Under the pieces are notes generated by a model. It was not told where the DNA came from. It saw only the letters and a program-made list of their open reading frames with translations, and searched no databases. Positions 1 to 64,000 of a stretch of 64,000 bases of DNA are shown in pieces. Position 1 is the stretch's first letter. Each line of letters opens with the position of its first letter. This DNA comes from Actinocorallia sp. API 0066 (GTDB taxonomy: Bacteria > Actinomycetota > Actinomycetes > Streptosporangiales > Streptosporangiaceae): contig NZ_JAJLQY010000003.1 in NCBI RefSeq assembly GCF_020991275.1, positions 248,001 to 312,000 of the forward strand. Direction: 5' to 3'. The position numbers were made by a program, and so were the translations under genes.

Positions 1-496
1 CCCCTGCGCCGTCGCCGCGCTCGACGGCCTCCTCGCCGACGTCGCCGCCCCGGCCCGGCTCGACGGGCTCAGCGACCTGCTGCTGATGGCCGACGACGTC
101 CGCGCGCTGCTGTCCGACATCATCACCATCGAAGGCGGAGGGCCCACCCTCAACCTGGCCTTCATCATGGAGACCCGGAAGATCGCGCCGCTCGAACACC
201 GGCACCAGCGGCCGCAGCTGCAGCCGGGCCCCGTGCCGTCCTGCCCGGACGGCTCGTTCCCCGGCCCGCGCACCCCGCCCGCCGCCGCGCCCGTGCCCGC
301 GCCCGGTGACGGGCCCGTCCCGGAGCCGAACGGCACCTCCGTCCCGCACGGCACGCCGACCGGACAGGCCGCCCGGCCTCCGTCCGACGGCTCCCCGTCC
401 TGGCCCGTCCACCTGCCCCCGGCGCTCGCGCTGCTCGTCCTGGGCGGCGCCGCCGTCCGGTTCGTCCATGTGCTGCGCCGCCGCCACGACCGCTGA
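1..496 (+). CDS. C-terminal part of an Mce-family protein (5' end outside window)
   Basis: The frame is open from the first base, so only the C-terminal 164 or so residues are present. The segment ends with a Pro-rich linker and one hydrophobic helix (LPPALALLVLGGAA) followed by a basic tail (RRRHDR), a membrane anchor. The Mce assignment rests mainly on context: the next gene, 17 bases downstream and in the same direction, is an Mce-associated membrane protein, and such genes directly follow the six mce genes in actinobacterial lipid-import operons. The Mce domain itself would lie outside the window. A different envelope protein remains possible. Confidence 0.6.
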   Translation, partial: PCAVAALDGLLADVAAPARLDGLSDLLLMADDVRALLSDIITIEGGGPTLNLAFIMETRKIAPLEHRHQRPQLQPGPVPSCPDGSFPGPRTPPAAAPVPAPGDGPVPEPNGTSVPHGTPTGQAARPPSDGSPSWPVHLPPALALLVLGGAAVRFVHVLRRRHDR

Positions 497-513
497 GACC
501 CCACGGAGTCCCC

Positions 514-1332
514 ATGCCCACCGAACCCCCCACCGGCGCCAGGAAGAACGGGCCGGTCCGGCGCGTCCGCGTCATCGAGATCCTCGACGACGGCGACGCC
601 CCGCTGGACGACGCCGCCCTCACCACCGCCCTACGCGCGGCCACCGACCCCGACAAGGACGGGGACGGGGCCACCGCCGACCACACGCCCGACGCCGCTC
701 CCGACGAGGGCGAGACCGCCGCCCGGCGGGGCCGGTTCGCGGCGGGGTGGGCCGGGCTGCGGGCGGCCGTCCCGACGTCCGGCCGTGCCGTGCTCGTCGC
801 CGCGCTCGCCGTCACCACGGCGACGGCGGGGGTCGGGCTGCACCAGTGGCGGGCGCTGGCGGCCGAGAAGAGCGCGCGGCAGGAGCTCGTGCGGCGGGTC
901 GCGGACTACGGCGACGCGGTCGGCGGCTTCGACTACCGGGATCTGCAGGGGTCCATCGACCGGAGCCTGTCCTTCCTCACCGGCGACGCGCTGGCCACGC
1001 AGAAGGAGGCGCTCGTCGCGAGCAGGCTGGAGAAGGAGTGGACGTCCAAGCAGCTGAAGCTGACGTCCAGGACCAGCGCCGTCTACGTCACCGAGCTCAA
1101 CGGGGACATGGCGGGCGCCGTCCTGGTCTTCGACATCAACGCGGAGAGCCCCCTGTTCGAGGACTCAGGACCGGGGCCGCAGCCGCTGCTGGTCAGGAAC
1201 CACCTCACCCTCGGCCTGGTGAAGCGGCGCGGTGTCTGGATGGTCGCCGCGCAGTCGCCCGCCGGGAACGAGTCCACCGGCACCGCCGTCCCCGGCCTCA
1301 CCGCCGCCGACCCCCCGACCGAGGAGCCCTGA
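514..1332 (+). CDS. Mce-associated membrane protein (Mam/Mas-like)
   Basis: A 272-residue protein with a charged, low-complexity cytoplasmic N-terminus (about residues 1-85), one transmembrane helix (AVLVAALAVTTATAGVGL, about 90-108) and an extracytoplasmic domain of about 160 residues. The outer domain has the NTF2-like fold pattern usual for Mam proteins: a helical stretch starting at FDYRDLQGSIDRSLSFLTGD, then beta-rich sequence ending in a KRRGVWMVAAQSP strand. Proteins of this kind stabilise Mce lipid transporters in the envelope. The gene follows the preceding Mce-like gene closely and ends at paired hairpins, so it is probably the last gene of the mce operon. Confidence 0.75.
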   Translation: MPTEPPTGARKNGPVRRVRVIEILDDGDAPLDDAALTTALRAATDPDKDGDGATADHTPDAAPDEGETAARRGRFAAGWAGLRAAVPTSGRAVLVAALAVTTATAGVGLHQWRALAAEKSARQELVRRVADYGDAVGGFDYRDLQGSIDRSLSFLTGDALATQKEALVASRLEKEWTSKQLKLTSRTSAVYVTELNGDMAGAVLVFDINAESPLFEDSGPGPQPLLVRNHLTLGLVKRRGVWMVAAQSPAGNESTGTAVPGLTAADPPTEEP

Positions 1333-1341
1333 TCCGGGCGG

Positions 1342-1403
1342 CCCCGGCGCCCAACGCACGAGCCCGTCCGGCGCCGGGGCTGGGCCCCGCGCGCGGGGCC
1401 CAG
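1342..1403. terminator. Two back-to-back hairpins between convergent genes
   Basis: The first inverted repeat has perfect 10-bp arms (CCCCGGCGCC at 1342-1351, GGCGCCGGGG at 1370-1379). The second has perfect 9-bp arms (CTGGGCCCC at 1380-1388, GGGGCCCAG at 1395-1403) around GCGCGC. They fill the 76-bp gap between the 3' ends of two convergent genes, as expected for a bidirectional terminator. There is no U-tract, which is common in high-GC actinobacteria. Confidence 0.65.
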
Positions 1404-1408
1404 GGGGT

Positions 1409-2467
1409 TCAGGAGCCGAGCGCGTCCGTGAGCCAGGCGATGGTCTCGGGGAGTACCTCGTCCAGCTTGCGGACGGCGCAGTGGCCCGCGTCGGGCAGCA
1501 GGAGGGTTCTCGTGTCGCGGCGGCCCTCGAAGACAAGGGTGTCGTGCGGCGGGACGTGCACGTCGTCCGCTCCGTTGACGACGAGCATGGGGGCGTTGCG
1601 GTCCTGGTCGAGCAGGGGGCGCAGGGAGAAGGGCGGCATCAGGGTGTCCCAGTCGGCGGGGCCGGGCGGGGCGGTGAGGCCGAGCGCGTTGCCGACGATG
1701 CCGTCCATGCCGAAGCTCGGCTTCCAGCCGGGCGCGAACGCGCGCTCGACCGGTCCGCCGAGGACGACGGCGGCGTCCACCGCGCCTTCGAGCCCGGAAC
1801 GGGCCGCGTAGTGGCCGCCCATGGAGACGCCCAGATGCCCGATCCGGCGGGCGCCGAACCCCCTGGCGTGCCCGATGAGGCCGGTGACGATCGCGGCCCC
1901 GCCGTGCGGGGTCATCGGGCCGGGGGTGTCGCCGGTGCCCGGCAGGTCGAACGCGAGGACCCGGACGCGCAGGAGTTGGGTGAAGCCCACCAGCACCGCG
2001 TGCAGGTCCATCTTCCAGGTGTCGACGCCGCCGCTGACGAGCAGCACGGGCACGTCCGCCGCGACGCCGGGCACGGCGAACAGGTGCACGGGGACGTCCA
2101 CCCGGCCGCCCGTCCCGTCGGGGACGGTGACGACGCGGCGCTCGAAGCCGACGTCGAAGCCGGACGCCGCCAGCAGGTACTCCGAGAGCTGGTGCTCGAA
2201 CGCGTCCCGCCTGGTGGTGTTCGCCAGGCTGGGGAACTTGGCCCACCCGTACGCCAGCGCGGCGAGGTCGTGCCTGCCCGCGCCCGCGTACCGCCGGGCG
2301 ACCCGGGACCACTCGTGGACCCAGCCGCCCGGCCCGTCCGCCCACATGTCGGTGATCTCGGCGCGGACCCCGTCGACGTCCACGGCCGGCATCCCGGTCG
2401 ACGTCATGTGCGGGTACCGCTCAAGGAACAGCGCTTCGGGCTCCAGCGGCCACTCGTACGCCATCAT
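1409..2467 (-). CDS. Alpha/beta hydrolase (FrsA/DUF1100-like esterase)
   Basis: About 352 residues with a helical N-terminal segment and a C-terminal alpha/beta-hydrolase domain. The nucleophile elbow GVSMGG lies near residue 215, an Asp-containing DLPGTGDTPGP loop precedes it, a second acidic loop is at NGADDVHVP, and the catalytic His is in LLPDAGHCAV near the C-terminus. The layout resembles FrsA-like esterases; the substrate is unknown. The start is chosen at the ATGATG pair just after GGGAGGG (2475-2469). An in-frame ATG at 2482 exists but lies next to the operator and lacks a ribosome-binding site. The gene is divergent from a TetR gene, and the two palindromes between them suggest that regulator controls it. 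Confidence 0.8.
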   Translation of the reverse strand: MMAYEWPLEPEALFLERYPHMTSTGMPAVDVDGVRAEITDMWADGPGGWVHEWSRVARRYAGAGRHDLAALAYGWAKFPSLANTTRRDAFEHQLSEYLLAASGFDVGFERRVVTVPDGTGGRVDVPVHLFAVPGVAADVPVLLVSGGVDTWKMDLHAVLVGFTQLLRVRVLAFDLPGTGDTPGPMTPHGGAAIVTGLIGHARGFGARRIGHLGVSMGGHYAARSGLEGAVDAAVVLGGPVERAFAPGWKPSFGMDGIVGNALGLTAPPGPADWDTLMPPFSLRPLLDQDRNAPMLVVNGADDVHVPPHDTLVFEGRRDTRTLLLPDAGHCAVRKLDEVLPETIAWLTDALGS

Positions 2468-2484
2468 GCCCTCCCGATCCATTA

Positions 2485-2504
2485 AAAGCAGAAGATTCTG
2501 CTTT
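2485..2504. promoter_or_regulatory. TetR-type operator, site 1
   Basis: Perfect inverted repeat with 9-bp arms AAAGCAGAA and TTCTGCTTT around a 2-base centre. It lies just upstream of the hydrolase start and shares its outer half-sites with the palindrome at 2528-2547. The natural binder is the divergent TetR protein. Confidence 0.65.
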
Positions 2505-2527
2505 AACGTAACCGGGTGTTCGCGCCA

Positions 2528-2547
2528 AAAGCAAGGGCCTCTGCTTT
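2528..2547. promoter_or_regulatory. TetR-type operator, site 2
   Basis: Imperfect 20-bp palindrome beginning AAAGCA and ending TGCTTT, the same outer half-sites as at 2485-2504. It ends one base before the first possible TetR start codon, so it fits autorepression. Start-to-start spacing of the two sites is 43 bp, about four helical turns. Confidence 0.6.
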
Positions 2548-3177
2548 ATGGAGCGGCCCACTACGATGGCGTCCGTGAGCGAGAGCGAGGTGCGCCGCCG
2601 CCCCGGTGGCCGCGGCGAGCGGGTCCGGGCCGCCGTCCTCGGCGCGACGATCGAGGCCATCGCCGAGGTCGGGGTGGAGAAGGTCGGCATCGTCGACGTC
2701 GCCGCCCGTGCCGGTGTGCACGACACGTCCATCTACCGCCGCTGGCGCACCCGGGAGAACCTCGTCCTCGAAGCCCTCCTTGACCACAGCGGCCACCACG
2801 TCCCGATCCCGGACACCGGTTCCGTGCGCGCGGACCTCACCGAGTTCGTCCGCCTCGTCAACGCCCACGTGCACACCCCGCTCGGCCGTGCCCTGGCCCA
2901 GTCCATGGCCCTCAACCACGACGAGACCCTCGAACCCGCCCGCGCCCGGTTCTGGCGGGCCCGCCTCGACCTCGCCGCCGCGATGATCGACCGCGCCGTC
3001 GCCCGCGGCGAACTCCCCGCCGCCACCGACCCCCGCCTCGTCCTGGAGACGCTCACCGCCCCCCTCTACATGCGCGCCCTCCTCACCCGCCTCCCCCTCA
3101 CCAACGACGACGTCCAAGCCCTCGTCAACCTCATCCTCACCGGCCTCCAGACACCCGCGCCCCGCCCCGCCTCCTGA
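2548..3177 (+). CDS. TetR-family transcriptional regulator
   Basis: 209 residues. The N-terminal HTH (about 15-65) contains VGVEKVGIVDVAARAGVHDT followed by SIYRRWRTRENLVLEAL, the classic TetR recognition-helix segment. The rest is a helical ligand-binding domain of the TetR_C_11 type. It is divergent from the alpha/beta-hydrolase gene and shares two palindromic operators with it, so it most likely represses that gene and itself until an effector binds. The ATG at 2548 abuts the second operator. An in-frame ATG at 2566 with GGAG 12 bases upstream is an equally possible start. Confidence 0.85.
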   Translation: MERPTTMASVSESEVRRRPGGRGERVRAAVLGATIEAIAEVGVEKVGIVDVAARAGVHDTSIYRRWRTRENLVLEALLDHSGHHVPIPDTGSVRADLTEFVRLVNAHVHTPLGRALAQSMALNHDETLEPARARFWRARLDLAAAMIDRAVARGELPAATDPRLVLETLTAPLYMRALLTRLPLTNDDVQALVNLILTGLQTPAPRPAS

Positions 3178-3489
3178 ACGGGCCGGGCACGGCAGGCGTC
3201 GCGGCGCGACCCGGCGACCGCGCGCACGCGCTCAGGCCCGGAAGGCGGTGCCATGCTCGCCGCGATCCGCCCGGAACACCCCGCACGTGCCTGACCACCG
3301 GCTTCCCGAGGCGGACGTCTGGTAGAAGTGGGCACGACGTCGGGGACCGGCCGGTGGCCCTTACAGGGTGGAGCGGTCCGCCGCCAGGGACCTGGGAGCC
3401 AGACCGACGGGTGGCTCGGGCGAGTGATTCGCGACCGGTGGCGCGATCCGTAACGTCGGAAGCGACACACCAACAACCCTGGAGAGACC
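3178..3489. other. Intergenic region without a supported gene
   Basis: No frame here has convincing codon use, a ribosome-binding site or recognisable protein sequence. It must hold the end of the TetR transcript and the promoter of the desaturase gene; no clear promoter box or terminator stands out. Confidence 0.5.
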
Positions 3490-4491
3490 TTGACCAAGAC
3501 CCTCGCAGCGCCGCGGACCGGCAGCGACTTCACGCCGCTGGCCCGCAAGGTAAGGGCCAGCGGGCTGATGGAACGCCGCACCGGCTACTACGCCCGCTCT
3601 ATCGCCTTCACCACGCTGGCGACCGTCGCGGTCTGGGCCGCCGCCGGGGCCGTCGGAGGCTGGTGGGCGCTCCCGCTCGCGGTGCCCGCCGCGCTGCTGT
3701 CGGCGCGGCTGGGGTTCCTCGGACACGACGCGGGCCACAAGCAGATCGCCGCGACGGCCCGCGCCAACCGGCGGCTCGGCCTGTTCCTCGGCAACCTCAT
3801 GCTCGGCCTCAGCCACGGCTGGTGGAACCACAAGCACAACGCGCACCACGCGCATCCCAACCACGTCGGCAAGGACCCCGACATCGGCCCCGGCGCTCTC
3901 GTCTTCACCAAGGAGGACGCGATCGGCCGGACGACCGGCGTCATCGGCTGGCTGACCCGCAACCAGGCCGCCCTGTTCTTCCCGCTCACCCTGCTGGAAG
4001 GGATCGCCCTGCAGGTGTCGAGCGTCCGGGCGCTGCGGGAGCGGCCCGCCGCCGAGCGCCGCACCGAGGCGCTGCTCCTCGCCGCGCACCACGTCCTCTA
4101 CTTCGGCGCGGCGTTCCTGCTGCTGCCGGTGCCCGTCGCGCTCGCCTTCATGGCGCTGCACCAGGGACTGTTCGGCCTGCACCTGGGCGCCGCGTTCGCG
4201 CCCAACCACAAGGGCATGCCCATGCAGGGGCCGGACGACGACTGGGACCACCTGCGCAAGCAGGTCCTCACCTCACGCAACGTCCGCGGCGGCGCCGTCA
4301 CGGACTGGATGCTCGGCGGTCTCAACTACCAGATCGAGCACCACCTGTTCCCGTCCCTCCCCCGCCCCGCGCTGCGCGAGGCACGCCCTCTCGTCCGCGC
4401 CCACTGCGCCTCCCTCGGCCTCCCCTACACCGAGACGTCCCTGCTCACGTCCTACGCGACGGCCCTCCGCCACCTGGACTCGGTCGCCTGA
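3490..4491 (+). CDS. Membrane fatty-acid desaturase
   Basis: 333-residue integral-membrane di-iron desaturase. The three His boxes are present: HDAGH at about 79-83, HNAHH at about 117-121 and QIEHH at about 281-285. Hydrophobic helices lie between and around them (ATVAVWAAAGAVGGWWALPL and LYFGAAFLLLPVPVALAF). Gln instead of His at the start of the third box is typical of front-end and linoleoyl-CoA-type desaturases, but there is no fused cytochrome b5. It would introduce a double bond into an acyl chain using O2 and external electrons. The start is a TTG with GGAGAG three bases upstream. No redox partner gene is adjacent. Confidence 0.85.
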   Translation: MTKTLAAPRTGSDFTPLARKVRASGLMERRTGYYARSIAFTTLATVAVWAAAGAVGGWWALPLAVPAALLSARLGFLGHDAGHKQIAATARANRRLGLFLGNLMLGLSHGWWNHKHNAHHAHPNHVGKDPDIGPGALVFTKEDAIGRTTGVIGWLTRNQAALFFPLTLLEGIALQVSSVRALRERPAAERRTEALLLAAHHVLYFGAAFLLLPVPVALAFMALHQGLFGLHLGAAFAPNHKGMPMQGPDDDWDHLRKQVLTSRNVRGGAVTDWMLGGLNYQIEHHLFPSLPRPALREARPLVRAHCASLGLPYTETSLLTSYATALRHLDSVA

Positions 4492-4593
4492 CCCCCGCCC
4501 GACACCCGAGTTCCGCACCCAGCCCACGGATCGCCCGAGGAGCTGCGGCGTAGACTCGGGTGAGGTGGGTTCGTGGAGGGAGAAAGGGTCCGC

Positions 4594-4770
4594 ATGGAAC
4601 TGAGGTTCTCCAAGTCCTCCTACAGCGACGGGCCGTACGCGGCGTGCGTCGAGGCGGCCTCCGGCGTCCCGGACCGGTACTTCCGGGACTCCAAGAACCC
4701 GGGCGGCGGTGTTCTGGCGTTCAGCCCGGCCTCCTGCGGCGCCTTCATCAAAGCCCTGAAGTCGGAGTAA
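4594..4770 (+). CDS. DUF397 small protein
   Basis: 58 residues with the DUF397 signature: FSKSSYSDGP near the N-terminus, ACVEAA with the conserved Cys, VPDRYFRDSKNPGGGVLAFSP in the middle and a short closing helix. These proteins usually accompany an XRE regulator as a two-gene unit in actinomycetes. No XRE gene is adjacent here, so it is an orphan. The ATG at 4594 is preferred because GGAGGGAGAAAGG lies just upstream; a GTG at 4573 lies ahead of that site. Confidence 0.8.
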   Translation: MELRFSKSSYSDGPYAACVEAASGVPDRYFRDSKNPGGGVLAFSPASCGAFIKALKSE

Positions 4771-4789
4771 CAGCCGAGCAGGGCCGGGG

Positions 4790-5437
4790 TCAGCCTGCCG
4801 GGGTCGTGGGCCCTGGCCGTACCAGCGGCAGAAGTAGGCCGTCGACGACCTCCTCGATCTCCTGCCCGGTGCTCTCGGCCCCGCCGTTCAGGCAGCGGTA
4901 GAGGATCATCGCGGGTCCGGCCGCGGCGACCGCGGCGACGTCGACGGTGTGCGCGCCGCCGTGCCACCGGATCAGGTCGGCGATGCGCTGCTCACACGGG
5001 CTGGTGACCGCCTCGTGGAACAGCTCGCGCAGCCCCGACGTCTGCTGGGGCCCGACCGCGGCGACCGCCTGGAACGCGGCTCCCCGCGAGTCGTACACGG
5101 CCTGGTCTAGGTAGCGCAGCAGCGACACGAGCCCGTCGCGCAACGGCGTCCCGGCGGTGACCTCCGGCGGCTCCGGCAGCAGGTCGCGCAGGGCGTCGCG
5201 GACCAGTTCCTCCTTGTTGCGCCAGCGGCGGTAGAGCGCCGCCTTGCCGGTGCCCGCCGCCGCGGCGACCGTGTTCGTGCTCAGCCGGGCGTAGCCGACG
5301 GTGCCGAGCTGCTCGATCACCGCGTCCAGGATCGCCCGGCGCAGCTCCTCGCCGCGCCGCCGGTGGACGGTCGGCCCCTCGGGGCTGTCCGGAGCGGCCT
5401 CCTGGGGCGCGCCCTCGGCGGCGTCCGCCCTGGCCAT
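4790..5437 (-). CDS. TetR-family regulator of the adjacent exporter
   Basis: 215 residues. After an acidic low-complexity N-terminus, the HTH reads YARLSTNTVAAAAGTGKAAL then YRRWRNKEELVRDAL. A C-terminal helical domain (TetR_C_33-like) follows. The start is fixed by GGAGGTGCTGATG, an excellent ribosome-binding site. Longer in-frame readings exist upstream but lack one. The gene is divergent from a DHA2-type exporter, and the 24-bp palindrome in the shared promoter suggests a classic repressor-exporter pair that senses the exported drug or metabolite. Confidence 0.85.
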   Translation of the reverse strand: MARADAAEGAPQEAAPDSPEGPTVHRRRGEELRRAILDAVIEQLGTVGYARLSTNTVAAAAGTGKAALYRRWRNKEELVRDALRDLLPEPPEVTAGTPLRDGLVSLLRYLDQAVYDSRGAAFQAVAAVGPQQTSGLRELFHEAVTSPCEQRIADLIRWHGGAHTVDVAAVAAAGPAMILYRCLNGGAESTGQEIEEVVDGLLLPLVRPGPTTPAG

Positions 5438-5522
5438 CAGCACCTCCGTTCGGGCCGCGCGGCCCCGATCCGGGCAGGCCGACGGCGCCGCAAAGCCGTT
5501 GCGGCCCACCCTACCAATCTCT

Positions 5523-5546
5523 ATAGTGAACCATGTGGTTCACTAT
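5523..5546. promoter_or_regulatory. 24-bp palindromic operator of the TetR/exporter pair
   Basis: Perfect inverted repeat with 10-bp arms ATAGTGAACC and GGTTCACTAT around a 4-base centre, between the divergent TetR and MFS genes. The TATAGT and CACTAT ends suggest it also covers a -10 element. The ATG at 5533 lies inside this operator and is therefore unlikely to be the exporter's start. Confidence 0.75.
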
Positions 5547-5595
5547 TCCGGATCACATCACGGCCCTGATCGTCCGTCGTCCTCAAGGGGGAGTC

Positions 5596-7089
5596 TTGTC
5601 CAGTCAAGCCGAGCGCGCCACCTCGCCACCGGTCCAGGCGCTCACCGGCGTCGCCGGGGTGGCGCTGGCCATCATCGTGTCCTGCGAGCTGATGCTGATG
5701 CTCGACGGGACGATCATGAACGTGGCGCTGCCCGAGATCCGCGCCGGGCTCGGCTACACGCCCTCCGGGCTGTCCTGGGTCTCGACCGCCTTTCTGCTCG
5801 CCTACGGCGGGCTGATGCTGCTCGGCGGACGGATCGGCGATATCGTCGGCCGCCGCCGGACCTTCCTCGTCGGCATCGCGGTCTTCACCGCCGCGTCGCT
5901 GGCGGGCGGCCTCGCCGAAGGGCCCGGCTGGCTCACCGCCGCCCGCGCGGCGCAGGGCCTGGGTGCGGCGCTGGCCGCGCCGAGCACGCTCGCGCTGCTC
6001 GTCACCAACTTCCGGGGGCCGCTCCAGGCCAGGGCGCTGAGCGTGTACTCCTCGGTCACCGCCTCGGCGATGACGCTCGGCCTGGTGCTGGGCGGCGTCA
6101 TCACGAGTGCGCTGTCGTGGCGGTGGGTGCTGCTGGTCAACGTCCCGATCGGGCTGCTCGTCCTGGCGTTGGCGCCCAGGTTCGTCGCCGAGTCGCCCCG
6201 CCGGCCCGGTCGGCTCGACGTAGGCGGTGCGCTGGCCTCGGTGCTGGGCCTGGTCGCCGTCACGTTCGGGCTGGTGCGCGCCGGTGAGCACGGGTGGTCC
6301 GATCCCGTCGCGCTCAGCTCGCTGATCGCCGGTGTGGTGCTGGTCATCGGGTTCGTGCTCATCGAGGCGCGGGCGAAGGAGCCGATCATGCCGCTGCGGC
6401 TGTTCGCCGACCGCACCCGCGCCGGGGCGTTCGCCGCGCTGCTGCTCATCCCCATGGTGACGATGAGCACGCAGTTCCTCATCATCCAGTTCCTCCAGGA
6501 GGTGCTCGGCCACAACGCGCTGCAGGCCGGGCTGGCGTTCCTGCCGATGGCGGCGGGCATGCTCGTCACCGCGCAGAACGCGCCGAAGCTGATCGGCCGG
6601 ATCGGCGGCAGGTCCACCGCCCTCGCCGGAACGGCGATCCTCGGCGTCGGCATCGGCTGGCTCGTCCCCCTGGCCGCCGACACCGGCTACCTCACCGGCG
6701 TCGCCGGGCCGATGCTGCTGGTCGGCGCGGGCATGGGCCTCGTCGTGGTGCCGTTCAACATCGCCATCATGTCGACCGTGGACCCCGCCGAGTCCGGCGT
6801 CGCGGCCGGTGTCCTCCAGACGGCGCTGCTCACGGGCGCGTCGCTGGGCATCGCGATCCTGTCCACCGTGTACGCCTCGGGCCTCGGCGGCCACGGCCCG
6901 GCGGCGGCCGCCCCCGGGCCCGCGTCGCCACCATCGGCCGAGACCATCGCCGACAGCATGGGCACCGCCTTCACCGTCGGCCTCGGCCTCGTCGTCCTGG
7001 CGTTCCTCGTCATCCTGTTCACCATCAGATCCCCCGCCACGGCGAACCGCGCCAACTCCTCCGTCGACTCGGCTTCTGACCAGGCGTGA
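5596..7089 (+). CDS. MFS multidrug exporter, DHA2 (EmrB/QacA) type
   Basis: 497 residues with about 14 hydrophobic helices, the 14-TMS DHA2 layout. Helix 1 carries LMLMLDGTIMNVALPEIRA, matching motif D1 of drug exporters (LD-T-VNVALP). The loop GGRIGDIVGRRRTF is motif A, and an antiporter motif C-like stretch is seen in LVLGGVITSALSW. It would expel an amphipathic drug or metabolite using the proton gradient. The TTG at 5596 just after AAGGGGGAG is chosen as start because the upstream ATG (5533) is inside the operator palindrome. It is most likely repressed by the divergent TetR protein. Confidence 0.85.
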   Translation: MSSQAERATSPPVQALTGVAGVALAIIVSCELMLMLDGTIMNVALPEIRAGLGYTPSGLSWVSTAFLLAYGGLMLLGGRIGDIVGRRRTFLVGIAVFTAASLAGGLAEGPGWLTAARAAQGLGAALAAPSTLALLVTNFRGPLQARALSVYSSVTASAMTLGLVLGGVITSALSWRWVLLVNVPIGLLVLALAPRFVAESPRRPGRLDVGGALASVLGLVAVTFGLVRAGEHGWSDPVALSSLIAGVVLVIGFVLIEARAKEPIMPLRLFADRTRAGAFAALLLIPMVTMSTQFLIIQFLQEVLGHNALQAGLAFLPMAAGMLVTAQNAPKLIGRIGGRSTALAGTAILGVGIGWLVPLAADTGYLTGVAGPMLLVGAGMGLVVVPFNIAIMSTVDPAESGVAAGVLQTALLTGASLGIAILSTVYASGLGGHGPAAAAPGPASPPSAETIADSMGTAFTVGLGLVVLAFLVILFTIRSPATANRANSSVDSASDQA

Positions 7090-7120
7090 CCACCGGTTGG
7101 GAAGAGGGGCGCCTTGGCGG

Positions 7121-8008
7121 TTAGACGGGGAAGGGGATGCCGGTGAGTTTTTCGGAGGTCTCCCAGAGGCGGCGGGCGGTGTTGGGGTCGGTGGCGGAGC
7201 GGACGGGGCGGACGAGCTTCGGGTGGCCACGGCTTTCGGCGATGCCGTCGGGGCCGTAGAAGGAGCCGCCCTCGACGTCCGGGGCGGTGGCGGCGTAGAG
7301 CTGGTTGAGGGCGCCCTTGCTGACGTGCTGGGCGAGGAGCAGGTTGCCGATGCGGCCGCCCAGGTTGATGATGCCGGTCGGGCCCGAGGTCTGGAGGTTG
7401 GTCGCCGCGTAGCCGGGGTGCGCGAGAGTGCTGACGACGGGGCTGCCGGACGCGCGCAGCCGCCGGTCCAGCTCCAGGCCGAACAGCACGTTCGCGAACT
7501 TCGACTGGGCGTAGGCGCGGGCCGGTGAGTAGGAGCCGGTGGCGCCCAGGTCGTCGAAGTCGATGCGGCCCCGGCGGTGCAGGCTGGAGCTGACCGTGAC
7601 GACCCTCGGCGCGGAGCCCTCCCGCAGCACCGGGTACAGCAGCGCCGTCAGCGCGAAGTGCCCGAGGTGGTTGGTGCCGAACTGGAGCTCGAACCCCTGC
7701 GCGGTGGTGCCGCGCGGCGTCATCATCACGCCCGCGTTGTTGACGAGCACGTCGGCGCGCTCGACCCCGGCGGCGAACCGGGCGACGGAATCCAGGTCGG
7801 CGAGGTCCAGCGTGCGGACCTTCACCTCGCCGGGCAGGCCCGCGGCTGCCGCCCTGCCCTTCTCCGGGTCGCGCGCCGTCATGATCACCCGCGCGCCGTG
7901 CTCGGCGAGCCGCCGCGCCGTCTCCAGCCCCAGGCCGCTGTTGGCGCCGGTGACAACGAAGGTACGACCGGTCTGATCAGGAATGTCAACTGCCGTCCAC
8001 TTAGCCAT
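7121..8008 (-). CDS. Short-chain dehydrogenase/reductase (retinol dehydrogenase/WW-oxidoreductase-like)
   Basis: 295 residues. The Rossmann motif TGANSGLG lies near the N-terminus, NNAG in the middle, the catalytic Ser region is VVTVSSSLHRRG and the active-site pair is YAQSK. The NHLGHFALT segment and the length fit the retinol-dehydrogenase/WWOX-like group of NADP-dependent SDRs; the substrate is unknown. MAKWTAVDIP is taken as the start because the Rossmann strand begins about ten residues later. The gene is divergent from a TetR gene, with a palindrome between them. Confidence 0.85.
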   Translation of the reverse strand: MAKWTAVDIPDQTGRTFVVTGANSGLGLETARRLAEHGARVIMTARDPEKGRAAAAGLPGEVKVRTLDLADLDSVARFAAGVERADVLVNNAGVMMTPRGTTAQGFELQFGTNHLGHFALTALLYPVLREGSAPRVVTVSSSLHRRGRIDFDDLGATGSYSPARAYAQSKFANVLFGLELDRRLRASGSPVVSTLAHPGYAATNLQTSGPTGIINLGGRIGNLLLAQHVSKGALNQLYAATAPDVEGGSFYGPDGIAESRGHPKLVRPVRSATDPNTARRLWETSEKLTGIPFPV

Positions 8009-8027
8009 GTGCCTCATCATGCCCATC

Positions 8028-8044
8028 TTGGCACTGAGTGTCAA
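8028..8044. promoter_or_regulatory. Candidate operator between SDR and TetR genes
   Basis: 17-bp inverted repeat, TTGGCAC and GTGTCAA around TGA, with one mismatch between the arms. It lies 20 bases upstream of the SDR start and 47 bases upstream of the TetR start, a usual place for a TetR operator. Confidence 0.5.
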
Positions 8045-8090
8045 CTCTTGCATTGAGGGGCACGTCTGGCATGGTTGATACAGTTCCAGG

Positions 8091-8735
8091 GTGATCTGGA
8101 AGTCCGAGCCGCCCAGCATCGCCGAGCGCAAACGCCGGGCCGTCCGGCAGGAGCTCGGCGAGGTGGCGCTGAAACTGCTCGCCGCGCACGGCTTCGAGGG
8201 CACCACGATCGACCAGATCACCGAGGCCGCGGGCTGCTCCCGCCGCACCTTCTTCCGCTACTTCAAGTCCAAGGAGGACGTGATCATCGAGGTCCTCAGC
8301 GACCTCGGCGACCTCGTCGTCACCGCCCTCCGCACCCGCCCCGCCGACGAGCCCCCACTGGACGCCGTCCGCGCCGCCCTCCAGGCATCCCTACCCGTCC
8401 TCACCGCGAACCCCCACAAATCCGCCGCCCTAGTCCGCCTGGTCCACGACACCCCCGCCCTCCACGCCCGCCACCTACACCGCCAACAGGACCTCGAAAC
8501 CGCCCTGACCGCCGAACTCGCCACCCGCGAGAACGCCCCCCCGGACGACCTCCGCCTACGCCTCACCGCCGCCACCGCCCTCAAGATCTACGACCTGGTC
8601 CTCCCCCGCTGGGCCAGAACCAACGGCCAAGCCGACCTCTCCGCCCTGCTGGACGACGCCTTCACCCTCCTCGACGGCCCCTCCGCCACCCCGGTGGCCG
8701 ACCCGCACGACAAGCCGCGCCCTGGGCCCGGGTGA
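8091..8735 (+). CDS. TetR-family transcriptional regulator
   Basis: 214 residues. HTH at about 15-60: LAAHGFEGTTIDQITEAAGC then SRRTFFRYFKSKEDVI, the common FRYF recognition helix. The C-terminal domain is helical and ends in a Pro-rich tail. A GTG start is used. The gene is divergent from the SDR gene, so local control of it is likely. The stop codon lies in the loop of a strong hairpin. Confidence 0.85.
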   Translation: MIWKSEPPSIAERKRRAVRQELGEVALKLLAAHGFEGTTIDQITEAAGCSRRTFFRYFKSKEDVIIEVLSDLGDLVVTALRTRPADEPPLDAVRAALQASLPVLTANPHKSAALVRLVHDTPALHARHLHRQQDLETALTAELATRENAPPDDLRLRLTAATALKIYDLVLPRWARTNGQADLSALLDDAFTLLDGPSATPVADPHDKPRPGPG

Positions 8736-8747
8736 CGGCCCGGGCCC
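8724..8747 (+). terminator. Hairpin terminator at the TetR stop codon
   Basis: Perfect 9-bp stem (GGGCCCGGG at 8724-8732, CCCGGGCCC at 8739-8747) with a 6-base loop that contains the TGA stop of the TetR gene. No U-tract. Confidence 0.6.
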
Positions 8748-8789
8748 GGGGCGCGATCGCGGCTTGCGCGCCACCGAGATCGTTACCAT

Positions 8790-9536
8790 GTGCGCATGTC
8801 ATGTCACCCAATGCCGTTCGGCTGGAGGCGGTCGGCGGCCGTCGTGCTCGGTACTGCCCTGCTCACCGTCACCGCCACGGGCGCGCCGGTCCGCGCCGGC
8901 CACCCGCCCCTGTTGTCGCCCGCACTCGACGACACCCTTGTCCATCTGCTCCTGAGCAAAGGAGACAACCTCGTCGAAAGCGACTGTAGGCAGCTCCAGG
9001 AGCCGATCGTCGCCGAGTGCGTCGACCTGATGAAGAAACTCCTCGCGCTCCAGGTCGAGGACGAGAAGGCCGAACAGGTCAAGTGGGAGCAGCAGCAGGC
9101 CGAGGACCGCAAGATCGCGCCGGCGCTGGCCGTCGCCAAGAAGGGACCGAAGGAGACGTGCAGCGTCTCGACCGACAGCCGGGGCTCGGGCAAGTCCGTC
9201 GTGTGGTCGTTGTGCCTGAAGACCAGCGGCCACAAGCACGGCAGCTTCGAGACCGGATGCTGGGGCGGAACCATCCTCTGGTCGCGTCAGAAGTGCTCGG
9301 TCCACGGCCGCTACAAGCTGCACAAGGACGGCAAGCTCATCAAGGCCGCCTACTTCGGCGGTTCGGGCGACCCCGACGGCCAGCTCCTCCTGGCCGACCG
9401 GTTCACCTTCAGCTGCGACGGCCCCGGCAAGTACACGTTCTCCGTCACCGATCTCGACTTCACCGTGGGCGGCGGCCTGTCTCGCGGCTCCTTCAAGGTT
9501 CCGGCCGGAGGCTCCATCTCCCGTCAGGGATGCTGA
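8790..9536 (+). CDS. Secreted Cys-containing protein of unknown function
   Basis: 248 residues. The N-terminus has a basic WRR segment, a hydrophobic core (AAVVLGTALLTVTATGAP) and a small-residue cleavage region (VRAGH), a probable Sec signal peptide. The mature part has a helical, charged region with many Lys, Gln and Glu (about 60-115). It is followed by a beta-rich part with six Cys (ETCSVS, SLCLK, TGCWGG, QKCSVH, FSCDG, RQGC), which could pair as disulfides outside the cell. I do not recognise a family. The GTG at 8790 is chosen; an ATG two codons later is equally possible. Confidence 0.65.
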   Translation: MRMSCHPMPFGWRRSAAVVLGTALLTVTATGAPVRAGHPPLLSPALDDTLVHLLLSKGDNLVESDCRQLQEPIVAECVDLMKKLLALQVEDEKAEQVKWEQQQAEDRKIAPALAVAKKGPKETCSVSTDSRGSGKSVVWSLCLKTSGHKHGSFETGCWGGTILWSRQKCSVHGRYKLHKDGKLIKAAYFGGSGDPDGQLLLADRFTFSCDGPGKYTFSVTDLDFTVGGGLSRGSFKVPAGGSISRQGC

Positions 9537-9554
9537 CGCCCGCCTCGGCGGGAA

Positions 9555-9742
9555 CGGGTCAGGAGGACGGGATGAGTGTGGTCTTGAGGCGAGTGAAGGC
9601 TTGGATGCCTTCGGGGCCGCCTTCGTAGCCGTAACCGCTGTCGAGGCGGCCGGAGAGCGGGGAGGCGGGGTCGGCGCCGGTGGCGAGGTTGAGACAGACT
9701 CGGCCCGCGTTGAGACGGGGGGCGAGGGTGCGGATGTGTGCG
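9555..9742 (-). pseudogene. 3'-end fragment of an aldehyde dehydrogenase gene (partial duplicate)
   Basis: The minus strand encodes the last 60 or so residues of an aldehyde dehydrogenase, including LNAGRVCLNLATGADPASPL and SGYGYEGGPEGIQAF, ending TRLKTTLIPSS. It is nearly identical, base for base, to the 3' end of the intact gene at 10818-12266, and the match fades near 9742. No start or catalytic region remains. It is a duplication scar or the remnant of a second copy, and it has begun to diverge (TLIPSS against TLTPSP). Confidence 0.85.
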
Positions 9743-9847
9743 GGCCGTTCCCCACCAGCCCGAGTAACGGTCCGGATTCGGTGGGGTGGCCCCCTGCCAT
9801 GGCTCCCCGCTCTTGGCCGACCACTACATCAGGAGCGTCCCGATCTG

Positions 9848-10086
9848 CTAACGCATGTTCTTGACCTCTGGCACGTTCCGCCACCGTGCGGAGAGGGCGA
9901 CGATCTCCGCGAGATATCCGTGCAAACGAGCCGATGAGACCAAGGGCGCAATGTGCACCAGCGGTCCGGTCAATTCCACAGCGGTGATCGGCTGAGAAGA
10001 TCGCAGCGCGTCTCGGTACGGGCTGTCGGTGGCGGTCGGCACAAAGCCACGGTCGCCACCTTGGTGATGAACTCGCGTCGCTTCAC
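9848..10086 (-). pseudogene. Frameshifted and truncated partner gene of the XRE regulator
   Basis: A GTG at 10086 overlaps the stop of the XRE gene and opens VKRREFITKVATVA, the typical N-terminus of TPR-containing partners found behind small XRE genes in actinomycetes. The expected continuation FVPTATDSPYRDA is in another frame, so one base has been lost near 10045. The shifted frame then reads only to EVKNMR and stops near 9848, far short of the usual several hundred residues. The gene therefore looks dead by both frameshift and 3' truncation. Confidence 0.65.
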
Positions 10087-10298
10087 TGCCGCCCATCGGG
10101 TTTGCGGCGTATGACCAGTTCATAGCCTATGCGTCCCAGCATGTCCGAAAGCTGGTTGAAGCGGATATCTTGCTTCCCATCGAGCACAAGAGACACCCAA
10201 GCCTCGGTCCGCCCCCATGCCTTGCCCAGGTCCGCTTGGGTCCACCCCTTGTCTTTCATGATCGCTTGGACCAGTTCGGGGAGATTCCTGATTTCCAT
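10083..10298 (-). CDS. Small XRE-family DNA-binding protein
   Basis: 71 residues made up of a single Cro/C1-type helix-turn-helix: LVQAIMKDKGWTQADLGKAW, GRTEAWVSLVLDGKQDI and RFNQLSDMLGRIGYELVI. It probably bound a local promoter together with the downstream coupled gene, which is now broken. The stop overlaps the GTG of that gene. It sits between the truncated aldehyde dehydrogenase copy and the intact one. Confidence 0.75.
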   Translation of the reverse strand: MEIRNLPELVQAIMKDKGWTQADLGKAWGRTEAWVSLVLDGKQDIRFNQLSDMLGRIGYELVIRRKPDGRQ

Positions 10299-10817
10299 GG
10301 GGCGAGACTACAAGAGGCCCCCAGATATGCCCAGGTCCGTATAAGCACTTCTTGTACGGCCCTGGCTGTCAATCACGCGCCCTAATGAGGATCGGTGGCG
10401 ATCGCCACGAATCGAGCTGAGATCGCCGGGGCGGGCCGACCTGAGTCACAACCCGGAAATCGGAACAAACGGGTGCAAAAGGGTGCGATCCCCTCCGCCG
10501 CCGAGCTGGCCACCAACGCATGCGCCGCCACGCCCGAAGAACGATGCCCAGCATGTCCGTAAGGCAGATACCACGGCATTTCTGATCTTTTGGTGCGAGG
10601 AAATTGTGTGCATATGTCTATGTCTGTTATGAATCTGGTCCGGTGGGGAGAGGTGCCGTACATCACGGCGTGGTCGTCGGAAGAGATTGCCTGTCGCGTT
10701 GATGGTTCGCGGCGGGCGGATCGCCTATGCCGATGAGAGGGCGGGGGATCGTGATGGTGCGTGCGGCAGCGGCGGGCGATGGGTGAGTTGCTGTGCCGCG
10801 TGACCGTTGGCGGTGGG
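10299..10817. other. Intergenic region without a supported gene
   Basis: About 520 bases with lower GC and several short open frames of unconvincing composition. It carries the promoter of the minus-strand XRE gene on its left side and the 3' flank of the locus A operon on its right. No RNA gene, repeat family or integrase site was seen. Confidence 0.5.
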
Positions 10818-12266
10818 TCAGGGGGATGGGGTGAGGGTGGTTTTCAGGCGGGTGAAGGCTTGGATGCCCTCGGGGCCGCCTTCGTAGCCGTAGCCGCTGT
10901 CGAGGCGGCCGGAGAGGGGGGAGGCGGGGTCGGCGCCGGTGGCTAGGTTGAGGCAGACTCGGCCCGCGTTGAGGCGGGGGGCCAGGAGGCGGACGCGGGC
11001 GGGGTCGCCGAAGAGGAAGGCGCCCAGGGCGTAGGGGGTGGTGTTGGCCAGGGCTACGGCCTCGTCCTCGGTGGTGAAGGTCTGGACGGGGGCCAGCGGG
11101 CCGAACGGTTCCTCGGTGAGGATCCGGGCGTCGGGCGGGAGGTCGGTGAGGACCGTCGCCGGGTAGTACCAGCCGGGGCCCGGCGGGATCGTGCCGCCTG
11201 CCCGGAGTGTCGCGCCGCGCGCTACGGCGTCGTCGACCAACGTGTGGACCTCGGTGCGGCGGGAGGCGGTGTGCAGGGGGCCTAGGGTGCCGCCGGGGTC
11301 GCGGTCCAGGGTCGGGAGGGCGGCGAGCAGCAGCGCGACGAACCGGGCGGCGACGGGCTCGGCGACGAGGAAGCGGCTGGGGGCGGCGCAGCTCTGTCCG
11401 GCCGAGCCGAACTTCATCGGGACGAGGGCGGCGACGGCGGCGTCAAGGTCGGCGTCCGCGGTGATGATCGCGGGCGCGTGGCCGCCGAGTTCCAGCACGC
11501 ACGACGCGAGGGTCTCGGCCGCGGCGGCGGCGACGAGCCGTCCGGTGCGCGTCGCACCCGTGAAGCTCACCGTGCGGAACTCCGGCCGCCGCACCAGCGC
11601 GGACGCCCCGGCCGGCGTCGTGAACACGACCTGGAGGACGTCCTCGGGCACACCCGCGGCGTGCGCGGCGGCGACGAACGCCCGGACCATCGACGGCGCC
11701 GTCTCCGGCGCCTTGACCACCACCGGGCAGCCCGCGACAAGCGCGGCACCCGCCTTACGCGCGGTGACGACCGCCGGGAAGTTCGACGGCACGATCGCCA
11801 ACGCCGGACCCGCCGGTTCCGCCGTCACCTCCCGACCCGGCCCGGCACCCGACGCGGAAGCAAGAGCAAGCGCGGAGCCCGCCGATTCCATCGCCGCCTC
11901 CCGGGACGGGCCGAGATCGGCCGCAGGAACGCGGGTCAGCGCGGGGGTGGGGGTGAGGGCGGCTTGGGCGTTTTGGGCTATCCACTCCAGGGTTTCGGAG
12001 GTTCGGGCTAGTTCGGCTTGGGCTTCGGTGGGGGTTTTGCCGGTTTCGCGGGTGAAGGCGGGCACGAGCGAGGGGGCCCGCTCGGCCAGTACGCGGGCCG
12101 TCGCGGCGAGCAGGGCGGCGCGGTGGGCCAGAGGGACGGCGGCCCAGGAGGCGGCGGCCAAGGCGGCGCGCTGGGCCGTCCCCCCGACGGCGTCCTCCGG
12201 GAGCAGCGCGATCTGGTCGATCACGCCGCCGGTGCGGGGGTCGTGTACTGGCGCGAGCGGGGTCAT
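10818..12266 (-). CDS. NAD(P)-dependent aldehyde dehydrogenase
   Basis: 482 residues with ALDH landmarks: IVPSNFPAVVTARKAGAAL, VVVKAPETAP, the general base Glu in LELGGHAP (about 258), the nucleophile Cys in GQSCAAPSR (about 291) and EEPFGPLAPV. The sequence resembles succinate-semialdehyde-type enzymes. Last gene of the locus A operon; the ATG at 12266 is 12 bases after the oxygenase stop, and a GTG at 12278 overlapping that stop would give four more residues. In the pathway it would oxidise an aldehyde, perhaps one made by the oxygenase. An internal duplicated segment (GPSREAAMESAG, then GPGREVTAEPAG) just before the NAD-binding strand is unusual. Confidence 0.85.
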   Translation of the reverse strand: MTPLAPVHDPRTGGVIDQIALLPEDAVGGTAQRAALAAASWAAVPLAHRAALLAATARVLAERAPSLVPAFTRETGKTPTEAQAELARTSETLEWIAQNAQAALTPTPALTRVPAADLGPSREAAMESAGSALALASASGAGPGREVTAEPAGPALAIVPSNFPAVVTARKAGAALVAGCPVVVKAPETAPSMVRAFVAAAHAAGVPEDVLQVVFTTPAGASALVRRPEFRTVSFTGATRTGRLVAAAAAETLASCVLELGGHAPAIITADADLDAAVAALVPMKFGSAGQSCAAPSRFLVAEPVAARFVALLLAALPTLDRDPGGTLGPLHTASRRTEVHTLVDDAVARGATLRAGGTIPPGPGWYYPATVLTDLPPDARILTEEPFGPLAPVQTFTTEDEAVALANTTPYALGAFLFGDPARVRLLAPRLNAGRVCLNLATGADPASPLSGRLDSGYGYEGGPEGIQAFTRLKTTLTPSP

Positions 12267-12277
12267 CACGGTCCTCA

Positions 12278-13135
12278 CTAGCTCCAGGTGACGACGGTGC
12301 GGTCGTCGACGAAGCCGAGCATGGCGGCGAGGGTGGTGCGGGTCTGGGTGGCGGCGGTGTTCGGCTCGACGGCGTGGACGTGCGCGCCGTTGAACACGTA
12401 CACGTCGCCGGTGCGGACCTCGACCCACTGGGACTCGTAGCCGGTCAGCGTCTCCAGCGGGTACGGCGAGCCGGTGAACTCGACGCCCAGCGCGCGCTTG
12501 CTCTCGACGTCGGGCTTGACGTTCCAGTAGACGAGCCGGCCGCCTTCGCTGTCGTTCTCCAGGCAGATGTTGAGCGCGGCGACCTGGTGGTCCACCACGT
12601 GGCGGCGCTCGAAGTCGGCCATCTGCGGGTCGGCGCACTGGGAGTCGTCGTCGTGCGGGTCGAGCGCGAAGACCCCGGCGCCGTGCCACGAGCGCAGCAG
12701 CGCGATCGCGGCGGAGCCCCCGTCGTGCTGGGCGGGACGGACGACCGCGCCCTCCCGGGCCAGGGCGGCGCCGAGTCCGGTGTAGAACTGCTTCATCGGG
12801 TCGCCCGGCACGTCGAGCAGCTCGCGCAGGATCGGGTTGACCTGCTCGGACTCGGCGATGTACTGCGCGGTCGGCTTGTTCCAGGAGTAGGCGCCGAGGT
12901 AGAAGCCGGGCGCCTCGACCCCGCGCACCCGGCGGTGGGTGTTGGCCCAGAACCGGTCGGCGACGGCGTCGCAGACGTCGCGGGGCACCATGCCGCGGAA
13001 CATGACGATCGCGGCGCGGCCGTGCAGGACGTCGAGGACCGCGTCGGGGTCGTAGCCGTCGTACTCGCGGATCTTGAAGTAGTCGGGGGAACCGGACCAT
13101 CCGGTGAGCGGGCGGGCCTGCAGGGCGTTGTTCAT
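12278..13135 (-). CDS. Fe(II)/2-oxoglutarate-dependent oxygenase
   Basis: 285 residues with a jelly-roll oxygenase pattern. The likely iron triad is His161-x-Asp163 (PHDDD) and a distal His at 252 or 254 (NGAHVHAVEP), with Arg266 (QTRTTL) placed to bind 2-oxoglutarate. The Asp is retained, so hydroxylation is more likely than halogenation, where it is usually Gly or Ala. FNGAHVH and CLENDSEGGRLVYW recall free-amino-acid oxygenases of the BesD/lysine-hydroxylase type, but I cannot confirm that family. ATGA overlap with the MFS stop shows translational coupling. Probable role: C-H hydroxylation of the amino-acid-like product of this operon. Confidence 0.75.
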   Translation of the reverse strand: MNNALQARPLTGWSGSPDYFKIREYDGYDPDAVLDVLHGRAAIVMFRGMVPRDVCDAVADRFWANTHRRVRGVEAPGFYLGAYSWNKPTAQYIAESEQVNPILRELLDVPGDPMKQFYTGLGAALAREGAVVRPAQHDGGSAAIALLRSWHGAGVFALDPHDDDSQCADPQMADFERRHVVDHQVAALNICLENDSEGGRLVYWNVKPDVESKRALGVEFTGSPYPLETLTGYESQWVEVRTGDVYVFNGAHVHAVEPNTAATQTRTTLAAMLGFVDDRTVVTWS

Positions 13136-14448
13136 CGGACCTTCTCCATTTCGCGTGCGTTTTCCGGTGCGGTCGGGGCCGTGCCGTCGTCCGGCTCGGC
13201 GGTGTCGGCTGCGGTGTCCGTGGGCGGCTCGTCGGCCTGGACGGGCGAGCGCAGCGCCAGCACCGCCGCGACGGGCCCGATGAGCGCGACGGCCCCGCAC
13301 ACCAGCCAGGTGGTGGTGAGCCCGAGGACGAGGGAGAGCCCGCCGAACACCGCGACCGAGGCGGGCGCGGTGGCGATCCCGGCGAGCGAGAGCGTGGACA
13401 TCGCGGCGCCCATCCGGGAGCGCGGCGCGGCCTGCTGGTAGAGCGTGACGATCGCGGGCCCGTTGAAGCCGGACAGGACGCCGACGGCGAACCCGACCGC
13501 CGACAGCGCCAGCACCGTCGGCATGAGCGCCATCGCGGCGATTCCGATGGCGATGCCGACGCCGCTGGCGACGAGCCGGATCCAGAGCGGGATGCGGTGC
13601 GCGTACATCGCCCCGGCGAGGCCCGTCAGCAGGGCTCCGGCGCTGAACGCGGCGACGGCGATGCCGATCGTCTGCACGCCCCAGCCCCGGTCCTCCACGA
13701 GCAGCGGCAGCGCCACTTCGACGGGCCAGCCGAAGGACATGTCGAGGCAGAAGGCGCAGACGAACAGCCAGCGCAGGCGGGCGTTCCCGGCCAGGAGCCG
13801 GACGCCGTCGCCGGAGCGGCGCAGCAGGCTCTCGCCCTGCTGCGGCGGCGGCTTGGGGAACCCTCGGGTGACGTACACGAGGGTCCCGAAGGAGACGGCG
13901 CACGTCAGGCTGACGAGGGCGAGCGCGTGCCACACGTGCCCGGCGCCGATCAGGATGGCGCCGAACGGGGTGCCGACGATAGGCGAGAGCCGCAGGACCG
14001 TCGAGTAGAGCGAGTTGGCGCGGGCGAGGTCGTCGCCCTCGGCGAGTTCGGGCAGCAGCGAGCCGAACGACGGGCTTCCGAGCCCGAGCAGCGCGCCTTC
14101 GACGGCGGCGATCAGCACGAGCGGCCAGAAGGTGTCCGTCAACGCGAGGGTGACGGCGCCGCCCGCCAGCAGGACAGTCCGGGCCGAAGTGGTGCGTAGC
14201 AGGACGAACCGAGGCCCGTGCAGGTCCGCGAACGCGCCGCCGAAGATGAGGGCGAGCGCACGCGGCACCGCGGCGGCCAGGCTGAGCAGGGTGATGGCGC
14301 CCGCGCCGCCGTGCTGGACGGCCGTCCAGGCGAGCGCGACGAGGAGGGCGTAGTCGCCGGTCAGAGCGAGGCCCTGGCCTAGGACGAGGGCGAGGAGTCT
14401 GCGCCGGGGGGACGCGGGCGCGGGGTCGAGGGCGGCTTGGGTCGCCAT
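13132..14448 (-). CDS. MFS transporter, 12-TM enterobactin-exporter (EntS)-like
   Basis: 438 residues with about 12 hydrophobic helices. It has MFS features (FGGAFADLHGPRFVLLRTTSA near motif A; a central cytoplasmic loop around TRGFPKPPPQQG) and an acidic, Thr- and Asp-rich tail. The pattern fits MFS_3/EntS-like exporters. It lies inside the coupled operon: the start is 6 bases after the preceding stop and its own stop overlaps the oxygenase ATG. The likely role is export of the operon's product, which would also protect the producer. Confidence 0.8.
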   Translation of the reverse strand: MATQAALDPAPASPRRRLLALVLGQGLALTGDYALLVALAWTAVQHGGAGAITLLSLAAAVPRALALIFGGAFADLHGPRFVLLRTTSARTVLLAGGAVTLALTDTFWPLVLIAAVEGALLGLGSPSFGSLLPELAEGDDLARANSLYSTVLRLSPIVGTPFGAILIGAGHVWHALALVSLTCAVSFGTLVYVTRGFPKPPPQQGESLLRRSGDGVRLLAGNARLRWLFVCAFCLDMSFGWPVEVALPLLVEDRGWGVQTIGIAVAAFSAGALLTGLAGAMYAHRIPLWIRLVASGVGIAIGIAAMALMPTVLALSAVGFAVGVLSGFNGPAIVTLYQQAAPRSRMGAAMSTLSLAGIATAPASVAVFGGLSLVLGLTTTWLVCGAVALIGPVAAVLALRSPVQADEPPTDTAADTAEPDDGTAPTAPENAREMEKVR

Positions 14449-14453
14449 GGGGG

Positions 14454-14828
14454 TCACCTGTTCCGGTCGGGGAGCTGACGGGGGCCGTGGTCGCCGCGCT
14501 GCGGCAGGAGCATCCAGGCGCTGCCCCGGCCGCCGCGCAGCGCGCTGGCGACGGCATGGGCGACCGCCTGGCTTTCGGTGGCCTCGGCGGCGCGGCAGCC
14601 ACGGGGCAGGACGCCGTCGGAGGTGATCTCCGCGTGCCCGCCCAGGTAGCCGCGGCCGAGCGTGGACAGCGTCCTGGCCATGGCCCGGATCGCCATCGCC
14701 CGGTGCGGGGAGGTCGTGAGGAGCGGCACGTCGGACGGGGTGAAGCGGGCGTGCACGGAGCGGGCGGCCGGGGTCCGGACGGTCGGGTCGACCGTGCACC
14801 AGCGGGCCGCTGACGGTGAACGTTTCAC
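14454..14828 (-). CDS. Unrecognised 124-residue protein in the locus A operon
   Basis: The GTG at 14828 overlaps the stop of the FMN-enzyme gene (GTGA) and the stop is 5 bases before the MFS start, so the gene fits the operon exactly. The sequence begins VKRSPSAARWCTVDP and then reads VHARFTPSDVPLLTTSPHRA, AIRAMARTLSTLGRGYLGGH, AEITSDGVLPRG and AVAHAVASALRGGRGSAWML. It has one short amphipathic helix and Gly-rich loops, no signal peptide and no membrane helix. I do not recognise the family. The rival frames across this stretch are Arg/Pro-rich and look like shadows. Confidence 0.6.
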   Translation of the reverse strand: MKRSPSAARWCTVDPTVRTPAARSVHARFTPSDVPLLTTSPHRAMAIRAMARTLSTLGRGYLGGHAEITSDGVLPRGCRAAEATESQAVAHAVASALRGGRGSAWMLLPQRGDHGPRQLPDRNR

Positions 14829-16069
14829 TGGCGGTCTCCGATCGGGACGCGGGGCGCGGGCAGGGGCTCGTCGGGCGTCCACAGGTCCTCGGGGGCGAGC
14901 GCGGCGACGTCGTACTTGCCCAGCGCGCTGATGAGCAGCCGTGCTTCGGCGGCCAGGCAGGCGGCGAGCCTTTCGAGGCCGTGGTCGGGGTCCTCGTCCA
15001 CGGCGAGCAGGGCGGCGCGGCCGAGCCCGGCGGCGCGGGCGCCGAGCGCCAGGGCGCGGACGACGCGGGCGCCCTCCCACATGCGTCCGGACGCGAGCAG
15101 GCAGCCGCCGGGGGTGCCGATCCGGCGTAGGCACTCGGCGAGAGGCAGGCCGACGTGGGTGAGGAACGCGTGCGGCGCCCAACCGGTGCCGCCCTCGGCG
15201 CCGTCCACGGTGACGGCGTCGGCGCCCGCCTCCCACGCGGTGCGGGCGGCGGCGGCCACGTCCCGGCCGGGCGGCAGCTTCACCCACACGCGGGCGCGCG
15301 GGTAGTTGTTGCGCATGAACTGGACCTGCCGCCGGACGATCTCCTCGGTGAAGGTGCCGGGGGTGGCGGTGCGCAGCTTGGCATCACCGCCCAGGACGTC
15401 GGAGACGGTGAAGGTCGCGGCGGCGCGGGCGCTCTCTTCGGGGCCGACGACGGTCATGCCGCCGAGTCCGGGCTTGGCGCCCTGGCCGATCTTCAGTTCG
15501 AAGCCGAGACGGCCCGCCCAGAGGAGGTCCTGGGAGGCGGGGTCGCTGTAGACGAGGTTCCAGACTTCGGCGTCGGCGTCCTCGGTGCTCTGCTGCACCA
15601 CGACGCCGCCTTGCGCGGGGTCGCCTTCCTCTGTGTAAGCACGGATGCGGGCTATGAGCGGGGCGTCTGCCTTGCGGTAGCCGTGGACGGGCACCATGTT
15701 CTCGCCGATCACCATGGGGATGCCCAGGCGGGCGGCCTGACGGGCGGTGGCGACGCCCAGGTCGCCGCTTCCGGCGCGGGTGGAGCCGAACGCCGACAGG
15801 TAGAGCGGGAGGGACGAACTGAGGCCGCCGACGTCGGTGGTGAGATCCACGTCGTCGGGCATGGGCTCGCGGCCCAGGTCGATCAGCTTCTCCAGGCGCA
15901 GGGGCATGAAGACAGGGGGAACGATGCGGGTGCGATCGAGGGCGTCGGGGTGGCTGCCGAAGAGGGTGGTGCCGTAGTCGCGGGCCTCGGGGAAGGCGGC
16001 GGCGGTGCCCATGCGGGCTCGGGCGCGGACCTCCGCCTCCGGGAAGCCCGGCGCGGACAGGGCCGTCAC
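14825..16069 (-). CDS. FMN-dependent glutamate-synthase-like protein without the Fe-S motif
   Basis: 414 residues matching the FMN/synthase domain of glutamate synthase (GltB central domain and stand-alone relatives). Landmarks are IGQGAKPGLGG (about 192-202) and DGAEGGTGWAPHAFLTHVGL (about 286-305), plus ALGARAAGLGRAALLAV where the FMN phosphate is held. The CxxCHxxxCP cysteines that bind the 3Fe-4S cluster in GltB are absent: the segment reads DEDPDHGLERLAACLAAEAR. No glutaminase or GXGXG domain is encoded nearby. It may reduce or form an imine or amine with FMN. Starts with a GTG overlapping the stop of the AsnRS-like gene, so it is coupled to it. Confidence 0.75.
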   Translation of the reverse strand: MTALSAPGFPEAEVRARARMGTAAAFPEARDYGTTLFGSHPDALDRTRIVPPVFMPLRLEKLIDLGREPMPDDVDLTTDVGGLSSSLPLYLSAFGSTRAGSGDLGVATARQAARLGIPMVIGENMVPVHGYRKADAPLIARIRAYTEEGDPAQGGVVVQQSTEDADAEVWNLVYSDPASQDLLWAGRLGFELKIGQGAKPGLGGMTVVGPEESARAAATFTVSDVLGGDAKLRTATPGTFTEEIVRRQVQFMRNNYPRARVWVKLPPGRDVAAAARTAWEAGADAVTVDGAEGGTGWAPHAFLTHVGLPLAECLRRIGTPGGCLLASGRMWEGARVVRALALGARAAGLGRAALLAVDEDPDHGLERLAACLAAEARLLISALGKYDVAALAPEDLWTPDEPLPAPRVPIGDRQ

Positions 16070-17070
16070 GGGGCCACCACCCCGGGCAGCTTCGGATAGG
16101 CGCTGACCTGCCACACGGCGTCCAGGCCGGTGAGGAAGCGGACCAGCCGCTCGACGCCCATGCCGAAGCCCGCGCCGAACGGGATGCCGTCCTTGACGTT
16201 GCGCAGGTACCAGTCGTACTTCGCGGGGTTCTCGGCGCTCTCCCGCATCCGGGCGACCATGGTGCGGTAGTCGCTCTCGCGCTCGCTGCCGCTGACGAGC
16301 TCGCCGTAGCCGCCGTGCGCGATCAGGTCGAAGTTGCGCAGGGTGCCGGGGGCGTGCTCGTTCTCGCGGTCGTAGAAGCCGCGTGAGCCCTTCGGGTAGT
16401 CCGTGATGAAGAACGGGCGGGCGGTCTGCTCCGAGAGGGTCCGCTCCCCCGTCCAGTCGATCTCGGCGTCGGGGCTCTGCGGGTGGCCCTGGGCGCGGAG
16501 CTTGCTGACGGCTTCTTCGTGTTTGACGACGTCGAAGGGGCCTTCGAGGAGGGCTTTGAAGAACTCCTGGTCGCGGCCGAGGTCTTGCAGCACGTCGGGG
16601 ACACGGGCGCAGACCGCCTGGACGACGTGCTGGAGCAGGCCCGTCGCGGTGGCCATGGCGTCCTCGCGGGTGGCCCCGGCGATCTCGACGTCGATCTGGT
16701 GGAACTCGACGAGGTGGCGTCCGGTCGTCGCGGTCTCCGGCGGCTCGATCCGAACATTCGGGGCAATAAAGAACAACCGCTCGAAGCCCCGCAGCGACAC
16801 CTGCTTGTACAGGTACGCGCTCGTCATCAGCTTGTAGGTGTGCCCGTAGTAGTCCACGTCAAGGGGCTTCGCCCCCCGCCCGCCCGGGTCCGTGACCGGC
16901 CCCATCAACGGCGGCAGCAACTCCACAAACCCCTCGCCGCGCAGAAACTCCCGAGCCGCGTACAGCGCCTCCTGCTGCACCAACATCGCCGCCCCAAGCT
17001 CCGGCGTCCGCAGATGCTCCCCAAGCGGCAACGGCCCCTCCACCGCCACCCCGACCCTGTCCCGATCCAT
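16066..17070 (-). CDS. AsnRS-like class II synthetase lacking the anticodon-binding domain
   Basis: 334 residues consisting only of a class II catalytic core of the Asp/AsnRS subgroup. The motif 2 region has FFIAPNVRIEPPE and RHLVEFHQIDVEIAG (about 110-130). RPFFITDYPKGSRGFY and GYGELVSGSERESDYRTM match conserved AsnRS blocks, and motif 3 is GAGFGMGVERLVRFLTGL (about 296-313). The roughly 100-residue OB-fold that reads the anticodon is missing. Known proteins of this shape include archaeal asparagine synthetase (an AsnRS paralog) and other ligases that activate a carboxylate as adenylate. It opens the locus A operon (SD GGGAGG before the ATG at 17070). Probable role: adenylation and amidation or ligation of an Asp- or Asn-like acid. 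Confidence 0.8.
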   Translation of the reverse strand: MDRDRVGVAVEGPLPLGEHLRTPELGAAMLVQQEALYAAREFLRGEGFVELLPPLMGPVTDPGGRGAKPLDVDYYGHTYKLMTSAYLYKQVSLRGFERLFFIAPNVRIEPPETATTGRHLVEFHQIDVEIAGATREDAMATATGLLQHVVQAVCARVPDVLQDLGRDQEFFKALLEGPFDVVKHEEAVSKLRAQGHPQSPDAEIDWTGERTLSEQTARPFFITDYPKGSRGFYDRENEHAPGTLRNFDLIAHGGYGELVSGSERESDYRTMVARMRESAENPAKYDWYLRNVKDGIPFGAGFGMGVERLVRFLTGLDAVWQVSAYPKLPGVVAP

Positions 17071-17236
17071 CACGCCTCCCAAGCGTCCGGACAACCACTC
17101 GTCGATCCCCTTCACGCTAAAAGCCCACCCCCCGCCCAACCGGAGCCCCAACCGGCAGAACCCCGGCAACTCCCCCCACCCCGCAACGCGACCAGAAAGC
17201 CGTCAGAACCCTCCGCCTCCGAGAATGCGGGGCATA

Positions 17237-19180
17237 TCAGGTGCGGGTGAGGGCTGTGAGGGCTTGGGTGAGTGGTTCGGAGAGTGCTGTCAGGCTGGGG
17301 AGGACCGTTGGTGGTGGGGAGTCCAGGGCGGCGTGGTGGAGGAGATCGGACAGTGCTGTGCTGGTGTCGGGGGGAAGTGTCGCTGGGCAGGACGGGGTGG
17401 CGAGGGCGGCGCGGGCGGCGTAGGCGTCGTTGGCTGTCAGGATGTCGTCGGCAAGACGTCGCCAGAGTGGGGCGAGCAGTTCCGGTGGGCTGCCGAGTGC
17501 GTCCGCGACGTGGGTCAGGCGGACGTGCCAGAACGCGGACGACGGGTCGGTGTGTTCGCCGTTCGATGGGAGTTCGCGGATAAGTGCATCGACGTAGCTC
17601 GGGAGGTGGTCGTCCCTGGTTTCGGCATGGGTGTCGATGAGGGCGTGCAGGGCGAGACCGCAGGGGCTGCCGCGGTCGGCGGGGTGCGCGGAGTCGATGA
17701 AAGCGCGGGCCGAGTCGGTCCGGGCGGCTCGTAGCTCGGCGACGACGCGGGTCTGGCGGGCTTCGTGGAGGCGATCGGGGTCGGTGTCGTGGAGGGCGGC
17801 GTGTGCGGCGGCTCGGGACCAGTCTCCGGTGGCGGCGAGGGCCCTTGTACCGTCCTGGGCCAGGACTTCCCGGTACCAGGCCCGTGCCTCGGACGTGTCG
17901 GTGGTGAAGCCGTCCAGTGTGACGCGGGTGTTGTGGAGATCGATGCCGACCCCGTTGTTGAGTGTCCGGGCGATGCCGGTGAGCGCCTCGTACATGAGGT
18001 GGGGACGGCGGGCACGTCCGTGGAGGCGGGCGAGATTGACCAGGGGCTGGAGTGCCGCGATGGCCGCTCGGCCCGGCAGGGGCCAGAGTCGGCGCAGGAC
18101 GTGGTGTTGCCGCCAGCACAGGTCGGCTGCCAGGCCGGGAAGGCCGCTGTCGGCGGCGATGAGGGCGGCCAGGTTCCAGGCGCCGCACGCGCGGTCGATC
18201 CGTTCCTCGGGGTCGGTGGCGTCCATGGCGGCGTCCGCGTGGTCGGCGACGCCGCGGAGCCGGTCGGCCAAGGGCGGGCAGATGAGCCGCGGTCGCGGGA
18301 CAAGAGGGAAGAACCGGTAGACGCCGTCCGGCTGTGGGTGCTCGGAACGACGCCTCGCGGGTCTGTTCGGAGCGGTCGGAGCGGGGCCGAGCACGGCGCT
18401 GCGGGCAGCGTGGGCGAGGAGGCTCTGCTGGCGGAAGGCCAGGCCGAGCCGGTTCCAGTGGAAGAGGACGTGGTAGGCCAGGACCGACCTCAGGCCGCGT
18501 TCCAAGATCCCTTCGGCTGCCAGATCCGCCAGGGCACGGCCGCAGGTGAAGAACGCACGCGCCCACGGTGCGGCGTCGGCGAGCGGCCCCGAAGGCCCGA
18601 ACGCGGCGCCCTCCGGACCGGCGTCGGTGCGCAGCAACGTGCCGACCGTCCCGGCGAGCCGGTCAAGTGCGCCTGCGCCGACGTCTTCAGGGAGCGGTCG
18701 TTCCGCCGCCGCCTTCGCCCAGACGTCACCCATCTCGTACGGTTCGAGCCGGGCACCCGCCAGCAGGGCGCCGCACAGCAGCATCGACAGTTCACGGGCA
18801 CCGACCGGCAGATCCGCGCCCCTGCGGAGGACGGCGTGGCTGTCGGCCGCGAACAGGGTGTGCGCGGCGGTCATCGCGGCGGGACCACCGAACGCGGCCG
18901 TCTCAGGTTCGTAGCTCCCCGACCACCACCGGTCGAGAACGCCCGCATCGACAAATTTGTCGAGCGCACCGGTCAGGGCGTCGGCCGCGGAGCTGACGCG
19001 CAGCCGCCAGCCGGGGTGCTTGCGGATGAACCACCACGTACCGGGCCCGGCGGTGCCGTCCAGGACGGCGGCCATACGGCTGAAGGACTCCGCGGGGGCT
19101 TGGTCGGCGAAGCGGAGGAAGAACTGGCGCCAGTGTGCTTCGTGCGCGGCCGTAAGGCGAGCAGCAGGCATGTGTCCCAT
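17237..19180 (-). CDS. Thiopeptide-type (LanB C-terminal-like) protein of the lanthipeptide locus
   Basis: 647 residues. The first 290 or so match the thiopeptide-type bacteriocin biosynthesis domain, related to the glutamate-elimination half of LanB: HWRQFFLRFADQ, WWFIRKHPGWRLRVSS and the helical VLAYHVLFHWNRLGLAFRQQ close to its end. The last 350 residues form a separate, mostly helical region with repeated Arg-, Leu- and Ala-rich segments that I do not recognise. The operon also has a full-length LanB with its own elimination domain, so this is a second, accessory protein. The start may be ATG 19180 or 19171; both lie inside the extended 3' end of lanC. Confidence 0.75.
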   Translation of the reverse strand: MGHMPAARLTAAHEAHWRQFFLRFADQAPAESFSRMAAVLDGTAGPGTWWFIRKHPGWRLRVSSAADALTGALDKFVDAGVLDRWWSGSYEPETAAFGGPAAMTAAHTLFAADSHAVLRRGADLPVGARELSMLLCGALLAGARLEPYEMGDVWAKAAAERPLPEDVGAGALDRLAGTVGTLLRTDAGPEGAAFGPSGPLADAAPWARAFFTCGRALADLAAEGILERGLRSVLAYHVLFHWNRLGLAFRQQSLLAHAARSAVLGPAPTAPNRPARRRSEHPQPDGVYRFFPLVPRPRLICPPLADRLRGVADHADAAMDATDPEERIDRACGAWNLAALIAADSGLPGLAADLCWRQHHVLRRLWPLPGRAAIAALQPLVNLARLHGRARRPHLMYEALTGIARTLNNGVGIDLHNTRVTLDGFTTDTSEARAWYREVLAQDGTRALAATGDWSRAAAHAALHDTDPDRLHEARQTRVVAELRAARTDSARAFIDSAHPADRGSPCGLALHALIDTHAETRDDHLPSYVDALIRELPSNGEHTDPSSAFWHVRLTHVADALGSPPELLAPLWRRLADDILTANDAYAARAALATPSCPATLPPDTSTALSDLLHHAALDSPPPTVLPSLTALSEPLTQALTALTRT

Positions 19181-20367
19181 TCCGAGGAGGGTGGGTCGAA
19201 AGGCCGCTGAGCGGAGCTCAAAGCGAGGAAGGCTCCGGCGTCGCCATCGAGAAAGCCGGGCCCGTGCCCGCGCGGATCGGAGGCTCTACGTGCGAGCCGT
19301 CCGGCCAGCTGGGGAAGGAAGGACGTCAACGTGGGAGCGACGGCGTCCTCAGCGGCGCGTCGAACGGTCTGGTAGAGGCCGGCGGCACCGTGGCACAGGC
19401 CGGGATCCGTGACGAGTTCCTGCTGGGCGAAGTCCGCGAGGCAGGCTGCGAGCGCGTCCTCGTAGCGGTGCTGGACGGCCGGGTCCCCGATCGCCAGCGC
19501 GGCGAGTTGCCCGGCACGGGCGATGCCGGGAGTGCCGTAACACCAGCTCGGACGTCCAGGGCCGGTCTGCGACGGCCGCCCGAGCACGAGATCCCGACGG
19601 GTGATCCACTGCGGCCACCACAAGCTGTGGGGTCCGTCCTGTCGCCAGGAGTCGAGAAAGTCGAGGATCACGGCGATGGCCTCGGTGTGGCCGTCGACGG
19701 TGTGTCCGGCTCGGGCGGCGATGGCGAGCAGTGCGAGGGGCCCGGTCACGCCGTGCGCCATGCCGAGGTTGGCATGGCCTCCCGGATAGGAGGACGAGTT
19801 CCGGCGGTGCGGGTCGTGCCCCACCCACCAGCCCGGCAGCCAGACGTCCTGCTCACGGCGCGGACGCGTCAGGGCGACGAGTGACGTCAGGACCCGTTCG
19901 GTCGCGCCGCCGCCCGGATCGAGGCGCAGCAGCAGAGCACCGAGTCCGGCGAGTCCGAAGAACACGTCGTACTCCCGGAAGGTCGCCGGGATCCCGGCGG
20001 CGACCCGGGCCTGGAGCGCATCGGCACGTCTGTGCGCGATCGCGGCGAGCGGTCCGGCCGTGTCGGCGAGCCCACCGCCGTAGCGGGCGGTGGCGCGCAG
20101 GAGGAAGGCGACGGCGGGCAGTCCCTGGAACAGACCGGCGTCGTCGCCCGCGCTGACCGGACCACCCGCGCACGCGCGCCGGATCCATGCGTGCGCCTGC
20201 CGCCACGTCCCCGTGCCGAGCCGGGCTCGCTCGACGTGTACGAGAGCGATCCCGGTGGTTCCCTGGGCGAGCGAATGCGCCCACCACGGTTCATCGTCCG
20301 GAGCGGGTCCGGGCTGCGGAAGACGAGCCAGGCACGCCGCCGCGGCAGCTTCGACGGAGGCGCTCAC
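18973..20367 (-). CDS. lanC: LanC-like lanthionine synthetase
   Basis: 464 residues. LanC cyclases add precursor Cys thiols to dehydroalanine/dehydrobutyrine using zinc. The ligand motifs are present: WCYGTPGIARAG (Cys near 276) and LCHGAAGLY (Cys-His near 322-323), as are helical-barrel repeats such as NLGMAHGVTGPLALLAI. The ATG overlaps the LanB stop by 4 bases. The homologous part ends near SSEWDTCLLLA (about 19170), but the frame stays open for another 60 or so Arg- and Pro-rich residues, running 208 bases into the next gene. Either this is a real long overlap, or a stop has been lost by mutation or sequence error. Confidence 0.85.
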   Translation of the reverse strand: MSASVEAAAAACLARLPQPGPAPDDEPWWAHSLAQGTTGIALVHVERARLGTGTWRQAHAWIRRACAGGPVSAGDDAGLFQGLPAVAFLLRATARYGGGLADTAGPLAAIAHRRADALQARVAAGIPATFREYDVFFGLAGLGALLLRLDPGGGATERVLTSLVALTRPRREQDVWLPGWWVGHDPHRRNSSSYPGGHANLGMAHGVTGPLALLAIAARAGHTVDGHTEAIAVILDFLDSWRQDGPHSLWWPQWITRRDLVLGRPSQTGPGRPSWCYGTPGIARAGQLAALAIGDPAVQHRYEDALAACLADFAQQELVTDPGLCHGAAGLYQTVRRAAEDAVAPTLTSFLPQLAGRLARRASDPRGHGPGFLDGDAGAFLALSSAQRPFDPPSSEWDTCLLLALRPRTKHTGASSSSASPTKPPRSPSAVWPPSWTAPPGPVRGGSSASTPAGGCASAPRPTP

Positions 20368-23300
20368 GATCGGGACAGGCCGGGGTCGTGAAGCTCGCGG
20401 AGCGCCCGTGCCCGTGCGAGCCGCATCGTGGTCCGCTCGTGGTCGATGTCGCAGGCACGACGGTGGTGGCCACGCAGCAGCAGTGTCAGCATCGTCATCG
20501 GATCATCCCGTTCCGTCTCCAGCACGGCTCGATAAGCGCGCAGAGCGGCGGCCCGGTCCCGCCATGCCGCGGCGACCTCCTCCGGCACGACGAGACGCAG
20601 CGCGTGATCACGCAGGACGGGATCTACCCGCCCCCGGCGACCGGGCGGTCCATCCACCAGATGACGCCGTCCAGCGTCGGGAGCCCCGGCGAACGCGCAC
20701 GCGAGATCCACCATGCTCACCGCGGCGACAGCGGCGGCCGGAATCCGCGCGCGAGCGGTGAAGGCGATCTGCGCGAGCACCGCGACGGTGTCCGCCGCGA
20801 ACGCCGCGTAGGCGGCGTCAAGCGAACGCTCGGACCATCCGTACTGTCCCGGTTGTGCGCGGAAGGTCTCCAGCGTGACGTCGGACGCGAGGTTCCGGCG
20901 CACGAGGTCATCGACCCAGGACGTCAGCGCTTCGGCGGCCTCTCCGCGCGCCGACGGTGCGGACACAGGGAAGTGCAGGAGCAGTGCCGGCGGAGTGTCC
21001 GGCCTGCGCAGGTCCCGGTGGCGGACGAACCACCACCGTGGCGGAGATTCAGGAAACGCGGCGAGCAATCGAGGCACGTGAGCCGTCAGAAGCTCGTCCC
21101 ATCGGGCCGGATGGCTCAGCAACCGGGCTTTGAGCACCGTCCTCCGGTCCCGGGGTTCTGCAACGTGCCGAACCGAGGAGAACCCGCCGCTCACGCGCTT
21201 CACGGGTGCGGAAGGTCGGCTGAGGCGTAGCGGGAGAAGGAGCTCGTGCGCACGGCCGATCCACCCGTTGTCCACCAGGTCCTCGTGAAGCTCCACTCGG
21301 GCGGCGGCACCCAGACGCGACCGCAGAAGGTGCCGGTGCAGCGGCCGGTCGACATCAAGGGGAAGTCGGCGGTCGTACTCGACGAGTACCACCTCGCGCG
21401 GGACGTTCCAGCCATGCCTCCAGCGTGCGAACGCCTCGTCCCATGTGCGCTGCGCGGCCGCTCGGCCGGGGAGCTCATCCGCCCGCAGGAGCCAGCGCGC
21501 CGGTGCCAGGATCGTACGGCGGAAGCGAACGCGCGGCAGATAGGGCAGCGTTTGGGCCGCGCCGAAGTGGAACCCGGCGTACAGGGCGCCGCGCGCCGTG
21601 GTGATCTCGGAGAGGAAGCGGGCGAGCGGAGGGATGTGCGTGGTGGCTTCCAGCGCGTTCGCCACCCTGATCTCCAAGCGGCGTCCGGACGGCTGATGGA
21701 GCAGGCGGAACCGATCTGAAGCCGCCACCACCGCGATGTCCGCGACCCCGAGCACCCGCGCCTCGCCCGCGTTCCCGGCGGAGACTCCCTCGCCCAACGG
21801 AATGAGGTGGTCGAGCAGCGGGACAGCGGCGGCCAACACGGCGTTGCCCCGACGGCGCGGCGGGCACGAGAGCTGCGCCGCGATGGCCCCAGGGTCGTCT
21901 GCCGTGAGGCTCGCGGCGAGTTCCGCACGCGCCTCGGCGGGCAGGAAGTGCGCGTGCCTGCCCGTCATGCTGCTGCCCGATCGAGGAGTGCCGGTCACCA
22001 GAAGAGCAAAACGGCCACGATCGATCTCCTCTCGCGAAGCGGCCTGGACCTGGACGCCGATCTCCGCCCGGTCGGGCCAGATCGGCTCCGCCCCCTCGTC
22101 GTCGGCGAGTTCACACACGAGGTCGTCGGTCAGCACCAGTTCACCGCCCTTGACGCCGATCTCCTGCACGAGCGCCAGGAGGCGTTCGTCGCGCGCGGTC
22201 AACACGCGCGGGGCGAGCGCCGCCGCGGCTCCCGCGTACCCTGCCGGGAAACCGAGGCCGCCGTCTCCGACGAGTTCCAGCACGGGTACGGGCCGATCCG
22301 TCCCGTACCGGTCGAGAAAGCGGGCGTGGTAGTCCCGCCAGGCGGCCGTCCCGAACGGGAACGGGGAGAGCCGACACAGGATGGCCGCCGCCCGCGCCGC
22401 CTCCCGTCCGACCTGTTCCGGCACCAGGACTGAGGCGTCCAGCACTGTGTCAGCCGTCAGACGCACCTGCTCCGAGCCCGCTCTCACGAATGCGTCCAGA
22501 GCGGCCGGGGCGTTCAGCGGAAGTTCGGGGACGAGGCCGTGACGCAGCGCGAGCAGTTCGTCGACCGTCCCGGCCAGTTCGGGCACGTCGTGCGCCGCCA
22601 CGTCGCGAAGGACACCGCACACGTGGCCGAGCGCGTCAGGACCGCTCATCGGCGGGTTCAGGTCGCTGATCAGGAGATTGTGGGCGACGAGTTCCCGGAG
22701 GATGCCGTTGATCCGATCGCTCGACGCCTCGGGGAACGCCTCGGCGACGATCTTCGCCAGTTCACCGGCGCGCACCGGCGCGCGGGCCTTCGCCAGGGCG
22801 AGCCGCACCGGACGCGTCGCGCGCACCGACACCTCGACCGGTGCGAGCCCCGCGTCGACGGGGACGGGACCCGGGCCGACGAACTTGTCTCCGCGCACGG
22901 TCAGCGCGCCGTTCGCCGTGACGGTAAGACGTTCCAGCAGCGCGGGACATGCGTGGAGGCGCGCGACGACCTCACCGAGCCAGTGCGGGTCGGGCCGCCG
23001 GACCACCTGATGCCGATCGCCCCACCGCACAGCCGTCCGGCCGCGCCGGACGGTGCCGACCCCGGCGAAGAGGCCGAACGGAGTGGCCCGGTGCCGCCAC
23101 CGCAGCAGGTAGGACGCGGTCGAGATGACCAGTCGGCGCAGGCGCCGTTGATCGGTCTCTCCGGAGTCGAGGTGATCCAGGGCGTCGAGCAGATCCGGAC
23201 TGGCCATCGCCAGCGCCGCCCGCACCTCCGGGCGACGGCAGAGCCCGGTGAGCCAGGCCGCGCCACGGCGGAGATCTGCGGGGTCCGTCAAGTCCAGTTC

Positions 23301-23384
23301 GTCGGGCAGTTCGAGGTCGCCTGGCGCTGTGCTCGCGCGGAGCACTCCGCTGCCGGACCACCGGAACGTCAACTCAGGGGGCAT
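20364..23384 (-). CDS. lanB: LanB lanthipeptide dehydratase, full length
   Basis: 1006 residues, the usual size for class I dehydratases. The large N-terminal glutamylation domain (about 1-740) includes TASYLLRWRHRATPFGLFAG, a signature of Lant_dehydr_N, and LPYLPRVRFRRTILAPARW. The C-terminal elimination domain (about 765-990) begins WWFVRHRDLRRPDTPPALLL. It uses glutamyl-tRNA to activate Ser and Thr of the precursor core, then eliminates glutamate to give Dha and Dhb. It lies 70 bases after the precursor gene, with a hairpin between, and overlaps lanC by ATGA. No transmembrane segment is seen; the protein is cytosolic. Confidence 0.9.
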   Translation of the reverse strand: MPPELTFRWSGSGVLRASTAPGDLELPDELDLTDPADLRRGAAWLTGLCRRPEVRAALAMASPDLLDALDHLDSGETDQRRLRRLVISTASYLLRWRHRATPFGLFAGVGTVRRGRTAVRWGDRHQVVRRPDPHWLGEVVARLHACPALLERLTVTANGALTVRGDKFVGPGPVPVDAGLAPVEVSVRATRPVRLALAKARAPVRAGELAKIVAEAFPEASSDRINGILRELVAHNLLISDLNPPMSGPDALGHVCGVLRDVAAHDVPELAGTVDELLALRHGLVPELPLNAPAALDAFVRAGSEQVRLTADTVLDASVLVPEQVGREAARAAAILCRLSPFPFGTAAWRDYHARFLDRYGTDRPVPVLELVGDGGLGFPAGYAGAAAALAPRVLTARDERLLALVQEIGVKGGELVLTDDLVCELADDEGAEPIWPDRAEIGVQVQAASREEIDRGRFALLVTGTPRSGSSMTGRHAHFLPAEARAELAASLTADDPGAIAAQLSCPPRRRGNAVLAAAVPLLDHLIPLGEGVSAGNAGEARVLGVADIAVVAASDRFRLLHQPSGRRLEIRVANALEATTHIPPLARFLSEITTARGALYAGFHFGAAQTLPYLPRVRFRRTILAPARWLLRADELPGRAAAQRTWDEAFARWRHGWNVPREVVLVEYDRRLPLDVDRPLHRHLLRSRLGAAARVELHEDLVDNGWIGRAHELLLPLRLSRPSAPVKRVSGGFSSVRHVAEPRDRRTVLKARLLSHPARWDELLTAHVPRLLAAFPESPPRWWFVRHRDLRRPDTPPALLLHFPVSAPSARGEAAEALTSWVDDLVRRNLASDVTLETFRAQPGQYGWSERSLDAAYAAFAADTVAVLAQIAFTARARIPAAAVAAVSMVDLACAFAGAPDAGRRHLVDGPPGRRGRVDPVLRDHALRLVVPEEVAAAWRDRAAALRAYRAVLETERDDPMTMLTLLLRGHHRRACDIDHERTTMRLARARALRELHDPGLSRS

Positions 23385-23412
23385 GCTGTGGCCTCCGCGA
23401 TCAGCACCCTGA

Positions 23413-23445
23413 GGGGCGGACGGCTCGGCTGCTCCCGCCCGCCCC
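23413..23445 (-). terminator. Hairpin between precursor gene and lanB (attenuator candidate)
   Basis: On the transcribed strand, GGGGCGGGCGG (23445-23435) can pair with CCGTCCGCCCC (23423-23413), an 11-bp stem with one G-U pair and an 11-base loop. It sits just after the precursor stop and before lanB. A partial terminator or RNA-stabilising hairpin here would let the precursor be made in excess over the enzymes. Confidence 0.5.
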
Positions 23446-23454
23446 CGGAGACGG

Positions 23455-23649
23455 TCAGGACAGGGCGTTCATCGCGGAGTTGCAGGCGCTGGAGCTACCG
23501 GAGCAGGTGTTGCCGCACCCGTCGTCGGTGGGGCACGGCGTCCTGCCGACCGGATCGAGCGTCACCAGCACCGTCACGTCGAGGTCGAACTCGTCGTCGA
23601 GGTCGGCCGGTTCGGCGAACGCGAGGCCGCCGGGGGAACGGTCGTACAT
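23455..23649 (-). CDS. lanA: FxLD-family class I lanthipeptide precursor
   Basis: 64 residues starting MYDRSPGG, with AAGGAGAG well placed upstream. The leader is acidic and carries the family motif FDLD at 21-24 followed by VTVLVTLDP. The Cys-rich C-terminus holds Cys39, 45, 49 and 56 and many Ser and Thr (Thr37, 41 and 48, and a Ser50-Gly-Ser-Ser-Ser stretch), so up to four lanthionine rings are possible. Asp42-Asp43-Gly44 is a likely target for the adjacent isoaspartyl-type methyltransferase. The leader cleavage site is not obvious; a core beginning near Gly35-Arg36-Thr37 is plausible. Lies between the methyltransferase and LanB genes. Confidence 0.9.
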   Translation of the reverse strand: MYDRSPGGLAFAEPADLDDEFDLDVTVLVTLDPVGRTPCPTDDGCGNTCSGSSSACNSAMNALS

Positions 23650-23662
23650 GCGGTTCTCTCCT

Positions 23663-24934
23663 TCAGAGTGAGTCGGACTGTTCGGCACGGGTAGGCGTCG
23701 GCCAGGAGATCGAGACGCGCACGTGACGCTTGTTGATGACGCGGCCAGGAGGGATCAGGTCGTCGGGCGTGCCCGCGAGGTAGATCCGGTACCGGGGGCC
23801 CGGCCCGTGACGCTGTTCCCGGCCCCAGGTCCGCAGCTGTTCCGCGACGCGCTCGGCCAGATCGGCGGCCTCGGGGCCGTAGGCGTGAACGCCGTACTCC
23901 GCCGACCTGTCGACCGTGGTGGCGGTGCGGTGGACCAGGTAGGCGAGGTTCGGCCCGTCCACGACGGCCATCGCCATCGCCCGGTTGCCCGGGAACTCGA
24001 CCACGCCGCTGTCCCTCTCGCGGTCGAGGGTCAGCCAGCAGAAGCCCGGCTGGGTGGTGGCCAACCACATCTGCACCGTGTCCAGGGGCTCGGTGTCGCC
24101 GATCGGCTGGCCGCTCCACACCTCGGTCCACGGCCCCTCGAACACCGTGTCCAGCGCCCCTGGCGACAGCGCGGAGTCGTGATCGTCGTCGTCGAACCGC
24201 AGGCTCACCTGGCCGCCGCGCAGAACGACGACCTTCGCCCGGTGGGCTCCTTCCCCCTGCATGGGCACGAACCCGAACAGCTTCGCCCCCACACTCACCA
24301 GGCCGCCGGTGATCGAGTCCTTGGCGAACGCGATCGTGCGGGACAAGCCGCGCATGCGCAGCGGAATCAGGAGCAGGCCGTCATCGGCGAGCTGGTCGAT
24401 CCACGCAGGAGGGATGTCCCAGCTTCCGACCGTGACCAGGATCCGGTCGTACGGCGCCCCGTCCGGCACACCCGCCTCGGCGTCGCCCAGGACGACCCTG
24501 ACGCGCGACCCGTATCCGTTCTCGTCGAGGAGACGGCTGGCCCGGTCGGTCACCCACTCGTCGATGTCGACGGTCGTCACCCGACCGTCGGAACCGACGA
24601 GCTCAGCGATCAACGCGGCGTTGTAGCCGCCCGAGCCGATCTCCAGCACGTTCGCGCCCGGCTCGATCCGCGTTTCGCTGAGCATGTAGGACTGGACGTG
24701 CATGTCCGACACCGAGCTGAGCGCGTTGCCGTGTTCGTCCCGCTTGGTCACCACCGCCGAGAACGGATCCCACGCCGACTCCGGGTCCACCTCGGGGATG
24801 AACAGGTGCCGCGACACCTGCCTGAACGCCTCCTCGACGTCCGCGGAGACGATGGTGCCCGCGGAGCGCAGTTCCGCGATGGCGGACTCGCGGAGCCCCT
24901 CGATGCCGGTTCGGTCGGTGGTCGTGTCGGTCAC
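23663..24934 (-). CDS. FxLD-system methyltransferase (protein-L-isoaspartate type)
   Basis: 423 residues. The N-terminal two-thirds is a PCMT-type SAM methyltransferase: SAM motif I VLEIGSGGYNAALIAEL (about 95-111), VTTVDIDEWV, ILVTVGSWDIPPAWIDQL and LLLIPLRMRG. The C-terminal part (about 290-423) is specific to the FxLD group. Related lanthipeptide enzymes methylate Asp side chains to give aspartimide or isoaspartate, so the precursor's Asp43-Gly44 is a natural target. First gene of the operon; stop and precursor ATG are 13 bases apart. The GTG at 24934, after GAGGA, is chosen as start. Upstream in-frame codons lack a ribosome-binding site. Confidence 0.85.
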   Translation of the reverse strand: MTDTTTDRTGIEGLRESAIAELRSAGTIVSADVEEAFRQVSRHLFIPEVDPESAWDPFSAVVTKRDEHGNALSSVSDMHVQSYMLSETRIEPGANVLEIGSGGYNAALIAELVGSDGRVTTVDIDEWVTDRASRLLDENGYGSRVRVVLGDAEAGVPDGAPYDRILVTVGSWDIPPAWIDQLADDGLLLIPLRMRGLSRTIAFAKDSITGGLVSVGAKLFGFVPMQGEGAHRAKVVVLRGGQVSLRFDDDDHDSALSPGALDTVFEGPWTEVWSGQPIGDTEPLDTVQMWLATTQPGFCWLTLDRERDSGVVEFPGNRAMAMAVVDGPNLAYLVHRTATTVDRSAEYGVHAYGPEAADLAERVAEQLRTWGREQRHGPGPRYRIYLAGTPDDLIPPGRVINKRHVRVSISWPTPTRAEQSDSL

Positions 24935-25083
24935 TGAGACTGTCCTCGTTCGTCGATGATCCGTGGTCGAGCCAGGAACCATGTAACCGGGTCGGCGAGA
25001 TACCGTCACGGGGGCGCGGAGCATCTTCGCCATGCGTCAAGAAAGGTCGATGAGCTGCGGTTTTGGGCCCGCGCAGCGAAGAT

Positions 25084-25662
25084 CTATACGTTGGATTCGA
25101 CGGCCGTGACCTGCGTCCGCCATTCGTCTTCAAGGATCGAATGGACGATCGAGTCCCGCCAGGCGTCGCCGATCTTCAGATGATGGCGGATGCGTCCTTC
25201 TTCGATCATGCCGAGCTTGCGCATGAGCTGGTCGGACGCCGTGTTCTCCGGTGATCGAGCGCCCCAAAGCCGATGCAGGCCAAGGCCCTCGAAGCCCAGG
25301 CGAAGGAGAAGGCGCACGGTCTCCTCGCCCAGGCCCCGACCCCAGAGGTCGGCGCGGACCGCGAACCCGAGCTGGGCACTGGACTGACCGGGATGAGTGG
25401 AATCGACCGCAAGACGGGCGAAGCCGATGCATCTGCCGGTATCGGCGAACGCCACGGCCAGCGAGTACTCGGTACGCGGTTCCGCCCGTGCCGCGCGCGT
25501 CACGGTCTCGATGGTCCTGACTACCTGGCCGCGCTCACGCGGGTCGAAGGACAGGTGCTCGGTCACGACCGGATCGCCGTAGACGGCCAGGACAGCGTCA
25601 ACGTCGTCCTCGGTGAACTCACGAAGGACGACCCGCTCGCCTGTGATCGTGACCGGGAACAT
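25084..25662 (-). CDS. GNAT acetyltransferase (RimJ/RimL type)
   Basis: 192 residues with GNAT features: ITGERVVLREFTEDDVDAVL at the N-terminus, ECxx-like CIGFARLAVDS, the acetyl-CoA loop FAVRADLWGRGLGEETVRLL, and the C-terminal HRLWGARSPENTASDQLMRK with LGMIEEGRIRHHL. Such enzymes acetylate protein N-termini or small amines. It lies just upstream of the lanthipeptide operon in the same direction, 149 bases before the methyltransferase start. A role in that pathway (acetylation or self-protection) is possible but unproven. Confidence 0.8.
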   Translation of the reverse strand: MFPVTITGERVVLREFTEDDVDAVLAVYGDPVVTEHLSFDPRERGQVVRTIETVTRAARAEPRTEYSLAVAFADTGRCIGFARLAVDSTHPGQSSAQLGFAVRADLWGRGLGEETVRLLLRLGFEGLGLHRLWGARSPENTASDQLMRKLGMIEEGRIRHHLKIGDAWRDSIVHSILEDEWRTQVTAVESNV

Positions 25663-25672
25663 GCCCTTGAGC

Positions 25673-27181
25673 CTAGCGTCCGGCCGGAAGAGCCGCGCTG
25701 ACCGGGAATCGGCAGAAGTCCTCGATCTCCGTCTGGAAGCCCTTCACCAGGGTGTTCCCCCGGTACCGCGGACCACGCAGGGCGTGGTGGACCCGCATGA
25801 CGCTGGCCGTGACGCCCCCGATCCGCTGCCCGGCGGGCAGATCGAGGACGGGGCGGATGGCCTCGGCAGCGCCTTCCACCTCCGCCCTGTTGGCCCGGGC
25901 GAGCGCCAGATCGGCTCGCGCCCCCGCCTCGTCGCTGAAGGACCTCTCGTGCGCCGGGGCGGCCTCATACGCGCGGATCGCGGCTTCGGCCGACCCCGCG
26001 ACCTGATCGTCCGCGTTGGGCAGCCACACCTGGGTGTCGGCGACGTAGTAGAGCTGGCGGGGCAGGGGGAACGCCATGATCCCGCCGAGTTCGTCGAGCT
26101 CGTCACCGCGCACCGCGTCCCTCGCCCGCACCGCACGGACGATCGCTTCTTCCGCGCGCTCGGCGTCGCCGAGAACGGCCCAGGCACGGGCTTCCTGCGC
26201 GGGCAGCCACACCGAAGCGGTCCCGCCAGCCCGAGCGGCGGCCTCGATACCGAGTCCGGCGTAGCGGATCGCCTCGTTCGGCCAGCCCGCCCAGTAACCG
26301 ATCATCGACTGGAGGCAGCGCGTCCAGGCGCGTAGCCCGTCGTGTCCGGCGTTGTCGGCGCACACATAGGCCGTACGGGCCTGCGTCATGGCGGCGTTCG
26401 GGTCGCCGAGGTCATGCGACGCCTTGGCGAGCATCCCCGACAGGGCTCCGGCCATCAGGTAGAGGTCGATGGTGTCCGATGGCCGCTGTCGTCCCTCCAG
26501 CAACCGGAACGCCACGTTCTGAAGGTCGATGAGATCTCCCAGGACGTCCGGCAGACCGTGCCGCGGATAGGCGTGCGCGACGCGCGTCACCTCCGAGCGG
26601 AGCTGCGCCAGCGTTTCCGGTCCGACGTTCGAACCCTCGACGGTGACGGCGAAGCTCAGCGCCCTGCGTGCGGCCATCTCAACCTGCCTTTCCAACGAAT
26701 CATCCGTCGCCGTCCTCGGCCGCGCGTTCGACACGGACGTGGTCTCGGGGCTTTCACGCGGAACTCGACTCACGACCGGGGCGACGTTCGCGGGGGCGAA
26801 ACCGGCGTCACAACGGATCAGCACCGCGCGTTCGCGTTCATCAAGGAGATCGAGCGTCACGGCGTCCATCAGCCGAAGCGGCCTTGTGCCGTACAGGCCC
26901 GCCAAGGTGATGATCTGCGTCGCGAGCGGGGTCCGCGCGCCCTCGGCGGGAAACGCTTCCAGCCGGGACAGCAACGGCTGGTCCATCACCGACCGCGGCG
27001 CCACGGCGGAGTACCGTTCCACGACCTCGGGCTGGGACAGCCCGCACGCCATCCGGTACGCCGCGAGCATCGACCCGCGCGTCAGATGACGGATCTCCGC
27101 CGCGATGTCGTCGACGTCCCGGCCCTGCTCGCTCATTCGCGACCGCAGCCGGTTCACGTCCCGCCTGCTCCAACCGCCCAT
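25673..27181 (-). CDS. XRE-family regulator with TPR-like C-terminal region
   Basis: 502 residues. After a short basic N-terminus (MGGWSRRDVNRLRSRM), the HTH spans about 38-100 (LTRGSMLAAYRMACGLSQPE, VVERYSAV, PLLSRLEAFP). A long helical repeat region from about 190 to the end contains blocks such as NAAMTQARTAYVCADNAG, ARAWAVLGDAERAEEAI and GARADLALARANRAEVEG, like TPRs. This layout is common in actinomycete regulators that control neighbouring antibiotic loci. The ATG at 27181 follows GAGGGG by 6 bases. It lies 10 bases from the GNAT gene, so both may be co-transcribed and may control the lanthipeptide operon. Confidence 0.75.
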   Translation of the reverse strand: MGGWSRRDVNRLRSRMSEQGRDVDDIAAEIRHLTRGSMLAAYRMACGLSQPEVVERYSAVAPRSVMDQPLLSRLEAFPAEGARTPLATQIITLAGLYGTRPLRLMDAVTLDLLDERERAVLIRCDAGFAPANVAPVVSRVPRESPETTSVSNARPRTATDDSLERQVEMAARRALSFAVTVEGSNVGPETLAQLRSEVTRVAHAYPRHGLPDVLGDLIDLQNVAFRLLEGRQRPSDTIDLYLMAGALSGMLAKASHDLGDPNAAMTQARTAYVCADNAGHDGLRAWTRCLQSMIGYWAGWPNEAIRYAGLGIEAAARAGGTASVWLPAQEARAWAVLGDAERAEEAIVRAVRARDAVRGDELDELGGIMAFPLPRQLYYVADTQVWLPNADDQVAGSAEAAIRAYEAAPAHERSFSDEAGARADLALARANRAEVEGAAEAIRPVLDLPAGQRIGGVTASVMRVHHALRGPRYRGNTLVKGFQTEIEDFCRFPVSAALPAGR

Positions 27182-27436
27182 CACGATCCCCTCGCGTACG
27201 GTTACCCGGTCCAGCGTCTCCACTCGACGCCGCCACGACAACCAGACAAAACCGGCACTGCCCGTCCCGGTGACATGGACGCGACGAACCTCGGTGCGTC
27301 CCCGCAGGTCACGGGCTTGTCCGCGGCATAGAGAACATGCTCCTGACACCGATGTGTGTTTCCGTGCCCGTTCCAGATGCCGGACGGCGCGGTGGACGGG
27401 CATGCGAACCACAGCAGGCTGCGGGAGCATCCCTTC

Positions 27437-27640
27437 TCATCGGTTCCGCCGGGGGCGGCCGCCGTTCAGATAGAGAGGGCGGTGCTCTTGGGCGGCGGTG
27501 AGTGCCGCGGCGAGCCGGGCGGGCAGGTCCTCGTCCAGGACGTCGAGGACCATGGCGCATGCCTCATCGAGACGCCGCTGTTCGATCAGGATGGAGATCA
27601 GCACGAGCTGACCGAAAACAAGGTGAAGGGATCGATTTAC
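27437..27640 (-). pseudogene. Possible 3' fragment of a TPR-type gene
   Basis: The frame reads FGQLVLISILIEQRRLDEAC, then AMVLDVLDEDLPARLAAALT and EHRPLYLNGGRPRRNR. This resembles the last helical repeat of a TPR regulator but has no start, no ribosome-binding site and no upstream part. It may be the remnant of a lost regulator. The stretch 27182-27436 holds no supported gene. Confidence 0.3.
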
Positions 27641-27732
27641 CCGCTTTGGTGCGGTTACCGGAGAGATCCGCCGTACGACTACTCCGGGTTCGGCCCGCCC
27701 AGATGCTCGGCCCTCGCCTTTTACCGGCTGGG

Positions 27733-27803
27733 CCCCGACCGGTCGGGGTGGGGAGTGGGTGATGGCGGCCCTTGGGCGCGGGGAGTGCGCCGGGGCCGCC
27801 ATC
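27733..27803 (-). terminator. Palindrome and long hairpin after the NRPS operon
   Basis: A perfect 16-bp palindrome (CCCCGACC/GGTCGGGG, 27733-27748) is followed by a hairpin with perfect 11-bp arms, GATGGCGGCCC (27761-27771) and GGGCCGCCATC (27793-27803), with a nested GGCGC/GCGCC pairing in the loop. It starts 12 bases beyond the stop of the mbtH-like gene, so it most likely ends the roughly 28-kb operon. Confidence 0.7.
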
Positions 27804-27814
27804 GGGGGGTGGGG

Positions 27815-28021
27815 TCAGGTGTATTGGGCGACCAGGCTTTGGGGGCGGATGTCGGTCCAGTGGGTTTCGATGTGGGTGAGGCATTCCTGGCGGGTGCCTC
27901 GGTCTCGGGCGACGGTCCAGCCGCCGGGGACGGGGGCGAAGTCGGGCCAGAGTGAGTGCTGGCCCTCGTGGTTGACGAGGACGAGGAAGGTTCCGTCGTC
28001 GTTGTCGAACGGGTTGGTCAT
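27815..28021 (-). CDS. MbtH-like protein
   Basis: 68 residues with the family landmarks: [17 protein letters not shown], the NxExQxSLWP block ([16 protein letters not shown]), GGWTV, and the C-terminal [11 protein letters not shown]. MbtH-like proteins bind NRPS adenylation domains and are often needed for their solubility or activity. The ATG overlaps the stop of NRPS-1 by 4 bases (ATGA), so it is translated together with the megasynthase. Last gene of the operon, followed by a strong hairpin. Confidence 0.95.
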
Positions 28022-31000
28022 GTGAGCCTCCGTGAGAGCACTGCGCCTATGTGCGCGATGGGCCGGGGGTCGGTCATTCGCAGGTGGGGGGAGTCGACGG
28101 GATGGTCGATGACTTCTCCTTCCAGGTGGGGGTGCCAGCGGGCGTGCGCGGGCGGGGTTCCGCCCTGGTTCTCCAACGCGGTGAAGAACAGCGGGTCTCC
28201 GGTGAAGACCCGCGGCCGGTGGGCGCACATCAGGTGCGCGTGGTGGACGGCCGCCTCGACGAGTGCCGCCGTCTCGTCCTCGGTGAACCCGGCTAGCACC
28301 GGGTCGCGGCGGCGGAGGACCTCGGCGACGGCGACGACCCTGGGGTCGGGCGCTCCCGACGGAGCCCGGCTTCCGAAGCGTTCCGCCCCCTGGTCCGAAG
28401 TGAACAGGGCGTCGAGGCGGTCGGGTGGGACGTCCTGCGGGTCCGGGCCGAGGAGCATGGTGACGAGTTCGGCGTCGGTCACCTGCTCGCCGGGCGGCAC
28501 CGGGTAGGCGTCCAGGAGGGCCAGCAGCTCGACTTCCTCGCCCGCCTCCTGGAGCAGAACGGCCATCTCGTGCGCGACGAGCCCGCCGAACGACCAGCCG
28601 AGCAGCCGGTACGGCCCGCGCGGGCTGACCTCGCGGACCGCCGCCAGGTAGTCGACCGCCATCGCCGCGACGCTCTCGGCCCGGTACCCGGACTCAGCCA
28701 GCGCGCGCGTCTGCAGCCCGTAGACGGGCTGGTCAGGGCCGAGATGCGGAAGCAACCTCGCGTAGGGCCAGGCCATCCCCGCGCCCGGGTGGACACAGAA
28801 CAGCGGCGGCCGGTCTCCGGTGGTACGGAACGGGAGGAGCACGTCGGCGACGCCGGGCGCCGCGTCGGCGGGCGTGCCACCGGTCGTCCCGGTGGGCGTC
28901 CCGGCATGCGTGCTGGTCGTCCCGGTGGGCGTGCCTCCGGTCGTCCCGGTGGACGTGGTGCTGGTCGTCCCGGTCGGAGTTCCGGCATGCGCGCCGCCGG
29001 TGGTTCCGGCGGGCGTGCCGCCGGTGGTTCGGGTGGGTGGTGTGGGGGGTGCGGCGAGGAGTCCGGCGACGGTGGGGGTGCGGAAGATGTCGCGGACGCG
29101 GAGGTCGAGGCCCAGGGTGTCGCGGATGCGGGCGACGAGGCGGGTGGCGAGTAGCGAGTGCCCGCCCAGGTCGAAGAAGCCTTCGTCGATCCCGACGCGG
29201 TCGACGCCGAGAACCTCGGCGAACAGCGCGCACACCAGGCGTTCGCGGGCGTCGCGGGGACCGCGTGCCCCGCCGGCGCGGGCCGGGGCGGGCAGGGCGC
29301 GGCGGTCGAGCTTGCCGTTGGGGGTGAGCGGCAACTCGTCCAGGACGACGATGGCGCTGGGCACCAGGTAGTCCGGAAGCACGCGTGCGGCTTCCGCGCG
29401 CAGCGCCTCGGCGTCCAGCACACCACCGGCCGCTGCCCCGCCGCGGGGGTGGGGCGGGGTGGTGGGGGTGACGTAGGCGACTAGGCGTTTGTCGTTGGGG
29501 CGGTCTTCGCGGACGGTGACCACGGCGGCGGCGACGCCTGGGAGGGTGGTTAGGGCTTGGGCGGCCTCGTCTGGTTCGATGCGGAAGCCTCGGATTTTTA
29601 CCTGGGCGTCGGCGCGGCCGAGGAACTTGAGTTCGCCGGCCGGGGTCCAGCGGACCAGGTCGCCGGTGCGGTACATGCGGGAGCCGTCGGCGGCGAAGGG
29701 GTCGGGGAGGAAGCGGGAGGCGGTGAGTCCCGGGCGGTCCAGGTAGCCTCGGGCTACCTGGGGGCCGCCCAGGTAGAGCTCGCCTACGCCGCCGAGTGGG
29801 ACGGGGCGGAGGCGGTCGTCCAGGACGTAGGCGCCGATGTTGTCGAGCGGGGTGCCCAGGCGGACGCCGTCGAAGGTCCGTCCCTCGGTGCCGAAGCGCT
29901 GGTGGTGGCTGGCGAAGGTGACCTCGGTCGGGCCGTAGCTGTGCACGACGACGGTGTCCGGGCAGTGGTCGAGCACGGTGCGGAGGACTTCGGGGGCGAT
30001 GACGTCGCCGCCCGTCCAGACCTCCTTCAGCCGGGCCAGGGCGTCGAGTTCCGTCTCGGCCATGAGGTGGAACAGCCCGGCGGTGAAGTAGGCGGCCGTC
30101 ACGTCCTCGTCGGTGATGACGCGGGCCATCTCGCGGACGTCGGCGCCGTCACCCGAGGCGATGACGAGGCCGCCGCCGCGCAGCAGCGGCACCCACAGCT
30201 CGTAGGTGGAGGCGTCGAAGCCGAACGCCGAATGCACCAGCATCCGCTCATGCCGCGCCGCGTCCCAGCACCCGGCCTCCACCAGGGCGACGATGTTGCT
30301 ATGGGTGACGCCGACGCCCTTGGGCCTGCCCGTCGAACCGGACGTGAACATCACGTAGGCGAGATCGTCGGGGTGGACGGGCACGCACGGGTCGTCGTCC
30401 CGTCCCCCGGGCTGGGGGCGCGACGGCAGGACGCGGGTGCCCGCCTCGCGTTCGGCGGCGAGGATCTCGGGCGCGGTGCCGTCGCCGACGAGGACGGTGG
30501 CGCCGGAGTCGGCGAGCACGATCCGCGCCCGCGCGGCGGGCAGCCGGGGATCCACCGGGACGTAAGCGGCACCGCACTTCAGCGCCGCGAGCGTCACCGC
30601 TATGAGGTCAGGCCCCGGCCGCACGAGCACGCCCACGGCCCCGCCGGGGACGACACCCGCCGCGATCAGCAGGTGCGCGAGCGCGTTGGCCCGGCCGTCG
30701 AGCTCGGCGTACGTGAGCACCACCCCGTCACAGGCGACCGCGACCGCCCCGGCCCGGGAACGGACCCGCCCGGCGAACAGCCCGTGCACGGTCCCGGCCG
30801 AAGCAGCCGCGATGCGCGGAGCAGCAGCCGGGACGGGCAGCGCCGCCGAAGCGGCGGAGACCGACAAAGCACCGGGGGCGACAGGCGCGCCGACGGCGGC
30901 CGGGGTGCCGGAGACGGTCCGAACGCTGAGGGTGGCCGGGGTGGCCGGGGTGGCCGAGACGCTGGGGGTGGCCAGGGCGGTAGGGGTGGTGGGGGTCGGG

Positions 31001-34000
31001 GGTGGGAGGGTGACGACTTGGGCGAGTTCGTCGGGGGGCATCAGGGTGACTTCGCCTACGGTCAAGCCTGGGTTGGTGGCTACGGTGGTGAGGAAGCGGA
31101 CTAGGCGGGCGGTGAGGAGGGTGGCGGTCTGGTGGTCGAAGAGGTCGGTGGCGTATTCGAGGGAGCCGTCCAAAGTGGTGATGGTGCCGTTGGGGGCGCG
31201 GTGGACGGCGGCGGCTAGCGTCAGGTCGAACTTGACGGCGCCGGTGTCTACGGGCCAGGGGCTTCCCGCGAGGGGGGAGTCTGCGGGGTCGGCCTGGGTG
31301 GATTCGGTGACCAGGAGCATGACCTGGAAGAGGGGGTGGTGGGCGGCGGAGCGGGCCGGGTCGAGGTGTTCGACGAGCAGCTCGAACGGGAGGTCCTGGT
31401 GGTCGTAGGCGGCGAGGTCGGCGTCGCGGACGCGGGCTAGGAGGTCGGTGAAGCTCGGGTCGCCGGAAGTGTCGGTGCGGAGGACTACGGTGTTGACGAA
31501 GAAGCCGACGAGGCCGTCGAGGTCGGGGTGGTCGCGGCCTGCGGTGACGGTGCCGAGGGGGATGTCGGGGCCGGTGCCGAGGCGGGACAGGACGGCGGCG
31601 AAGGCGGCCTGGACGACCATGAACATCGTGGCGCCCGACGAGGCGGCGAGTCGGGCGAGTCCGGCGCGGGTGGCGGCGTCCAGGGCGAACGGGACGTGGC
31701 CGCCGTGGTGGGTCGGCTCGGCCGGGCGGGGGCGGTCGGCGGGCAGGTCGAGGACGGGCGGGGCGTCGGCGAGCGCGTCGCGCCAGAAGGCGAGGGAGCG
31801 GCCGGCCGGGCTCGCCGCGTCGGACGGGTCGCCGAGCAGGGCGCGCTGCCAGACGGCGTAGTCGCCGTACTGGACGGGCAGCGGCGCCCAAGCCGGGGCC
31901 TGCCCCGCCGCGCGGGCCGCGTAGGCGGCGCCGAGGTCGTCCATCAGCCGCGCGACGGACCAGCCGTCCCCCGCGATGTGGTGCAGCACCAGCACGAGGA
32001 GCTGTCCCTCGTCCGCCTCCACCAGCCAGACCCGCAACGGCACCTCCGCCCCCACCGCGAACACATGCCCGGTGAGCGCGTCCAACTCGGTCCACAGCGC
32101 GCCAGGCGCGGGCCGCCGCACCTCAACAACGGGCCGCCCGAGCTGCGGCCGCGAAGCCCGAACGCTCCGCGCGCCCGACTCCACCGAATGCGTCCAGTCG
32201 ACGGGCTGCGTCTGCTCCGCGCCCTCGGACCCGACGCCTTGCGGGGGCTGCTCTGAGGGTCCGCTAAACTGGGGGTGTTGTTGGCTTGGGGTGCGGACGT
32301 TTGTTGGGTCTGGCGTTGTTTGGGCGTAGGGGCTGGATAGGACGATTTGGTGGGGTTCGGTGTTGATCTGGGTGAAGAGGGAGCGAAGGACTTCGTGGCG
32401 GGCGATGACGTCGGTCAGGGCGGCTTCCAGGGTCGCCGGGTCGGCGGGGTGGGTGAGGTGGAGGACGACCGGGATGTTGTAGGAGCGGCTGGGGCCTTCC
32501 AGTTCGTTGATGAACCACAGGCGGCGTTGGGCGTAGGAGAGCGGGAGGGGGGCGGACCTGTCGACCGGGACCAGGGCCGGGGCGTCGGCGCGGGTCCTGG
32601 TGAGGCGGGGGGCCAGGGCGGCCACGGTCGGGGCGGCGAAGACGTCGCGGACGCCGAGGTCGGCGCTGAGCTCGGCGCGGATCCTGGCGACCAGGCGGAC
32701 GGCGAGGAGGGAGTGGCCACCCAGGTCGAAGAAGCTGTCGTCGATGGTGACGTCGGGGACGCCCAGGACGTCGGCGAACAGGGCGCACAGGGCGCGTTCG
32801 CGTTCGGTGCGGGGGGCCCGGCCGCCCGTCGTGTGGGACGGGGCGGGTAGGGCGCGCTGGTCGAGTTTGCCGTTCGGGTTCAGCGGGAGGGCGGTGAGCG
32901 GGACGACGGCCGACGGCACCAGGTGCGCGGGCAGCAGCCGGGCGACAGCCTCGCGCACGGCCCGCGCGTCGAGTGTGTCCGGCGTGAGGTAGGCGACGAG
33001 CCGCTTGTCGCCGGGACGGTCCTCGCGGACGGTCACCGCGACCTGGCCCGCCTCCGGGACGGCGGCCCTGACGGCCTGCTCGACCTCGCCGGGCTCGATG
33101 CGGAAGCCGCGGATCTTCACCTGTCCGTCGGCGCGGCCGAGGAACTTCAGCTCGCCGTCCGGCGTCCAGCGGACGAGGTCGCCCGTCCGGTACATGCGCG
33201 AGCCGTCCGCCGCGAACGGATCGGGCAGGAAGCGGGCGGCGGTGAGGTCGGCCCGGCCGAGGTAGCCGTGCGCGACCTGCGGGCCGCCGACGTACAGCTC
33301 GCCGACGCCGCCGAGCGGGACGGGACGCAGCATGTCGTCAAGGACGTAAGCGGCGACGTCGCCCAGGGGCGCGCCGAGGTAGACGCCGCGCAGGTCACGT
33401 TCGCCGGGCGGGAACGTCTGGTGGTGGCTGGCGAAGGTCGTCTCGGTCGGGCCGTAGCTGTGCACGACGACCGTCTCGGGGCAGTGCTCCAGGACGGTGC
33501 GCAGGACCTCGGGGGCGATGACGTCGCCGCCCGTCCAGACCTCCTTCAGCCGGGCGAGCGCGTCGAGCTCCGTCTCGGCCATGAGGTGGAACAGCCCGGC
33601 GGTGAAGTACGCCGCCGTCACCTTCTCCTCGGTGATGATCCGGGCCATCTCGCGCACGTCGGCGCCGTCGCCGGGCGCGACCACGAGGCATCCGCCGCGC
33701 AGCAGCGGCACCCACAGCTCGTAGGTGGACGCGTCGAAGCCGAACGCCGAATGCACCAGCATCCGCTCGTGCCGCGCCGCGTCCCACACCGCGTCGAAGA
33801 CAAGCCGCTTGACGTTGTGGTGGCTGACGGCGACACCCTTGGGCCGCCCGGTCGAGCCGGACGTGAACATGACGTAGGCCGTCGCCGAGTCCGGCACGTC
33901 CACACCGGGGTCGGTGTCGAGCCCGGACCCAACGCGCACGCCGTACTCACCTTCGCCCGCAGCCAACGGACCCGCGACACACGCGACATCAGCGGGCACA

Positions 34001-37000
34001 ACGGGCAAGCCGTACTCGCGTCCGGCGTCGGCGACCGGGTCCGCGATGTGCGCGACATCGGCGGGCGCGCCGTACTCGCCTTCGGCGGTGGGGAGTGGAC
34101 TCGGGGTGTGCGGGACGTCGGCGGGCACGACGGGGGTGCCGTGGGCGCGTTCGGCGGTGGCGAGGGGGCCTGTGGTGTGGGTGGTGTCGGTGAGGAGGGC
34201 GGTGGCGTTGGAGTCGGCGAGGACCATGCGGGCGCGGGTGGCGGGGAGGCGGGGGTCGACGGGGACGTAGGCGGCGCCGCACTTGAGGGCGGCGAGGACG
34301 GCGGCGACCTGGGCGGGGCCGGGTTCGGTGAGCACGCCGACCGCGTCGCCCGGCCGTACCCCGGCGGCGCGCAGGCGGTGCGCGAGGACGTTGGCGCGGC
34401 GGTCCAGCTCGGCGCGGGTCAGGGTGACGTCGGCGCAGACGAGGGCGGGGGCGTCCGGCTCCCGTTCGGCGCGCTCGGTGAAGAGCCGGTGCAGCCCGCC
34501 GTCAGGGATCTCGTGCGTGACGGCGGGGGGAAGCAGCCGCGCGCGCTCGCCCGGAGCCAGCGGGTCGAGGGCGCTCAAGCGGCGCGCGGGGGCGGCGGCG
34601 ACGGCGGTGAGGACGGCGGTGAGGCGGGAGACGAGCAGCGCGGCGGTCTCCCGGTCGAAGAGGTCGGCCGCGTACTCCAGGCCGCCGTCGCAGGCCAGGA
34701 CGGCCCCTGCGGGGTCGCGCCGGACGGTCAGCGAAAGCGACATGTCGAACTTGACCGTCCCGGTGTCCACCGGCCAGGGTTCGCCCGCCAGCGCGGCCGG
34801 GGCTTCGGCCGTCTCGTCCTGGACGGACAGCATGACCTGCACGAGCGGGTGGTGGGCGGCCGACCGGACGGGGTTGAGGTGCTCGACGAGGAGGTCGAAC
34901 GGCGTGTCCTGGTGCGCGTAAGCGGCGAGGTCGGCCGCGCGCACACGGTCGAGGAGTTCGGTGAAAGCGGGGTCGCCGGAAACGTCGGTGCGCAGGACTA
35001 GTGTGTTGACGAACAGGCCGACGAGGTCGTGCAGCGCCTCGTCGTCACGGCCTGCGACAACAGTGCCGATCGGCAGGTCGGTGCCCGCGCCGAGGGCTCG
35101 GAGCACCGTGGCGAAGGCGGCCTGGACGACCATGAACAGGGTGGCGCCGGAGGCGGCGGCGAGCCGGGCCAGGCCGTCGTGGACGTCGGGGTCGAGGGCG
35201 AACAGGACGGCGCCGCCGCGGTGGGTGGGGGCGGCCGGGCGCGGCCGGTCGGCGGGCAGGTCGAGCACCGGCGGGGCTCCCGCCAAGGTGTCCTTCCAGA
35301 AGGCGAGGTGGTGGGCGAGGGGGCTTTCCGGGTCGGCGGCGTCGCCGAGCAGGGCGCGCTGCCAGACGGCGTAGTCGCCGTACTGGACGGGGAGCGGCGT
35401 CCAGGCGGGGGGCTCGCCCGCGGCGCGGGCGGTGTAGGCGGCGTCCAGGTCGGCGAGGAGGCGGCCGACCGACCAGCCGTCACCGGCGATGTGGTGCAGC
35501 ACGAGGACGAGGATCTGGCCGCTCTCCGGCGCGGTGACGAGCGCGGCCCGGACGGGCGGTTCCGCGCCTACCGCGAAGGCGTGCCCGGCGAGGGCGTCGA
35601 GCGCCTCCCAAAGGCCGTCCTCGGGGACGTCGAGGGTCTCCACGCGGGGGTGTTCGCCGGGCGTGACGCGCTGGTGCGGCTCGCCGTCGATGACGGTGAA
35701 GACCGAGCGGAGCACCTCGTGCCGCTCCACCACGTCGCCTAGCGCGGCTTCCAGGACGGCCGCGTCCACCGGACGCGTCAGGCGGATCAGCACCGGGATG
35801 TTGTAAGAACGTCCGGGGCCTTCCAGCTCGTGGACGAACCACAGCCGCCGCTGGGCGAACGACAGCGGGAGCGGGCCCGACCTGTCCGTCGGGACGAGCG
35901 CGGGACGGGCCGCCGCCGCTGCCCGCTCGATCCGGGCGGCGAGACCGGCCGGGGTGGGCGCGAGGAACAGGTCGCGGATGCCGATCTCGGCGCCCAGGAC
36001 CGCGCGCACCCGGTTGACCAGCCGCACGCCGAGCAGGGAGTGGCCGCCGAGCGCGAAGAAGTCGGCGTCCCGGCCGACCGACGGCAGGGCGAGCACCTCG
36101 GCGAACAGGGCGGCCAGCGCGTCGGTGCCCGCGCCGTCCGACGCGGCGGGGACGGCGGTGTGCGCGAGGGCTTCGGCGACCGCCGCGCGGCGTGCGGCCA
36201 GCCCGGCCTCCTCCGAGGGCGACAGCACGGCCAGGGCGTCGACGGGCCTGGACGGGTCGGCGGCGACGGCCTCCAGGACCCGGACGAACAGGTCGAGCAG
36301 CAGTCGGGCGGTGTCCTCGTCGAACAGGTCGAGGGCGTACTGCCACCAGATCTCCAGGCCGTCCTCGTCCGCCACGCACGAGACGCTGAGGTCGAACTTG
36401 GCGGTGTCAAGCCCGGCGGGCTCGACCCGTCCCGTCAGCGGGCCGAACGGCACGGCGGCGCCCGACTCGGGGCCGTCGAGGGTCAGCATCACCTGGAAGA
36501 ACGGGTGCCGGGCCAGCGACCTGGGCGGGTTGAGGTGCTCGACGAGCAGGTCGAACGGCAGGTCCTGGTGGGCGTAGGCGGCCAGGTCGGCGTCGCGCAC
36601 CCGGTCGAGCAGCTCGGCGAACGTGGGCCCGCCCGAGACGTCGGCGCGCAACACCAGCGTGTTGACGAAGAACCCGACGAGGTCGGTGAGCGCCTCGTCC
36701 GCCCGGCCCGCGACCGGCGTCCCGATCGCGACGTCCGTGCCCGCCCCGGCCCTGGCCAACGCGGCCGCGAGCCCGGCCCGCACCGCCATGAACGGGCTGG
36801 CCCCCCGCTCCTCGGCGAGCGCAAGCAGCCGCCGCGCCGGTTCCGCGCCCAGCCGCGCGCTGAGGGTGGCGCCCCGGTACGTCGGCTCAGCCAGCCGAGG
36901 CCGATCCGCGGGCAGGTCGAGGCTGGGCGGCAGCCCGTCCAACGCCCGCCGCCAGAACGCGATCTGCCGCGCCAACGTACTCGCCGGGTCGCCGGGATCG

Positions 37001-39153
37001 CCGAGCGCCTCCTGCTCCCACAGAGCGAAGTCGGCGTACTGGACGGGCAACGGCTCCCACTCGGGCTCCGTCCCCCCGAGCCGGGCGGCGTAGGCGGCGG
37101 CGAGGTCACGCAACAGCGGCCCAAGCGACCACCCGTCCGTCGCCACGTGGTGCACCAACACGACGAGCACCGCGTCGCCGCCCGTGACGGCGTTCGTGTC
37201 GGGTTCGCTGGTGAACAGGCGGGCCTTCAGGGGGACGTCGGTGAGGAGGTCGAAGGCGGTGTCGCAGAAGGCGGCGACGAGGCCGTCGCGTTCGGCGGGC
37301 CGGCAGGTGGTGGCGGAGAAGAGGCGGCGGGCGGTGGCTTCCTCCGGGGTCAGGACGTGCTGGAAGGGTTCGCCGTCGGCGGCGGGCAGGATCGTGCGGA
37401 GCACCTCGTGTCGCTCGACCAGGTCGGCGACGGCGTGCTCCAGCGCCGTCAGGTCCGGGACGCCGTCCAGGCGCAGCACCAGCGGCACGTTGTAAGCGGC
37501 CGAGCCGCCTTCGAACCGGCTGAGGAACCACAGGCGGCGCTGCGCGTACGACAGCGGGATCCGCTCGTCCTCGGGCACCTCGGGAACCGTGTGCGCCGGC
37601 TCCGGCGCGACGACGGGCGCCGCGACGACCCGTCCGGGAACCAGCGTGCGCAGGAACGGCCTGTCGATCTTCCCCGTCCCCGCCCGCGGCATCACGGGCA
37701 GCAACGTCACCGTCCCGGGCACCGCCGCCGCCGGAAGATAAGCAGCCAGATGCGCCCGCAACACCCCAGCCAGCTCCGAACCAGCCGAACTCCCCCCGTC
37801 CCCGGCAGCGCCAGGTCCCGCGGTCGCGGCGGGGTCGGTGGCGAGGGTGGGGACGGCGTAGGCGGCGAGTTGGCGGGTGCCGTCGTCCAGGGTGCGGACG
37901 ACAACGGCGGCCTCGCGGACGGACGGGTGCTCCAGGAGGACGGCTTCGACGGCCAGGGGGTCGATGCGGTGGCCGCTGATCTTGACTTCGTCGTCGATGC
38001 GGCCCAGGTAGCCGAGGGCGCCGTCGGGGCGGATGACGGCGCGGTCGCCGGTGCGGTAGGCGCGGGCGCCGTCCAGGCGGGTGAAGCGCCGCTCGGTGAG
38101 GGCGGCGCGGCCGAGGTAGCCGTGGGCGAGGCCGCCGCCGAGCAGCCACAGTTCGCCGTCCACGAGGGCCGCCTGGACGCCGGGCAGCGGCAGCCCGATG
38201 GGGACCTCGCCGCCGTCGAAGCCGGTGAGGTCGGCGACAGTAGCCACGACGGTGGCCTCGGTGGGCCCGTAGGTGTTGAGGAGCCGCACCCCGGCGGCGT
38301 GGCGGCGCCAGCGCGCGATCCGCTCCGGCATCGCCGCCTCCCCGCCGATGATGACGAGCCGCAGCTCCGGCGGAAGCGAGACGACACCGGTGGAGACGGC
38401 GTAAGCGAGCTCGTGCCAGTAGGCCGTCGGCAGGTCCAGGACGGTGACGCCCCGCGCCACACACCCCGCCACAAGGCCCGGAACATCCAACATGTCCGGG
38501 TCGCGCAGCACCAGCGTCGCCCCCGCGCACAGCGTCACGAACACCTCTTCGACACTCGCGTCGAAGTGCAGCGGCGCGAACTGGAGAACCCGGTCCCCCT
38601 CCCCGATCCCGTAGACCGCGAGCGCCCCCGCGACAAAGTGCGCCAACGCCTCTCGCCCGACCACAACCCCGTTGGGCGTCCCCGTCGACCCCGACGTGTA
38701 GATCACATACGCCGCCCCCTCCGGCACCCCCTCCCCCGAAAGCACAACCCCGCCCGCCCCGGCTTCGATGCTCCCGTCGTCCCGGCCGCCCGTCGCGTCG
38801 GTGAGGATGGCGGTGGTGCGGGCGGGTGGGGCGGTGGGGTCGAGGGGGAGGTAGGCGGCGCCGGTGTGGAGGACGGCGAGGAGGGTGACGAGGGTGGGGA
38901 GGTCGCGGTCGCCGCGGACGGCGACGAGGCGGCCGGGGGCGGCGCCCCGGGCGGTGAGCTCGGCGGCGCGGGTGGTGATGGCGGCGGCGAGGTCGGCGTA
39001 GGTGAGGTGGTCCGGGCCGTGTTCGAGGGCGGGGCGGTCCGGGTGCAGGTGTGCGCGTTCGGTGATGAGGGCGAGCAAGTCCCGCGGCGGGGTGGGCAGC
39101 GGGCCGCCGTCGAGGACGGGGGTCGCGGTCTCGGTGGTGAGGGTCGGCGCCAT
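28018..39153 (-). CDS. NRPS-1: A-C-PCP-C-A-PCP-C-A-PCP-TE
   Basis: 3711 residues. Order: A1 (1-510; [10 protein letters not shown] near 155, [10 protein letters not shown] at the end) runs straight into C1 (530-960; HHVATDG near 668) with no PCP between. Then PCP1 (Ser near 1039), C2 (HHIAGDG near 1218), A2 (1525-2090), PCP2 (Ser near 2148), C3 (HHIAGDG near 2390), A3 (2750-3270), PCP3 (Ser near 3333), a Thr/Gly repeat linker, and TE (GWSFGG, Ser near 3521). Pocket residues by alignment to GrsA: A1 DAEDIGTVVK (two acidic side chains, suggesting a basic amino acid); A2 and A3 both DAYYWGSFAK (unassigned). No epimerase domains. TE at the end makes this the last synthetase. Confidence 0.93.
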
Positions 39154-39214
39154 GGGAGGTCCTCCGGATCGCAGCGGCTCTTCGGTCGGCCCGGCCCGGA
39201 TGGTCGGCCGGTCA

Positions 39215-39264
39215 TCGGCAGGCTATGTCGGCAGATCTTCGGATATCGGCAGGTCAGGCGGCAG
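39215..39264. repeat. Four short direct repeats upstream of NRPS-1
   Basis: TCGGCAG occurs at 39215, 39228 and 39246, and GCGGCAG at 39258, in the 140-bp gap between NRPS-2 and NRPS-1. Spacing is irregular (13, 18 and 12 bp). A regulatory role is possible but weakly supported. Confidence 0.3.
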
Positions 39265-39293
39265 ATAGCGGGGGGATAGTCCGGTGATGGCGG

Positions 39294-42200
39294 TCAGTGC
39301 TTGGCGGCGTCGTGCAAGCGGGCGCCGCCCCTGGTGCGGCGGCGCAGCGCGGGCCGCGCCGCCTCGGGCGCGGGGGCCTGCGGGGCGGCGGCCTGGAGAC
39401 GGGCGGCGAGCGTCGCGACCGTGGGCGCCTGGAAGACGTCACGGAGCGTCAGTTCGCCGGGAACGCTCGCCCGCACGCGGTTGAGCAGCCGGACGGCGAG
39501 CAGCGAGTGGCCGCCGATCTTGAAGAAGTTGTCGTCGACGCCGACCGGCCGACCGCCGAGCAGGTCGCGGAACAGCGCGGCGAGCAGCTCCTCGACGGGG
39601 CCCCGGGGGGGACGTCCGGCGGGCGCGGCGCGCTCGGGGGCGGGCAGCGCGGCCCGGTCGAGGCCGCCGTGCTCGGTGAGCGGCAGGGCCGGCAGCGCCA
39701 CGACGGCGTCGGGCACCAGGTGCTCGGCGAGGACCTCGCCCACCCGCTCGCGCAGCCCCGTGGCATCCGCGCCCGGCGCCAGCACGACATAGGCGACAAG
39801 CCCACCGTCTCGGATGACGACGGCGGCCTCGCGCACCTGCGGCGAGAGGAGGAGCACCTCTTCCACCGCGCCGGTGTCGAGCCGGTCGGGGTCGGCGACC
39901 GGGCCCAGGTGACGCAGCGTGCCGTCCGCCGCCCGGCGCACCAGCGCGCCGGTGCGCGCCATCCGGCCGCCGTCGGGCCGGAACGGGTCCGCGACGAACC
40001 GCGTCGCGGAGACCCCCGGCGCGGCCGGGAACCCCTCGGCGAGCCCGTCTCCGCCGACGTACAGCTCACCTGGCGTCCCGGCGGGCACCGGACGAAGCCG
40101 AGCGTCCAGCACATAGCGGACCGCGCCGCCCACGGGACCGCCCGCCAGATCCGGCGCATGCACGACCCGCGCGTCACGCAGCAGCGCCCGGACCCGCGCC
40201 CGAGGCCCGTCCTCCCGAGGCACCCCGGTGACGGCCACCTCCCGCAGCCGGGCGAGCGCCTCCGGCCGAACCTCCGCGATCCGCTCCAGCAACCGCGCGG
40301 GCAACGCCAACGCGGTCACACCATGCGCCACCACAAGATCGGCGACCTCCTCCGCCGACGGCCGCGCCCGCGACGCCAACACACACGTCCCGCCCACGGC
40401 CAGCGCCCCCCAGAACTCGGCGACGAACGACCCCCAGGAGACCGGCCCCCACTGAAGCCGCACCACGCCCCGCCCCCCACAACACGCGCCGACCACGACC
40501 CGATGCGACACCAGCACCGCCCGCCCCTCCCCCGACACGTCCCCAACAAGCACCACACCCACCGCATCCCCCGCATCCCCCGACCCACGCGGAGCGCTCG
40601 GGGTACCTGACTCATCCGGGGCGAACGGCATGCGTGACACGTCCGGTGTGCCCAGTGCGAGCGGCGCACCAGACATGCCCGACGTGCCAGGCATTCCCGA
40701 TGCGTCCGGCGCGTGCGAAGTGACCGGCATGCCCAGCGCGTCTGGAGGTGTGTTCGGGGTGGGAGGGGCGGGGTTGTTTGGGGTGTCCAGGAGGAGTACC
40801 GGGAAGGTGGGCGGGGTTGGGTGGGTGGGGTCGGAGACCAGGAGGGTCGCGCGGCTCTCCAGGAGGAGGGGTAGGGGGTCGGTGGCCGGGTCGAGGACCG
40901 CGTGGGCGGCGCCGGTTCGGGCGATCGCCAGGACGGTGGTGGCGAGTGGGAGTGCGCGGTCCAGGAGGACGGCGACGGTCTGGCCTCGGCGGGCGCCGTG
41001 GGCGGCCAGACGGGCGGCGAGTGCGGCGGAGGCGGCGTCCAGTTCGCGGTAGGTGAGGGTGCCGTCGGCGGCGATGACGGCGGTCGCGTCCGGGGCCGCC
41101 GCGACGTGGTCGGCGAACAGGTCGGGCAGGGTCGCGTCACGCGGCACCGGCACGGGCCGGGGGTCGGGTGCCTCTCGCGAAGCCGGGCCCTCGTCGAGCG
41201 TGGCCAGGGGGGAGGGGGTGGGGTCGGTGAGGTTTAGGGCGGAGATGGGGAGGTCGGGGGTGGTGGGGGCGGTGAGGAGGGTTCGGGTGAGGAGGTGGGA
41301 GACGAGGGTGGCGAAGTCGGGGTCGAAGAGGTCGGCGGCGGATTCGACGACGCAGGAGAGGCCGTCGGGGGCGCCCAGGGGGTCTCGGCGTTCTCGGACG
41401 GCGACGGTCAGGTCGAACTTGGCGGTGTCGCCGGCGACGGGGATCTCGGTGCCAGCCAGGGGGGAGCCCGCGGTTTCCTCCTGGAAGGAGGTCTGGACGG
41501 TCAGCATGACCTGGACCAGGGGGTGGCGGGAGGTCGATCTGACCGGGTTGAGGTGTTCCACGACGAGGTCGAACGGGACCTCCTGGTGGGCGTAGGCGGC
41601 CAGGTCCGCCGCACGGACCCGGGCGAGGAGTTCGGCGAACGTGGGGTCGCCCGAGACGTCGGTGCGCAACACCAGCGTGTTGACGAAGAACCCGACGAGG
41701 TCGTGCAATGCCTCGTCGTCACGGCCCGCCACCACGGTGCCGATCGGCAGGTCGCGGCCCGCGCCCAGCCGTTCCAGCACCACCGCGAAGGCCGCCTGGA
41801 CGACCATGAACAGGGTCGCGCCGGACGCGGCGGCGAGCCTGGCGAGCGCCCGGTGCGCGGCGGCGTCGAGCTCGAACGGGACGAGTTCGCCGCGCGGGGC
41901 GGGCGCGGCGGGGCGCGGCCGGTGCCCGGGGATCTCCAGCAGCGGCGGCGCGCCCTCCAGCGTCTCCTTCCAGTAGGCGAGCTGCCGGGCGAGCGGGCTG
42001 TCGGGATCGTCCGCGCCGCCGAGCAGGGCCCGCTGCCAGACGGCGTAGTCGCCGTACTGCACCGGCAGCGGCGCCCACGCCGGCGCCTCGCCACGGGCCC
42101 GCGCGGCGTACGCCTCCCCCAGGTCGGCGAGCAAACGCCCGACCGACCAGCCGTCCCCCGCGATGTGATGCAGCACCAACACCAGCACGTCACCCGAGCC

Positions 42201-44306
42201 CGTCGTGACGAGCGCGGCCCGCAGCGGCGGTTCGGCCCCGACGTCGAAGGCATGCCCGGCGAGCGCGTCGAGCACCGCCGCCTCGTTCGAGCTGCGACCG
42301 TGTGCGTCCTCGGCGGGAGTGTTCGTGCCACGCTCGGGTTCGTGTTGGTTCGGGCGCGGGTGATGCCCGGTGTTCGGCTTGGTGGCCGAGATGATCTGCA
42401 GGTGGGGGCGGAGGGTGGGGTGGACGCGTTGGTGGGGTTCGCCGTCGATGACGGTGAAGACCGAACGGAGGACTTCGTGGCGGTCTGCCACGTCGGCGAG
42501 GGCGGCTGCCAGGATCGTCGGGTCCACGGGGTGGGTCAGGCGGATCAGGACCGGGATGTTGTAGGCGCGGCCGGGGCCTTCCAGTTCGTGGACGAACCAG
42601 AGGCGGCGTTGCGCGAAGGACAGGGGCACGCCGCCGGACCTGTCGACGGGGACGAGGGGCGGCCGGTCGGCCCCGGCGGACTCGCCGATCCGCGCGTCGA
42701 GTCCGACGACCGTCGGGGTGAGGAACAGGTCGCGGATGCCGATCTCCACGTCGAGCACGGCCCGGATCCGGTTCACCAGCCGCACGCCGAGCAGCGAGTG
42801 CCCGCCGCTGCGGAAGAAGTTGTCGTCACCGCCGACGAACGGCAGCCCGAGCGCCTCCGCGAACAGCCCGGCAAGGATCTCCTGACGAGGCGTGAGCGCC
42901 ACGGCCCCCTCCGGCTTCCCGGACGTACCGGGCTTTTCGGGCGGGGTGAGGCGGCGCCGTCGTTCGGCGAGGCCCGCCAGTTCTTCGGCGGTCAGGAGGT
43001 CCGTTGTGTCTGCGGGTCGGGCGGGGGTGGTGGCGACGGCCTCAAGGACGCGCGTGAACACCGTGAGGAGCAGGCGGGCGGTCGTCTCGTCGAAGAGGTC
43101 CTGGGCGTACTGCCACCAGATTTCGAGGCCGTCGCCGTCGGGGAGTTCGGTGCAGAAGACGGTGAGGTCGAACTTGGCGGCGCGGAGGTCCACCGGCGAG
43201 ATCCGGCCCGGAACACCGCCCAGGTCGTACCCGTCCTGGGGGGTGGCGTCCAGGGTGAGCATCACCTGGAAGAACGGGTGCCAGGCCAGGGTGCGCTCGG
43301 GGTTGAGGTGTTCGACGAGCAGGTCGAAAGGCAAGTCCTGGTGGGCGAAGGCGCCGAGGGCGGTCTCGCGGACGCGGTCCACCAGGTCGGTGAAAGGCAG
43401 GTCGGGCGGGACGTCGGCGCGCAGCACCAGGCTGTTCACGAAGAACCCGACGAGGTCCTCCAGCGCCTCCTCCGCGCCGCGCCCGGCGACGGGCGTCCCG
43501 ATCGCGACGTCCCGCTGCCCGGAGACGGCGGCGAGCGCGGCGGCGAGCCCGGCCTGGAGCACCATGGCGAGGCTGGCGCGACGGGCCCGGCCGAGCGCGC
43601 GCAGCCCCGCCAGCGCGGCGCCGTCGACGCGCGCGGTGGCGAGCCCGCCGCGCCCGGACGGTTCGGCGGGGTGCGGCCGGTCGGCGGGCAGGGCGAGCCG
43701 GTCGGGCAGGCCGTCCAGGGCGGCCCGCCAGTAGGCGAGCTGTTCGGCCGCCTCGCTGTCGGGGTCGGCGGGGTCGCCGAGCACGTCGCGCTGCCACAGC
43801 GCGTAGTCGGCGTACTGGATGTCGAGCGGCGGACGCGCGGGCGCCGTCCCGGCCAGTCGGGCGGCGTACGCTTCGGCGAGGTCGCGCAGCAGCGGGCCGA
43901 GCGACCCCCCGTCCGTCGCGACGTGGTGCAGCAGCAGCACCAACACCGAGGCGTCAGGCCCGGTGACGAACAGGCGAGCCCGTAGCGGCAGGTCCGTGAG
44001 CAGGTCGAAGGGCAGCCCGCAGAACTCCCCGACGAGCACGTCGGCCTCGTCAGCCCCGCACCGCACGACGGTCAACAGGCCGGAAGGCGGCTCCAGCACC
44101 CGCTGACAGGGCTCCCCGCCGACGACGGGCAGCACCGTGCGCAGCACCTCGTGCCGCGCGGTCAGGTCGGTGAGCGCGGCGGCGAGCGCCGCCGCGTCCG
44201 GCACCCCGGCGAGCCGCACCACGACCGGCGCGTTGTAGGTCGCGGACTGTCCGTCCAGACGGTTCAGGAACCACAGCCTGCGCTGCGCGTACGACAACGG
44301 GATCAC
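39294..44306 (-). CDS. NRPS-2: C-PCP-C-A(degenerate)-PCP
   Basis: 1670 residues. C1 (1-430; HHVATDG near 125) is followed directly by PCP1 (SGGHSLL, Ser near 503) with no A domain. C2 has HHIAGDG near 712, then an A-like region (about 1040-1570) and PCP2 (Ser near 1601). The A-like region has lost its catalytic core. In place of TSGSTGxPKG it has VGDVSGEGRAV. The Asp that binds the substrate amine is gone (VSWGSF instead of FDAS or WDGF), and NGKLDR has become HGGLDR. Both PCPs therefore need amino acids from elsewhere; the free-standing A-PCP upstream is the obvious candidate. GTG start after AGGAGG. Confidence 0.9.
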   Translation of the reverse strand: MIPLSYAQRRLWFLNRLDGQSATYNAPVVVRLAGVPDAAALAAALTDLTARHEVLRTVLPVVGGEPCQRVLEPPSGLLTVVRCGADEADVLVGEFCGLPFDLLTDLPLRARLFVTGPDASVLVLLLHHVATDGGSLGPLLRDLAEAYAARLAGTAPARPPLDIQYADYALWQRDVLGDPADPDSEAAEQLAYWRAALDGLPDRLALPADRPHPAEPSGRGGLATARVDGAALAGLRALGRARRASLAMVLQAGLAAALAAVSGQRDVAIGTPVAGRGAEEALEDLVGFFVNSLVLRADVPPDLPFTDLVDRVRETALGAFAHQDLPFDLLVEHLNPERTLAWHPFFQVMLTLDATPQDGYDLGGVPGRISPVDLRAAKFDLTVFCTELPDGDGLEIWWQYAQDLFDETTARLLLTVFTRVLEAVATTPARPADTTDLLTAEELAGLAERRRRLTPPEKPGTSGKPEGAVALTPRQEILAGLFAEALGLPFVGGDDNFFRSGGHSLLGVRLVNRIRAVLDVEIGIRDLFLTPTVVGLDARIGESAGADRPPLVPVDRSGGVPLSFAQRRLWFVHELEGPGRAYNIPVLIRLTHPVDPTILAAALADVADRHEVLRSVFTVIDGEPHQRVHPTLRPHLQIISATKPNTGHHPRPNQHEPERGTNTPAEDAHGRSSNEAAVLDALAGHAFDVGAEPPLRAALVTTGSGDVLVLVLHHIAGDGWSVGRLLADLGEAYAARARGEAPAWAPLPVQYGDYAVWQRALLGGADDPDSPLARQLAYWKETLEGAPPLLEIPGHRPRPAAPAPRGELVPFELDAAAHRALARLAAASGATLFMVVQAAFAVVLERLGAGRDLPIGTVVAGRDDEALHDLVGFFVNTLVLRTDVSGDPTFAELLARVRAADLAAYAHQEVPFDLVVEHLNPVRSTSRHPLVQVMLTVQTSFQEETAGSPLAGTEIPVAGDTAKFDLTVAVRERRDPLGAPDGLSCVVESAADLFDPDFATLVSHLLTRTLLTAPTTPDLPISALNLTDPTPSPLATLDEGPASREAPDPRPVPVPRDATLPDLFADHVAAAPDATAVIAADGTLTYRELDAASAALAARLAAHGARRGQTVAVLLDRALPLATTVLAIARTGAAHAVLDPATDPLPLLLESRATLLVSDPTHPTPPTFPVLLLDTPNNPAPPTPNTPPDALGMPVTSHAPDASGMPGTSGMSGAPLALGTPDVSRMPFAPDESGTPSAPRGSGDAGDAVGVVLVGDVSGEGRAVLVSHRVVVGACCGGRGVVRLQWGPVSWGSFVAEFWGALAVGGTCVLASRARPSAEEVADLVVAHGVTALALPARLLERIAEVRPEALARLREVAVTGVPREDGPRARVRALLRDARVVHAPDLAGGPVGGAVRYVLDARLRPVPAGTPGELYVGGDGLAEGFPAAPGVSATRFVADPFRPDGGRMARTGALVRRAADGTLRHLGPVADPDRLDTGAVEEVLLLSPQVREAAVVIRDGGLVAYVVLAPGADATGLRERVGEVLAEHLVPDAVVALPALPLTEHGGLDRAALPAPERAAPAGRPPRGPVEELLAALFRDLLGGRPVGVDDNFFKIGGHSLLAVRLLNRVRASVPGELTLRDVFQAPTVATLAARLQAAAPQAPAPEAARPALRRRTRGGARLHDAAKH

Positions 44307-44399
44307 GGGGTCCTCCTAAGCGGCGTCCAGCCGGGGCGGGCAGGGCCGCCCGCCCCGAGAGGCGTGTTCGTCAAGGTCGCGCACTGGGCGCGTCCCACC

Positions 44400-44590
44400 G
44401 GGCTGTGGTCGGTTAGCCCGAAGGCGGATCTTCGGCAACTCCCGACTTCGTCGGGAGCGCCCGCCTCGGGCTGTGTTCGGTTGGCCCGGAGGCGGGCCCT
44501 CGGCAGCCCCCGACTTCGTCGGGAGCGCCCGGCACCGGGCTGTGTTCGAGGGGCCCCGAGGGCGGGCGCTGGGCGGCTGCCGAGCGGCCG
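44400..44590. repeat. Tandem 68-69 bp repeats with hairpins, about 2.7 copies
   Basis: Copies start with GGGCTGTG at 44400, 44468 and 44537. The first two contain a hairpin built on CCCGAC-TTC-GTCGGG (44439-44457 and about 44509-44525). They fill much of the 297-bp gap between the A-PCP and NRPS-2 genes, the longest gap in the operon. On the transcribed strand they would lie in the mRNA leader of NRPS-2, where they could stall or end transcription or protect the message. Confidence 0.75.
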
Positions 44591-44603
44591 CCCCCGGGTC
44601 GGG

Positions 44604-46355
44604 TCAGACGGGGGCGGGGGCGCGGTCGAGGGCGGATTCGATGCGGGCGGCGAGGTCGCGGAGGCGCGGGTTCTGGTAGACGTCGCGGACGGGCAGGCGG
44701 AGGCCCAGGTCGGCGCGGACCCGGGCGACGAGCTTGATGGCGAGCAGCGAGTGCCCGCCGAGTTTGAAGAAGTTGTCGTCGGCGGTGATGCCGGGCCGCT
44801 CCAGCACCTCGGACCAGACGGCGGCGATGAGCGCCTCGACCGGGCCGAGCGGCGCCGCGTCGGCGGTCCCCGCCGGGACGGCGGCGACGGGGTCGGGCAC
44901 CGGCGTCGGCAGCGCCGCCCGGTCCAGCTTCCCGTTGGGCGTCGTCGGGAACCGTTCGACGGCGACGAGCGCGGCGGGCACCATGTAGGGCGCCAGCCGC
45001 GCCGCGAGGTGCTCCCGCAGCTCCGCCGCCGAGACGGCTTCCGCCACCCGGTAGTAGCCGACCAGGCCGTCCTCCCGGAGGGCGACGGCGGCCTCAGCGA
45101 CCGCCGGGTGGGCGGTGAGCGCCGCCTCGATCTCGCCGATCTCGACCCGGTGCCCGCGCACCTTGACCTGGCCGTCGGCGCGGCCCAGGTACTCCAGGCC
45201 GCCGCCGGGCAGCAGCCGACAACGGTCCCCGGTGCGGTACATCCGGGACCCGTCGGCGGCGGCGACGTCCGCGACGAACCGCTCCCCGGTGAGGCGCGGC
45301 CGGTTGCGGTAGCCCCGCCCCACCCGCACCCCCGCCAGGTACAGCTCGCCCGTCTCGCCCTCGCCGACCGGGCGCAGCCGCTCGTCCAGCAGCCGCGCGG
45401 ACAGGCCGGGCAGGACGGCGCCCAGGTGCGGCCGGTCGGCGGCGGCGATCCACGCGGCGGTGGCGTCGACGGTGCACTCGGTCGGCCCGTAGACGTTCAC
45501 CGGCCGCAGCACCCCGGCCTCGGCGAGCGCGGCCAGGCGCGCCCACAGCGCCGGGGAGATCGCCTCTCCCCCGACGAGCAGGGTGAGCGGCGGCGCGCCC
45601 GGACGGTGCCGGGCGGCCAGCGGGTCGAGCAGGTGCTCGGCGTGCGAGGGGGTGATGTCGAGGTCGGTCAGCCCGGTGTCGGCGACGAGCGCGGCGAACA
45701 GGTCGGGGTCGGTCCGCGTCTCCTCGTCGATCATGACGACGGTGTCGCCCCGGCACAGCCGCACCCACTGCTGGACCGAGGCGTCGAAGGACGGCGAGGC
45801 GTTCCAGCCGACCCGCCCGGCCTCGGTCGTCGCGATCCCGACGGCCTCCAGCTCGGCGAGCAGCGCGGCGGCTGCCCCCCGGGTGATCTCCACGCCCTTG
45901 GGCGCGCCGGTCGAGCCGGAGGTGTAGATGACGTAAGCGAGGTCGTCGGGGCGGGTCGGCGCGGGCCGGTAGGCGGCGCACGGGCCGCCGGGCGCGGTCA
46001 GCTCGGCGGGCGTCAGGCAGGGCACGTTGACGCCGGGGATCGGCGGGCCGATGACGAGATCGGCGCCGGAGTCCGCGACGAGGTGGCGGCGCCGCTCGGC
46101 GGGCAGCTTCGGATCGACCGGCAGGTAGGCGGCGCCCGCCGTCAGCGTGCCGACGAGGGCGAGCAGCAGGTCGGCGCCGCGCGGCAGGTGCAGCGCGACG
46201 ACCCGCTCGGGTCCGACGCCGTGCGCCGCGAGCCGCCGGGCGATCCGGCCCGCGTGGGTGCGCAGCTCGCCGAACGTGAGGGCGAGGTCGCCGTCCAGGA
46301 CGGCGGTCCGCTCGGACGGCACGGCGCCGAGGCGGTCCAGCAGGTCCGTCGTCAT
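44604..46355 (-). CDS. Free-standing NRPS A-PCP didomain, Gln-type specificity
   Basis: 583 residues. The A domain (1-490) has [47 protein letters not shown] and [11 protein letters not shown]. The PCP (about 510-575) has [14 protein letters not shown]. Aligned to GrsA, the pocket reads DAQDLGVVDK, which as I recall is the published code for L-Gln. It lacks a C domain, so the loaded residue must be passed to another carrier. The dioxygenase gene is 6 bases upstream, which suggests that Gln is hydroxylated while bound to this PCP and then handed to the A-less or A-dead modules of NRPS-2. Confidence 0.92.
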   Translation of the reverse strand: MTTDLLDRLGAVPSERTAVLDGDLALTFGELRTHAGRIARRLAAHGVGPERVVALHLPRGADLLLALVGTLTAGAAYLPVDPKLPAERRRHLVADSGADLVIGPPIPGVNVPCLTPAELTAPGGPCAAYRPAPTRPDDLAYVIYTSGSTGAPKGVEITRGAAAALLAELEAVGIATTEAGRVGWNASPSFDASVQQWVRLCRGDTVVMIDEETRTDPDLFAALVADTGLTDLDITPSHAEHLLDPLAARHRPGAPPLTLLVGGEAISPALWARLAALAEAGVLRPVNVYGPTECTVDATAAWIAAADRPHLGAVLPGLSARLLDERLRPVGEGETGELYLAGVRVGRGYRNRPRLTGERFVADVAAADGSRMYRTGDRCRLLPGGGLEYLGRADGQVKVRGHRVEIGEIEAALTAHPAVAEAAVALREDGLVGYYRVAEAVSAAELREHLAARLAPYMVPAALVAVERFPTTPNGKLDRAALPTPVPDPVAAVPAGTADAAPLGPVEALIAAVWSEVLERPGITADDNFFKLGGHSLLAIKLVARVRADLGLRLPVRDVYQNPRLRDLAARIESALDRAPAPV

Positions 46356-46361
46356 CGCGGG

Positions 46362-47513
46362 TCACTCCTTCGGGGCCGCCGCGGGCGCGGCGGGCGGGGT
46401 CAGCGGCCGGCAGGCGGCCAGCGGCACGGGGTCGCCCATGGCGACGAGGATCTTCCGATCGCCGCGGTAGGACTCGCGGCCGTGGGCGGACAGGATGTTG
46501 TCGACGAGCAGTAGGTCGCCGCGCTGCCACGACTCGCGCGCGGTGACCTCGGTGTAGACGCGGTCCAGCTCGGCGGCCTCCGCCTCGCTGATCGGGGAGC
46601 CGTCCCCGACGAAGGTGTCGAACGGGAGGCCGTCGTCGCCGTAGGTGTCCAGCAGGACGTCGCGGACGTCGGCGTCGAGCGTCCAGCGGTTCCAGAACGT
46701 GAAGTGGTTGAACCAGACGTGCTCGCCGGTGACGGGGTGGGTGACGACGGCCGAGCGGCGCTGGCGGGTCCGCAGCTCCCCGTCGGCGAGCCACTCGTGG
46801 CCGATGACGTTCTCGCGGCAGTACGCCTCGACCGTCTCCGGGTCCTCGGTGGCGAAGCTCGTCTGCCAGGGCAGCCCGGCCAGGTCGGAGTAGTTCCGGA
46901 CGAGCAGCCAGCCGTGCTCGGCGAACCGCGCGCGCAGGCTCTCCGGGATGCGGCGCAGCGCCTCGCGCATGTCGCCGACGGTCGTCGCGCCGCCCTCCTC
47001 CGGCGCGACGAGGCAGCCGAACAGGAGGGTGCCGGGGAATTCGAGGGTGTAGCTGTTCTCGTTGTGCAGCCGGATCGGCTGGGCCGCGGGCAGGTCGGTC
47101 GACGAGAACACGCCCTCACCGAAGTCGGTGCGCGGCGTCGCCTTCTCCTTGTACCCGGCGGGCCGCTCGATGAGGACGTCGCGGGCCCGGGCGAAGTCGG
47201 CGGCGTCCGCCACCGGCAGCCCCCGCACCATGACGGAGCCGGAACGCAGCAACTCGGCCCGCAGCGCGGCCCGGTGGTCCCGCAGCCACTCCACCGCCGG
47301 GTCGAGCGCGGGAAAGTACGGCGCCTGCACGATCGGCGGCCGCCCCGCCGGACGGTGCACCGCCAGATCGGGCCCGGCGGACACCGGAGACGGCGCGGGA
47401 CGGTCCACCGCGAGGTCGGGCATGACGGACGTCAGGGACAGGGCGGTGCCGTCCACCGCCAGGTCGGGCGGGGCGGGGGGTTGGGGGAAGGTGGTGGCGG
47501 TGGTCGGGGACAT
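46362..47513 (-). CDS. TauD/SyrP-like Fe(II)/2-oxoglutarate dioxygenase
   Basis: 383 residues. FSSTDLPAAQPIRLHNENSY carries the iron-binding His-x-Glu (about 147 and 149). The distal His is in LVDNILSAHGRESYRG (about 341) and an Arg follows for 2-oxoglutarate. The pattern matches SyrP-like enzymes that beta-hydroxylate carrier-bound amino acids, as well as the wider TauD family. Wedged between the type II thioesterase and the Gln-type A-PCP genes, it most likely makes a beta-hydroxy-Gln-type residue. The N-terminal 48 residues are an unusual tandem repeat of PDLAV units and have no counterpart in the enzyme core. SD GGAGGTAG precedes the ATG. Confidence 0.85.
   Translation of the reverse strand: MSPTTATTFPQPPAPPDLAVDGTALSLTSVMPDLAVDRPAPSPVSAGPDLAVHRPAGRPPIVQAPYFPALDPAVEWLRDHRAALRAELLRSGSVMVRGLPVADAADFARARDVLIERPAGYKEKATPRTDFGEGVFSSTDLPAAQPIRLHNENSYTLEFPGTLLFGCLVAPEEGGATTVGDMREALRRIPESLRARFAEHGWLLVRNYSDLAGLPWQTSFATEDPETVEAYCRENVIGHEWLADGELRTRQRRSAVVTHPVTGEHVWFNHFTFWNRWTLDADVRDVLLDTYGDDGLPFDTFVGDGSPISEAEAAELDRVYTEVTARESWQRGDLLLVDNILSAHGRESYRGDRKILVAMGDPVPLAACRPLTPPAAPAAAPKE
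47353..47496. repeat. 48-bp tandem repeat encoding the dioxygenase N-terminus
   Basis: Three copies of a 48-bp unit, with CGGTGCACCG at 47353, CGGTCCACCG at 47401 and CCGTCCACCG at 47449. They encode 16-residue units beginning PDLAVDG, PDLAVDR and PDLAVHR. In-frame triplication keeps the reading frame open. Confidence 0.7.
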
Positions 47514-47559
47514 GGGGGCTACCTCCGGTCTGCTTGGGCGGACGGTGTTTGCCGGGCCG

Positions 47560-48342
47560 TCAGGCGGGCCGGGCCGCCAGGATCGACGTGACGAGGGACA
47601 GGAACTCCGGCAGGCGGTCCTGGAAGTAGAAGTGGCCGCCGGGCAGGACCGTCAGGGCCGCCTCGCGGTCGGTGACCTCAGCCCAGTCGGCGAGCGCGTC
47701 GACCGGCACGATCGGGTCCTGGGCGCCGCCGAGCGCGGTGACGGGGCAGCCGAGCGCGGGCAGCGCGCCGGTGAAGCGGTAGGCGTCGTCGATGGCGAAG
47801 TCGGCGCGGATCGACGGGAGCACGATCTCGCGCAGCTCCGGCTCGTCGAGGACGGCGTCGTCGGTGCCGCCGCGTTCCTTGAGCGCCGCGACGAGGTCGT
47901 CGTCGGTGAGCCGCTCCGGCTCGACCCGGCTCGGGTTCGGCAGGAACGGCGCACGGCACGCGGACGCGACGAACGCGCGCGGCGGACGTCCCTGCGCGGT
48001 CAGCGCCCGCGCCACCTCGAACGCCACGAGCGACCCCATGCTGTGCCCGAGGACAACAAGGTCGTCGGTGTCCTCGGGCAGGCACGCGGCGATGGGCCCC
48101 GCGAGGTCGTCGATACCGACCGGCAGGTCCTCGGCGAACCGAGCGCCCCGGCCCGGATACTGCCCGATGAGCAGCCTCACGTCAGCGGGCAGCAGCCCCC
48201 GCCAGTCGGCGTAGGCATGCGCGTTCCCACCCGCATGCGGAAGCACGAGCAGCGACGTACGATGGCGCGCCGCACCGGGCAACCGCCACACCACGTCATC
48301 AGCGGCGACCGTCGCCGCCAAGTACTGGACCGGACTCATCAT
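47560..48342 (-). CDS. Type II thioesterase (editing)
   Basis: 260 residues of the GrsT/RifR type. The nucleophile motif is GHSMGS (Ser near 99), the N-terminal LLVLPHAGGNAHAYADWRGL is typical, a catalytic Asp lies in GGAQDPIVP and the His is in LPGGHFYFQDR. Such enzymes release wrong or stalled acyl groups from PCPs, which matters in an assembly line whose carriers are loaded in trans. The start is the ATGATG after GGAG; a slightly longer in-frame ATG exists at 48351. Confidence 0.92.
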   Translation of the reverse strand: MMSPVQYLAATVAADDVVWRLPGAARHRTSLLVLPHAGGNAHAYADWRGLLPADVRLLIGQYPGRGARFAEDLPVGIDDLAGPIAACLPEDTDDLVVLGHSMGSLVAFEVARALTAQGRPPRAFVASACRAPFLPNPSRVEPERLTDDDLVAALKERGGTDDAVLDEPELREIVLPSIRADFAIDDAYRFTGALPALGCPVTALGGAQDPIVPVDALADWAEVTDREAALTVLPGGHFYFQDRLPEFLSLVTSILAARPA

Positions 48343-48420
48343 GCACTCCATTCGAGGTCAGGCCGGGCGGCCGGGTCAGGGTCAGGCGGGGTGGGGTCGG
48401 AGGTCGGGGGGTGGGCGGGG

Positions 48421-51400
48421 TTAGAGGAGGGTGCCGGAGGTGGTGCGGCGGCGGAGGGCGGGGCGGGGGCGGCGGGCGGGGGTGGGGGCGGTGCCGTCGG
48501 GTGGGAGGAGTTGGGCCAGGGCGGCGGGGGTCGGGGAGTGGAAGATGTCGCGGAGGGTGAGTTCGGTGGCGGTGGCGGTGCGGATTCGGGCGGTGAGGCG
48601 GGCGGCGAGGAGGGAGTGGCCGCCCAGGTCGAAGAAGTCGTCGTCGATGCCGACGCCGGGGACGCCGAGGACGTCGGCGAACAGGGCGCACAGGGTGCGT
48701 TCGCGGTCGTCGCGGGGGGCGCGGCCGACGGGCGCGGCGGTCTCGGGGACGGGCAGGGCGCGGCGGTCGAGCTTGCCGTTCGGGGTGAGGGGGAGCCGGT
48801 CGAGCACCACGACCGTGGACGGCACCAGGTGTTCGGGCACCGACCTGCGGACGAGGGCGCGGACGTCCCGTCCGTCCAGGGACGCGTCTCCGGCGGGGAC
48901 CGCGTAGCCGACGAGGCGGTGGGAGGTGCCGTCCTTGACCGCGACGGCGGCGGCCTGGGCGACGTCCGGGTGGGCGAGCAGGGCGCGTTCGACCTCGCCC
49001 AACTCGACCCGGAAGCCACGGATCTTGACCTGGTCGTCGGTGCGTCCGGCGAACTCCAGGGTGCCGTCGGCGCGCCAGCGGGCCAGGTCGCCCGTCCGGT
49101 AGAGGCGCGAGCCGTCGGCGGCGAAGGGGTCGGCGACGAACCGGCGGCCCGTCTGCGCCGGATCGGCCAGGTAGCCGTGCGCCAGGCCCACCCCGCCGAG
49201 ATACACCTCGCCGACCGCGCCCACGGGGACGGGTCGCAGCCGCCCGTCCAGGACGTAAGCCCGTTTGCCGCCTATCGGCGCGCCGATCGGGACGGGACCG
49301 CCTTCGAAGCCGCCGGGGACGGGGAACACCGTCGTGAAGCCCATCGACTCGGCGGGCCCGTAGGCGTTGGCGACGACCGCCGCGCCCCGCGCCGTCACCC
49401 GCGCCACGTGGCCGCCCGAGGCGACCTCGCCCCCGGTGAACACAACACGCACGGTGTCGAACACGGCGGGGTACTCGTCGGCCATCACGTTGAACAGACC
49501 CGACGAAAGCTGAAGCATCGTGACGCCGTGCTCGGCCGTCAACGCGGCGATCAGCCCGGGTTCCGGCCGCTGCCCCGGCTGGAGGACACACGTCCCACCG
49601 AAGGCGAGCGCGCCCCAGAACTCCAGCGAGAACCCGTCCCACGAGACCGGCGAGCACTGGAGGAACACCGATTCGCCACCGAACGGCGCGTACGCCTGGC
49701 CAACCAGCGTCCCGACAAGCGCCCGATGCGGCGCGAAAACCCCCTTGGGACGGCCCGTCGAACCCGACGTGAACATCACGCACGCCGTGTCCCCGGGCTC
49801 GACCGGCACGCCAAGATCCGCGCTCTCGTACCCGGCAAGCCCCGGATCGTCCACCAGGACCACCGGAGGGCCGCCAAGCCGCTGAGCCGACCCGGCCCGA
49901 GTCACCACCCCGACGGGCGCCGCCTCACCCACCACAAGCCCGATCCGCTCATCCGGAAAATCCGGATCAAGCACCACATACCCGGCCCCAGTCTTCAGGA
50001 CCGCGAGCAGCGCGACGGCAAAGTCCAGCCCCCGCTCCAACAGCACCCCGACCAGGTCCCCCCGCCGCACCCCCCGCGCCAAGAGCAACCGCGCAAGCCG
50101 GTTAGCCCGCGCGTTCAACTCCCCATAGCTCAACCGCGCCTCTTCCCCGACCGACGCGGCAGCCTCCGGCCGATCCCGCGCGGCGTCGTCAACCGGCGAC
50201 ACGGCGTGGGGAAGCTCGCGTGTCGGCGGCTGCCCGGAGGTCGGCCGTGTCGCGTCGTACACCAGCGCGATCGCGTTCGGGTGTTGCCGGGCGTGGTGTT
50301 CGACCAGGGCCGGGAGGGTTGTCTCGGCGGTGGTGCCGTTGCCGGTGGCGGTCCATTCGGTCAGGAGTCGGGTGCGTTCTTGGGGGTCGAGGACGTCCAC
50401 CGTGCCGAGGGTCAGGGTCGGGTCGGCGGTGACCTGGTCGACGACCCTGGTGAAGGTGGCGGTGATGCGGTCGACGCTCGCCCGGTCGAAGATGTCGGTG
50501 CGGTAGAGGACGGCGCCGCTCAGGCCCGTGGTGTCCTCGGTCAGGAGGAACTCCAGGTCGAACTTGGCGGCGCCGCTGTGGGTGACGGTGGTGGGGCTCG
50601 CGTTCAGGCCCGGCAGGGAGGGGGCCGGGCCCGCCGCGCGCTCCAGGCCCAGGCAGACCTGGAACAGGGGGTGGCGGGAGAGTGACCTGACCGGGTTGAG
50701 GGCTTCGATGACGAGGTCGAAGGGGACCTCCTGGTGGGCGAAGGCGTCGAGGTCGGCGGCGCGTACTCGGGAGAGCAGTTCGCGGAAGGACGGGTCGCCT
50801 GAGGTGTCGGTGCGCAGGACGAGGGTGTTGACGAAGAAGCCGACGAGGTCGCCGAGGCCGTCCACGGAGCGGCCCGCGACGGGGGCGCCGATCGGGACGT
50901 CCACGCCCGCGCCGAGCCGGGTCAGGGTGAGCGCCAGTGCGGCCTGGAGCACCATGAACGGGGTGGCGCGTTCGGTGCGGGCCAGGTCGAGGACGCGGCG
51001 GCCGGTCTCCGGGCCGAACGCGACGGGGACGGCGCCGCCCTCGGTTCCGGCGACGAGCGGGCGCGGCCGGTCGAGCGCGAGGCCGAGTTCCTCGGGCAGG
51101 CCCGCCAGCGTCTCGCGCCAGAACGCCAGTTCGCGGCCCGCGACGCCGTCGGGGTCGGCCGGGTCGCCGAGCGCGGCGTGCTGCCAGAGCGCGTAGTCGG
51201 CGTACTGGACGGGCAGCGGCGCCCAGTCCGGGGCGCGGCCCGCGCGGCGGGCGGCGTAGGCGGCGGCGAGGTCGGCGAACAGGGGGCGCTGCGACTCGCC
51301 GTCCGTGGCGATGTGGTGCAGCAGGACGAGCAGGACGTGCGCGCCGCCACCGAGGTCGAAGAGGGTGACGCGCAGCGGCGGTTCCGCAGCGAGGTCGAAG

Positions 51401-54400
51401 GGCCGTCGCGCGGCGTCGGCGAGTGCGGCGTCGAGGTCTTCGGGGGCCGTCGCGACGTGCGTGAACGGGACATCCGCGTTGAGGATCCGCTGGTACGGCT
51501 CGCCGTCCTCGGCGGCGACGACGGTGCGGAGCGGCTCGTGTCTGGCGGCGACGTCGGTGAAGGCGGCGCGTAGGGCGGCGACATCGAGGTCACCGGCGAG
51601 GCGGACGGTCAGCGGCACGTTGTAAGCGGCGGACGCGCCTTCCAGCCGGGAGACGAGCCACAGCCTGCGTTGGGCGTAGGAGAGCGGGAGCCGGTCCGGG
51701 CGGGAGGCGGCGACGAGCGGCGGCGGGGCCTGGCCGTCGCCGCGCAGGGTGACGGCGAGGGCGGCGACGGTCGGGTGCTGGAAGACGTCGCGGATGGTCA
51801 GCTCCGCGCCGAGCGCGGTACGGGCGCGGGCGGCGAGGCGGGCGGCCAGGAGGGAGTGGCCGCCGAGATCGAAGAAGTCGTCCTCGGGGCCGACCTCCGG
51901 CACGTCCAGGACCTCGGCGAACAGGCCGCAGAGGATCTCCTCGCGGGCGTCGCGCGGGGCGCGTCCGGCCGGGCCCGCCGCCGTCTCGGGGACGGGCAGG
52001 GCACGCCGGTCCAGCTTGCCGTTGGGGGTGAGCGGCAGCCGGTCCAGCACCACGACCGTGGACGGCACGAGGTGCTCGGGCAGGCGGGCCCGCAGCAGGG
52101 CGCGCAGCTCCCGCCCGTCGAGGTCGCTTCCGGGCTCGGGGACGGCGTACCCGACGAGCCCCTCACCGACGGCTGCGGCGACGGCCTGGGCGACCCCCGG
52201 GCAGTCCAGCAGGGCGCGTTCGACCTCGGCGGGTTCGATCCGGAAGCCACGGATCTTCACCTGGTCATCGGTGCGTCCGGCGAACTCCAGGGTGCCGTCG
52301 GCGCGCCAGCGGGCCAGGTCGCCCGTCCGGTACAACCGTGACCCGTCCGCCGCGAACGGGTCGGCGACGAACCGGCGACCCGTCTGCGCCGGATCGGCGA
52401 GATAACCGTGCGCCAGGCCCACCCCGCCGAGATACACCTCCCCGACCGCACCGACCGGGACGGGCCGCAGCCGCTTGTCCAGCACGTAAGCGCGCTTCGC
52501 GGAGATCGGCTTTCCGATCGGGACGCCCTCGCCGCCGAACCCGTCGGGCACGGTGAACACCGTCGTGAACCCCATCGACTCGGCGGGCCCGTAGGCGTTG
52601 GCCACCGCGACACCACTGCCCCGAGCCAGCACCCGCGCCACATGCGCCCCGGACGCCACCTCACCACCGGTGAAAACCACCCGCACAGTGTCAAAAACCG
52701 CCGGATACTCGTCGGCCATCACGTTGAACAGCCCCGACGAAAGCTGAAGCATCGTCACCCCGTGCTCCGCCGCCAACGCCGCGATCAACCCCGGCTCAGG
52801 CCGCTGCCCCGGCTGCGACACACACGTCCCCCCGAACGCGAGCGCCCCCCAGAACTCCAACGAGAACCCGTCCCACGAAACCGGCGAACACTGCAAGAAC
52901 ACCGACTTCGGCCCAAACGGCGCGTACGCCTGCCCCACCAACGTCCCCACCAGCGCCCGATGCGGCGCCATCACCCCCTTGGGCCGCCCCGTCGAACCCG
53001 ACGTGAACATCACACACGCGACATCCCCCGGCTCCACAACAACCCCAAGGTCGGCGTCCGACGGGTTGGTTGGGGTGGTGGTGTTGATCCAGGGGGTGGC
53101 CTTGGGGAGTCGGGGGGCGAGGATGGGGTGGGTGATGACGGTTGTGGCGCCCGAGGTTGTGGTGACGGCGGCGATTCGGGCGTCGGGGAAGTCCGGGTCC
53201 AGGACGATGTAGGCGGCGCCGGTCTTGACGACGGCCAGGAGGGCGACGGCGAAGTCGAGGCCGCGTTCCAGGAGGACGCCGACCAGGTCGCCCCGGCGGA
53301 CGCCCCGCGCCAGGAGGGTGCGGGCCAGGCGGTTCGCGCGGGCGTTCAGGTCGCCGTAGGTCAGGCGGTCCGGGCCGTGGATCAGGGCGACGGCGTGGGG
53401 GCGGTCGTGGGCCTGGCGTTCGACCAGGGCCGGGAGTGTGGTTTCGGCGGCGGAGGCGTCGCCGGTGGCGGTCCACTCCGTCAGGAGGCGCGCGCGGTCG
53501 GCGGGGGTGAGGAGGTCCAGGTCGCCGACCGGGGCGTCGGGGTGTTCGCCCAGCGTGGCGACCAGGCGGGCGAAGGTGTGTCCGTAGGCGGCCAGGTCGG
53601 CGGAGCTGGACTCGTCCAGGGTGACGTCCACGCGGAGTTCGCCCGCGTCGCCCCGGCAGACGGTGAGGGAGAGGTCGTCGGCGGTGCCACCGGTCGACAG
53701 CATGTGGGCGGGGCCGCCGGCGGAGCCCAGGTCGTGGACCTCTCGGTCGGTGAGGATGTTGACCATCGGGCCGAACTGGCGGACGCCGCGCTCCCACCAG
53801 CCGAGGTCGCGGAGCAGCTCGCCGGTCTGGTAGCGCTGGTGCCACTGGGCCTTGGCGGCGAGCCCGGCGACGCGGGCGGCGAGCGCGGCGGCGGGCTCGG
53901 CGGGGTCGACGGCGCAGCGCAGCGGCACGATGTTGGCGGTCATGCCGCCCGCGTGCCGGATGAGCCGTCCGGGGACGGCCATGCTGAGCAGCACGTCGGT
54001 CTCGCCCGTCCACAGGTGGCGGTGCAGGACGGCGGCGCCGAGCAGCGCCTGGTGCCACGAGATCCCGGCGGCGGTGGCGAACGCGCGCAGCCCGGTGAAC
54101 GTCGCCGGATCGAGCCGGACGGAGGCCCGCGCGATCCGGTGCACGGGCGCGGCGGCGGGCGGCGGCACGGGCGCGCCGTCCAGGTGCGCCCGCCAGTAGG
54201 CGGCGTCGCGCCTCCACGCGGCGGAGCCCGCGTAGTCGTCGGCGGCGTCGAGCAGGACGCCGAAGGACGCGAGCGGCCGGGACGCCGCGCGCCCCTCGGT
54301 GAGCGCCCGGTAGTGCTCGGCCACCCGGCGGCACAGCTGCGTGACGGCGTGCCCGTCGCGCACGAGGTGGTGGGTCCGCGTGTACCAGCGGTGGTGCTCG

Positions 54401-54786
54401 GGCCCGAGCCGGAACACCATGTCGTGGTGCAGCGGCCCGTGTTCGAGGTCCGCGACGACGGCGAGGTCCGCGCGCATCGCCGCGAGCGAGGCGGCGGCCG
54501 GGTCCGGTTCGCCCGAGACGTCCGTCACCGCGGGGACGGGCGCGGAAACCGGCCCGAACGTCTGCGCCGGGGCCCCGTCGCGTTCGGCGAACGTCAGCCC
54601 GAGCGCGTCGTCCTCGCCCTGGGCCCGCGCGACGGCGGCGGCGAGCAGCGCCGGATCGAGCGGGCCGCGCAGGTCGAGGTAGCCGCCGAGGTTGAACACG
54701 GCGCTTGCCGGATGGAGCCGCTGGGCGTACCAGACGCCCGACTGCGCGGCGTTGAGCGGCCTTTCCGCGGAGGCGGGCGCGGACAT
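48421..54786 (-). CDS. NRPS-3: C(starter-like)-A-PCP-C-A-PCP
   Basis: 2121 residues. C1 (1-430) begins RPLNAAQSGVWYAQRLHPAS, an EntF-like N-terminus typical of C domains taking an acyl group from a free carrier; its active site is HHLVRDG near 140. A1 ([17 protein letters not shown] near 595), PCP1 (Ser near 978), C2 (HHIATDG near 1158), A2 (near 1670) and PCP2 (Ser near 2056) follow. Both A domains show the same pocket by alignment, DGLQFGAGFK, which I cannot assign. Their core sequences are nearly identical (SWDGFSLEFWGALAFGGTCV in both). First synthetase of the operon, directly after the ACP gene; SD AAGGAG. No epimerase and no thioesterase. Confidence 0.93.
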   Translation of the reverse strand: MSAPASAERPLNAAQSGVWYAQRLHPASAVFNLGGYLDLRGPLDPALLAAAVARAQGEDDALGLTFAERDGAPAQTFGPVSAPVPAVTDVSGEPDPAAASLAAMRADLAVVADLEHGPLHHDMVFRLGPEHHRWYTRTHHLVRDGHAVTQLCRRVAEHYRALTEGRAASRPLASFGVLLDAADDYAGSAAWRRDAAYWRAHLDGAPVPPPAAAPVHRIARASVRLDPATFTGLRAFATAAGISWHQALLGAAVLHRHLWTGETDVLLSMAVPGRLIRHAGGMTANIVPLRCAVDPAEPAAALAARVAGLAAKAQWHQRYQTGELLRDLGWWERGVRQFGPMVNILTDREVHDLGSAGGPAHMLSTGGTADDLSLTVCRGDAGELRVDVTLDESSSADLAAYGHTFARLVATLGEHPDAPVGDLDLLTPADRARLLTEWTATGDASAAETTLPALVERQAHDRPHAVALIHGPDRLTYGDLNARANRLARTLLARGVRRGDLVGVLLERGLDFAVALLAVVKTGAAYIVLDPDFPDARIAAVTTTSGATTVITHPILAPRLPKATPWINTTTPTNPSDADLGVVVEPGDVACVMFTSGSTGRPKGVMAPHRALVGTLVGQAYAPFGPKSVFLQCSPVSWDGFSLEFWGALAFGGTCVSQPGQRPEPGLIAALAAEHGVTMLQLSSGLFNVMADEYPAVFDTVRVVFTGGEVASGAHVARVLARGSGVAVANAYGPAESMGFTTVFTVPDGFGGEGVPIGKPISAKRAYVLDKRLRPVPVGAVGEVYLGGVGLAHGYLADPAQTGRRFVADPFAADGSRLYRTGDLARWRADGTLEFAGRTDDQVKIRGFRIEPAEVERALLDCPGVAQAVAAAVGEGLVGYAVPEPGSDLDGRELRALLRARLPEHLVPSTVVVLDRLPLTPNGKLDRRALPVPETAAGPAGRAPRDAREEILCGLFAEVLDVPEVGPEDDFFDLGGHSLLAARLAARARTALGAELTIRDVFQHPTVAALAVTLRGDGQAPPPLVAASRPDRLPLSYAQRRLWLVSRLEGASAAYNVPLTVRLAGDLDVAALRAAFTDVAARHEPLRTVVAAEDGEPYQRILNADVPFTHVATAPEDLDAALADAARRPFDLAAEPPLRVTLFDLGGGAHVLLVLLHHIATDGESQRPLFADLAAAYAARRAGRAPDWAPLPVQYADYALWQHAALGDPADPDGVAGRELAFWRETLAGLPEELGLALDRPRPLVAGTEGGAVPVAFGPETGRRVLDLARTERATPFMVLQAALALTLTRLGAGVDVPIGAPVAGRSVDGLGDLVGFFVNTLVLRTDTSGDPSFRELLSRVRAADLDAFAHQEVPFDLVIEALNPVRSLSRHPLFQVCLGLERAAGPAPSLPGLNASPTTVTHSGAAKFDLEFLLTEDTTGLSGAVLYRTDIFDRASVDRITATFTRVVDQVTADPTLTLGTVDVLDPQERTRLLTEWTATGNGTTAETTLPALVEHHARQHPNAIALVYDATRPTSGQPPTRELPHAVSPVDDAARDRPEAAASVGEEARLSYGELNARANRLARLLLARGVRRGDLVGVLLERGLDFAVALLAVLKTGAGYVVLDPDFPDERIGLVVGEAAPVGVVTRAGSAQRLGGPPVVLVDDPGLAGYESADLGVPVEPGDTACVMFTSGSTGRPKGVFAPHRALVGTLVGQAYAPFGGESVFLQCSPVSWDGFSLEFWGALAFGGTCVLQPGQRPEPGLIAALTAEHGVTMLQLSSGLFNVMADEYPAVFDTVRVVFTGGEVASGGHVARVTARGAAVVANAYGPAESMGFTTVFPVPGGFEGGPVPIGAPIGGKRAYVLDGRLRPVPVGAVGEVYLGGVGLAHGYLADPAQTGRRFVADPFAADGSRLYRTGDLARWRADGTLEFAGRTDDQVKIRGFRVELGEVERALLAHPDVAQAAAVAVKDGTSHRLVGYAVPAGDASLDGRDVRALVRRSVPEHLVPSTVVVLDRLPLTPNGKLDRRALPVPETAAPVGRAPRDDRERTLCALFADVLGVPGVGIDDDFFDLGGHSLLAARLTARIRTATATELTLRDIFHSPTPAALAQLLPPDGTAPTPARRPRPALRRRTTSGTLL

Positions 54787-54867
54787 GGGGGTGCTCCTTC
54801 ACTGGGAGAGTGCTGCGAACAAGAAGGGGGGCGGCGCCGCCGGGCTCCGACGGCGCCGCGCGGGGGA

Positions 54868-55101
54868 CTACTGGCGGCTGAGGATCGCGTCGAGGATGTC
54901 CTGGACGTTCTGGACGTGGGCGATCTCCGCGTCCTCGAAGTCGAAGCCGAACTCCTTCTCGACGTTCGTCATGATCTCCACGACGGACAGGGAGTCGACG
55001 CCGAGCACGTCGGCGAAGGAGTCGGCGGCGGCGAATCCGGGCTCCAGCTCGGGCACGGCCTTGAGGACGAGGGCGTTCACGCGGTCGAGGACGGCTTCCA
55101 T
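54868..55101 (-). CDS. Free-standing acyl carrier protein
   Basis: 77 residues with the phosphopantetheine site in VLGVDSLSVVEIMTNVEKEF (Ser near 37) and a short acidic body of the ACP fold. TAAGGAG precedes the ATG. It lies between the KAS III gene and NRPS-3, whose first C domain looks like an acyl-accepting starter. It probably carries the starter acyl group made or selected by the KAS III protein. Confidence 0.9.
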   Translation of the reverse strand: MEAVLDRVNALVLKAVPELEPGFAAADSFADVLGVDSLSVVEIMTNVEKEFGFDFEDAEIAHVQNVQDILDAILSRQ

Positions 55102-55167
55102 GGGGGGTCTCCTTACTCTGGATCTCTTACGGGGTAGTGCGGACGGAACAGGGCGAAGCGGGGTGGG

Positions 55168-56190
55168 TCAGAGGGGCGCGGTGGCGGGCAGGCCGGGCCA
55201 GACGAGGGTGGCCGCCGCCCAGGTGACGCCGCCGCCGAAGGCGCAGAACAGGATCCGGTCGCCCGGCTTGAACCTGTCCTGGCCCATCGCGTCCACGAGG
55301 GCGAGCGGGATGGACGCGGCCGAGGTGTTGGCGACCCGCTCGACGTTGACGACGGCCCGCTCGGCGGGCACCCCGATGGCCGAGGCGGTCGCGGTGAGGA
55401 TGCGCCGGTTCGCCTGGTGCGCGACGAGGTGGTCGACGTCCTCGGGCCGCCAGCCGGTCCTGGCGAGGACCTCCTCGGACGCCGCGGCCATGTGCTTGAC
55501 CGCGTACTTGTAGACGAGCCTGCCCTGCATCTTCAGGTAGGCGGTGTCCGGGTCGAGCGGCACCCCCGCGACGCGCATCCGCGAGCCGCCGCCGGGCGTC
55601 ACGAGGATGTCGAGGAGGTCGCCATCGCTGCCCATCACCTGCTCCAGCAGCGATCCGGGCTCGCCCGGCTCGCCGCGCCGCAGCACGACCGCGCCCGCGC
55701 CGTCGCCGAACACCGGGGAGGTGACCTGGTCGAACTGGTCGAGCAGCGGGGTGACGACCTCCGCGCCGATCACCAGGGCGGAGCGGAACGCGCCGGTGGC
55801 GATCATCGAGGACGCGATGGTGAGGGCGTAGATGAAGCCGGAGCACGCGGCGTTCATGTCGAAGGCGGGGACGCCCTTGAGCCCGAGCCGGGCCGCGACG
55901 GACGGGGCGGTGGCCGGGAAGAGCGAGTCGGGCGTGCACGTCGCCAACAGGACGAAGTCCACGTCGGGGTTCCCGCACGAGTCGAGGGCGCGGCGGCCCG
56001 CGTCGACGGCGAGGTCGGACGTCGCCTCGTGCGGCGCGCTCACGTAGCGCTGTTCGATGCCGGTGCGGTCGCGGATCCAGTCGTCCGACAGGCCGAGCCG
56101 GGCGGAGACCTCCTCGTTCTTCACCAGCCGCTCGGGAAGGCAGGCGCCTATCCCTGCGATGACGGCCGTCGCGGCCTGACCTGCTGACAC
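55168..56190 (-). CDS. 3-oxoacyl-ACP synthase III (FabH/KAS III-like)
   Basis: 340 residues with the thiolase fold and a full catalytic triad: Cys near 115 (FDMNAACSGFIYAL), His near 257 (LVAHQANRRIL) and Asn near 286 (NTSAASIPLAL). FGDGAGAVVL is the conserved strand-loop. KAS III enzymes join an acyl-CoA starter to malonyl-ACP; some relatives in biosynthetic clusters transfer acyl groups instead. With the adjacent ACP it likely primes the peptide's acyl cap. GTG start after GAAGGAGGAG. Three 10-bp-spaced direct repeats lie just upstream, so the operon promoter is probably there. Confidence 0.9.
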   Translation of the reverse strand: MSAGQAATAVIAGIGACLPERLVKNEEVSARLGLSDDWIRDRTGIEQRYVSAPHEATSDLAVDAGRRALDSCGNPDVDFVLLATCTPDSLFPATAPSVAARLGLKGVPAFDMNAACSGFIYALTIASSMIATGAFRSALVIGAEVVTPLLDQFDQVTSPVFGDGAGAVVLRRGEPGEPGSLLEQVMGSDGDLLDILVTPGGGSRMRVAGVPLDPDTAYLKMQGRLVYKYAVKHMAAASEEVLARTGWRPEDVDHLVAHQANRRILTATASAIGVPAERAVVNVERVANTSAASIPLALVDAMGQDRFKPGDRILFCAFGGGVTWAAATLVWPGLPATAPL

Positions 56191-56207
56191 GGCTCCTCCT
56201 TCGGAGA

Positions 56208-56234
56208 CGATCGGGGGCGATCGCGGATGATCGG
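56208..56234. promoter_or_regulatory. Three direct repeats upstream of the KAS III/NRPS operon
   Basis: CGATCGG (56208), CGATCGC (56218) and TGATCGG (56228) repeat at exactly 10 bp, so on one DNA face. They sit just upstream of the ribosome-binding site of the first biosynthetic gene. SARP regulators bind short direct repeats phased to the helix turn, usually at 11 bp, so this is a candidate site for the SARP encoded 1.8 kb away. Confidence 0.45.
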
Positions 56235-56241
56235 TTTCTCG

Positions 56242-57588
56242 TCAGAGCCCATGGGACACCGCGGACGCGGTGCGGATCGGCAGTTGGCCCGGCATTCGCG
56301 CAGCAGTAGCGCGGACCGTCTCCGGCACCCGGAACGGCGGCATCCCGGGCTCCTGCACGGTGCGGACGAGGCCGCGCAGCAGGAGGCCGCGGACCGTCCT
56401 GCCGCTGTCGGGCAGGCTCCGGCCGGTGACCGCGACGACGTCGTCGAGGCCGAAGCCGCCGTCTCCGGCGGAGAGCGCGGCGAGCAGCTCGGCGTCCTCG
56501 GCGGGCAGCCCGCCGACGCACCGGGCGAGCGCCTCGGGCAGGCCGGACGTCCCCTCGGTGCCGCCGAGGTGGTCGAGCAGCTCGGCGGGGCCCGCGGTGA
56601 GGCTCCGCAGCAGGGTCGGCATGTCGTAGATGAGCAGCCAGGACGCGGCGGCGGCGAGCGCGAGCGGGACGCCGTCCAGGAGACGGCAGATCGCGGCGGC
56701 CTGCGCCGTCTCGGCGGGTGTGGTGTGGACGCGGCGGGCGGTGCGGTCGGCAAGGGTGTGGAAGAGCCGCAGCGCGGGCGCGTCGGCGGGGGCGCCGTCC
56801 GGGCCGGGCACCTCCAGCGGCGAGAGCAGGAACCGGCGCTCGCCCGGCACCCCGCACGGTTCGTCCGCGGTGACGAGGACGCGCAGGTCGGGGCAGCGGC
56901 GCAGCAGCCAGGCGAGCCGGTCGCCGCGCGGGCGGGGCGCGCCGACGCCGTCGATGACGAGCAGGGCGGGCGCGTCCCCGGCCAGCTCGGCGAGGAGCGC
57001 GACGCCCTTGCCGTCGCCGGGGCCGAACAGGTCGTCGGCGCAGGCGCGGGCCAGCTCGCCGAACGGCCCGGACGCGGAGCGAGGCGACGTACCGGGCAGG
57101 GTGTACCAAAGCACCGGATAGCGGTCTTCGGCGCGGAGGCGGCCCGCCACCTCAAGGGCGAGCCGCGTCTTGCCGACACCCCCGAGCCCGACGACCGTGA
57201 CCAGGCGTTCGGCGCCCGACCGCAGTTCGTCGGCGATCACCGCCACCTCCTCCGCGCGGCCGACGATCGGGCCCGGCGCGGCGGGCGGCCCCGGCGGGTC
57301 GGCGCGCAGCGCGTCCTGCAGCGCGCGGCCCGCGAGCCCGTGGTGGGCGGCGGTCTCGAACGCGGCGCGGGCGCGCGGGCCGAGCCGCAGCCCGTCGGCC
57401 AGCAGCCGGACGGTGTCCAGCCGCGGGCGTCTGGCCTTGCCCTGCTCTATGTCGCGGATGGCCCGCACACTGATCGTCGAGAAGTCGGCGAGTTCACGCT
57501 GAGTAAGTCCGATGCGGAGGCGGTGCTGCCGCACCATCGTGCCGAAATGCGGCGTTTCCTCGCCGGCGGTGGCGGTATTGGCGGCCAT
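56242..57588 (-). CDS. XRE-HTH/NB-ARC ATPase regulator
   Basis: 448 residues. The N-terminal HTH (about 14-70) reads MVRQHRLRIGLTQRELADFS, TISVRAIRDIEQGKARRP. An NB-ARC-type ATPase follows, with P-loop VVGLGGVGKTRLALEVAGRL (about 130-150), Walker B ALLVIDGVG and LCRLLDGVPLALAAA-like GLPL motif (ICRLLDGVPLALAAAASWL). The TPR tail usual for this family is missing, so it is a short version. It lies directly upstream of the KAS III gene, in the same direction and 51 bases away, so it may be co-transcribed with it. Its likely role is pathway-specific control. Confidence 0.8.
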   Translation of the reverse strand: MAANTATAGEETPHFGTMVRQHRLRIGLTQRELADFSTISVRAIRDIEQGKARRPRLDTVRLLADGLRLGPRARAAFETAAHHGLAGRALQDALRADPPGPPAAPGPIVGRAEEVAVIADELRSGAERLVTVVGLGGVGKTRLALEVAGRLRAEDRYPVLWYTLPGTSPRSASGPFGELARACADDLFGPGDGKGVALLAELAGDAPALLVIDGVGAPRPRGDRLAWLLRRCPDLRVLVTADEPCGVPGERRFLLSPLEVPGPDGAPADAPALRLFHTLADRTARRVHTTPAETAQAAAICRLLDGVPLALAAAASWLLIYDMPTLLRSLTAGPAELLDHLGGTEGTSGLPEALARCVGGLPAEDAELLAALSAGDGGFGLDDVVAVTGRSLPDSGRTVRGLLLRGLVRTVQEPGMPPFRVPETVRATAARMPGQLPIRTASAVSHGL

Positions 57589-57682
57589 TCGACGCTCACC
57601 CTTCTGCTGGGGGTCCGGGTCCTGCTGCCGCCCATACTCCGGGGCCGGTTATTCGCGGGGCATCACCGCGACTATCACGGCG

Positions 57683-57737
57683 GATAGCGCCCGGCGCGGG
57701 CCGCGATAATCCGGGGATAAGGGGAGTGATAATCGGG
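57683..57737. promoter_or_regulatory. Phased GATAR direct repeats (probable SARP box)
   Basis: GATAG at 57683 is followed by GATAATCCGGG at 57705, GATAAGGGG at 57716 and GATAATCGGG at 57728, spaced 22, 11 and 12 bp. SARP proteins bind heptamer direct repeats with 11-bp phasing overlapping the -35 region. The array lies 60 bp upstream of the 25-codon gene at 57797 and about 95 bp upstream of the minus-strand NB-ARC gene, so it could serve either. The same GATAR motif at 11-bp phase occurs upstream of the SARP gene. Confidence 0.55.
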
Positions 57738-57796
57738 TGAATGCCCCTCTTCCTACCTTTGTGGCATCAGGTGAGGACAGCAGAACAGAGGACACG

Positions 57797-57874
57797 ATGA
57801 CCCCCATCGCCCCCGCCGCCACTCTTCTCCCGCTCTCCGGTCTCCCGCTCTCCGGCAGCGACCCGTGGGACTGA
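57797..57874 (+). CDS. Short gene for a 25-residue peptide
   Basis: ATG with GAGG 5 bases upstream, 25 codons, then TGA. The peptide starts MTPIAPAATL, has a doubled LPLSG unit and ends GSDPWD. It stands alone on the plus strand between two minus-strand regulators. Phased repeats upstream and a perfect hairpin 30 bases after the stop make a complete small transcription unit. It could be a leader or signalling peptide or a tiny RiPP-like precursor; no tailoring enzyme is adjacent on this strand. I know no family for it. Confidence 0.55.
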   Translation: MTPIAPAATLLPLSGLPLSGSDPWD

Positions 57875-57903
57875 CCGACCCCCACCGCTCCCAGCGCCGA
57901 GCA

Positions 57904-57925
57904 CCCCGGCCCGCCAAGGCCGGGG
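57904..57925 (+). terminator. Hairpin after the 25-codon gene
   Basis: Perfect 8-bp stem CCCCGGCC (57904-57911) and GGCCGGGG (57918-57925) with loop CGCCAA, followed by CTCTCC. It would end the plus-strand short transcript and, in reverse, the SARP transcript, whose stop is 47 bases to the right. Confidence 0.65.
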
Positions 57926-57971
57926 CTCTCCGCGTGTCAGGAGGTCGGCGTGTTCCGGGCGCGACCTGCGG

Positions 57972-60887
57972 TCAGTCGGCTGCCGGGGTCGCCCGTTCCG
58001 TGGTGACGGGCTCCGGGTCGTCCGCCCCGTCGGGCAGCGCCTCGATCTCGCGGCGCAGCGCCGCCGCCCCCTCGACGTCCATGATCTGCTCGCGGATCGC
58101 CAGCGCCCGCCGCAGGTAGAAGGCGGCGCGCCGGGGCCGCGCCCCGGCCAGGTGCAGCTCGCCCAGGTTCACCAGCAGGTGGATCTCCCCCATGAGGTCG
58201 CCGCCCGCGCGGACCAGCGCCAGCGCCTCGGCCAGCTTGTCCTCGGCGGCCACCGGGTCGCCGTGCCGCAGCAGCATCAGCCCCATCCGCCGCAGCGCCC
58301 GCGCCTCCCCGCCGACGTACCCGACCGACCGGTACACCGCCAGCGCCTCCTCCACCTGCGCCAGCGCCCGCGCGCCCTCGCCGCGCCGGTCCAGGATGGG
58401 GGCGCTCTGCGTCAGCACGATGGCCTTGCCTACGGTGTCGCCGACCCGGTCGAAGTCGCGCGTCGCCCGCTCGTAGAGGGACAGCGCCCGGTCGTCGCGG
58501 CCGGAGAGCCGCTCCAGCAGGGCGAGGTCACGTAGGCAGAGCGCGGTGCCGTGGCGTTCGTCCAGCCGGTCGAACAGCGTGAGCGCCTCGTCGAGGTGGC
58601 CGCGCGCCGGGCCGAGTCGGCGCCGGTTGAGCTGGAGCGTGCCGAGCGACGCCAGCAGCGCGGCGGTGCCCCGTTCGCTGCCGGACTCGCGGGCCGCTTC
58701 CAGCGCGCGTAGGTGCGTCCGCTCCCACAGGTCGGAGTAGCCGCGCGGCTCGAAGAGGCTGACGAGCGTCGTCGCCAGGTCCCAGCACGCCTCGCCCAGG
58801 CCCTCCTGCGCCGCCTGCTCCACGGCCGCGACGAGGTTGACGTGTTCGCGGTCCATCCAGTCGAGCGGATCGGCTAGCAGCGCCTCCGCGTACCCGTCGG
58901 GGAAGCGCCAGCGGGGGGCGCGGCCGTGCAGGACGGTGAAGTCGCCGCCGTAGATGCGCCGGTGCGCCTGCTCGGCGAGGGCGAGCCAGCCGCCGATCAT
59001 CCGCTCGGCGGCGGCGCGGCGGGCGGCGGGGCTGTCGAGTTCGGCGAGCTGCTCGCGCGCGAACATCCGGATGATCTCGTGGAAGCGGTAGCGGAACTCG
59101 CCGGTCGGCTCGACCGCGACGACGTCCAGCATCTGCACGTCCACCAGGGCCTCCAGGAGGTCGGCGGGGCGCGGCCTGTCGTCGTCCAGGAGCGCCCCGG
59201 CCAGCCAGCCCGGCAGCACCGGGCCCTCGGCGAGGCTGAGCAGCCGCAGCAGCCTGCGGTGTTGGGCCGGGAGGCCGTCGTGGGTGAGGGAGAGGCTTGC
59301 GCGGACCGTCATCTCGCCGTGGGCCAGCTCGTCCAGGCGGTGCCGCTCGTCGGCGAGGCGCTGCACCATCGATGCGAGCGACCAGTGCGGCCTGGCGGCC
59401 AGCCGCGACGCGACGATGCGCAGCGCCAGCGGCAGCCCGCCGACCGCCCGGACCAGGGCTTCGGCGGCCTGCGGCTCGCGGTCCATCCGCTCGGGGCCGA
59501 CGACGCGGCGCAGCAGGTCGAGGGAGCGGGGCACGTCCAGGACGTCCAGTTCGAAGCGGCGGGCGCCGGGCAGGCCGGTGAGGCGCGCCCGGCTCGTCAC
59601 CAGCACCGCGCAGTTCCCCGAACCGGGCAGCAGCGGCGAGATCTGCGACTCGCCCGCCGCGTCGTCCAGCACCACCAGCGTGCGCTGGGTGGCCAGGAGG
59701 GTGCGGTACATCTCGGCGCGCTCGTCCAACGCGTCCGGGATGACGGTGCCGGGGATGCCGAGCGCGCGCAGGAACCTGCCGAGCACCTCCTGGGCCGCGA
59801 CCGGCTCGGCGCTGGTGCCGCGCAGGTCGCAGTAGAGCTGGCCGTCCGGGAACACCTCGTCGCCCAGCCGGTGCGCGATGTGCGCCGCCATCGTGCTCTT
59901 GCCGACGCCCGGCCTGCCGACGAGGATCACGACCGGCACCGCGCGTCCCGACCCCGCCGCGCCGACCGCGTCGGCGGCCCGCTCCGTGAAGTCGGGATCG
60001 CCGACGAAGTCCGCGGTGTCGGCAGGCAACTGGTGCGGCTTCTCCTTGCGGTAGCCGACCGCCTGCCTTGGCGGCTCGGGCGCGGGCCGCGGCGCGTCCG
60101 CCTGGAGCGCCGGATCGCCCGCGAGGATCGCCGTCTCCAACAGCCGCAGCTCCTCACCCGGCTCCAGGCCCAGCTCCGCGACGAGCAGGTCGCGGCCCTC
60201 ACGGTAGGTCTCCAGCGCCTCGGCCTGACGGCCCGACCGGTACAGGGCCAGCATGTACTGGGCGCGCAACCGCTCACGCAACGGATGCTCGTGCACCAGA
60301 CGGCCGATCTCTCCGACGAGCTGGTGGTGCCTGCCGAGGCCCATCTCCAGGTCGAGATACGTCTCGGTGGCGGCGAGCCTGTCCTCGTCCAGGCGGAGCG
60401 CCTTGGTGCGCAGCGCCTCACTCGGCACCCCGCTCAGGCACGGCCCCCGCCACAGGTCCACGACCGAGCGCAGCTGCTCGGCCGCCTCCGCCGCGCGGCC
60501 CTCCTTGACCAGGACACGCGCCTGGGCGACGGTCCTGCGGAACACGCTGAGGTCGAGTTCCTCCTCGCCCGTCTCCAGCCGGTAGCCCGGCGGGCGGGTG
60601 GCGATGACGGCGGTGATGCCGGCCTTGGCGAGGGCCTTGCGCAGCCGCGAGACACAGATCTGGACCTGGGTGCGGGCGGTGTCGGGCGGGTCCTCGTCCC
60701 AGATGAGGTCGACGAGGTAGTCGGTGCTGACGACCCTGTCCGCCTCCAGGAGCAGGGCCGCGAAGATCGTCTCCTGGCGTCCCGGCGGAATGCGGACGGG
60801 CCCGTGTGGCCCCTGCACCTGGAGGGGCCCGAGAATGCCGAACGTCAGCCTCCCGGACCCCGTTCCGCCCGCGGAGGATCCGAGCAT
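57972..60887 (-). CDS. SARP-family regulator (AfsR-like: SARP-NB-ARC-TPR)
   Basis: 971 residues. The N-terminal OmpR-type DNA-binding domain (about 12-105) includes LTFGILGPLQVQG and DYLVDLIWDEDPPDTARTQV. The BTAD (about 110-260) includes RLAATETYLDLEMGLGRHHQ and QYMLALYRSGRQAEALETYR. NB-ARC follows with P-loop VGRPGVGKSTMAAHIAHRL (near 322) and LVVLDDAAGES; the C-terminal TPR region (about 650-960) includes GTALCLRDLALLERLSGRDD. It is the likely activator of the NRPS operon. The ATG at 60887, after GGGAGGGG with 8-base spacing, is preferred over upstream ATGs that lack a ribosome-binding site. Phased repeats upstream suggest autoregulation. Confidence 0.9.
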   Translation of the reverse strand: MLGSSAGGTGSGRLTFGILGPLQVQGPHGPVRIPPGRQETIFAALLLEADRVVSTDYLVDLIWDEDPPDTARTQVQICVSRLRKALAKAGITAVIATRPPGYRLETGEEELDLSVFRRTVAQARVLVKEGRAAEAAEQLRSVVDLWRGPCLSGVPSEALRTKALRLDEDRLAATETYLDLEMGLGRHHQLVGEIGRLVHEHPLRERLRAQYMLALYRSGRQAEALETYREGRDLLVAELGLEPGEELRLLETAILAGDPALQADAPRPAPEPPRQAVGYRKEKPHQLPADTADFVGDPDFTERAADAVGAAGSGRAVPVVILVGRPGVGKSTMAAHIAHRLGDEVFPDGQLYCDLRGTSAEPVAAQEVLGRFLRALGIPGTVIPDALDERAEMYRTLLATQRTLVVLDDAAGESQISPLLPGSGNCAVLVTSRARLTGLPGARRFELDVLDVPRSLDLLRRVVGPERMDREPQAAEALVRAVGGLPLALRIVASRLAARPHWSLASMVQRLADERHRLDELAHGEMTVRASLSLTHDGLPAQHRRLLRLLSLAEGPVLPGWLAGALLDDDRPRPADLLEALVDVQMLDVVAVEPTGEFRYRFHEIIRMFAREQLAELDSPAARRAAAERMIGGWLALAEQAHRRIYGGDFTVLHGRAPRWRFPDGYAEALLADPLDWMDREHVNLVAAVEQAAQEGLGEACWDLATTLVSLFEPRGYSDLWERTHLRALEAARESGSERGTAALLASLGTLQLNRRRLGPARGHLDEALTLFDRLDERHGTALCLRDLALLERLSGRDDRALSLYERATRDFDRVGDTVGKAIVLTQSAPILDRRGEGARALAQVEEALAVYRSVGYVGGEARALRRMGLMLLRHGDPVAAEDKLAEALALVRAGGDLMGEIHLLVNLGELHLAGARPRRAAFYLRRALAIREQIMDVEGAAALRREIEALPDGADDPEPVTTERATPAAD

Positions 60888-61033
60888 CGGCGGGACCCCT
60901 CCCAGCTGTTCGGCAAAGACCGGAGGCCGCATATCCATGATCAAGCTAAGCGAAAAGTCAGAATTTGTCCACGAGGCCACGTTAATTGACAATGACCTAC
61001 GGGTTGCCGATCAACTCCACCTTCGCGGCGAGA

Positions 61034-61077
61034 TGGTCAGGACCTGGTCAGGACGGTGCGGGATAGCGCGGCGATAA
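61034..61077. promoter_or_regulatory. 11-bp phased repeats upstream of the SARP gene
   Basis: TGGTCAGGAC occurs at 61034 and again at 61045. In the same 11-bp register GATAG (61062) and GATAA (61073) follow, the motif also seen at 57683-57737. The array sits about 150 bp upstream of the chosen SARP start and 80 bp upstream of the divergent NTF2-like gene, so it could be the SARP's own site and control both genes. Confidence 0.5.
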
Positions 61078-61157
61078 CCCCGGATCAGCGCCCGGCACAA
61101 CAGTGGGATTCCCAGGGCCCCCGCGCCCGCGCCCCGACCGTGCCACGAGGAGCACCG

Positions 61158-61493
61158 ATGACCCGCCCGAACGGGCACCTCCCGCCCAGCGCCGCCGCCA
61201 CCGCCGCCGGCGTCGACCACGTCCTCCTCTCCTACCGCTACCTCGACGAAGGCGACACCGACGCCTACGCCTCCCTCTTCACCGAGAACCCCCAGATCCA
61301 CCACCCGGCCTCCCCCCGAGCCTGCCACCACCACGTCTACAAGGTCGTGGCCCAAGCCGACTCCGTCGCCGTCATGGGCCGCCTCACCCGCCTCCCCCCC
61401 TCCCCCCCCATCGACTTCGCCGACTTCTTCACCCTCTCCCCCACCGGCCTCCTCCACGGCTACCGCCGCTTCTACCACACCCCACCCCCCTGA
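61158..61493 (+). CDS. NTF2-like/SnoaL-like small protein
   Basis: 111 residues. The pattern AAGVDHVLLSYRYLDEGDTD, AYASLFTENPQIHHP, HHVYKVVAQADSVAVMGRLT and a final strand ending LLHGYRRFYHTPPP is that of SnoaL-like proteins, which form a cone-shaped barrel and act as cyclases, hydroxylases or isomerases, or simply bind ligands. GAGGAG lies 5 bases upstream of the ATG at 61158. The gene is divergent from the SARP gene and may mark the edge of the NRPS locus. Its role in the pathway is unknown. Confidence 0.7.
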   Translation: MTRPNGHLPPSAAATAAGVDHVLLSYRYLDEGDTDAYASLFTENPQIHHPASPRACHHHVYKVVAQADSVAVMGRLTRLPPSPPIDFADFFTLSPTGLLHGYRRFYHTPPP

Positions 61494-61572
61494 CCCGGCC
61501 AACCATAAACCGCAAGGAGATCCGCGCCGAACCCGGCGACACCCGCCCCTGGACCGACCGCCTCCCCGGGTC

Positions 61573-62028
61573 GTGGCCTTCCATCCGATCGGCTTGCCCG
61601 GCCGCCCCTCCCGCATCGAAACCACCACGGTCATCGTCGACGACGTCTGGGCCCTCGTCGGGACCTCCACGTTCCGCCGCCGCGGTCTCACGTTCGACGG
61701 CTCCACCGACCTCGCCCTCACCGACACCGTGCTGGAGGAGGGCGCCTGCCCGTCCCTGCGCGACTTCCGCCGCACCCTCCTCGCCACCCGCCTGGGCATC
61801 CCGCCGCTCTCCGGCGCCCTCGCCGATCCCCGCCACGTGCGCCTGGCCGACGGTGCCGAAATGGTTCCCCTCATTCGCGACCAACTCCTGGCCGGAGAGC
61901 AGTCACGCGTCGAACCCCTCTGGCCCGGCACCCGCCGGGCCGCCGCCCTCCCGCAAGACCTGGCCGATCCGGACGGCGCCGAACTGGAACTGACCGCCGT
62001 CCTGGCCCTCACGGCCCTCACGGCCTGA
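61573..62028 (+). pseudogene. C-terminal fragment of a phospholipase D/cardiolipin-synthase-like gene
   Basis: The sequence VIVDDVWALVGTSTFRRRGL, TFDGSTDLALTD and FRRTLLATRLG matches the second PLD half, in which HxKxxxxD and VGSxNxxxRS are expected. The motif His-x-Lys has become IETTTVIVDD, and the whole N-terminal half is missing; the frame opens at an internal GTG without a ribosome-binding site. It is most likely a decayed gene remnant. Confidence 0.55.
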
Positions 62029-62136
62029 CCCCCGGTAGGCCGCCGCCGGACGGCGGCCGACTCCGCCGATCGGACCATCACGGCGCGGGCGAGAGGTGAT
62101 CAACGCCGGTGGGCACAAGGTGGCCAGTCGTTCGGC

Positions 62137-63348
62137 GTGCTGTCACAGCTCGTCGGCCATCCGGTGTCGGGTGATCCGGTCGCGGCCGGGACGCACCTGC
62201 TGGAACAGCTAGGCGAGGACGGAGACGCGCCTATCGTCATGATCGTCGACGACGCGCACTGGGCCGACCTCGTGTCGCTGCGCGCCGTCACGTTCGCCCT
62301 GCGACGGCTGCGCACCGAGCGTGTCCTCACGGTGCTGATCGCCCGCGACACCGGGTGGCCGCACATGCCGACGGGCCTGCGCAAGCTCGTGGACGACGAT
62401 CGGACCACGCGGATCCGGCTCAACGGCCTGCGCTCCGCCGAGGTGGACGGGCTGTGCGCGGTCTTTCCCCATCCCATGACGCGCACGGCCGTCTACCAGG
62501 GGCTGGGCCCGACGATCCGCCGACGTCTGCACAGGCATGCCGCACTCCTGGCGGTGGCCGAGGCCGATCGGCTGCACCACAGGCGAGGCGATCGCCCTGC
62601 TGACGGACGCCTGGCGGGAGCTGGACCGGGAAGCCGACCCATCCTGGCCGCGCGTGTCGCCGAGCAACTCGCCGTGCTGTACCTGATGGCCGCGGACGCG
62701 CCCCAGACACTCGCCTGGTCCCGAAGAGCCCTCGCCGGGCCCGCGGACGCGGCGGAGCTGGGGCAGGTGCTGCACGCCCGGCTGCTGGCGCGGGCCGCGT
62801 CGGGCCGGGCGAAGGAGGCATTGGACTCGGTCTCCGATCTGCCGGCTCCAGCTCAGGCGGACCGATCCGAACGCGATCTGCTGATCGGCCGGGGCCTCGT
62901 CAGGTCACGGACCGGGAATCTGACCGGCGCCGTCACCGACCTGGAAGGGCTGATCCACGACGCCGACCGGCTCTCCGCCCATCAGCGGGTCCATGTCCAC
63001 GCCCAGCTCGGATTCACGTTCGACCGGATGGGGCGCTGGGACGACGCGTCGGTCCAGGCGGAGACGTCGATCGCGTTCGCCGAGGCGACCGAGCAGCTGT
63101 GGATGACGGCGGCGTCCCGCAGTCTCGCCGCCATCGTGCCCGCCAAGCGCGGTGACTGGACGGCCGCAGCGGACCATCTCGCGCAGGGGCGGCTCGCCAG
63201 TGGCGACATCGTCAGCTCCCGGATCTACCTTGCGGTCGCCGAAGCATGGCTGGCCACCTCCAGGGGCGACGCCGACCGGGTCGTCCGAGCGCTGGAACCG
63301 CTGCGTCCACGACTACGCGCACCGCAACCCGCTGGTGTTTACCCGTAA
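62137..63348 (+). pseudogene. Internal fragment of a LuxR/AAA (MalT-like) regulator
   Basis: IVMIVDDAHWADLVSLRAVT is the Walker B region and LIARDTGWP, HPMTRTAVYQGLGPTIRRRL and HRHAALLAVAEA are blocks of large AAA_16/LuxR regulators. They are closer together than in intact proteins, so an internal deletion is likely near residue 110. TPR-like text follows (TGNLTGAVTDLEGLIHDADR). There is no Walker A at the N-terminus and no LuxR HTH at the C-terminus; the frame ends where unrelated MIR-type sequence begins. No plausible ribosome-binding site. Confidence 0.6.
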
Positions 63349-63690
63349 TCCGGCCGCGCTCGGCCACAGGCTCACCTACGGCGCCACCTTCAAGCTCAGC
63401 CACACCTGGACCGGCCGGACGCTGCACTCCCACGCGCTCAACTACGGACACCCCAAGGGTTCCGGCCAGCAGCAGGTGACGGCGTTCGACTGGAGCACGT
63501 GCTCACCCGCCGCAACCTCCACAGCCACAGCGACCACCGGTCACCGGTCACCGGTGACGGGCCAGCAGGAGGTGACCTGTTTCGGCGAAGGCGGCGTCGG
63601 CGACGCCAACGACGACTGGCGCGTCGAGGTCGACGGTGCCGGCGAATGGACCGCCGGGGTCAGGGGACGGGGAACTCTTCCATGCACGCT
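63340..63690 (+). pseudogene. MIR-domain gene fragment
   Basis: In this frame, LTYGATFKLSHTWTGRTLHS, HALNYGHPKGSGQQQVTAF and, after an insertion, QQEVTCFGEGGVGDANDDWR match the MIR (beta-trefoil) repeat: TGxxLHSH, YGHPxxSGQQQVT and DxNDxW. It has no start of its own and follows directly on the broken regulator. A Thr/Ser-rich stretch separates two copies of the GQQ(E/Q)VT motif. The frame then runs into the opposite-strand gene. Confidence 0.5.
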
Positions 63691-64000
63691 CGTGAGGCGA
63701 CCGCCAAAGGAACCCGTTCACCATCGACTTCGATGGCATAGTTGCCTTCACGCGCCCATTCCCAAAGGGCCTCCTCGGTTCCCTTGGGTATGTGCAGGAC
63801 GACCTCCGCGTGCGCGCGGTCGAGAACCTGCGCGTTGACAGCGGCACCAGGTCTTGTGTCGATGAGCAGGAATCTGTCATCACCCAATTGCATGACCTGC
63901 AGAAGTGGCTTGGCGGTCGACGACCACGCCTCACGCCAGGCGTCCACGCATTCGGAAAGTTGAGCTGCCACGGCTGGGAAACCGCGGGCCGCAGACGTGT
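63660..64000 (-). CDS. C-terminal part of an unidentified protein, cut by the window edge
   Basis: The frame is open from the right edge and gives about 113 residues ending RACMEEFPVP. It includes QLSECVDAWREAW, LLQVMQLGDDRFLLIDTRPG, QVLDRAHAEVVLHIPKGTEE and ALWEWAREGNYAIEVDGERV. The LLIDTRP segment near the end resembles the tail of RiPP-maturation radical SAM proteins, but that is a weak similarity and the catalytic part is outside the window. A start at an internal GTG (63971) giving a 103-residue protein cannot be excluded. Confidence 0.5.
   Translation of the reverse strand, partial: TSAARGFPAVAAQLSECVDAWREAWSSTAKPLLQVMQLGDDRFLLIDTRPGAAVNAQVLDRAHAEVVLHIPKGTEEALWEWAREGNYAIEVDGERVPLAVASRACMEEFPVP

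Follow-up and report, generated by a model that had tools for sequence, protein, structure and literature searches.

A six-gene operon of Actinocorallia sp. API 0066, located at positions 10818-17070 of the 64,000-nucleotide stretch analysed here (the window), probably supplies and exports for an NRPS cluster, with an oxygenase (OXY) and an aldehyde dehydrogenase (ALDH) providing a valine route that replaces glutamate mutase. Judged from sequence, the six genes appear to be a detached part of a multimodular NRPS cluster, serving precursor supply and export. What sets them apart is the OXY-ALDH pair, which appears to stand in for the mutase. If this is true, a rare amino acid can be reached by two chemically unrelated routes, the second of which came to light through an exchange inside a largely unchanged gene cluster.

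All reading frames of the operon lie on the minus strand (Table 1) and are joined, in order, by two 4-base GTGA overlaps, a 5-base gap, a 4-base ATGA overlap and TAGTG. ORF positions thus bear out the coordinates and coupled junctions given in an earlier sequence-only reading, and profile matches agree with the gene families that it had named (AsnRS-like, FMN, MFS, Fe/2OG oxygenase and ALDH). However, the functional unit extends beyond these coordinates: the window has its NRPS genes at positions 27815-56190, with a lanthipeptide cluster (FxLD; 17237-25033) between them and AsnL.

Table 1 Features of the operon and the NRPS cluster in the window
Feature	Positions	Strand	Details
ALDH, aldehyde dehydrogenase, proposed 3-methylaspartate-semialdehyde dehydrogenase	10818..12278	-	start at 12278 (GTG) or 12266 (ATG); PF00171 (Aldedh) 1e-107
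OXY, WelO5/HilA-type Fe(II)/2-oxoglutarate oxygenase, proposed valine C4 hydroxylase/oxidase	12278..13135	-	ATG start
MFS exporter (predicted)	13132..14448	-	ATG start; PF07690 (MFS_1) 1e-38
Small protein	14454..14828	-	124 aa, GTG start; without family match
GltF, FMN TIM-barrel protein	14825..16069	-	414 aa, GTG start; PF01645 6e-19, PF01070 7e-15; glutamate synthase / type 2 IPP isomerase / hydroxyacid oxidase superfamily
AsnL, AsnRS-like asparagine-synthetase-A-type ligase, catalytic core only	16066..17070	-	334 aa, ATG start; NF005052, PF00152
MbtH-like protein	27815..28021	-	clusters with MbtH-like proteins near NRPS and AsnL in relatives
NRPS3, C-terminal thioesterase	28018..39153	-	3711 aa; A codes DAEDIGTVV, DAYYWGSFA, DAYYWGSFA
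NRPS2	39294..44306	-	1670 aa; A code not readable
Stand-alone A-T didomain	44604..46355	-	code DAQDLGVVD
TauD-type oxygenase	46362..47513	-	homologue in 19/21 genomes searched, own counted
Stand-alone thioesterase	47560..48351	-	
NRPS1	48421..54786	-	2121 aa; A code DGLQFGAGF twice
Acyl carrier protein and KSIII-type synthase	54868..56190	-	
Helix-turn-helix and SARP-type regulators of the NRPS cluster	56242..60992	-	

The NRPS cluster is of the same type as in Streptomyces and Micromonospora relatives and belongs to a widespread family, for the peptide of which no matching cluster was found in open-licence PMC papers. Codes of the A domains were taken from an HMM alignment at the Stachelhaus positions, with some rows incomplete or wrong (NRPS2) and one of the four AMP-binding stretches of NRPS3 unread; with these limits, the NRPS3 codes DAEDIGTVV and DAYYWGSFA are identical to those of mutase-type NRPSs. 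The same two code types adjoin MutS-MutE-AsnL-GltF in Streptomyces (e.g. L046, L051 and L065), and the code DSYYWGSFA of the OXY-carrying genomes G650, G908 and G905 is identical to that of the mutase-type loci L030 and L033. The code of the A-T didomain is one that we take to be Gln-like, whereas DAYYWGSFA and DGLQFGAGF yielded no substrate assignment.

The tight operon, exporter included, had been read as a complete pathway that makes and exports a small amino acid. This reading is highly improbable and was rejected: AsnL-GltF adjoin NRPS genes in most relatives, so the operon is not self-contained, and the window itself has the homologous NRPS at a distance of about 11 kb. The small Asp- or Asn-like product that it envisaged stands in part, as amidation, hydroxylation and aldehyde oxidation fit, but would serve the NRPS cluster.

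AsnL scores 402.2 bits against NF005052 ('asparagine synthetase A'), which is over the cut-off of 368, and aligns to residues 125-431 of the AsnRS 1x54, the N-terminal anticodon-binding domain being absent. Archaeal AsnRS-related asparagine synthetases (PDB 1nnh, 3p8t) are sequence relatives of similar length; AsnL differs in its location in an NRPS cluster and its predicted substrate, 3-methylaspartate, the side-chain carboxylate of which it would adenylate and amidate. The predicted model of GltF (pLDDT 88.5) is an FMN TIM barrel with a QGAKPG loop and a GGTG motif (alignment to 7mfm). IDI-2, lactate monooxygenase, GOGAT alpha and hydroxyacid oxidase are tied as its closest folds (Z 26.7–27.0), and the value for 1ea0 (Z 26.7) is tied with other FMN families. 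A full glutamate synthase (GOGAT) was ruled out by domain content: Pfam matches cover only FMN domains, a GOGAT glutaminase domain was not found, and the protein has only three cysteines and lacks C-x5-C-x4-C, which we take to be the 3Fe-4S cysteine pattern of GOGAT.

Streptolydigin biosynthesis relies on SlgE1/E2, presumably a glutamate mutase, whereas the window carries OXY-ALDH and no mutase. The slgE1-slgE2-slgE3 and slgZ genes match the window in their AsnRS-like and glutamate-synthase gene types (a comparison by gene type). The sequence-only reading knew no named pathway with its combination of genes; a report on Streptomyces lydicus describes the AsnRS-like SlgZ and the glutamate-synthase SlgE3 together with the 3-methylaspartate supply SlgE1/E2 (PMC5357945), which is a precedent for the pairing of the first two types.

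The set of distinct AsnL loci comprises 91 members (94 minus six duplicates between collections, plus the window, L165 and L167). Of 144 confirmed loci, the best 80 were named, so the set leans to close relatives. Most loci span 20 kb or less, and absence there means absence within that stretch; gene calling misses some genes, e.g. GltF in G908, which was recovered by tblastn. In this set leaning to close relatives, GltF accompanies AsnL in 90/91 loci, with a short or fragmented match in L106 and L057, and MutE, the glutamate mutase gene (PF06368; 282.9 bits in L044), is present in 83/91. The pairing of AsnL and GltF is therefore conserved in NRPS clusters of actinobacteria, and the two are not the unrelated passengers that the neighbourhood check had considered; an MFS relative is present in 41 of the 91 loci (window counted). 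That GltF supplies the mutase with glutamate is disfavoured because GltF is kept in all eight loci without MutE, while its sole absence (L097) is beside MutE. Its persistence after the proposed swap would therefore argue for more than the glutamate supply to the mutase proposed for SlgE3.

The eight loci without MutE are the window, three OXY clusters (L032, L165, L167), L027-L029, which have other supply genes, and L080, where the contig is cut just upstream. PF06368 had no match in the window genome (G000), i.e. no streptolydigin-type mutase was found there, and none in the Micromonospora gifhornensis cluster L032 (G650). As fetched through AsnL, 0/94 loci contained OXY or ALDH; the pair was found in the L032 cluster outside the fetched stretch and in two further clusters, making three clusters of the M. 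gifhornensis family that lack MutE and carry the pair, as the window does. On the G650 contig, found through AsnL, OXY and ALDH show 69% and 57% identity to those of the window in the same order. OXY directly followed by ALDH also occurs in G908, G905 and G870, and together with G000 and G650 these form the set of genomes with a close OXY (57% or more). In G908 and G905 the pair lies 26–32 kb from AsnL, with no PF06368 match over the cut-off (21.9 bits in G905, below it). Both were found through OXY; therefore, their missing MutE is the test, not their OXY.

No OXY was detected at E 1e-15 in 61/61 other AsnL genomes, with a query that detects G000 and G650. Fisher's test over the 63 genomes found through AsnL gave p 0.005, a value that ignores kinship, the OXY clusters sharing ancestry. 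MutE status was set by the AsnL locus: G064, where one of two AsnL loci has MutE, was scored as with; L080, whose contig is cut, was scored as without, as were G145 and G187, the last despite PF06368 on another of its contigs. From these gene comparisons, a swap of OXY-ALDH for glutamate mutase is well supported.

Loss of the mutase without replacement, with AsnL amidating plain Asp and OXY-ALDH modifying another residue or the peptide, is quite unlikely, although OXY relatives do occur in other contexts, including genomes with MutE. Distant relatives (37–44%) coexist with PF06368 matches over the cut-off in G742, G951 and G1019, so the exclusion of OXY and MutE is limited to the close set; in G742, AsnL and MutE share one contig and a 44% relative lies on another. 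Within the G650 family, OXY was found in 9/350 genomes, of which 5/9 lack AsnL and 6/9 lack a linked AsnL, which shows that OXY does not always go with AsnL. OXY-ALDH of G870 lies inside an NRPS cluster without AsnL, and six genomes of the class have OXY relatives without GltF (GltF alone was searched there). The OXY family thus has other uses, which weighs against the replacement reading. Against simple loss, OXY-ALDH is present in both clusters of this NRPS type that lack the mutase and were retrieved by AsnL with their surroundings intact, and two clusters found through OXY lack MutE. In addition, the window, a long branch, and the other OXY clusters are separated in the AsnL+GltF tree, where a single clade is disfavoured (AU p 0.026).

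Most other genes are common to mutase-type and OXY-type clusters, which likewise speaks against simple loss. Micromonospora sp. C31 (L193, L030, L197) shares KSIII, ACP, NRPS1-3, TE, TauD, A-T, MbtH, AsnL, GltF, the small protein and MFS with the window. In the stretches compared, C31 and the OXY-type clusters have KSIII to MbtH, AsnL, GltF, MFS and eight more genes in common, whereas C31 alone has MutS-MutE and the OXY-type clusters have OXY-ALDH instead. The stretches of C31 that were read contain no OXY-ALDH, lanthipeptide or SnoaL-like genes; its SARP differs (43%), and eight of its genes (KSIII15 to PPT) are absent from the window.

The nearest named model of OXY is NF041274 (HilA, L-isoleucine 3(1)-dioxygenase of Pantoea ananatis; 2e-35), but OXY is not HilA by this test because its 122.5 bits are far below the equivalog cut-off of 500; its partner is ALDH, whereas HilA goes with HilB. 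PF22814 is matched at 28.9 bits, just above the cut-off of 27. WelO5 and SadA are the best solved structures (Z 24.5 and 16.8) for the predicted fold, which is of low confidence around residues 151–180 (pLDDT 53–65). The iron triad HxD...H (H161, D163, H254) is invariant in 12/12 relatives. In the halogenase WelO5, Gly (166) occupies the position of the iron-binding Asp, and 5iqu is its G166D variant; the presence of D163 rules out OXY as a WelO5-type halogenase. ALDH has succinate-semialdehyde DH as its best NCBIfam match, below the cut-off of that model.

In the proposed pathway, OXY would hydroxylate a C3-methyl of free L-valine to 4-hydroxyvaline and probably oxidise this again to 3-methylaspartate semialdehyde. 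No alcohol dehydrogenase was recognised among the cluster genes; OXY must therefore oxidise twice or borrow an enzyme, and we infer valine as substrate with two oxidations by OXY. ALDH would yield 3-methylaspartate, and AsnL would then adenylate and amidate its side chain to 3-methylasparagine, with an FMN step of GltF coupled to AsnL rather than to the mutase. The NRPS would incorporate 3-methylasparagine and the peptide would exit via the MFS exporter. OXY-ALDH would thus be an O2-dependent valine route in place of the B12-dependent MutS-MutE. Glutamate mutase forms (2S,3S)-3-methylaspartate, and by CIP reasoning, conversion to COOH of the valine methyl matching the site of HilA would give the same isomer. 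It is somewhat favoured that such an aerobic pathway replaced the mutase in one NRPS family, probably in two or more lineages and with the same (2S,3S) isomer, and that GltF acts with the AsnRS-like amidase. No valine route to 3-methylaspartate was found in open-licence PMC papers.

Action on isoleucine, leading to 3-ethylaspartate and a product with an ethyl branch in place of the methyl one, is unlikely. The HilA paper describes free isoleucine as the preferred substrate, yielding 4'-hydroxyisoleucine, and weak conversion of valine to 4-hydroxyvaline (PMC3684760), which speaks for isoleucine and against the valine route. Yet the codes read from the A domains are the same as in mutase-type clusters, which presumably use methylaspartate.

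If true, the valine route would make 3-methylaspartate and 3-methylasparagine B12-free and oxygen-dependent, account for the missing mutase of some clusters and render the role of the glutamate-synthase-like protein directly testable. The small protein matched neither Pfam nor NCBIfam models at E 0.01 and had a tblastn match in 5/91 distinct AsnL loci, window counted. A different small-protein cluster, encoded 5' of the MFS gene in other loci, resembles it by eye (RGYLGG motif).

The operon claimed in the sequence-only reading was confirmed: six minus-strand genes (17070-10818) follow one another with the junctions GTGA, GTGA, a 5-base gap, ATGA and TAGTG, and encode the products first described, namely an AsnRS-like ligase (AsnL), an FMN glutamate-synthase-like protein (GltF), a small protein, an MFS exporter, an Fe/2OG oxygenase (OXY) and an aldehyde dehydrogenase (ALDH). 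The small protein carries the stretch GRGYLGGHAEI; small proteins that resemble it by eye lie close to the MFS gene in related loci too.

Features of the operon and the neighbouring clusters in the window
Feature	Position	Strand	Family or content
AsnL	within 17070-10818	minus	AsnRS-like asparagine synthetase A (NF005052, 402.2 bits, cut-off 368)
GltF	within 17070-10818	minus	FMN protein; matches to glutamate-synthase and FMN-dehydrogenase families
Small protein, 124 aa	14454-14828	minus	no family match
MFS exporter	within 17070-10818	minus	family match
OXY	within 17070-10818	minus	Fe/2OG oxygenase
ALDH	within 17070-10818	minus	aldehyde dehydrogenase
Lanthipeptide genes	17237-25033		LanB C-terminal-type protein, LanC, LanB, FxLD methyltransferase, candidate precursor
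FxLD methyltransferase	within 17237-25033		TIGR04364, 483.9 bits, cut-off 320
Candidate lanthipeptide precursor, 64 aa	23455-23649		FDLDV motif
NRPS cluster	27815-60992		MbtH, three NRPSs, stand-alone A-T didomain, TauD oxygenase, thioesterase, ACP, KSIII, regulators

At E 1e-60, AsnL turned up in 13 of the order's 297 genomes, its own among them; the genus has two other genomes, which yielded neither AsnL at this threshold nor OXY. Scanning named genomes gave 144 confirmed stretches, of which the best 80 were retained. Clustering of gene calls placed AsnL-GltF mostly beside the B12-dependent glutamate mutase genes MutS and MutE, usually directly downstream. In L044, MutE matches methylaspartate mutase E (PF06368, 282.9 bits) and MutS a B12-binding domain. 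Among 91 distinct AsnL loci, the window included, MutE is present in 83, GltF in 90 and a relative of the MFS exporter in 41; based on these MutE and GltF counts, AsnL-GltF looks like a building-block cassette supplied with 3-methylaspartate. Streptolydigin biosynthesis uses SlgE1/E2 as its glutamate mutase and SlgZ to form the amide. The slg genes are a precedent for the AsnRS-like and glutamate-synthase-like combination with 3-methylaspartate supply: slgE1-slgE2-slgE3 provide 3-methylaspartate, SlgE3 is termed a ferredoxin-dependent glutamate synthase, and an AsnRS-like nature is described for SlgZ (PMC5357945). The AsnL-GltF-MutSE clusters L025 and L026 include the adenylation code DLTKVGEVA, and SbnA/SbnB-like genes (diaminopropionate, by eye) occur in L025. 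This code resembles that for Asn and so hints at an Asn-like cassette product.

The window NRPS cluster is of the same type as clusters in Streptomyces and Micromonospora. The NRPS3 codes DAEDIGTVV and DAYYWGSFA are identical in the Streptomyces NRPSs adjoining MutS-MutE-AsnL-GltF in L046, L051 and L065, TauD homologues occur in 19 of the 21 genomes that were searched (the window genome counted), and core genes are common with the cluster of Micromonospora sp. C31. The gene order in S. lavendulae is SARP, HTH, NRPS1, TE, TauD, A-T, NRPS2. Upstream of the operon, an FxLD-type class I lanthipeptide system (17237-25033) sits inside the window NRPS cluster; its genes had matches in 0 of 90 other loci (stretches as fetched). 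The space between NRPS/MbtH and AsnL thus holds the lanthipeptide cluster in the window and MutS-MutE in relatives. Four loci (L030 at 12282-19800, L032, L165, L167) contain a set of ATP-grasp-like, PLP-decarboxylase-like, ACP, KSIII-like and acyl-CoA-dehydrogenase genes that is reminiscent of butirosin side-chain genes; the window does not have this set.

PF06368 had no match in the window genome (98.96% complete). MutE is missing from eight loci: the window, L032, L165, L167, L027, L028, L029 and L080. The L080 contig ends directly upstream of AsnL, and OXY was not found in that genome. L027-L029 have no mutase and differ in their codes (DAFHLGAMV, DAAHLGCMV); with their flanks (L129-L134) they contain isopropylmalate synthase-, LeuC/LeuD- and branched-chain aminotransferase-like genes (by eye), and these clusters possibly use a third (alkylmalate) route to 3-alkylaspartate. 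Setting L080 aside for its cut contig and L027-L029 for their other genes and codes leaves four mutase-less loci: the window, L032, L165 and L167. Micromonospora gifhornensis (G650, L032), located via AsnL, blind to OXY, has no PF06368 match and carries, at the cluster's edge and arranged as in the window, OXY (69% identity) and ALDH (57%); OXY occurs in 9 of 350 genomes of its family. G908 (L165) and G905 (L167), located via OXY, have OXY-ALDH beside KSIII-ACP-NRPS1 with AsnL 26-32 kb off, and PF06368 had no match over the cut-off. OXY (E 1e-15) was found in 0 of 61 other AsnL genomes searched, the same query matching in the window genome and G650 (Fisher p = 0.005 on the 63 genomes found via AsnL, with shared ancestry ignored). 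A swap of glutamate mutase for OXY-ALDH is well supported. The building-block cassette is of a known kind; its proposed precursor supply via OXY-ALDH instead of glutamate mutase is new.

A tree of AsnL and GltF, built from 32 of the 86 usable rows, groups S. galbus and S. longwoodensis with the window (SH-aLRT 83). The three other OXY clusters (98) stand beside two mutase-type Micromonospora clusters (100). Forcing the four OXY clusters together was 34.9 log units worse (AU p 0.026), which suggests two separate associations of OXY-ALDH with the cluster, although the long window branch calls for caution.

The mutual exclusion of OXY and PF06368 holds only for close OXY relatives of at least 57% identity (the window genome, G650, G908, G905, G870). 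PF06368 was over the cut-off in three genomes whose OXY relatives are distant (G742, 44%; G951, 40%; G1019, 37%); in G742, AsnL adjoins MutE and the OXY relative lies on a different contig. GltF is absent from six OXY genomes of the class. In G870, whose genome has neither AsnL nor a PF06368 match, the OXY-ALDH pair (L149, 8247-10516) lies in another NRPS cluster. It may thus be a mobile, stand-alone supply module, or else function differently there. A 46% OXY relative (L120, 9441-10274) lies among PEP mutase-, phosphonopyruvate decarboxylase-, carbamoyltransferase- and NRPS-like genes (by eye).

A glutamate mutase yields the (2S,3S) isomer of 3-methylaspartate. The valine methyl group matching the isoleucine site of HilA, once oxidised, likewise gives a (2S,3S) product (stereochemistry worked by hand). 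HilA, an L-isoleucine 3(1)-dioxygenase, is the nearest named model for OXY (2e-35, 122.5 bits, cut-off 500); the purified enzyme is reported to form 4'-hydroxyisoleucine and, with low activity, 4-hydroxyvaline (PMC3684760). By analogy, OXY would convert valine to 4-hydroxyvaline, further oxidation would give the aldehyde, and ALDH would form 3-methylaspartate. This is the compound that the missing mutase makes, and it would give AsnL an Asp-like substrate. The best ALDH model is succinate-semialdehyde dehydrogenase, with a score under its cut-off, and none of the cluster's genes was recognised as an alcohol dehydrogenase. Valine is the best candidate substrate of OXY. H161, D163 and H254 are kept in 12 of 12 relatives. 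The predicted OXY structure (pLDDT 81, low around residues 151-180) matches WelO5 (Z 24.5) and SadA, a dioxygenase of amino acids (Z 16.8). WelO5 carries Gly where OXY has the Asp D163, so OXY should act as a hydroxylase.

For GltF, the role of a normal glutamate synthase was ruled out, as no glutaminase domain was found and only three Cys are present. The predicted GltF structure (pLDDT 88.5) is equally close to IDI-2, lactate monooxygenase, the alpha subunit of GOGAT and hydroxyacid oxidase (Z 26.7-27.0). GltF is present in all eight loci without MutE, so its role seems tied to AsnL rather than to glutamate supply. Candidate reactions are a redox-neutral isomerisation, oxidation of the amide product and ammonia supply. 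L097 (Nocardiopsis sp. ATB16-24), where MutE and AsnL occur without a GltF match as in no other of the 91 loci, is a natural test case for GltF function.
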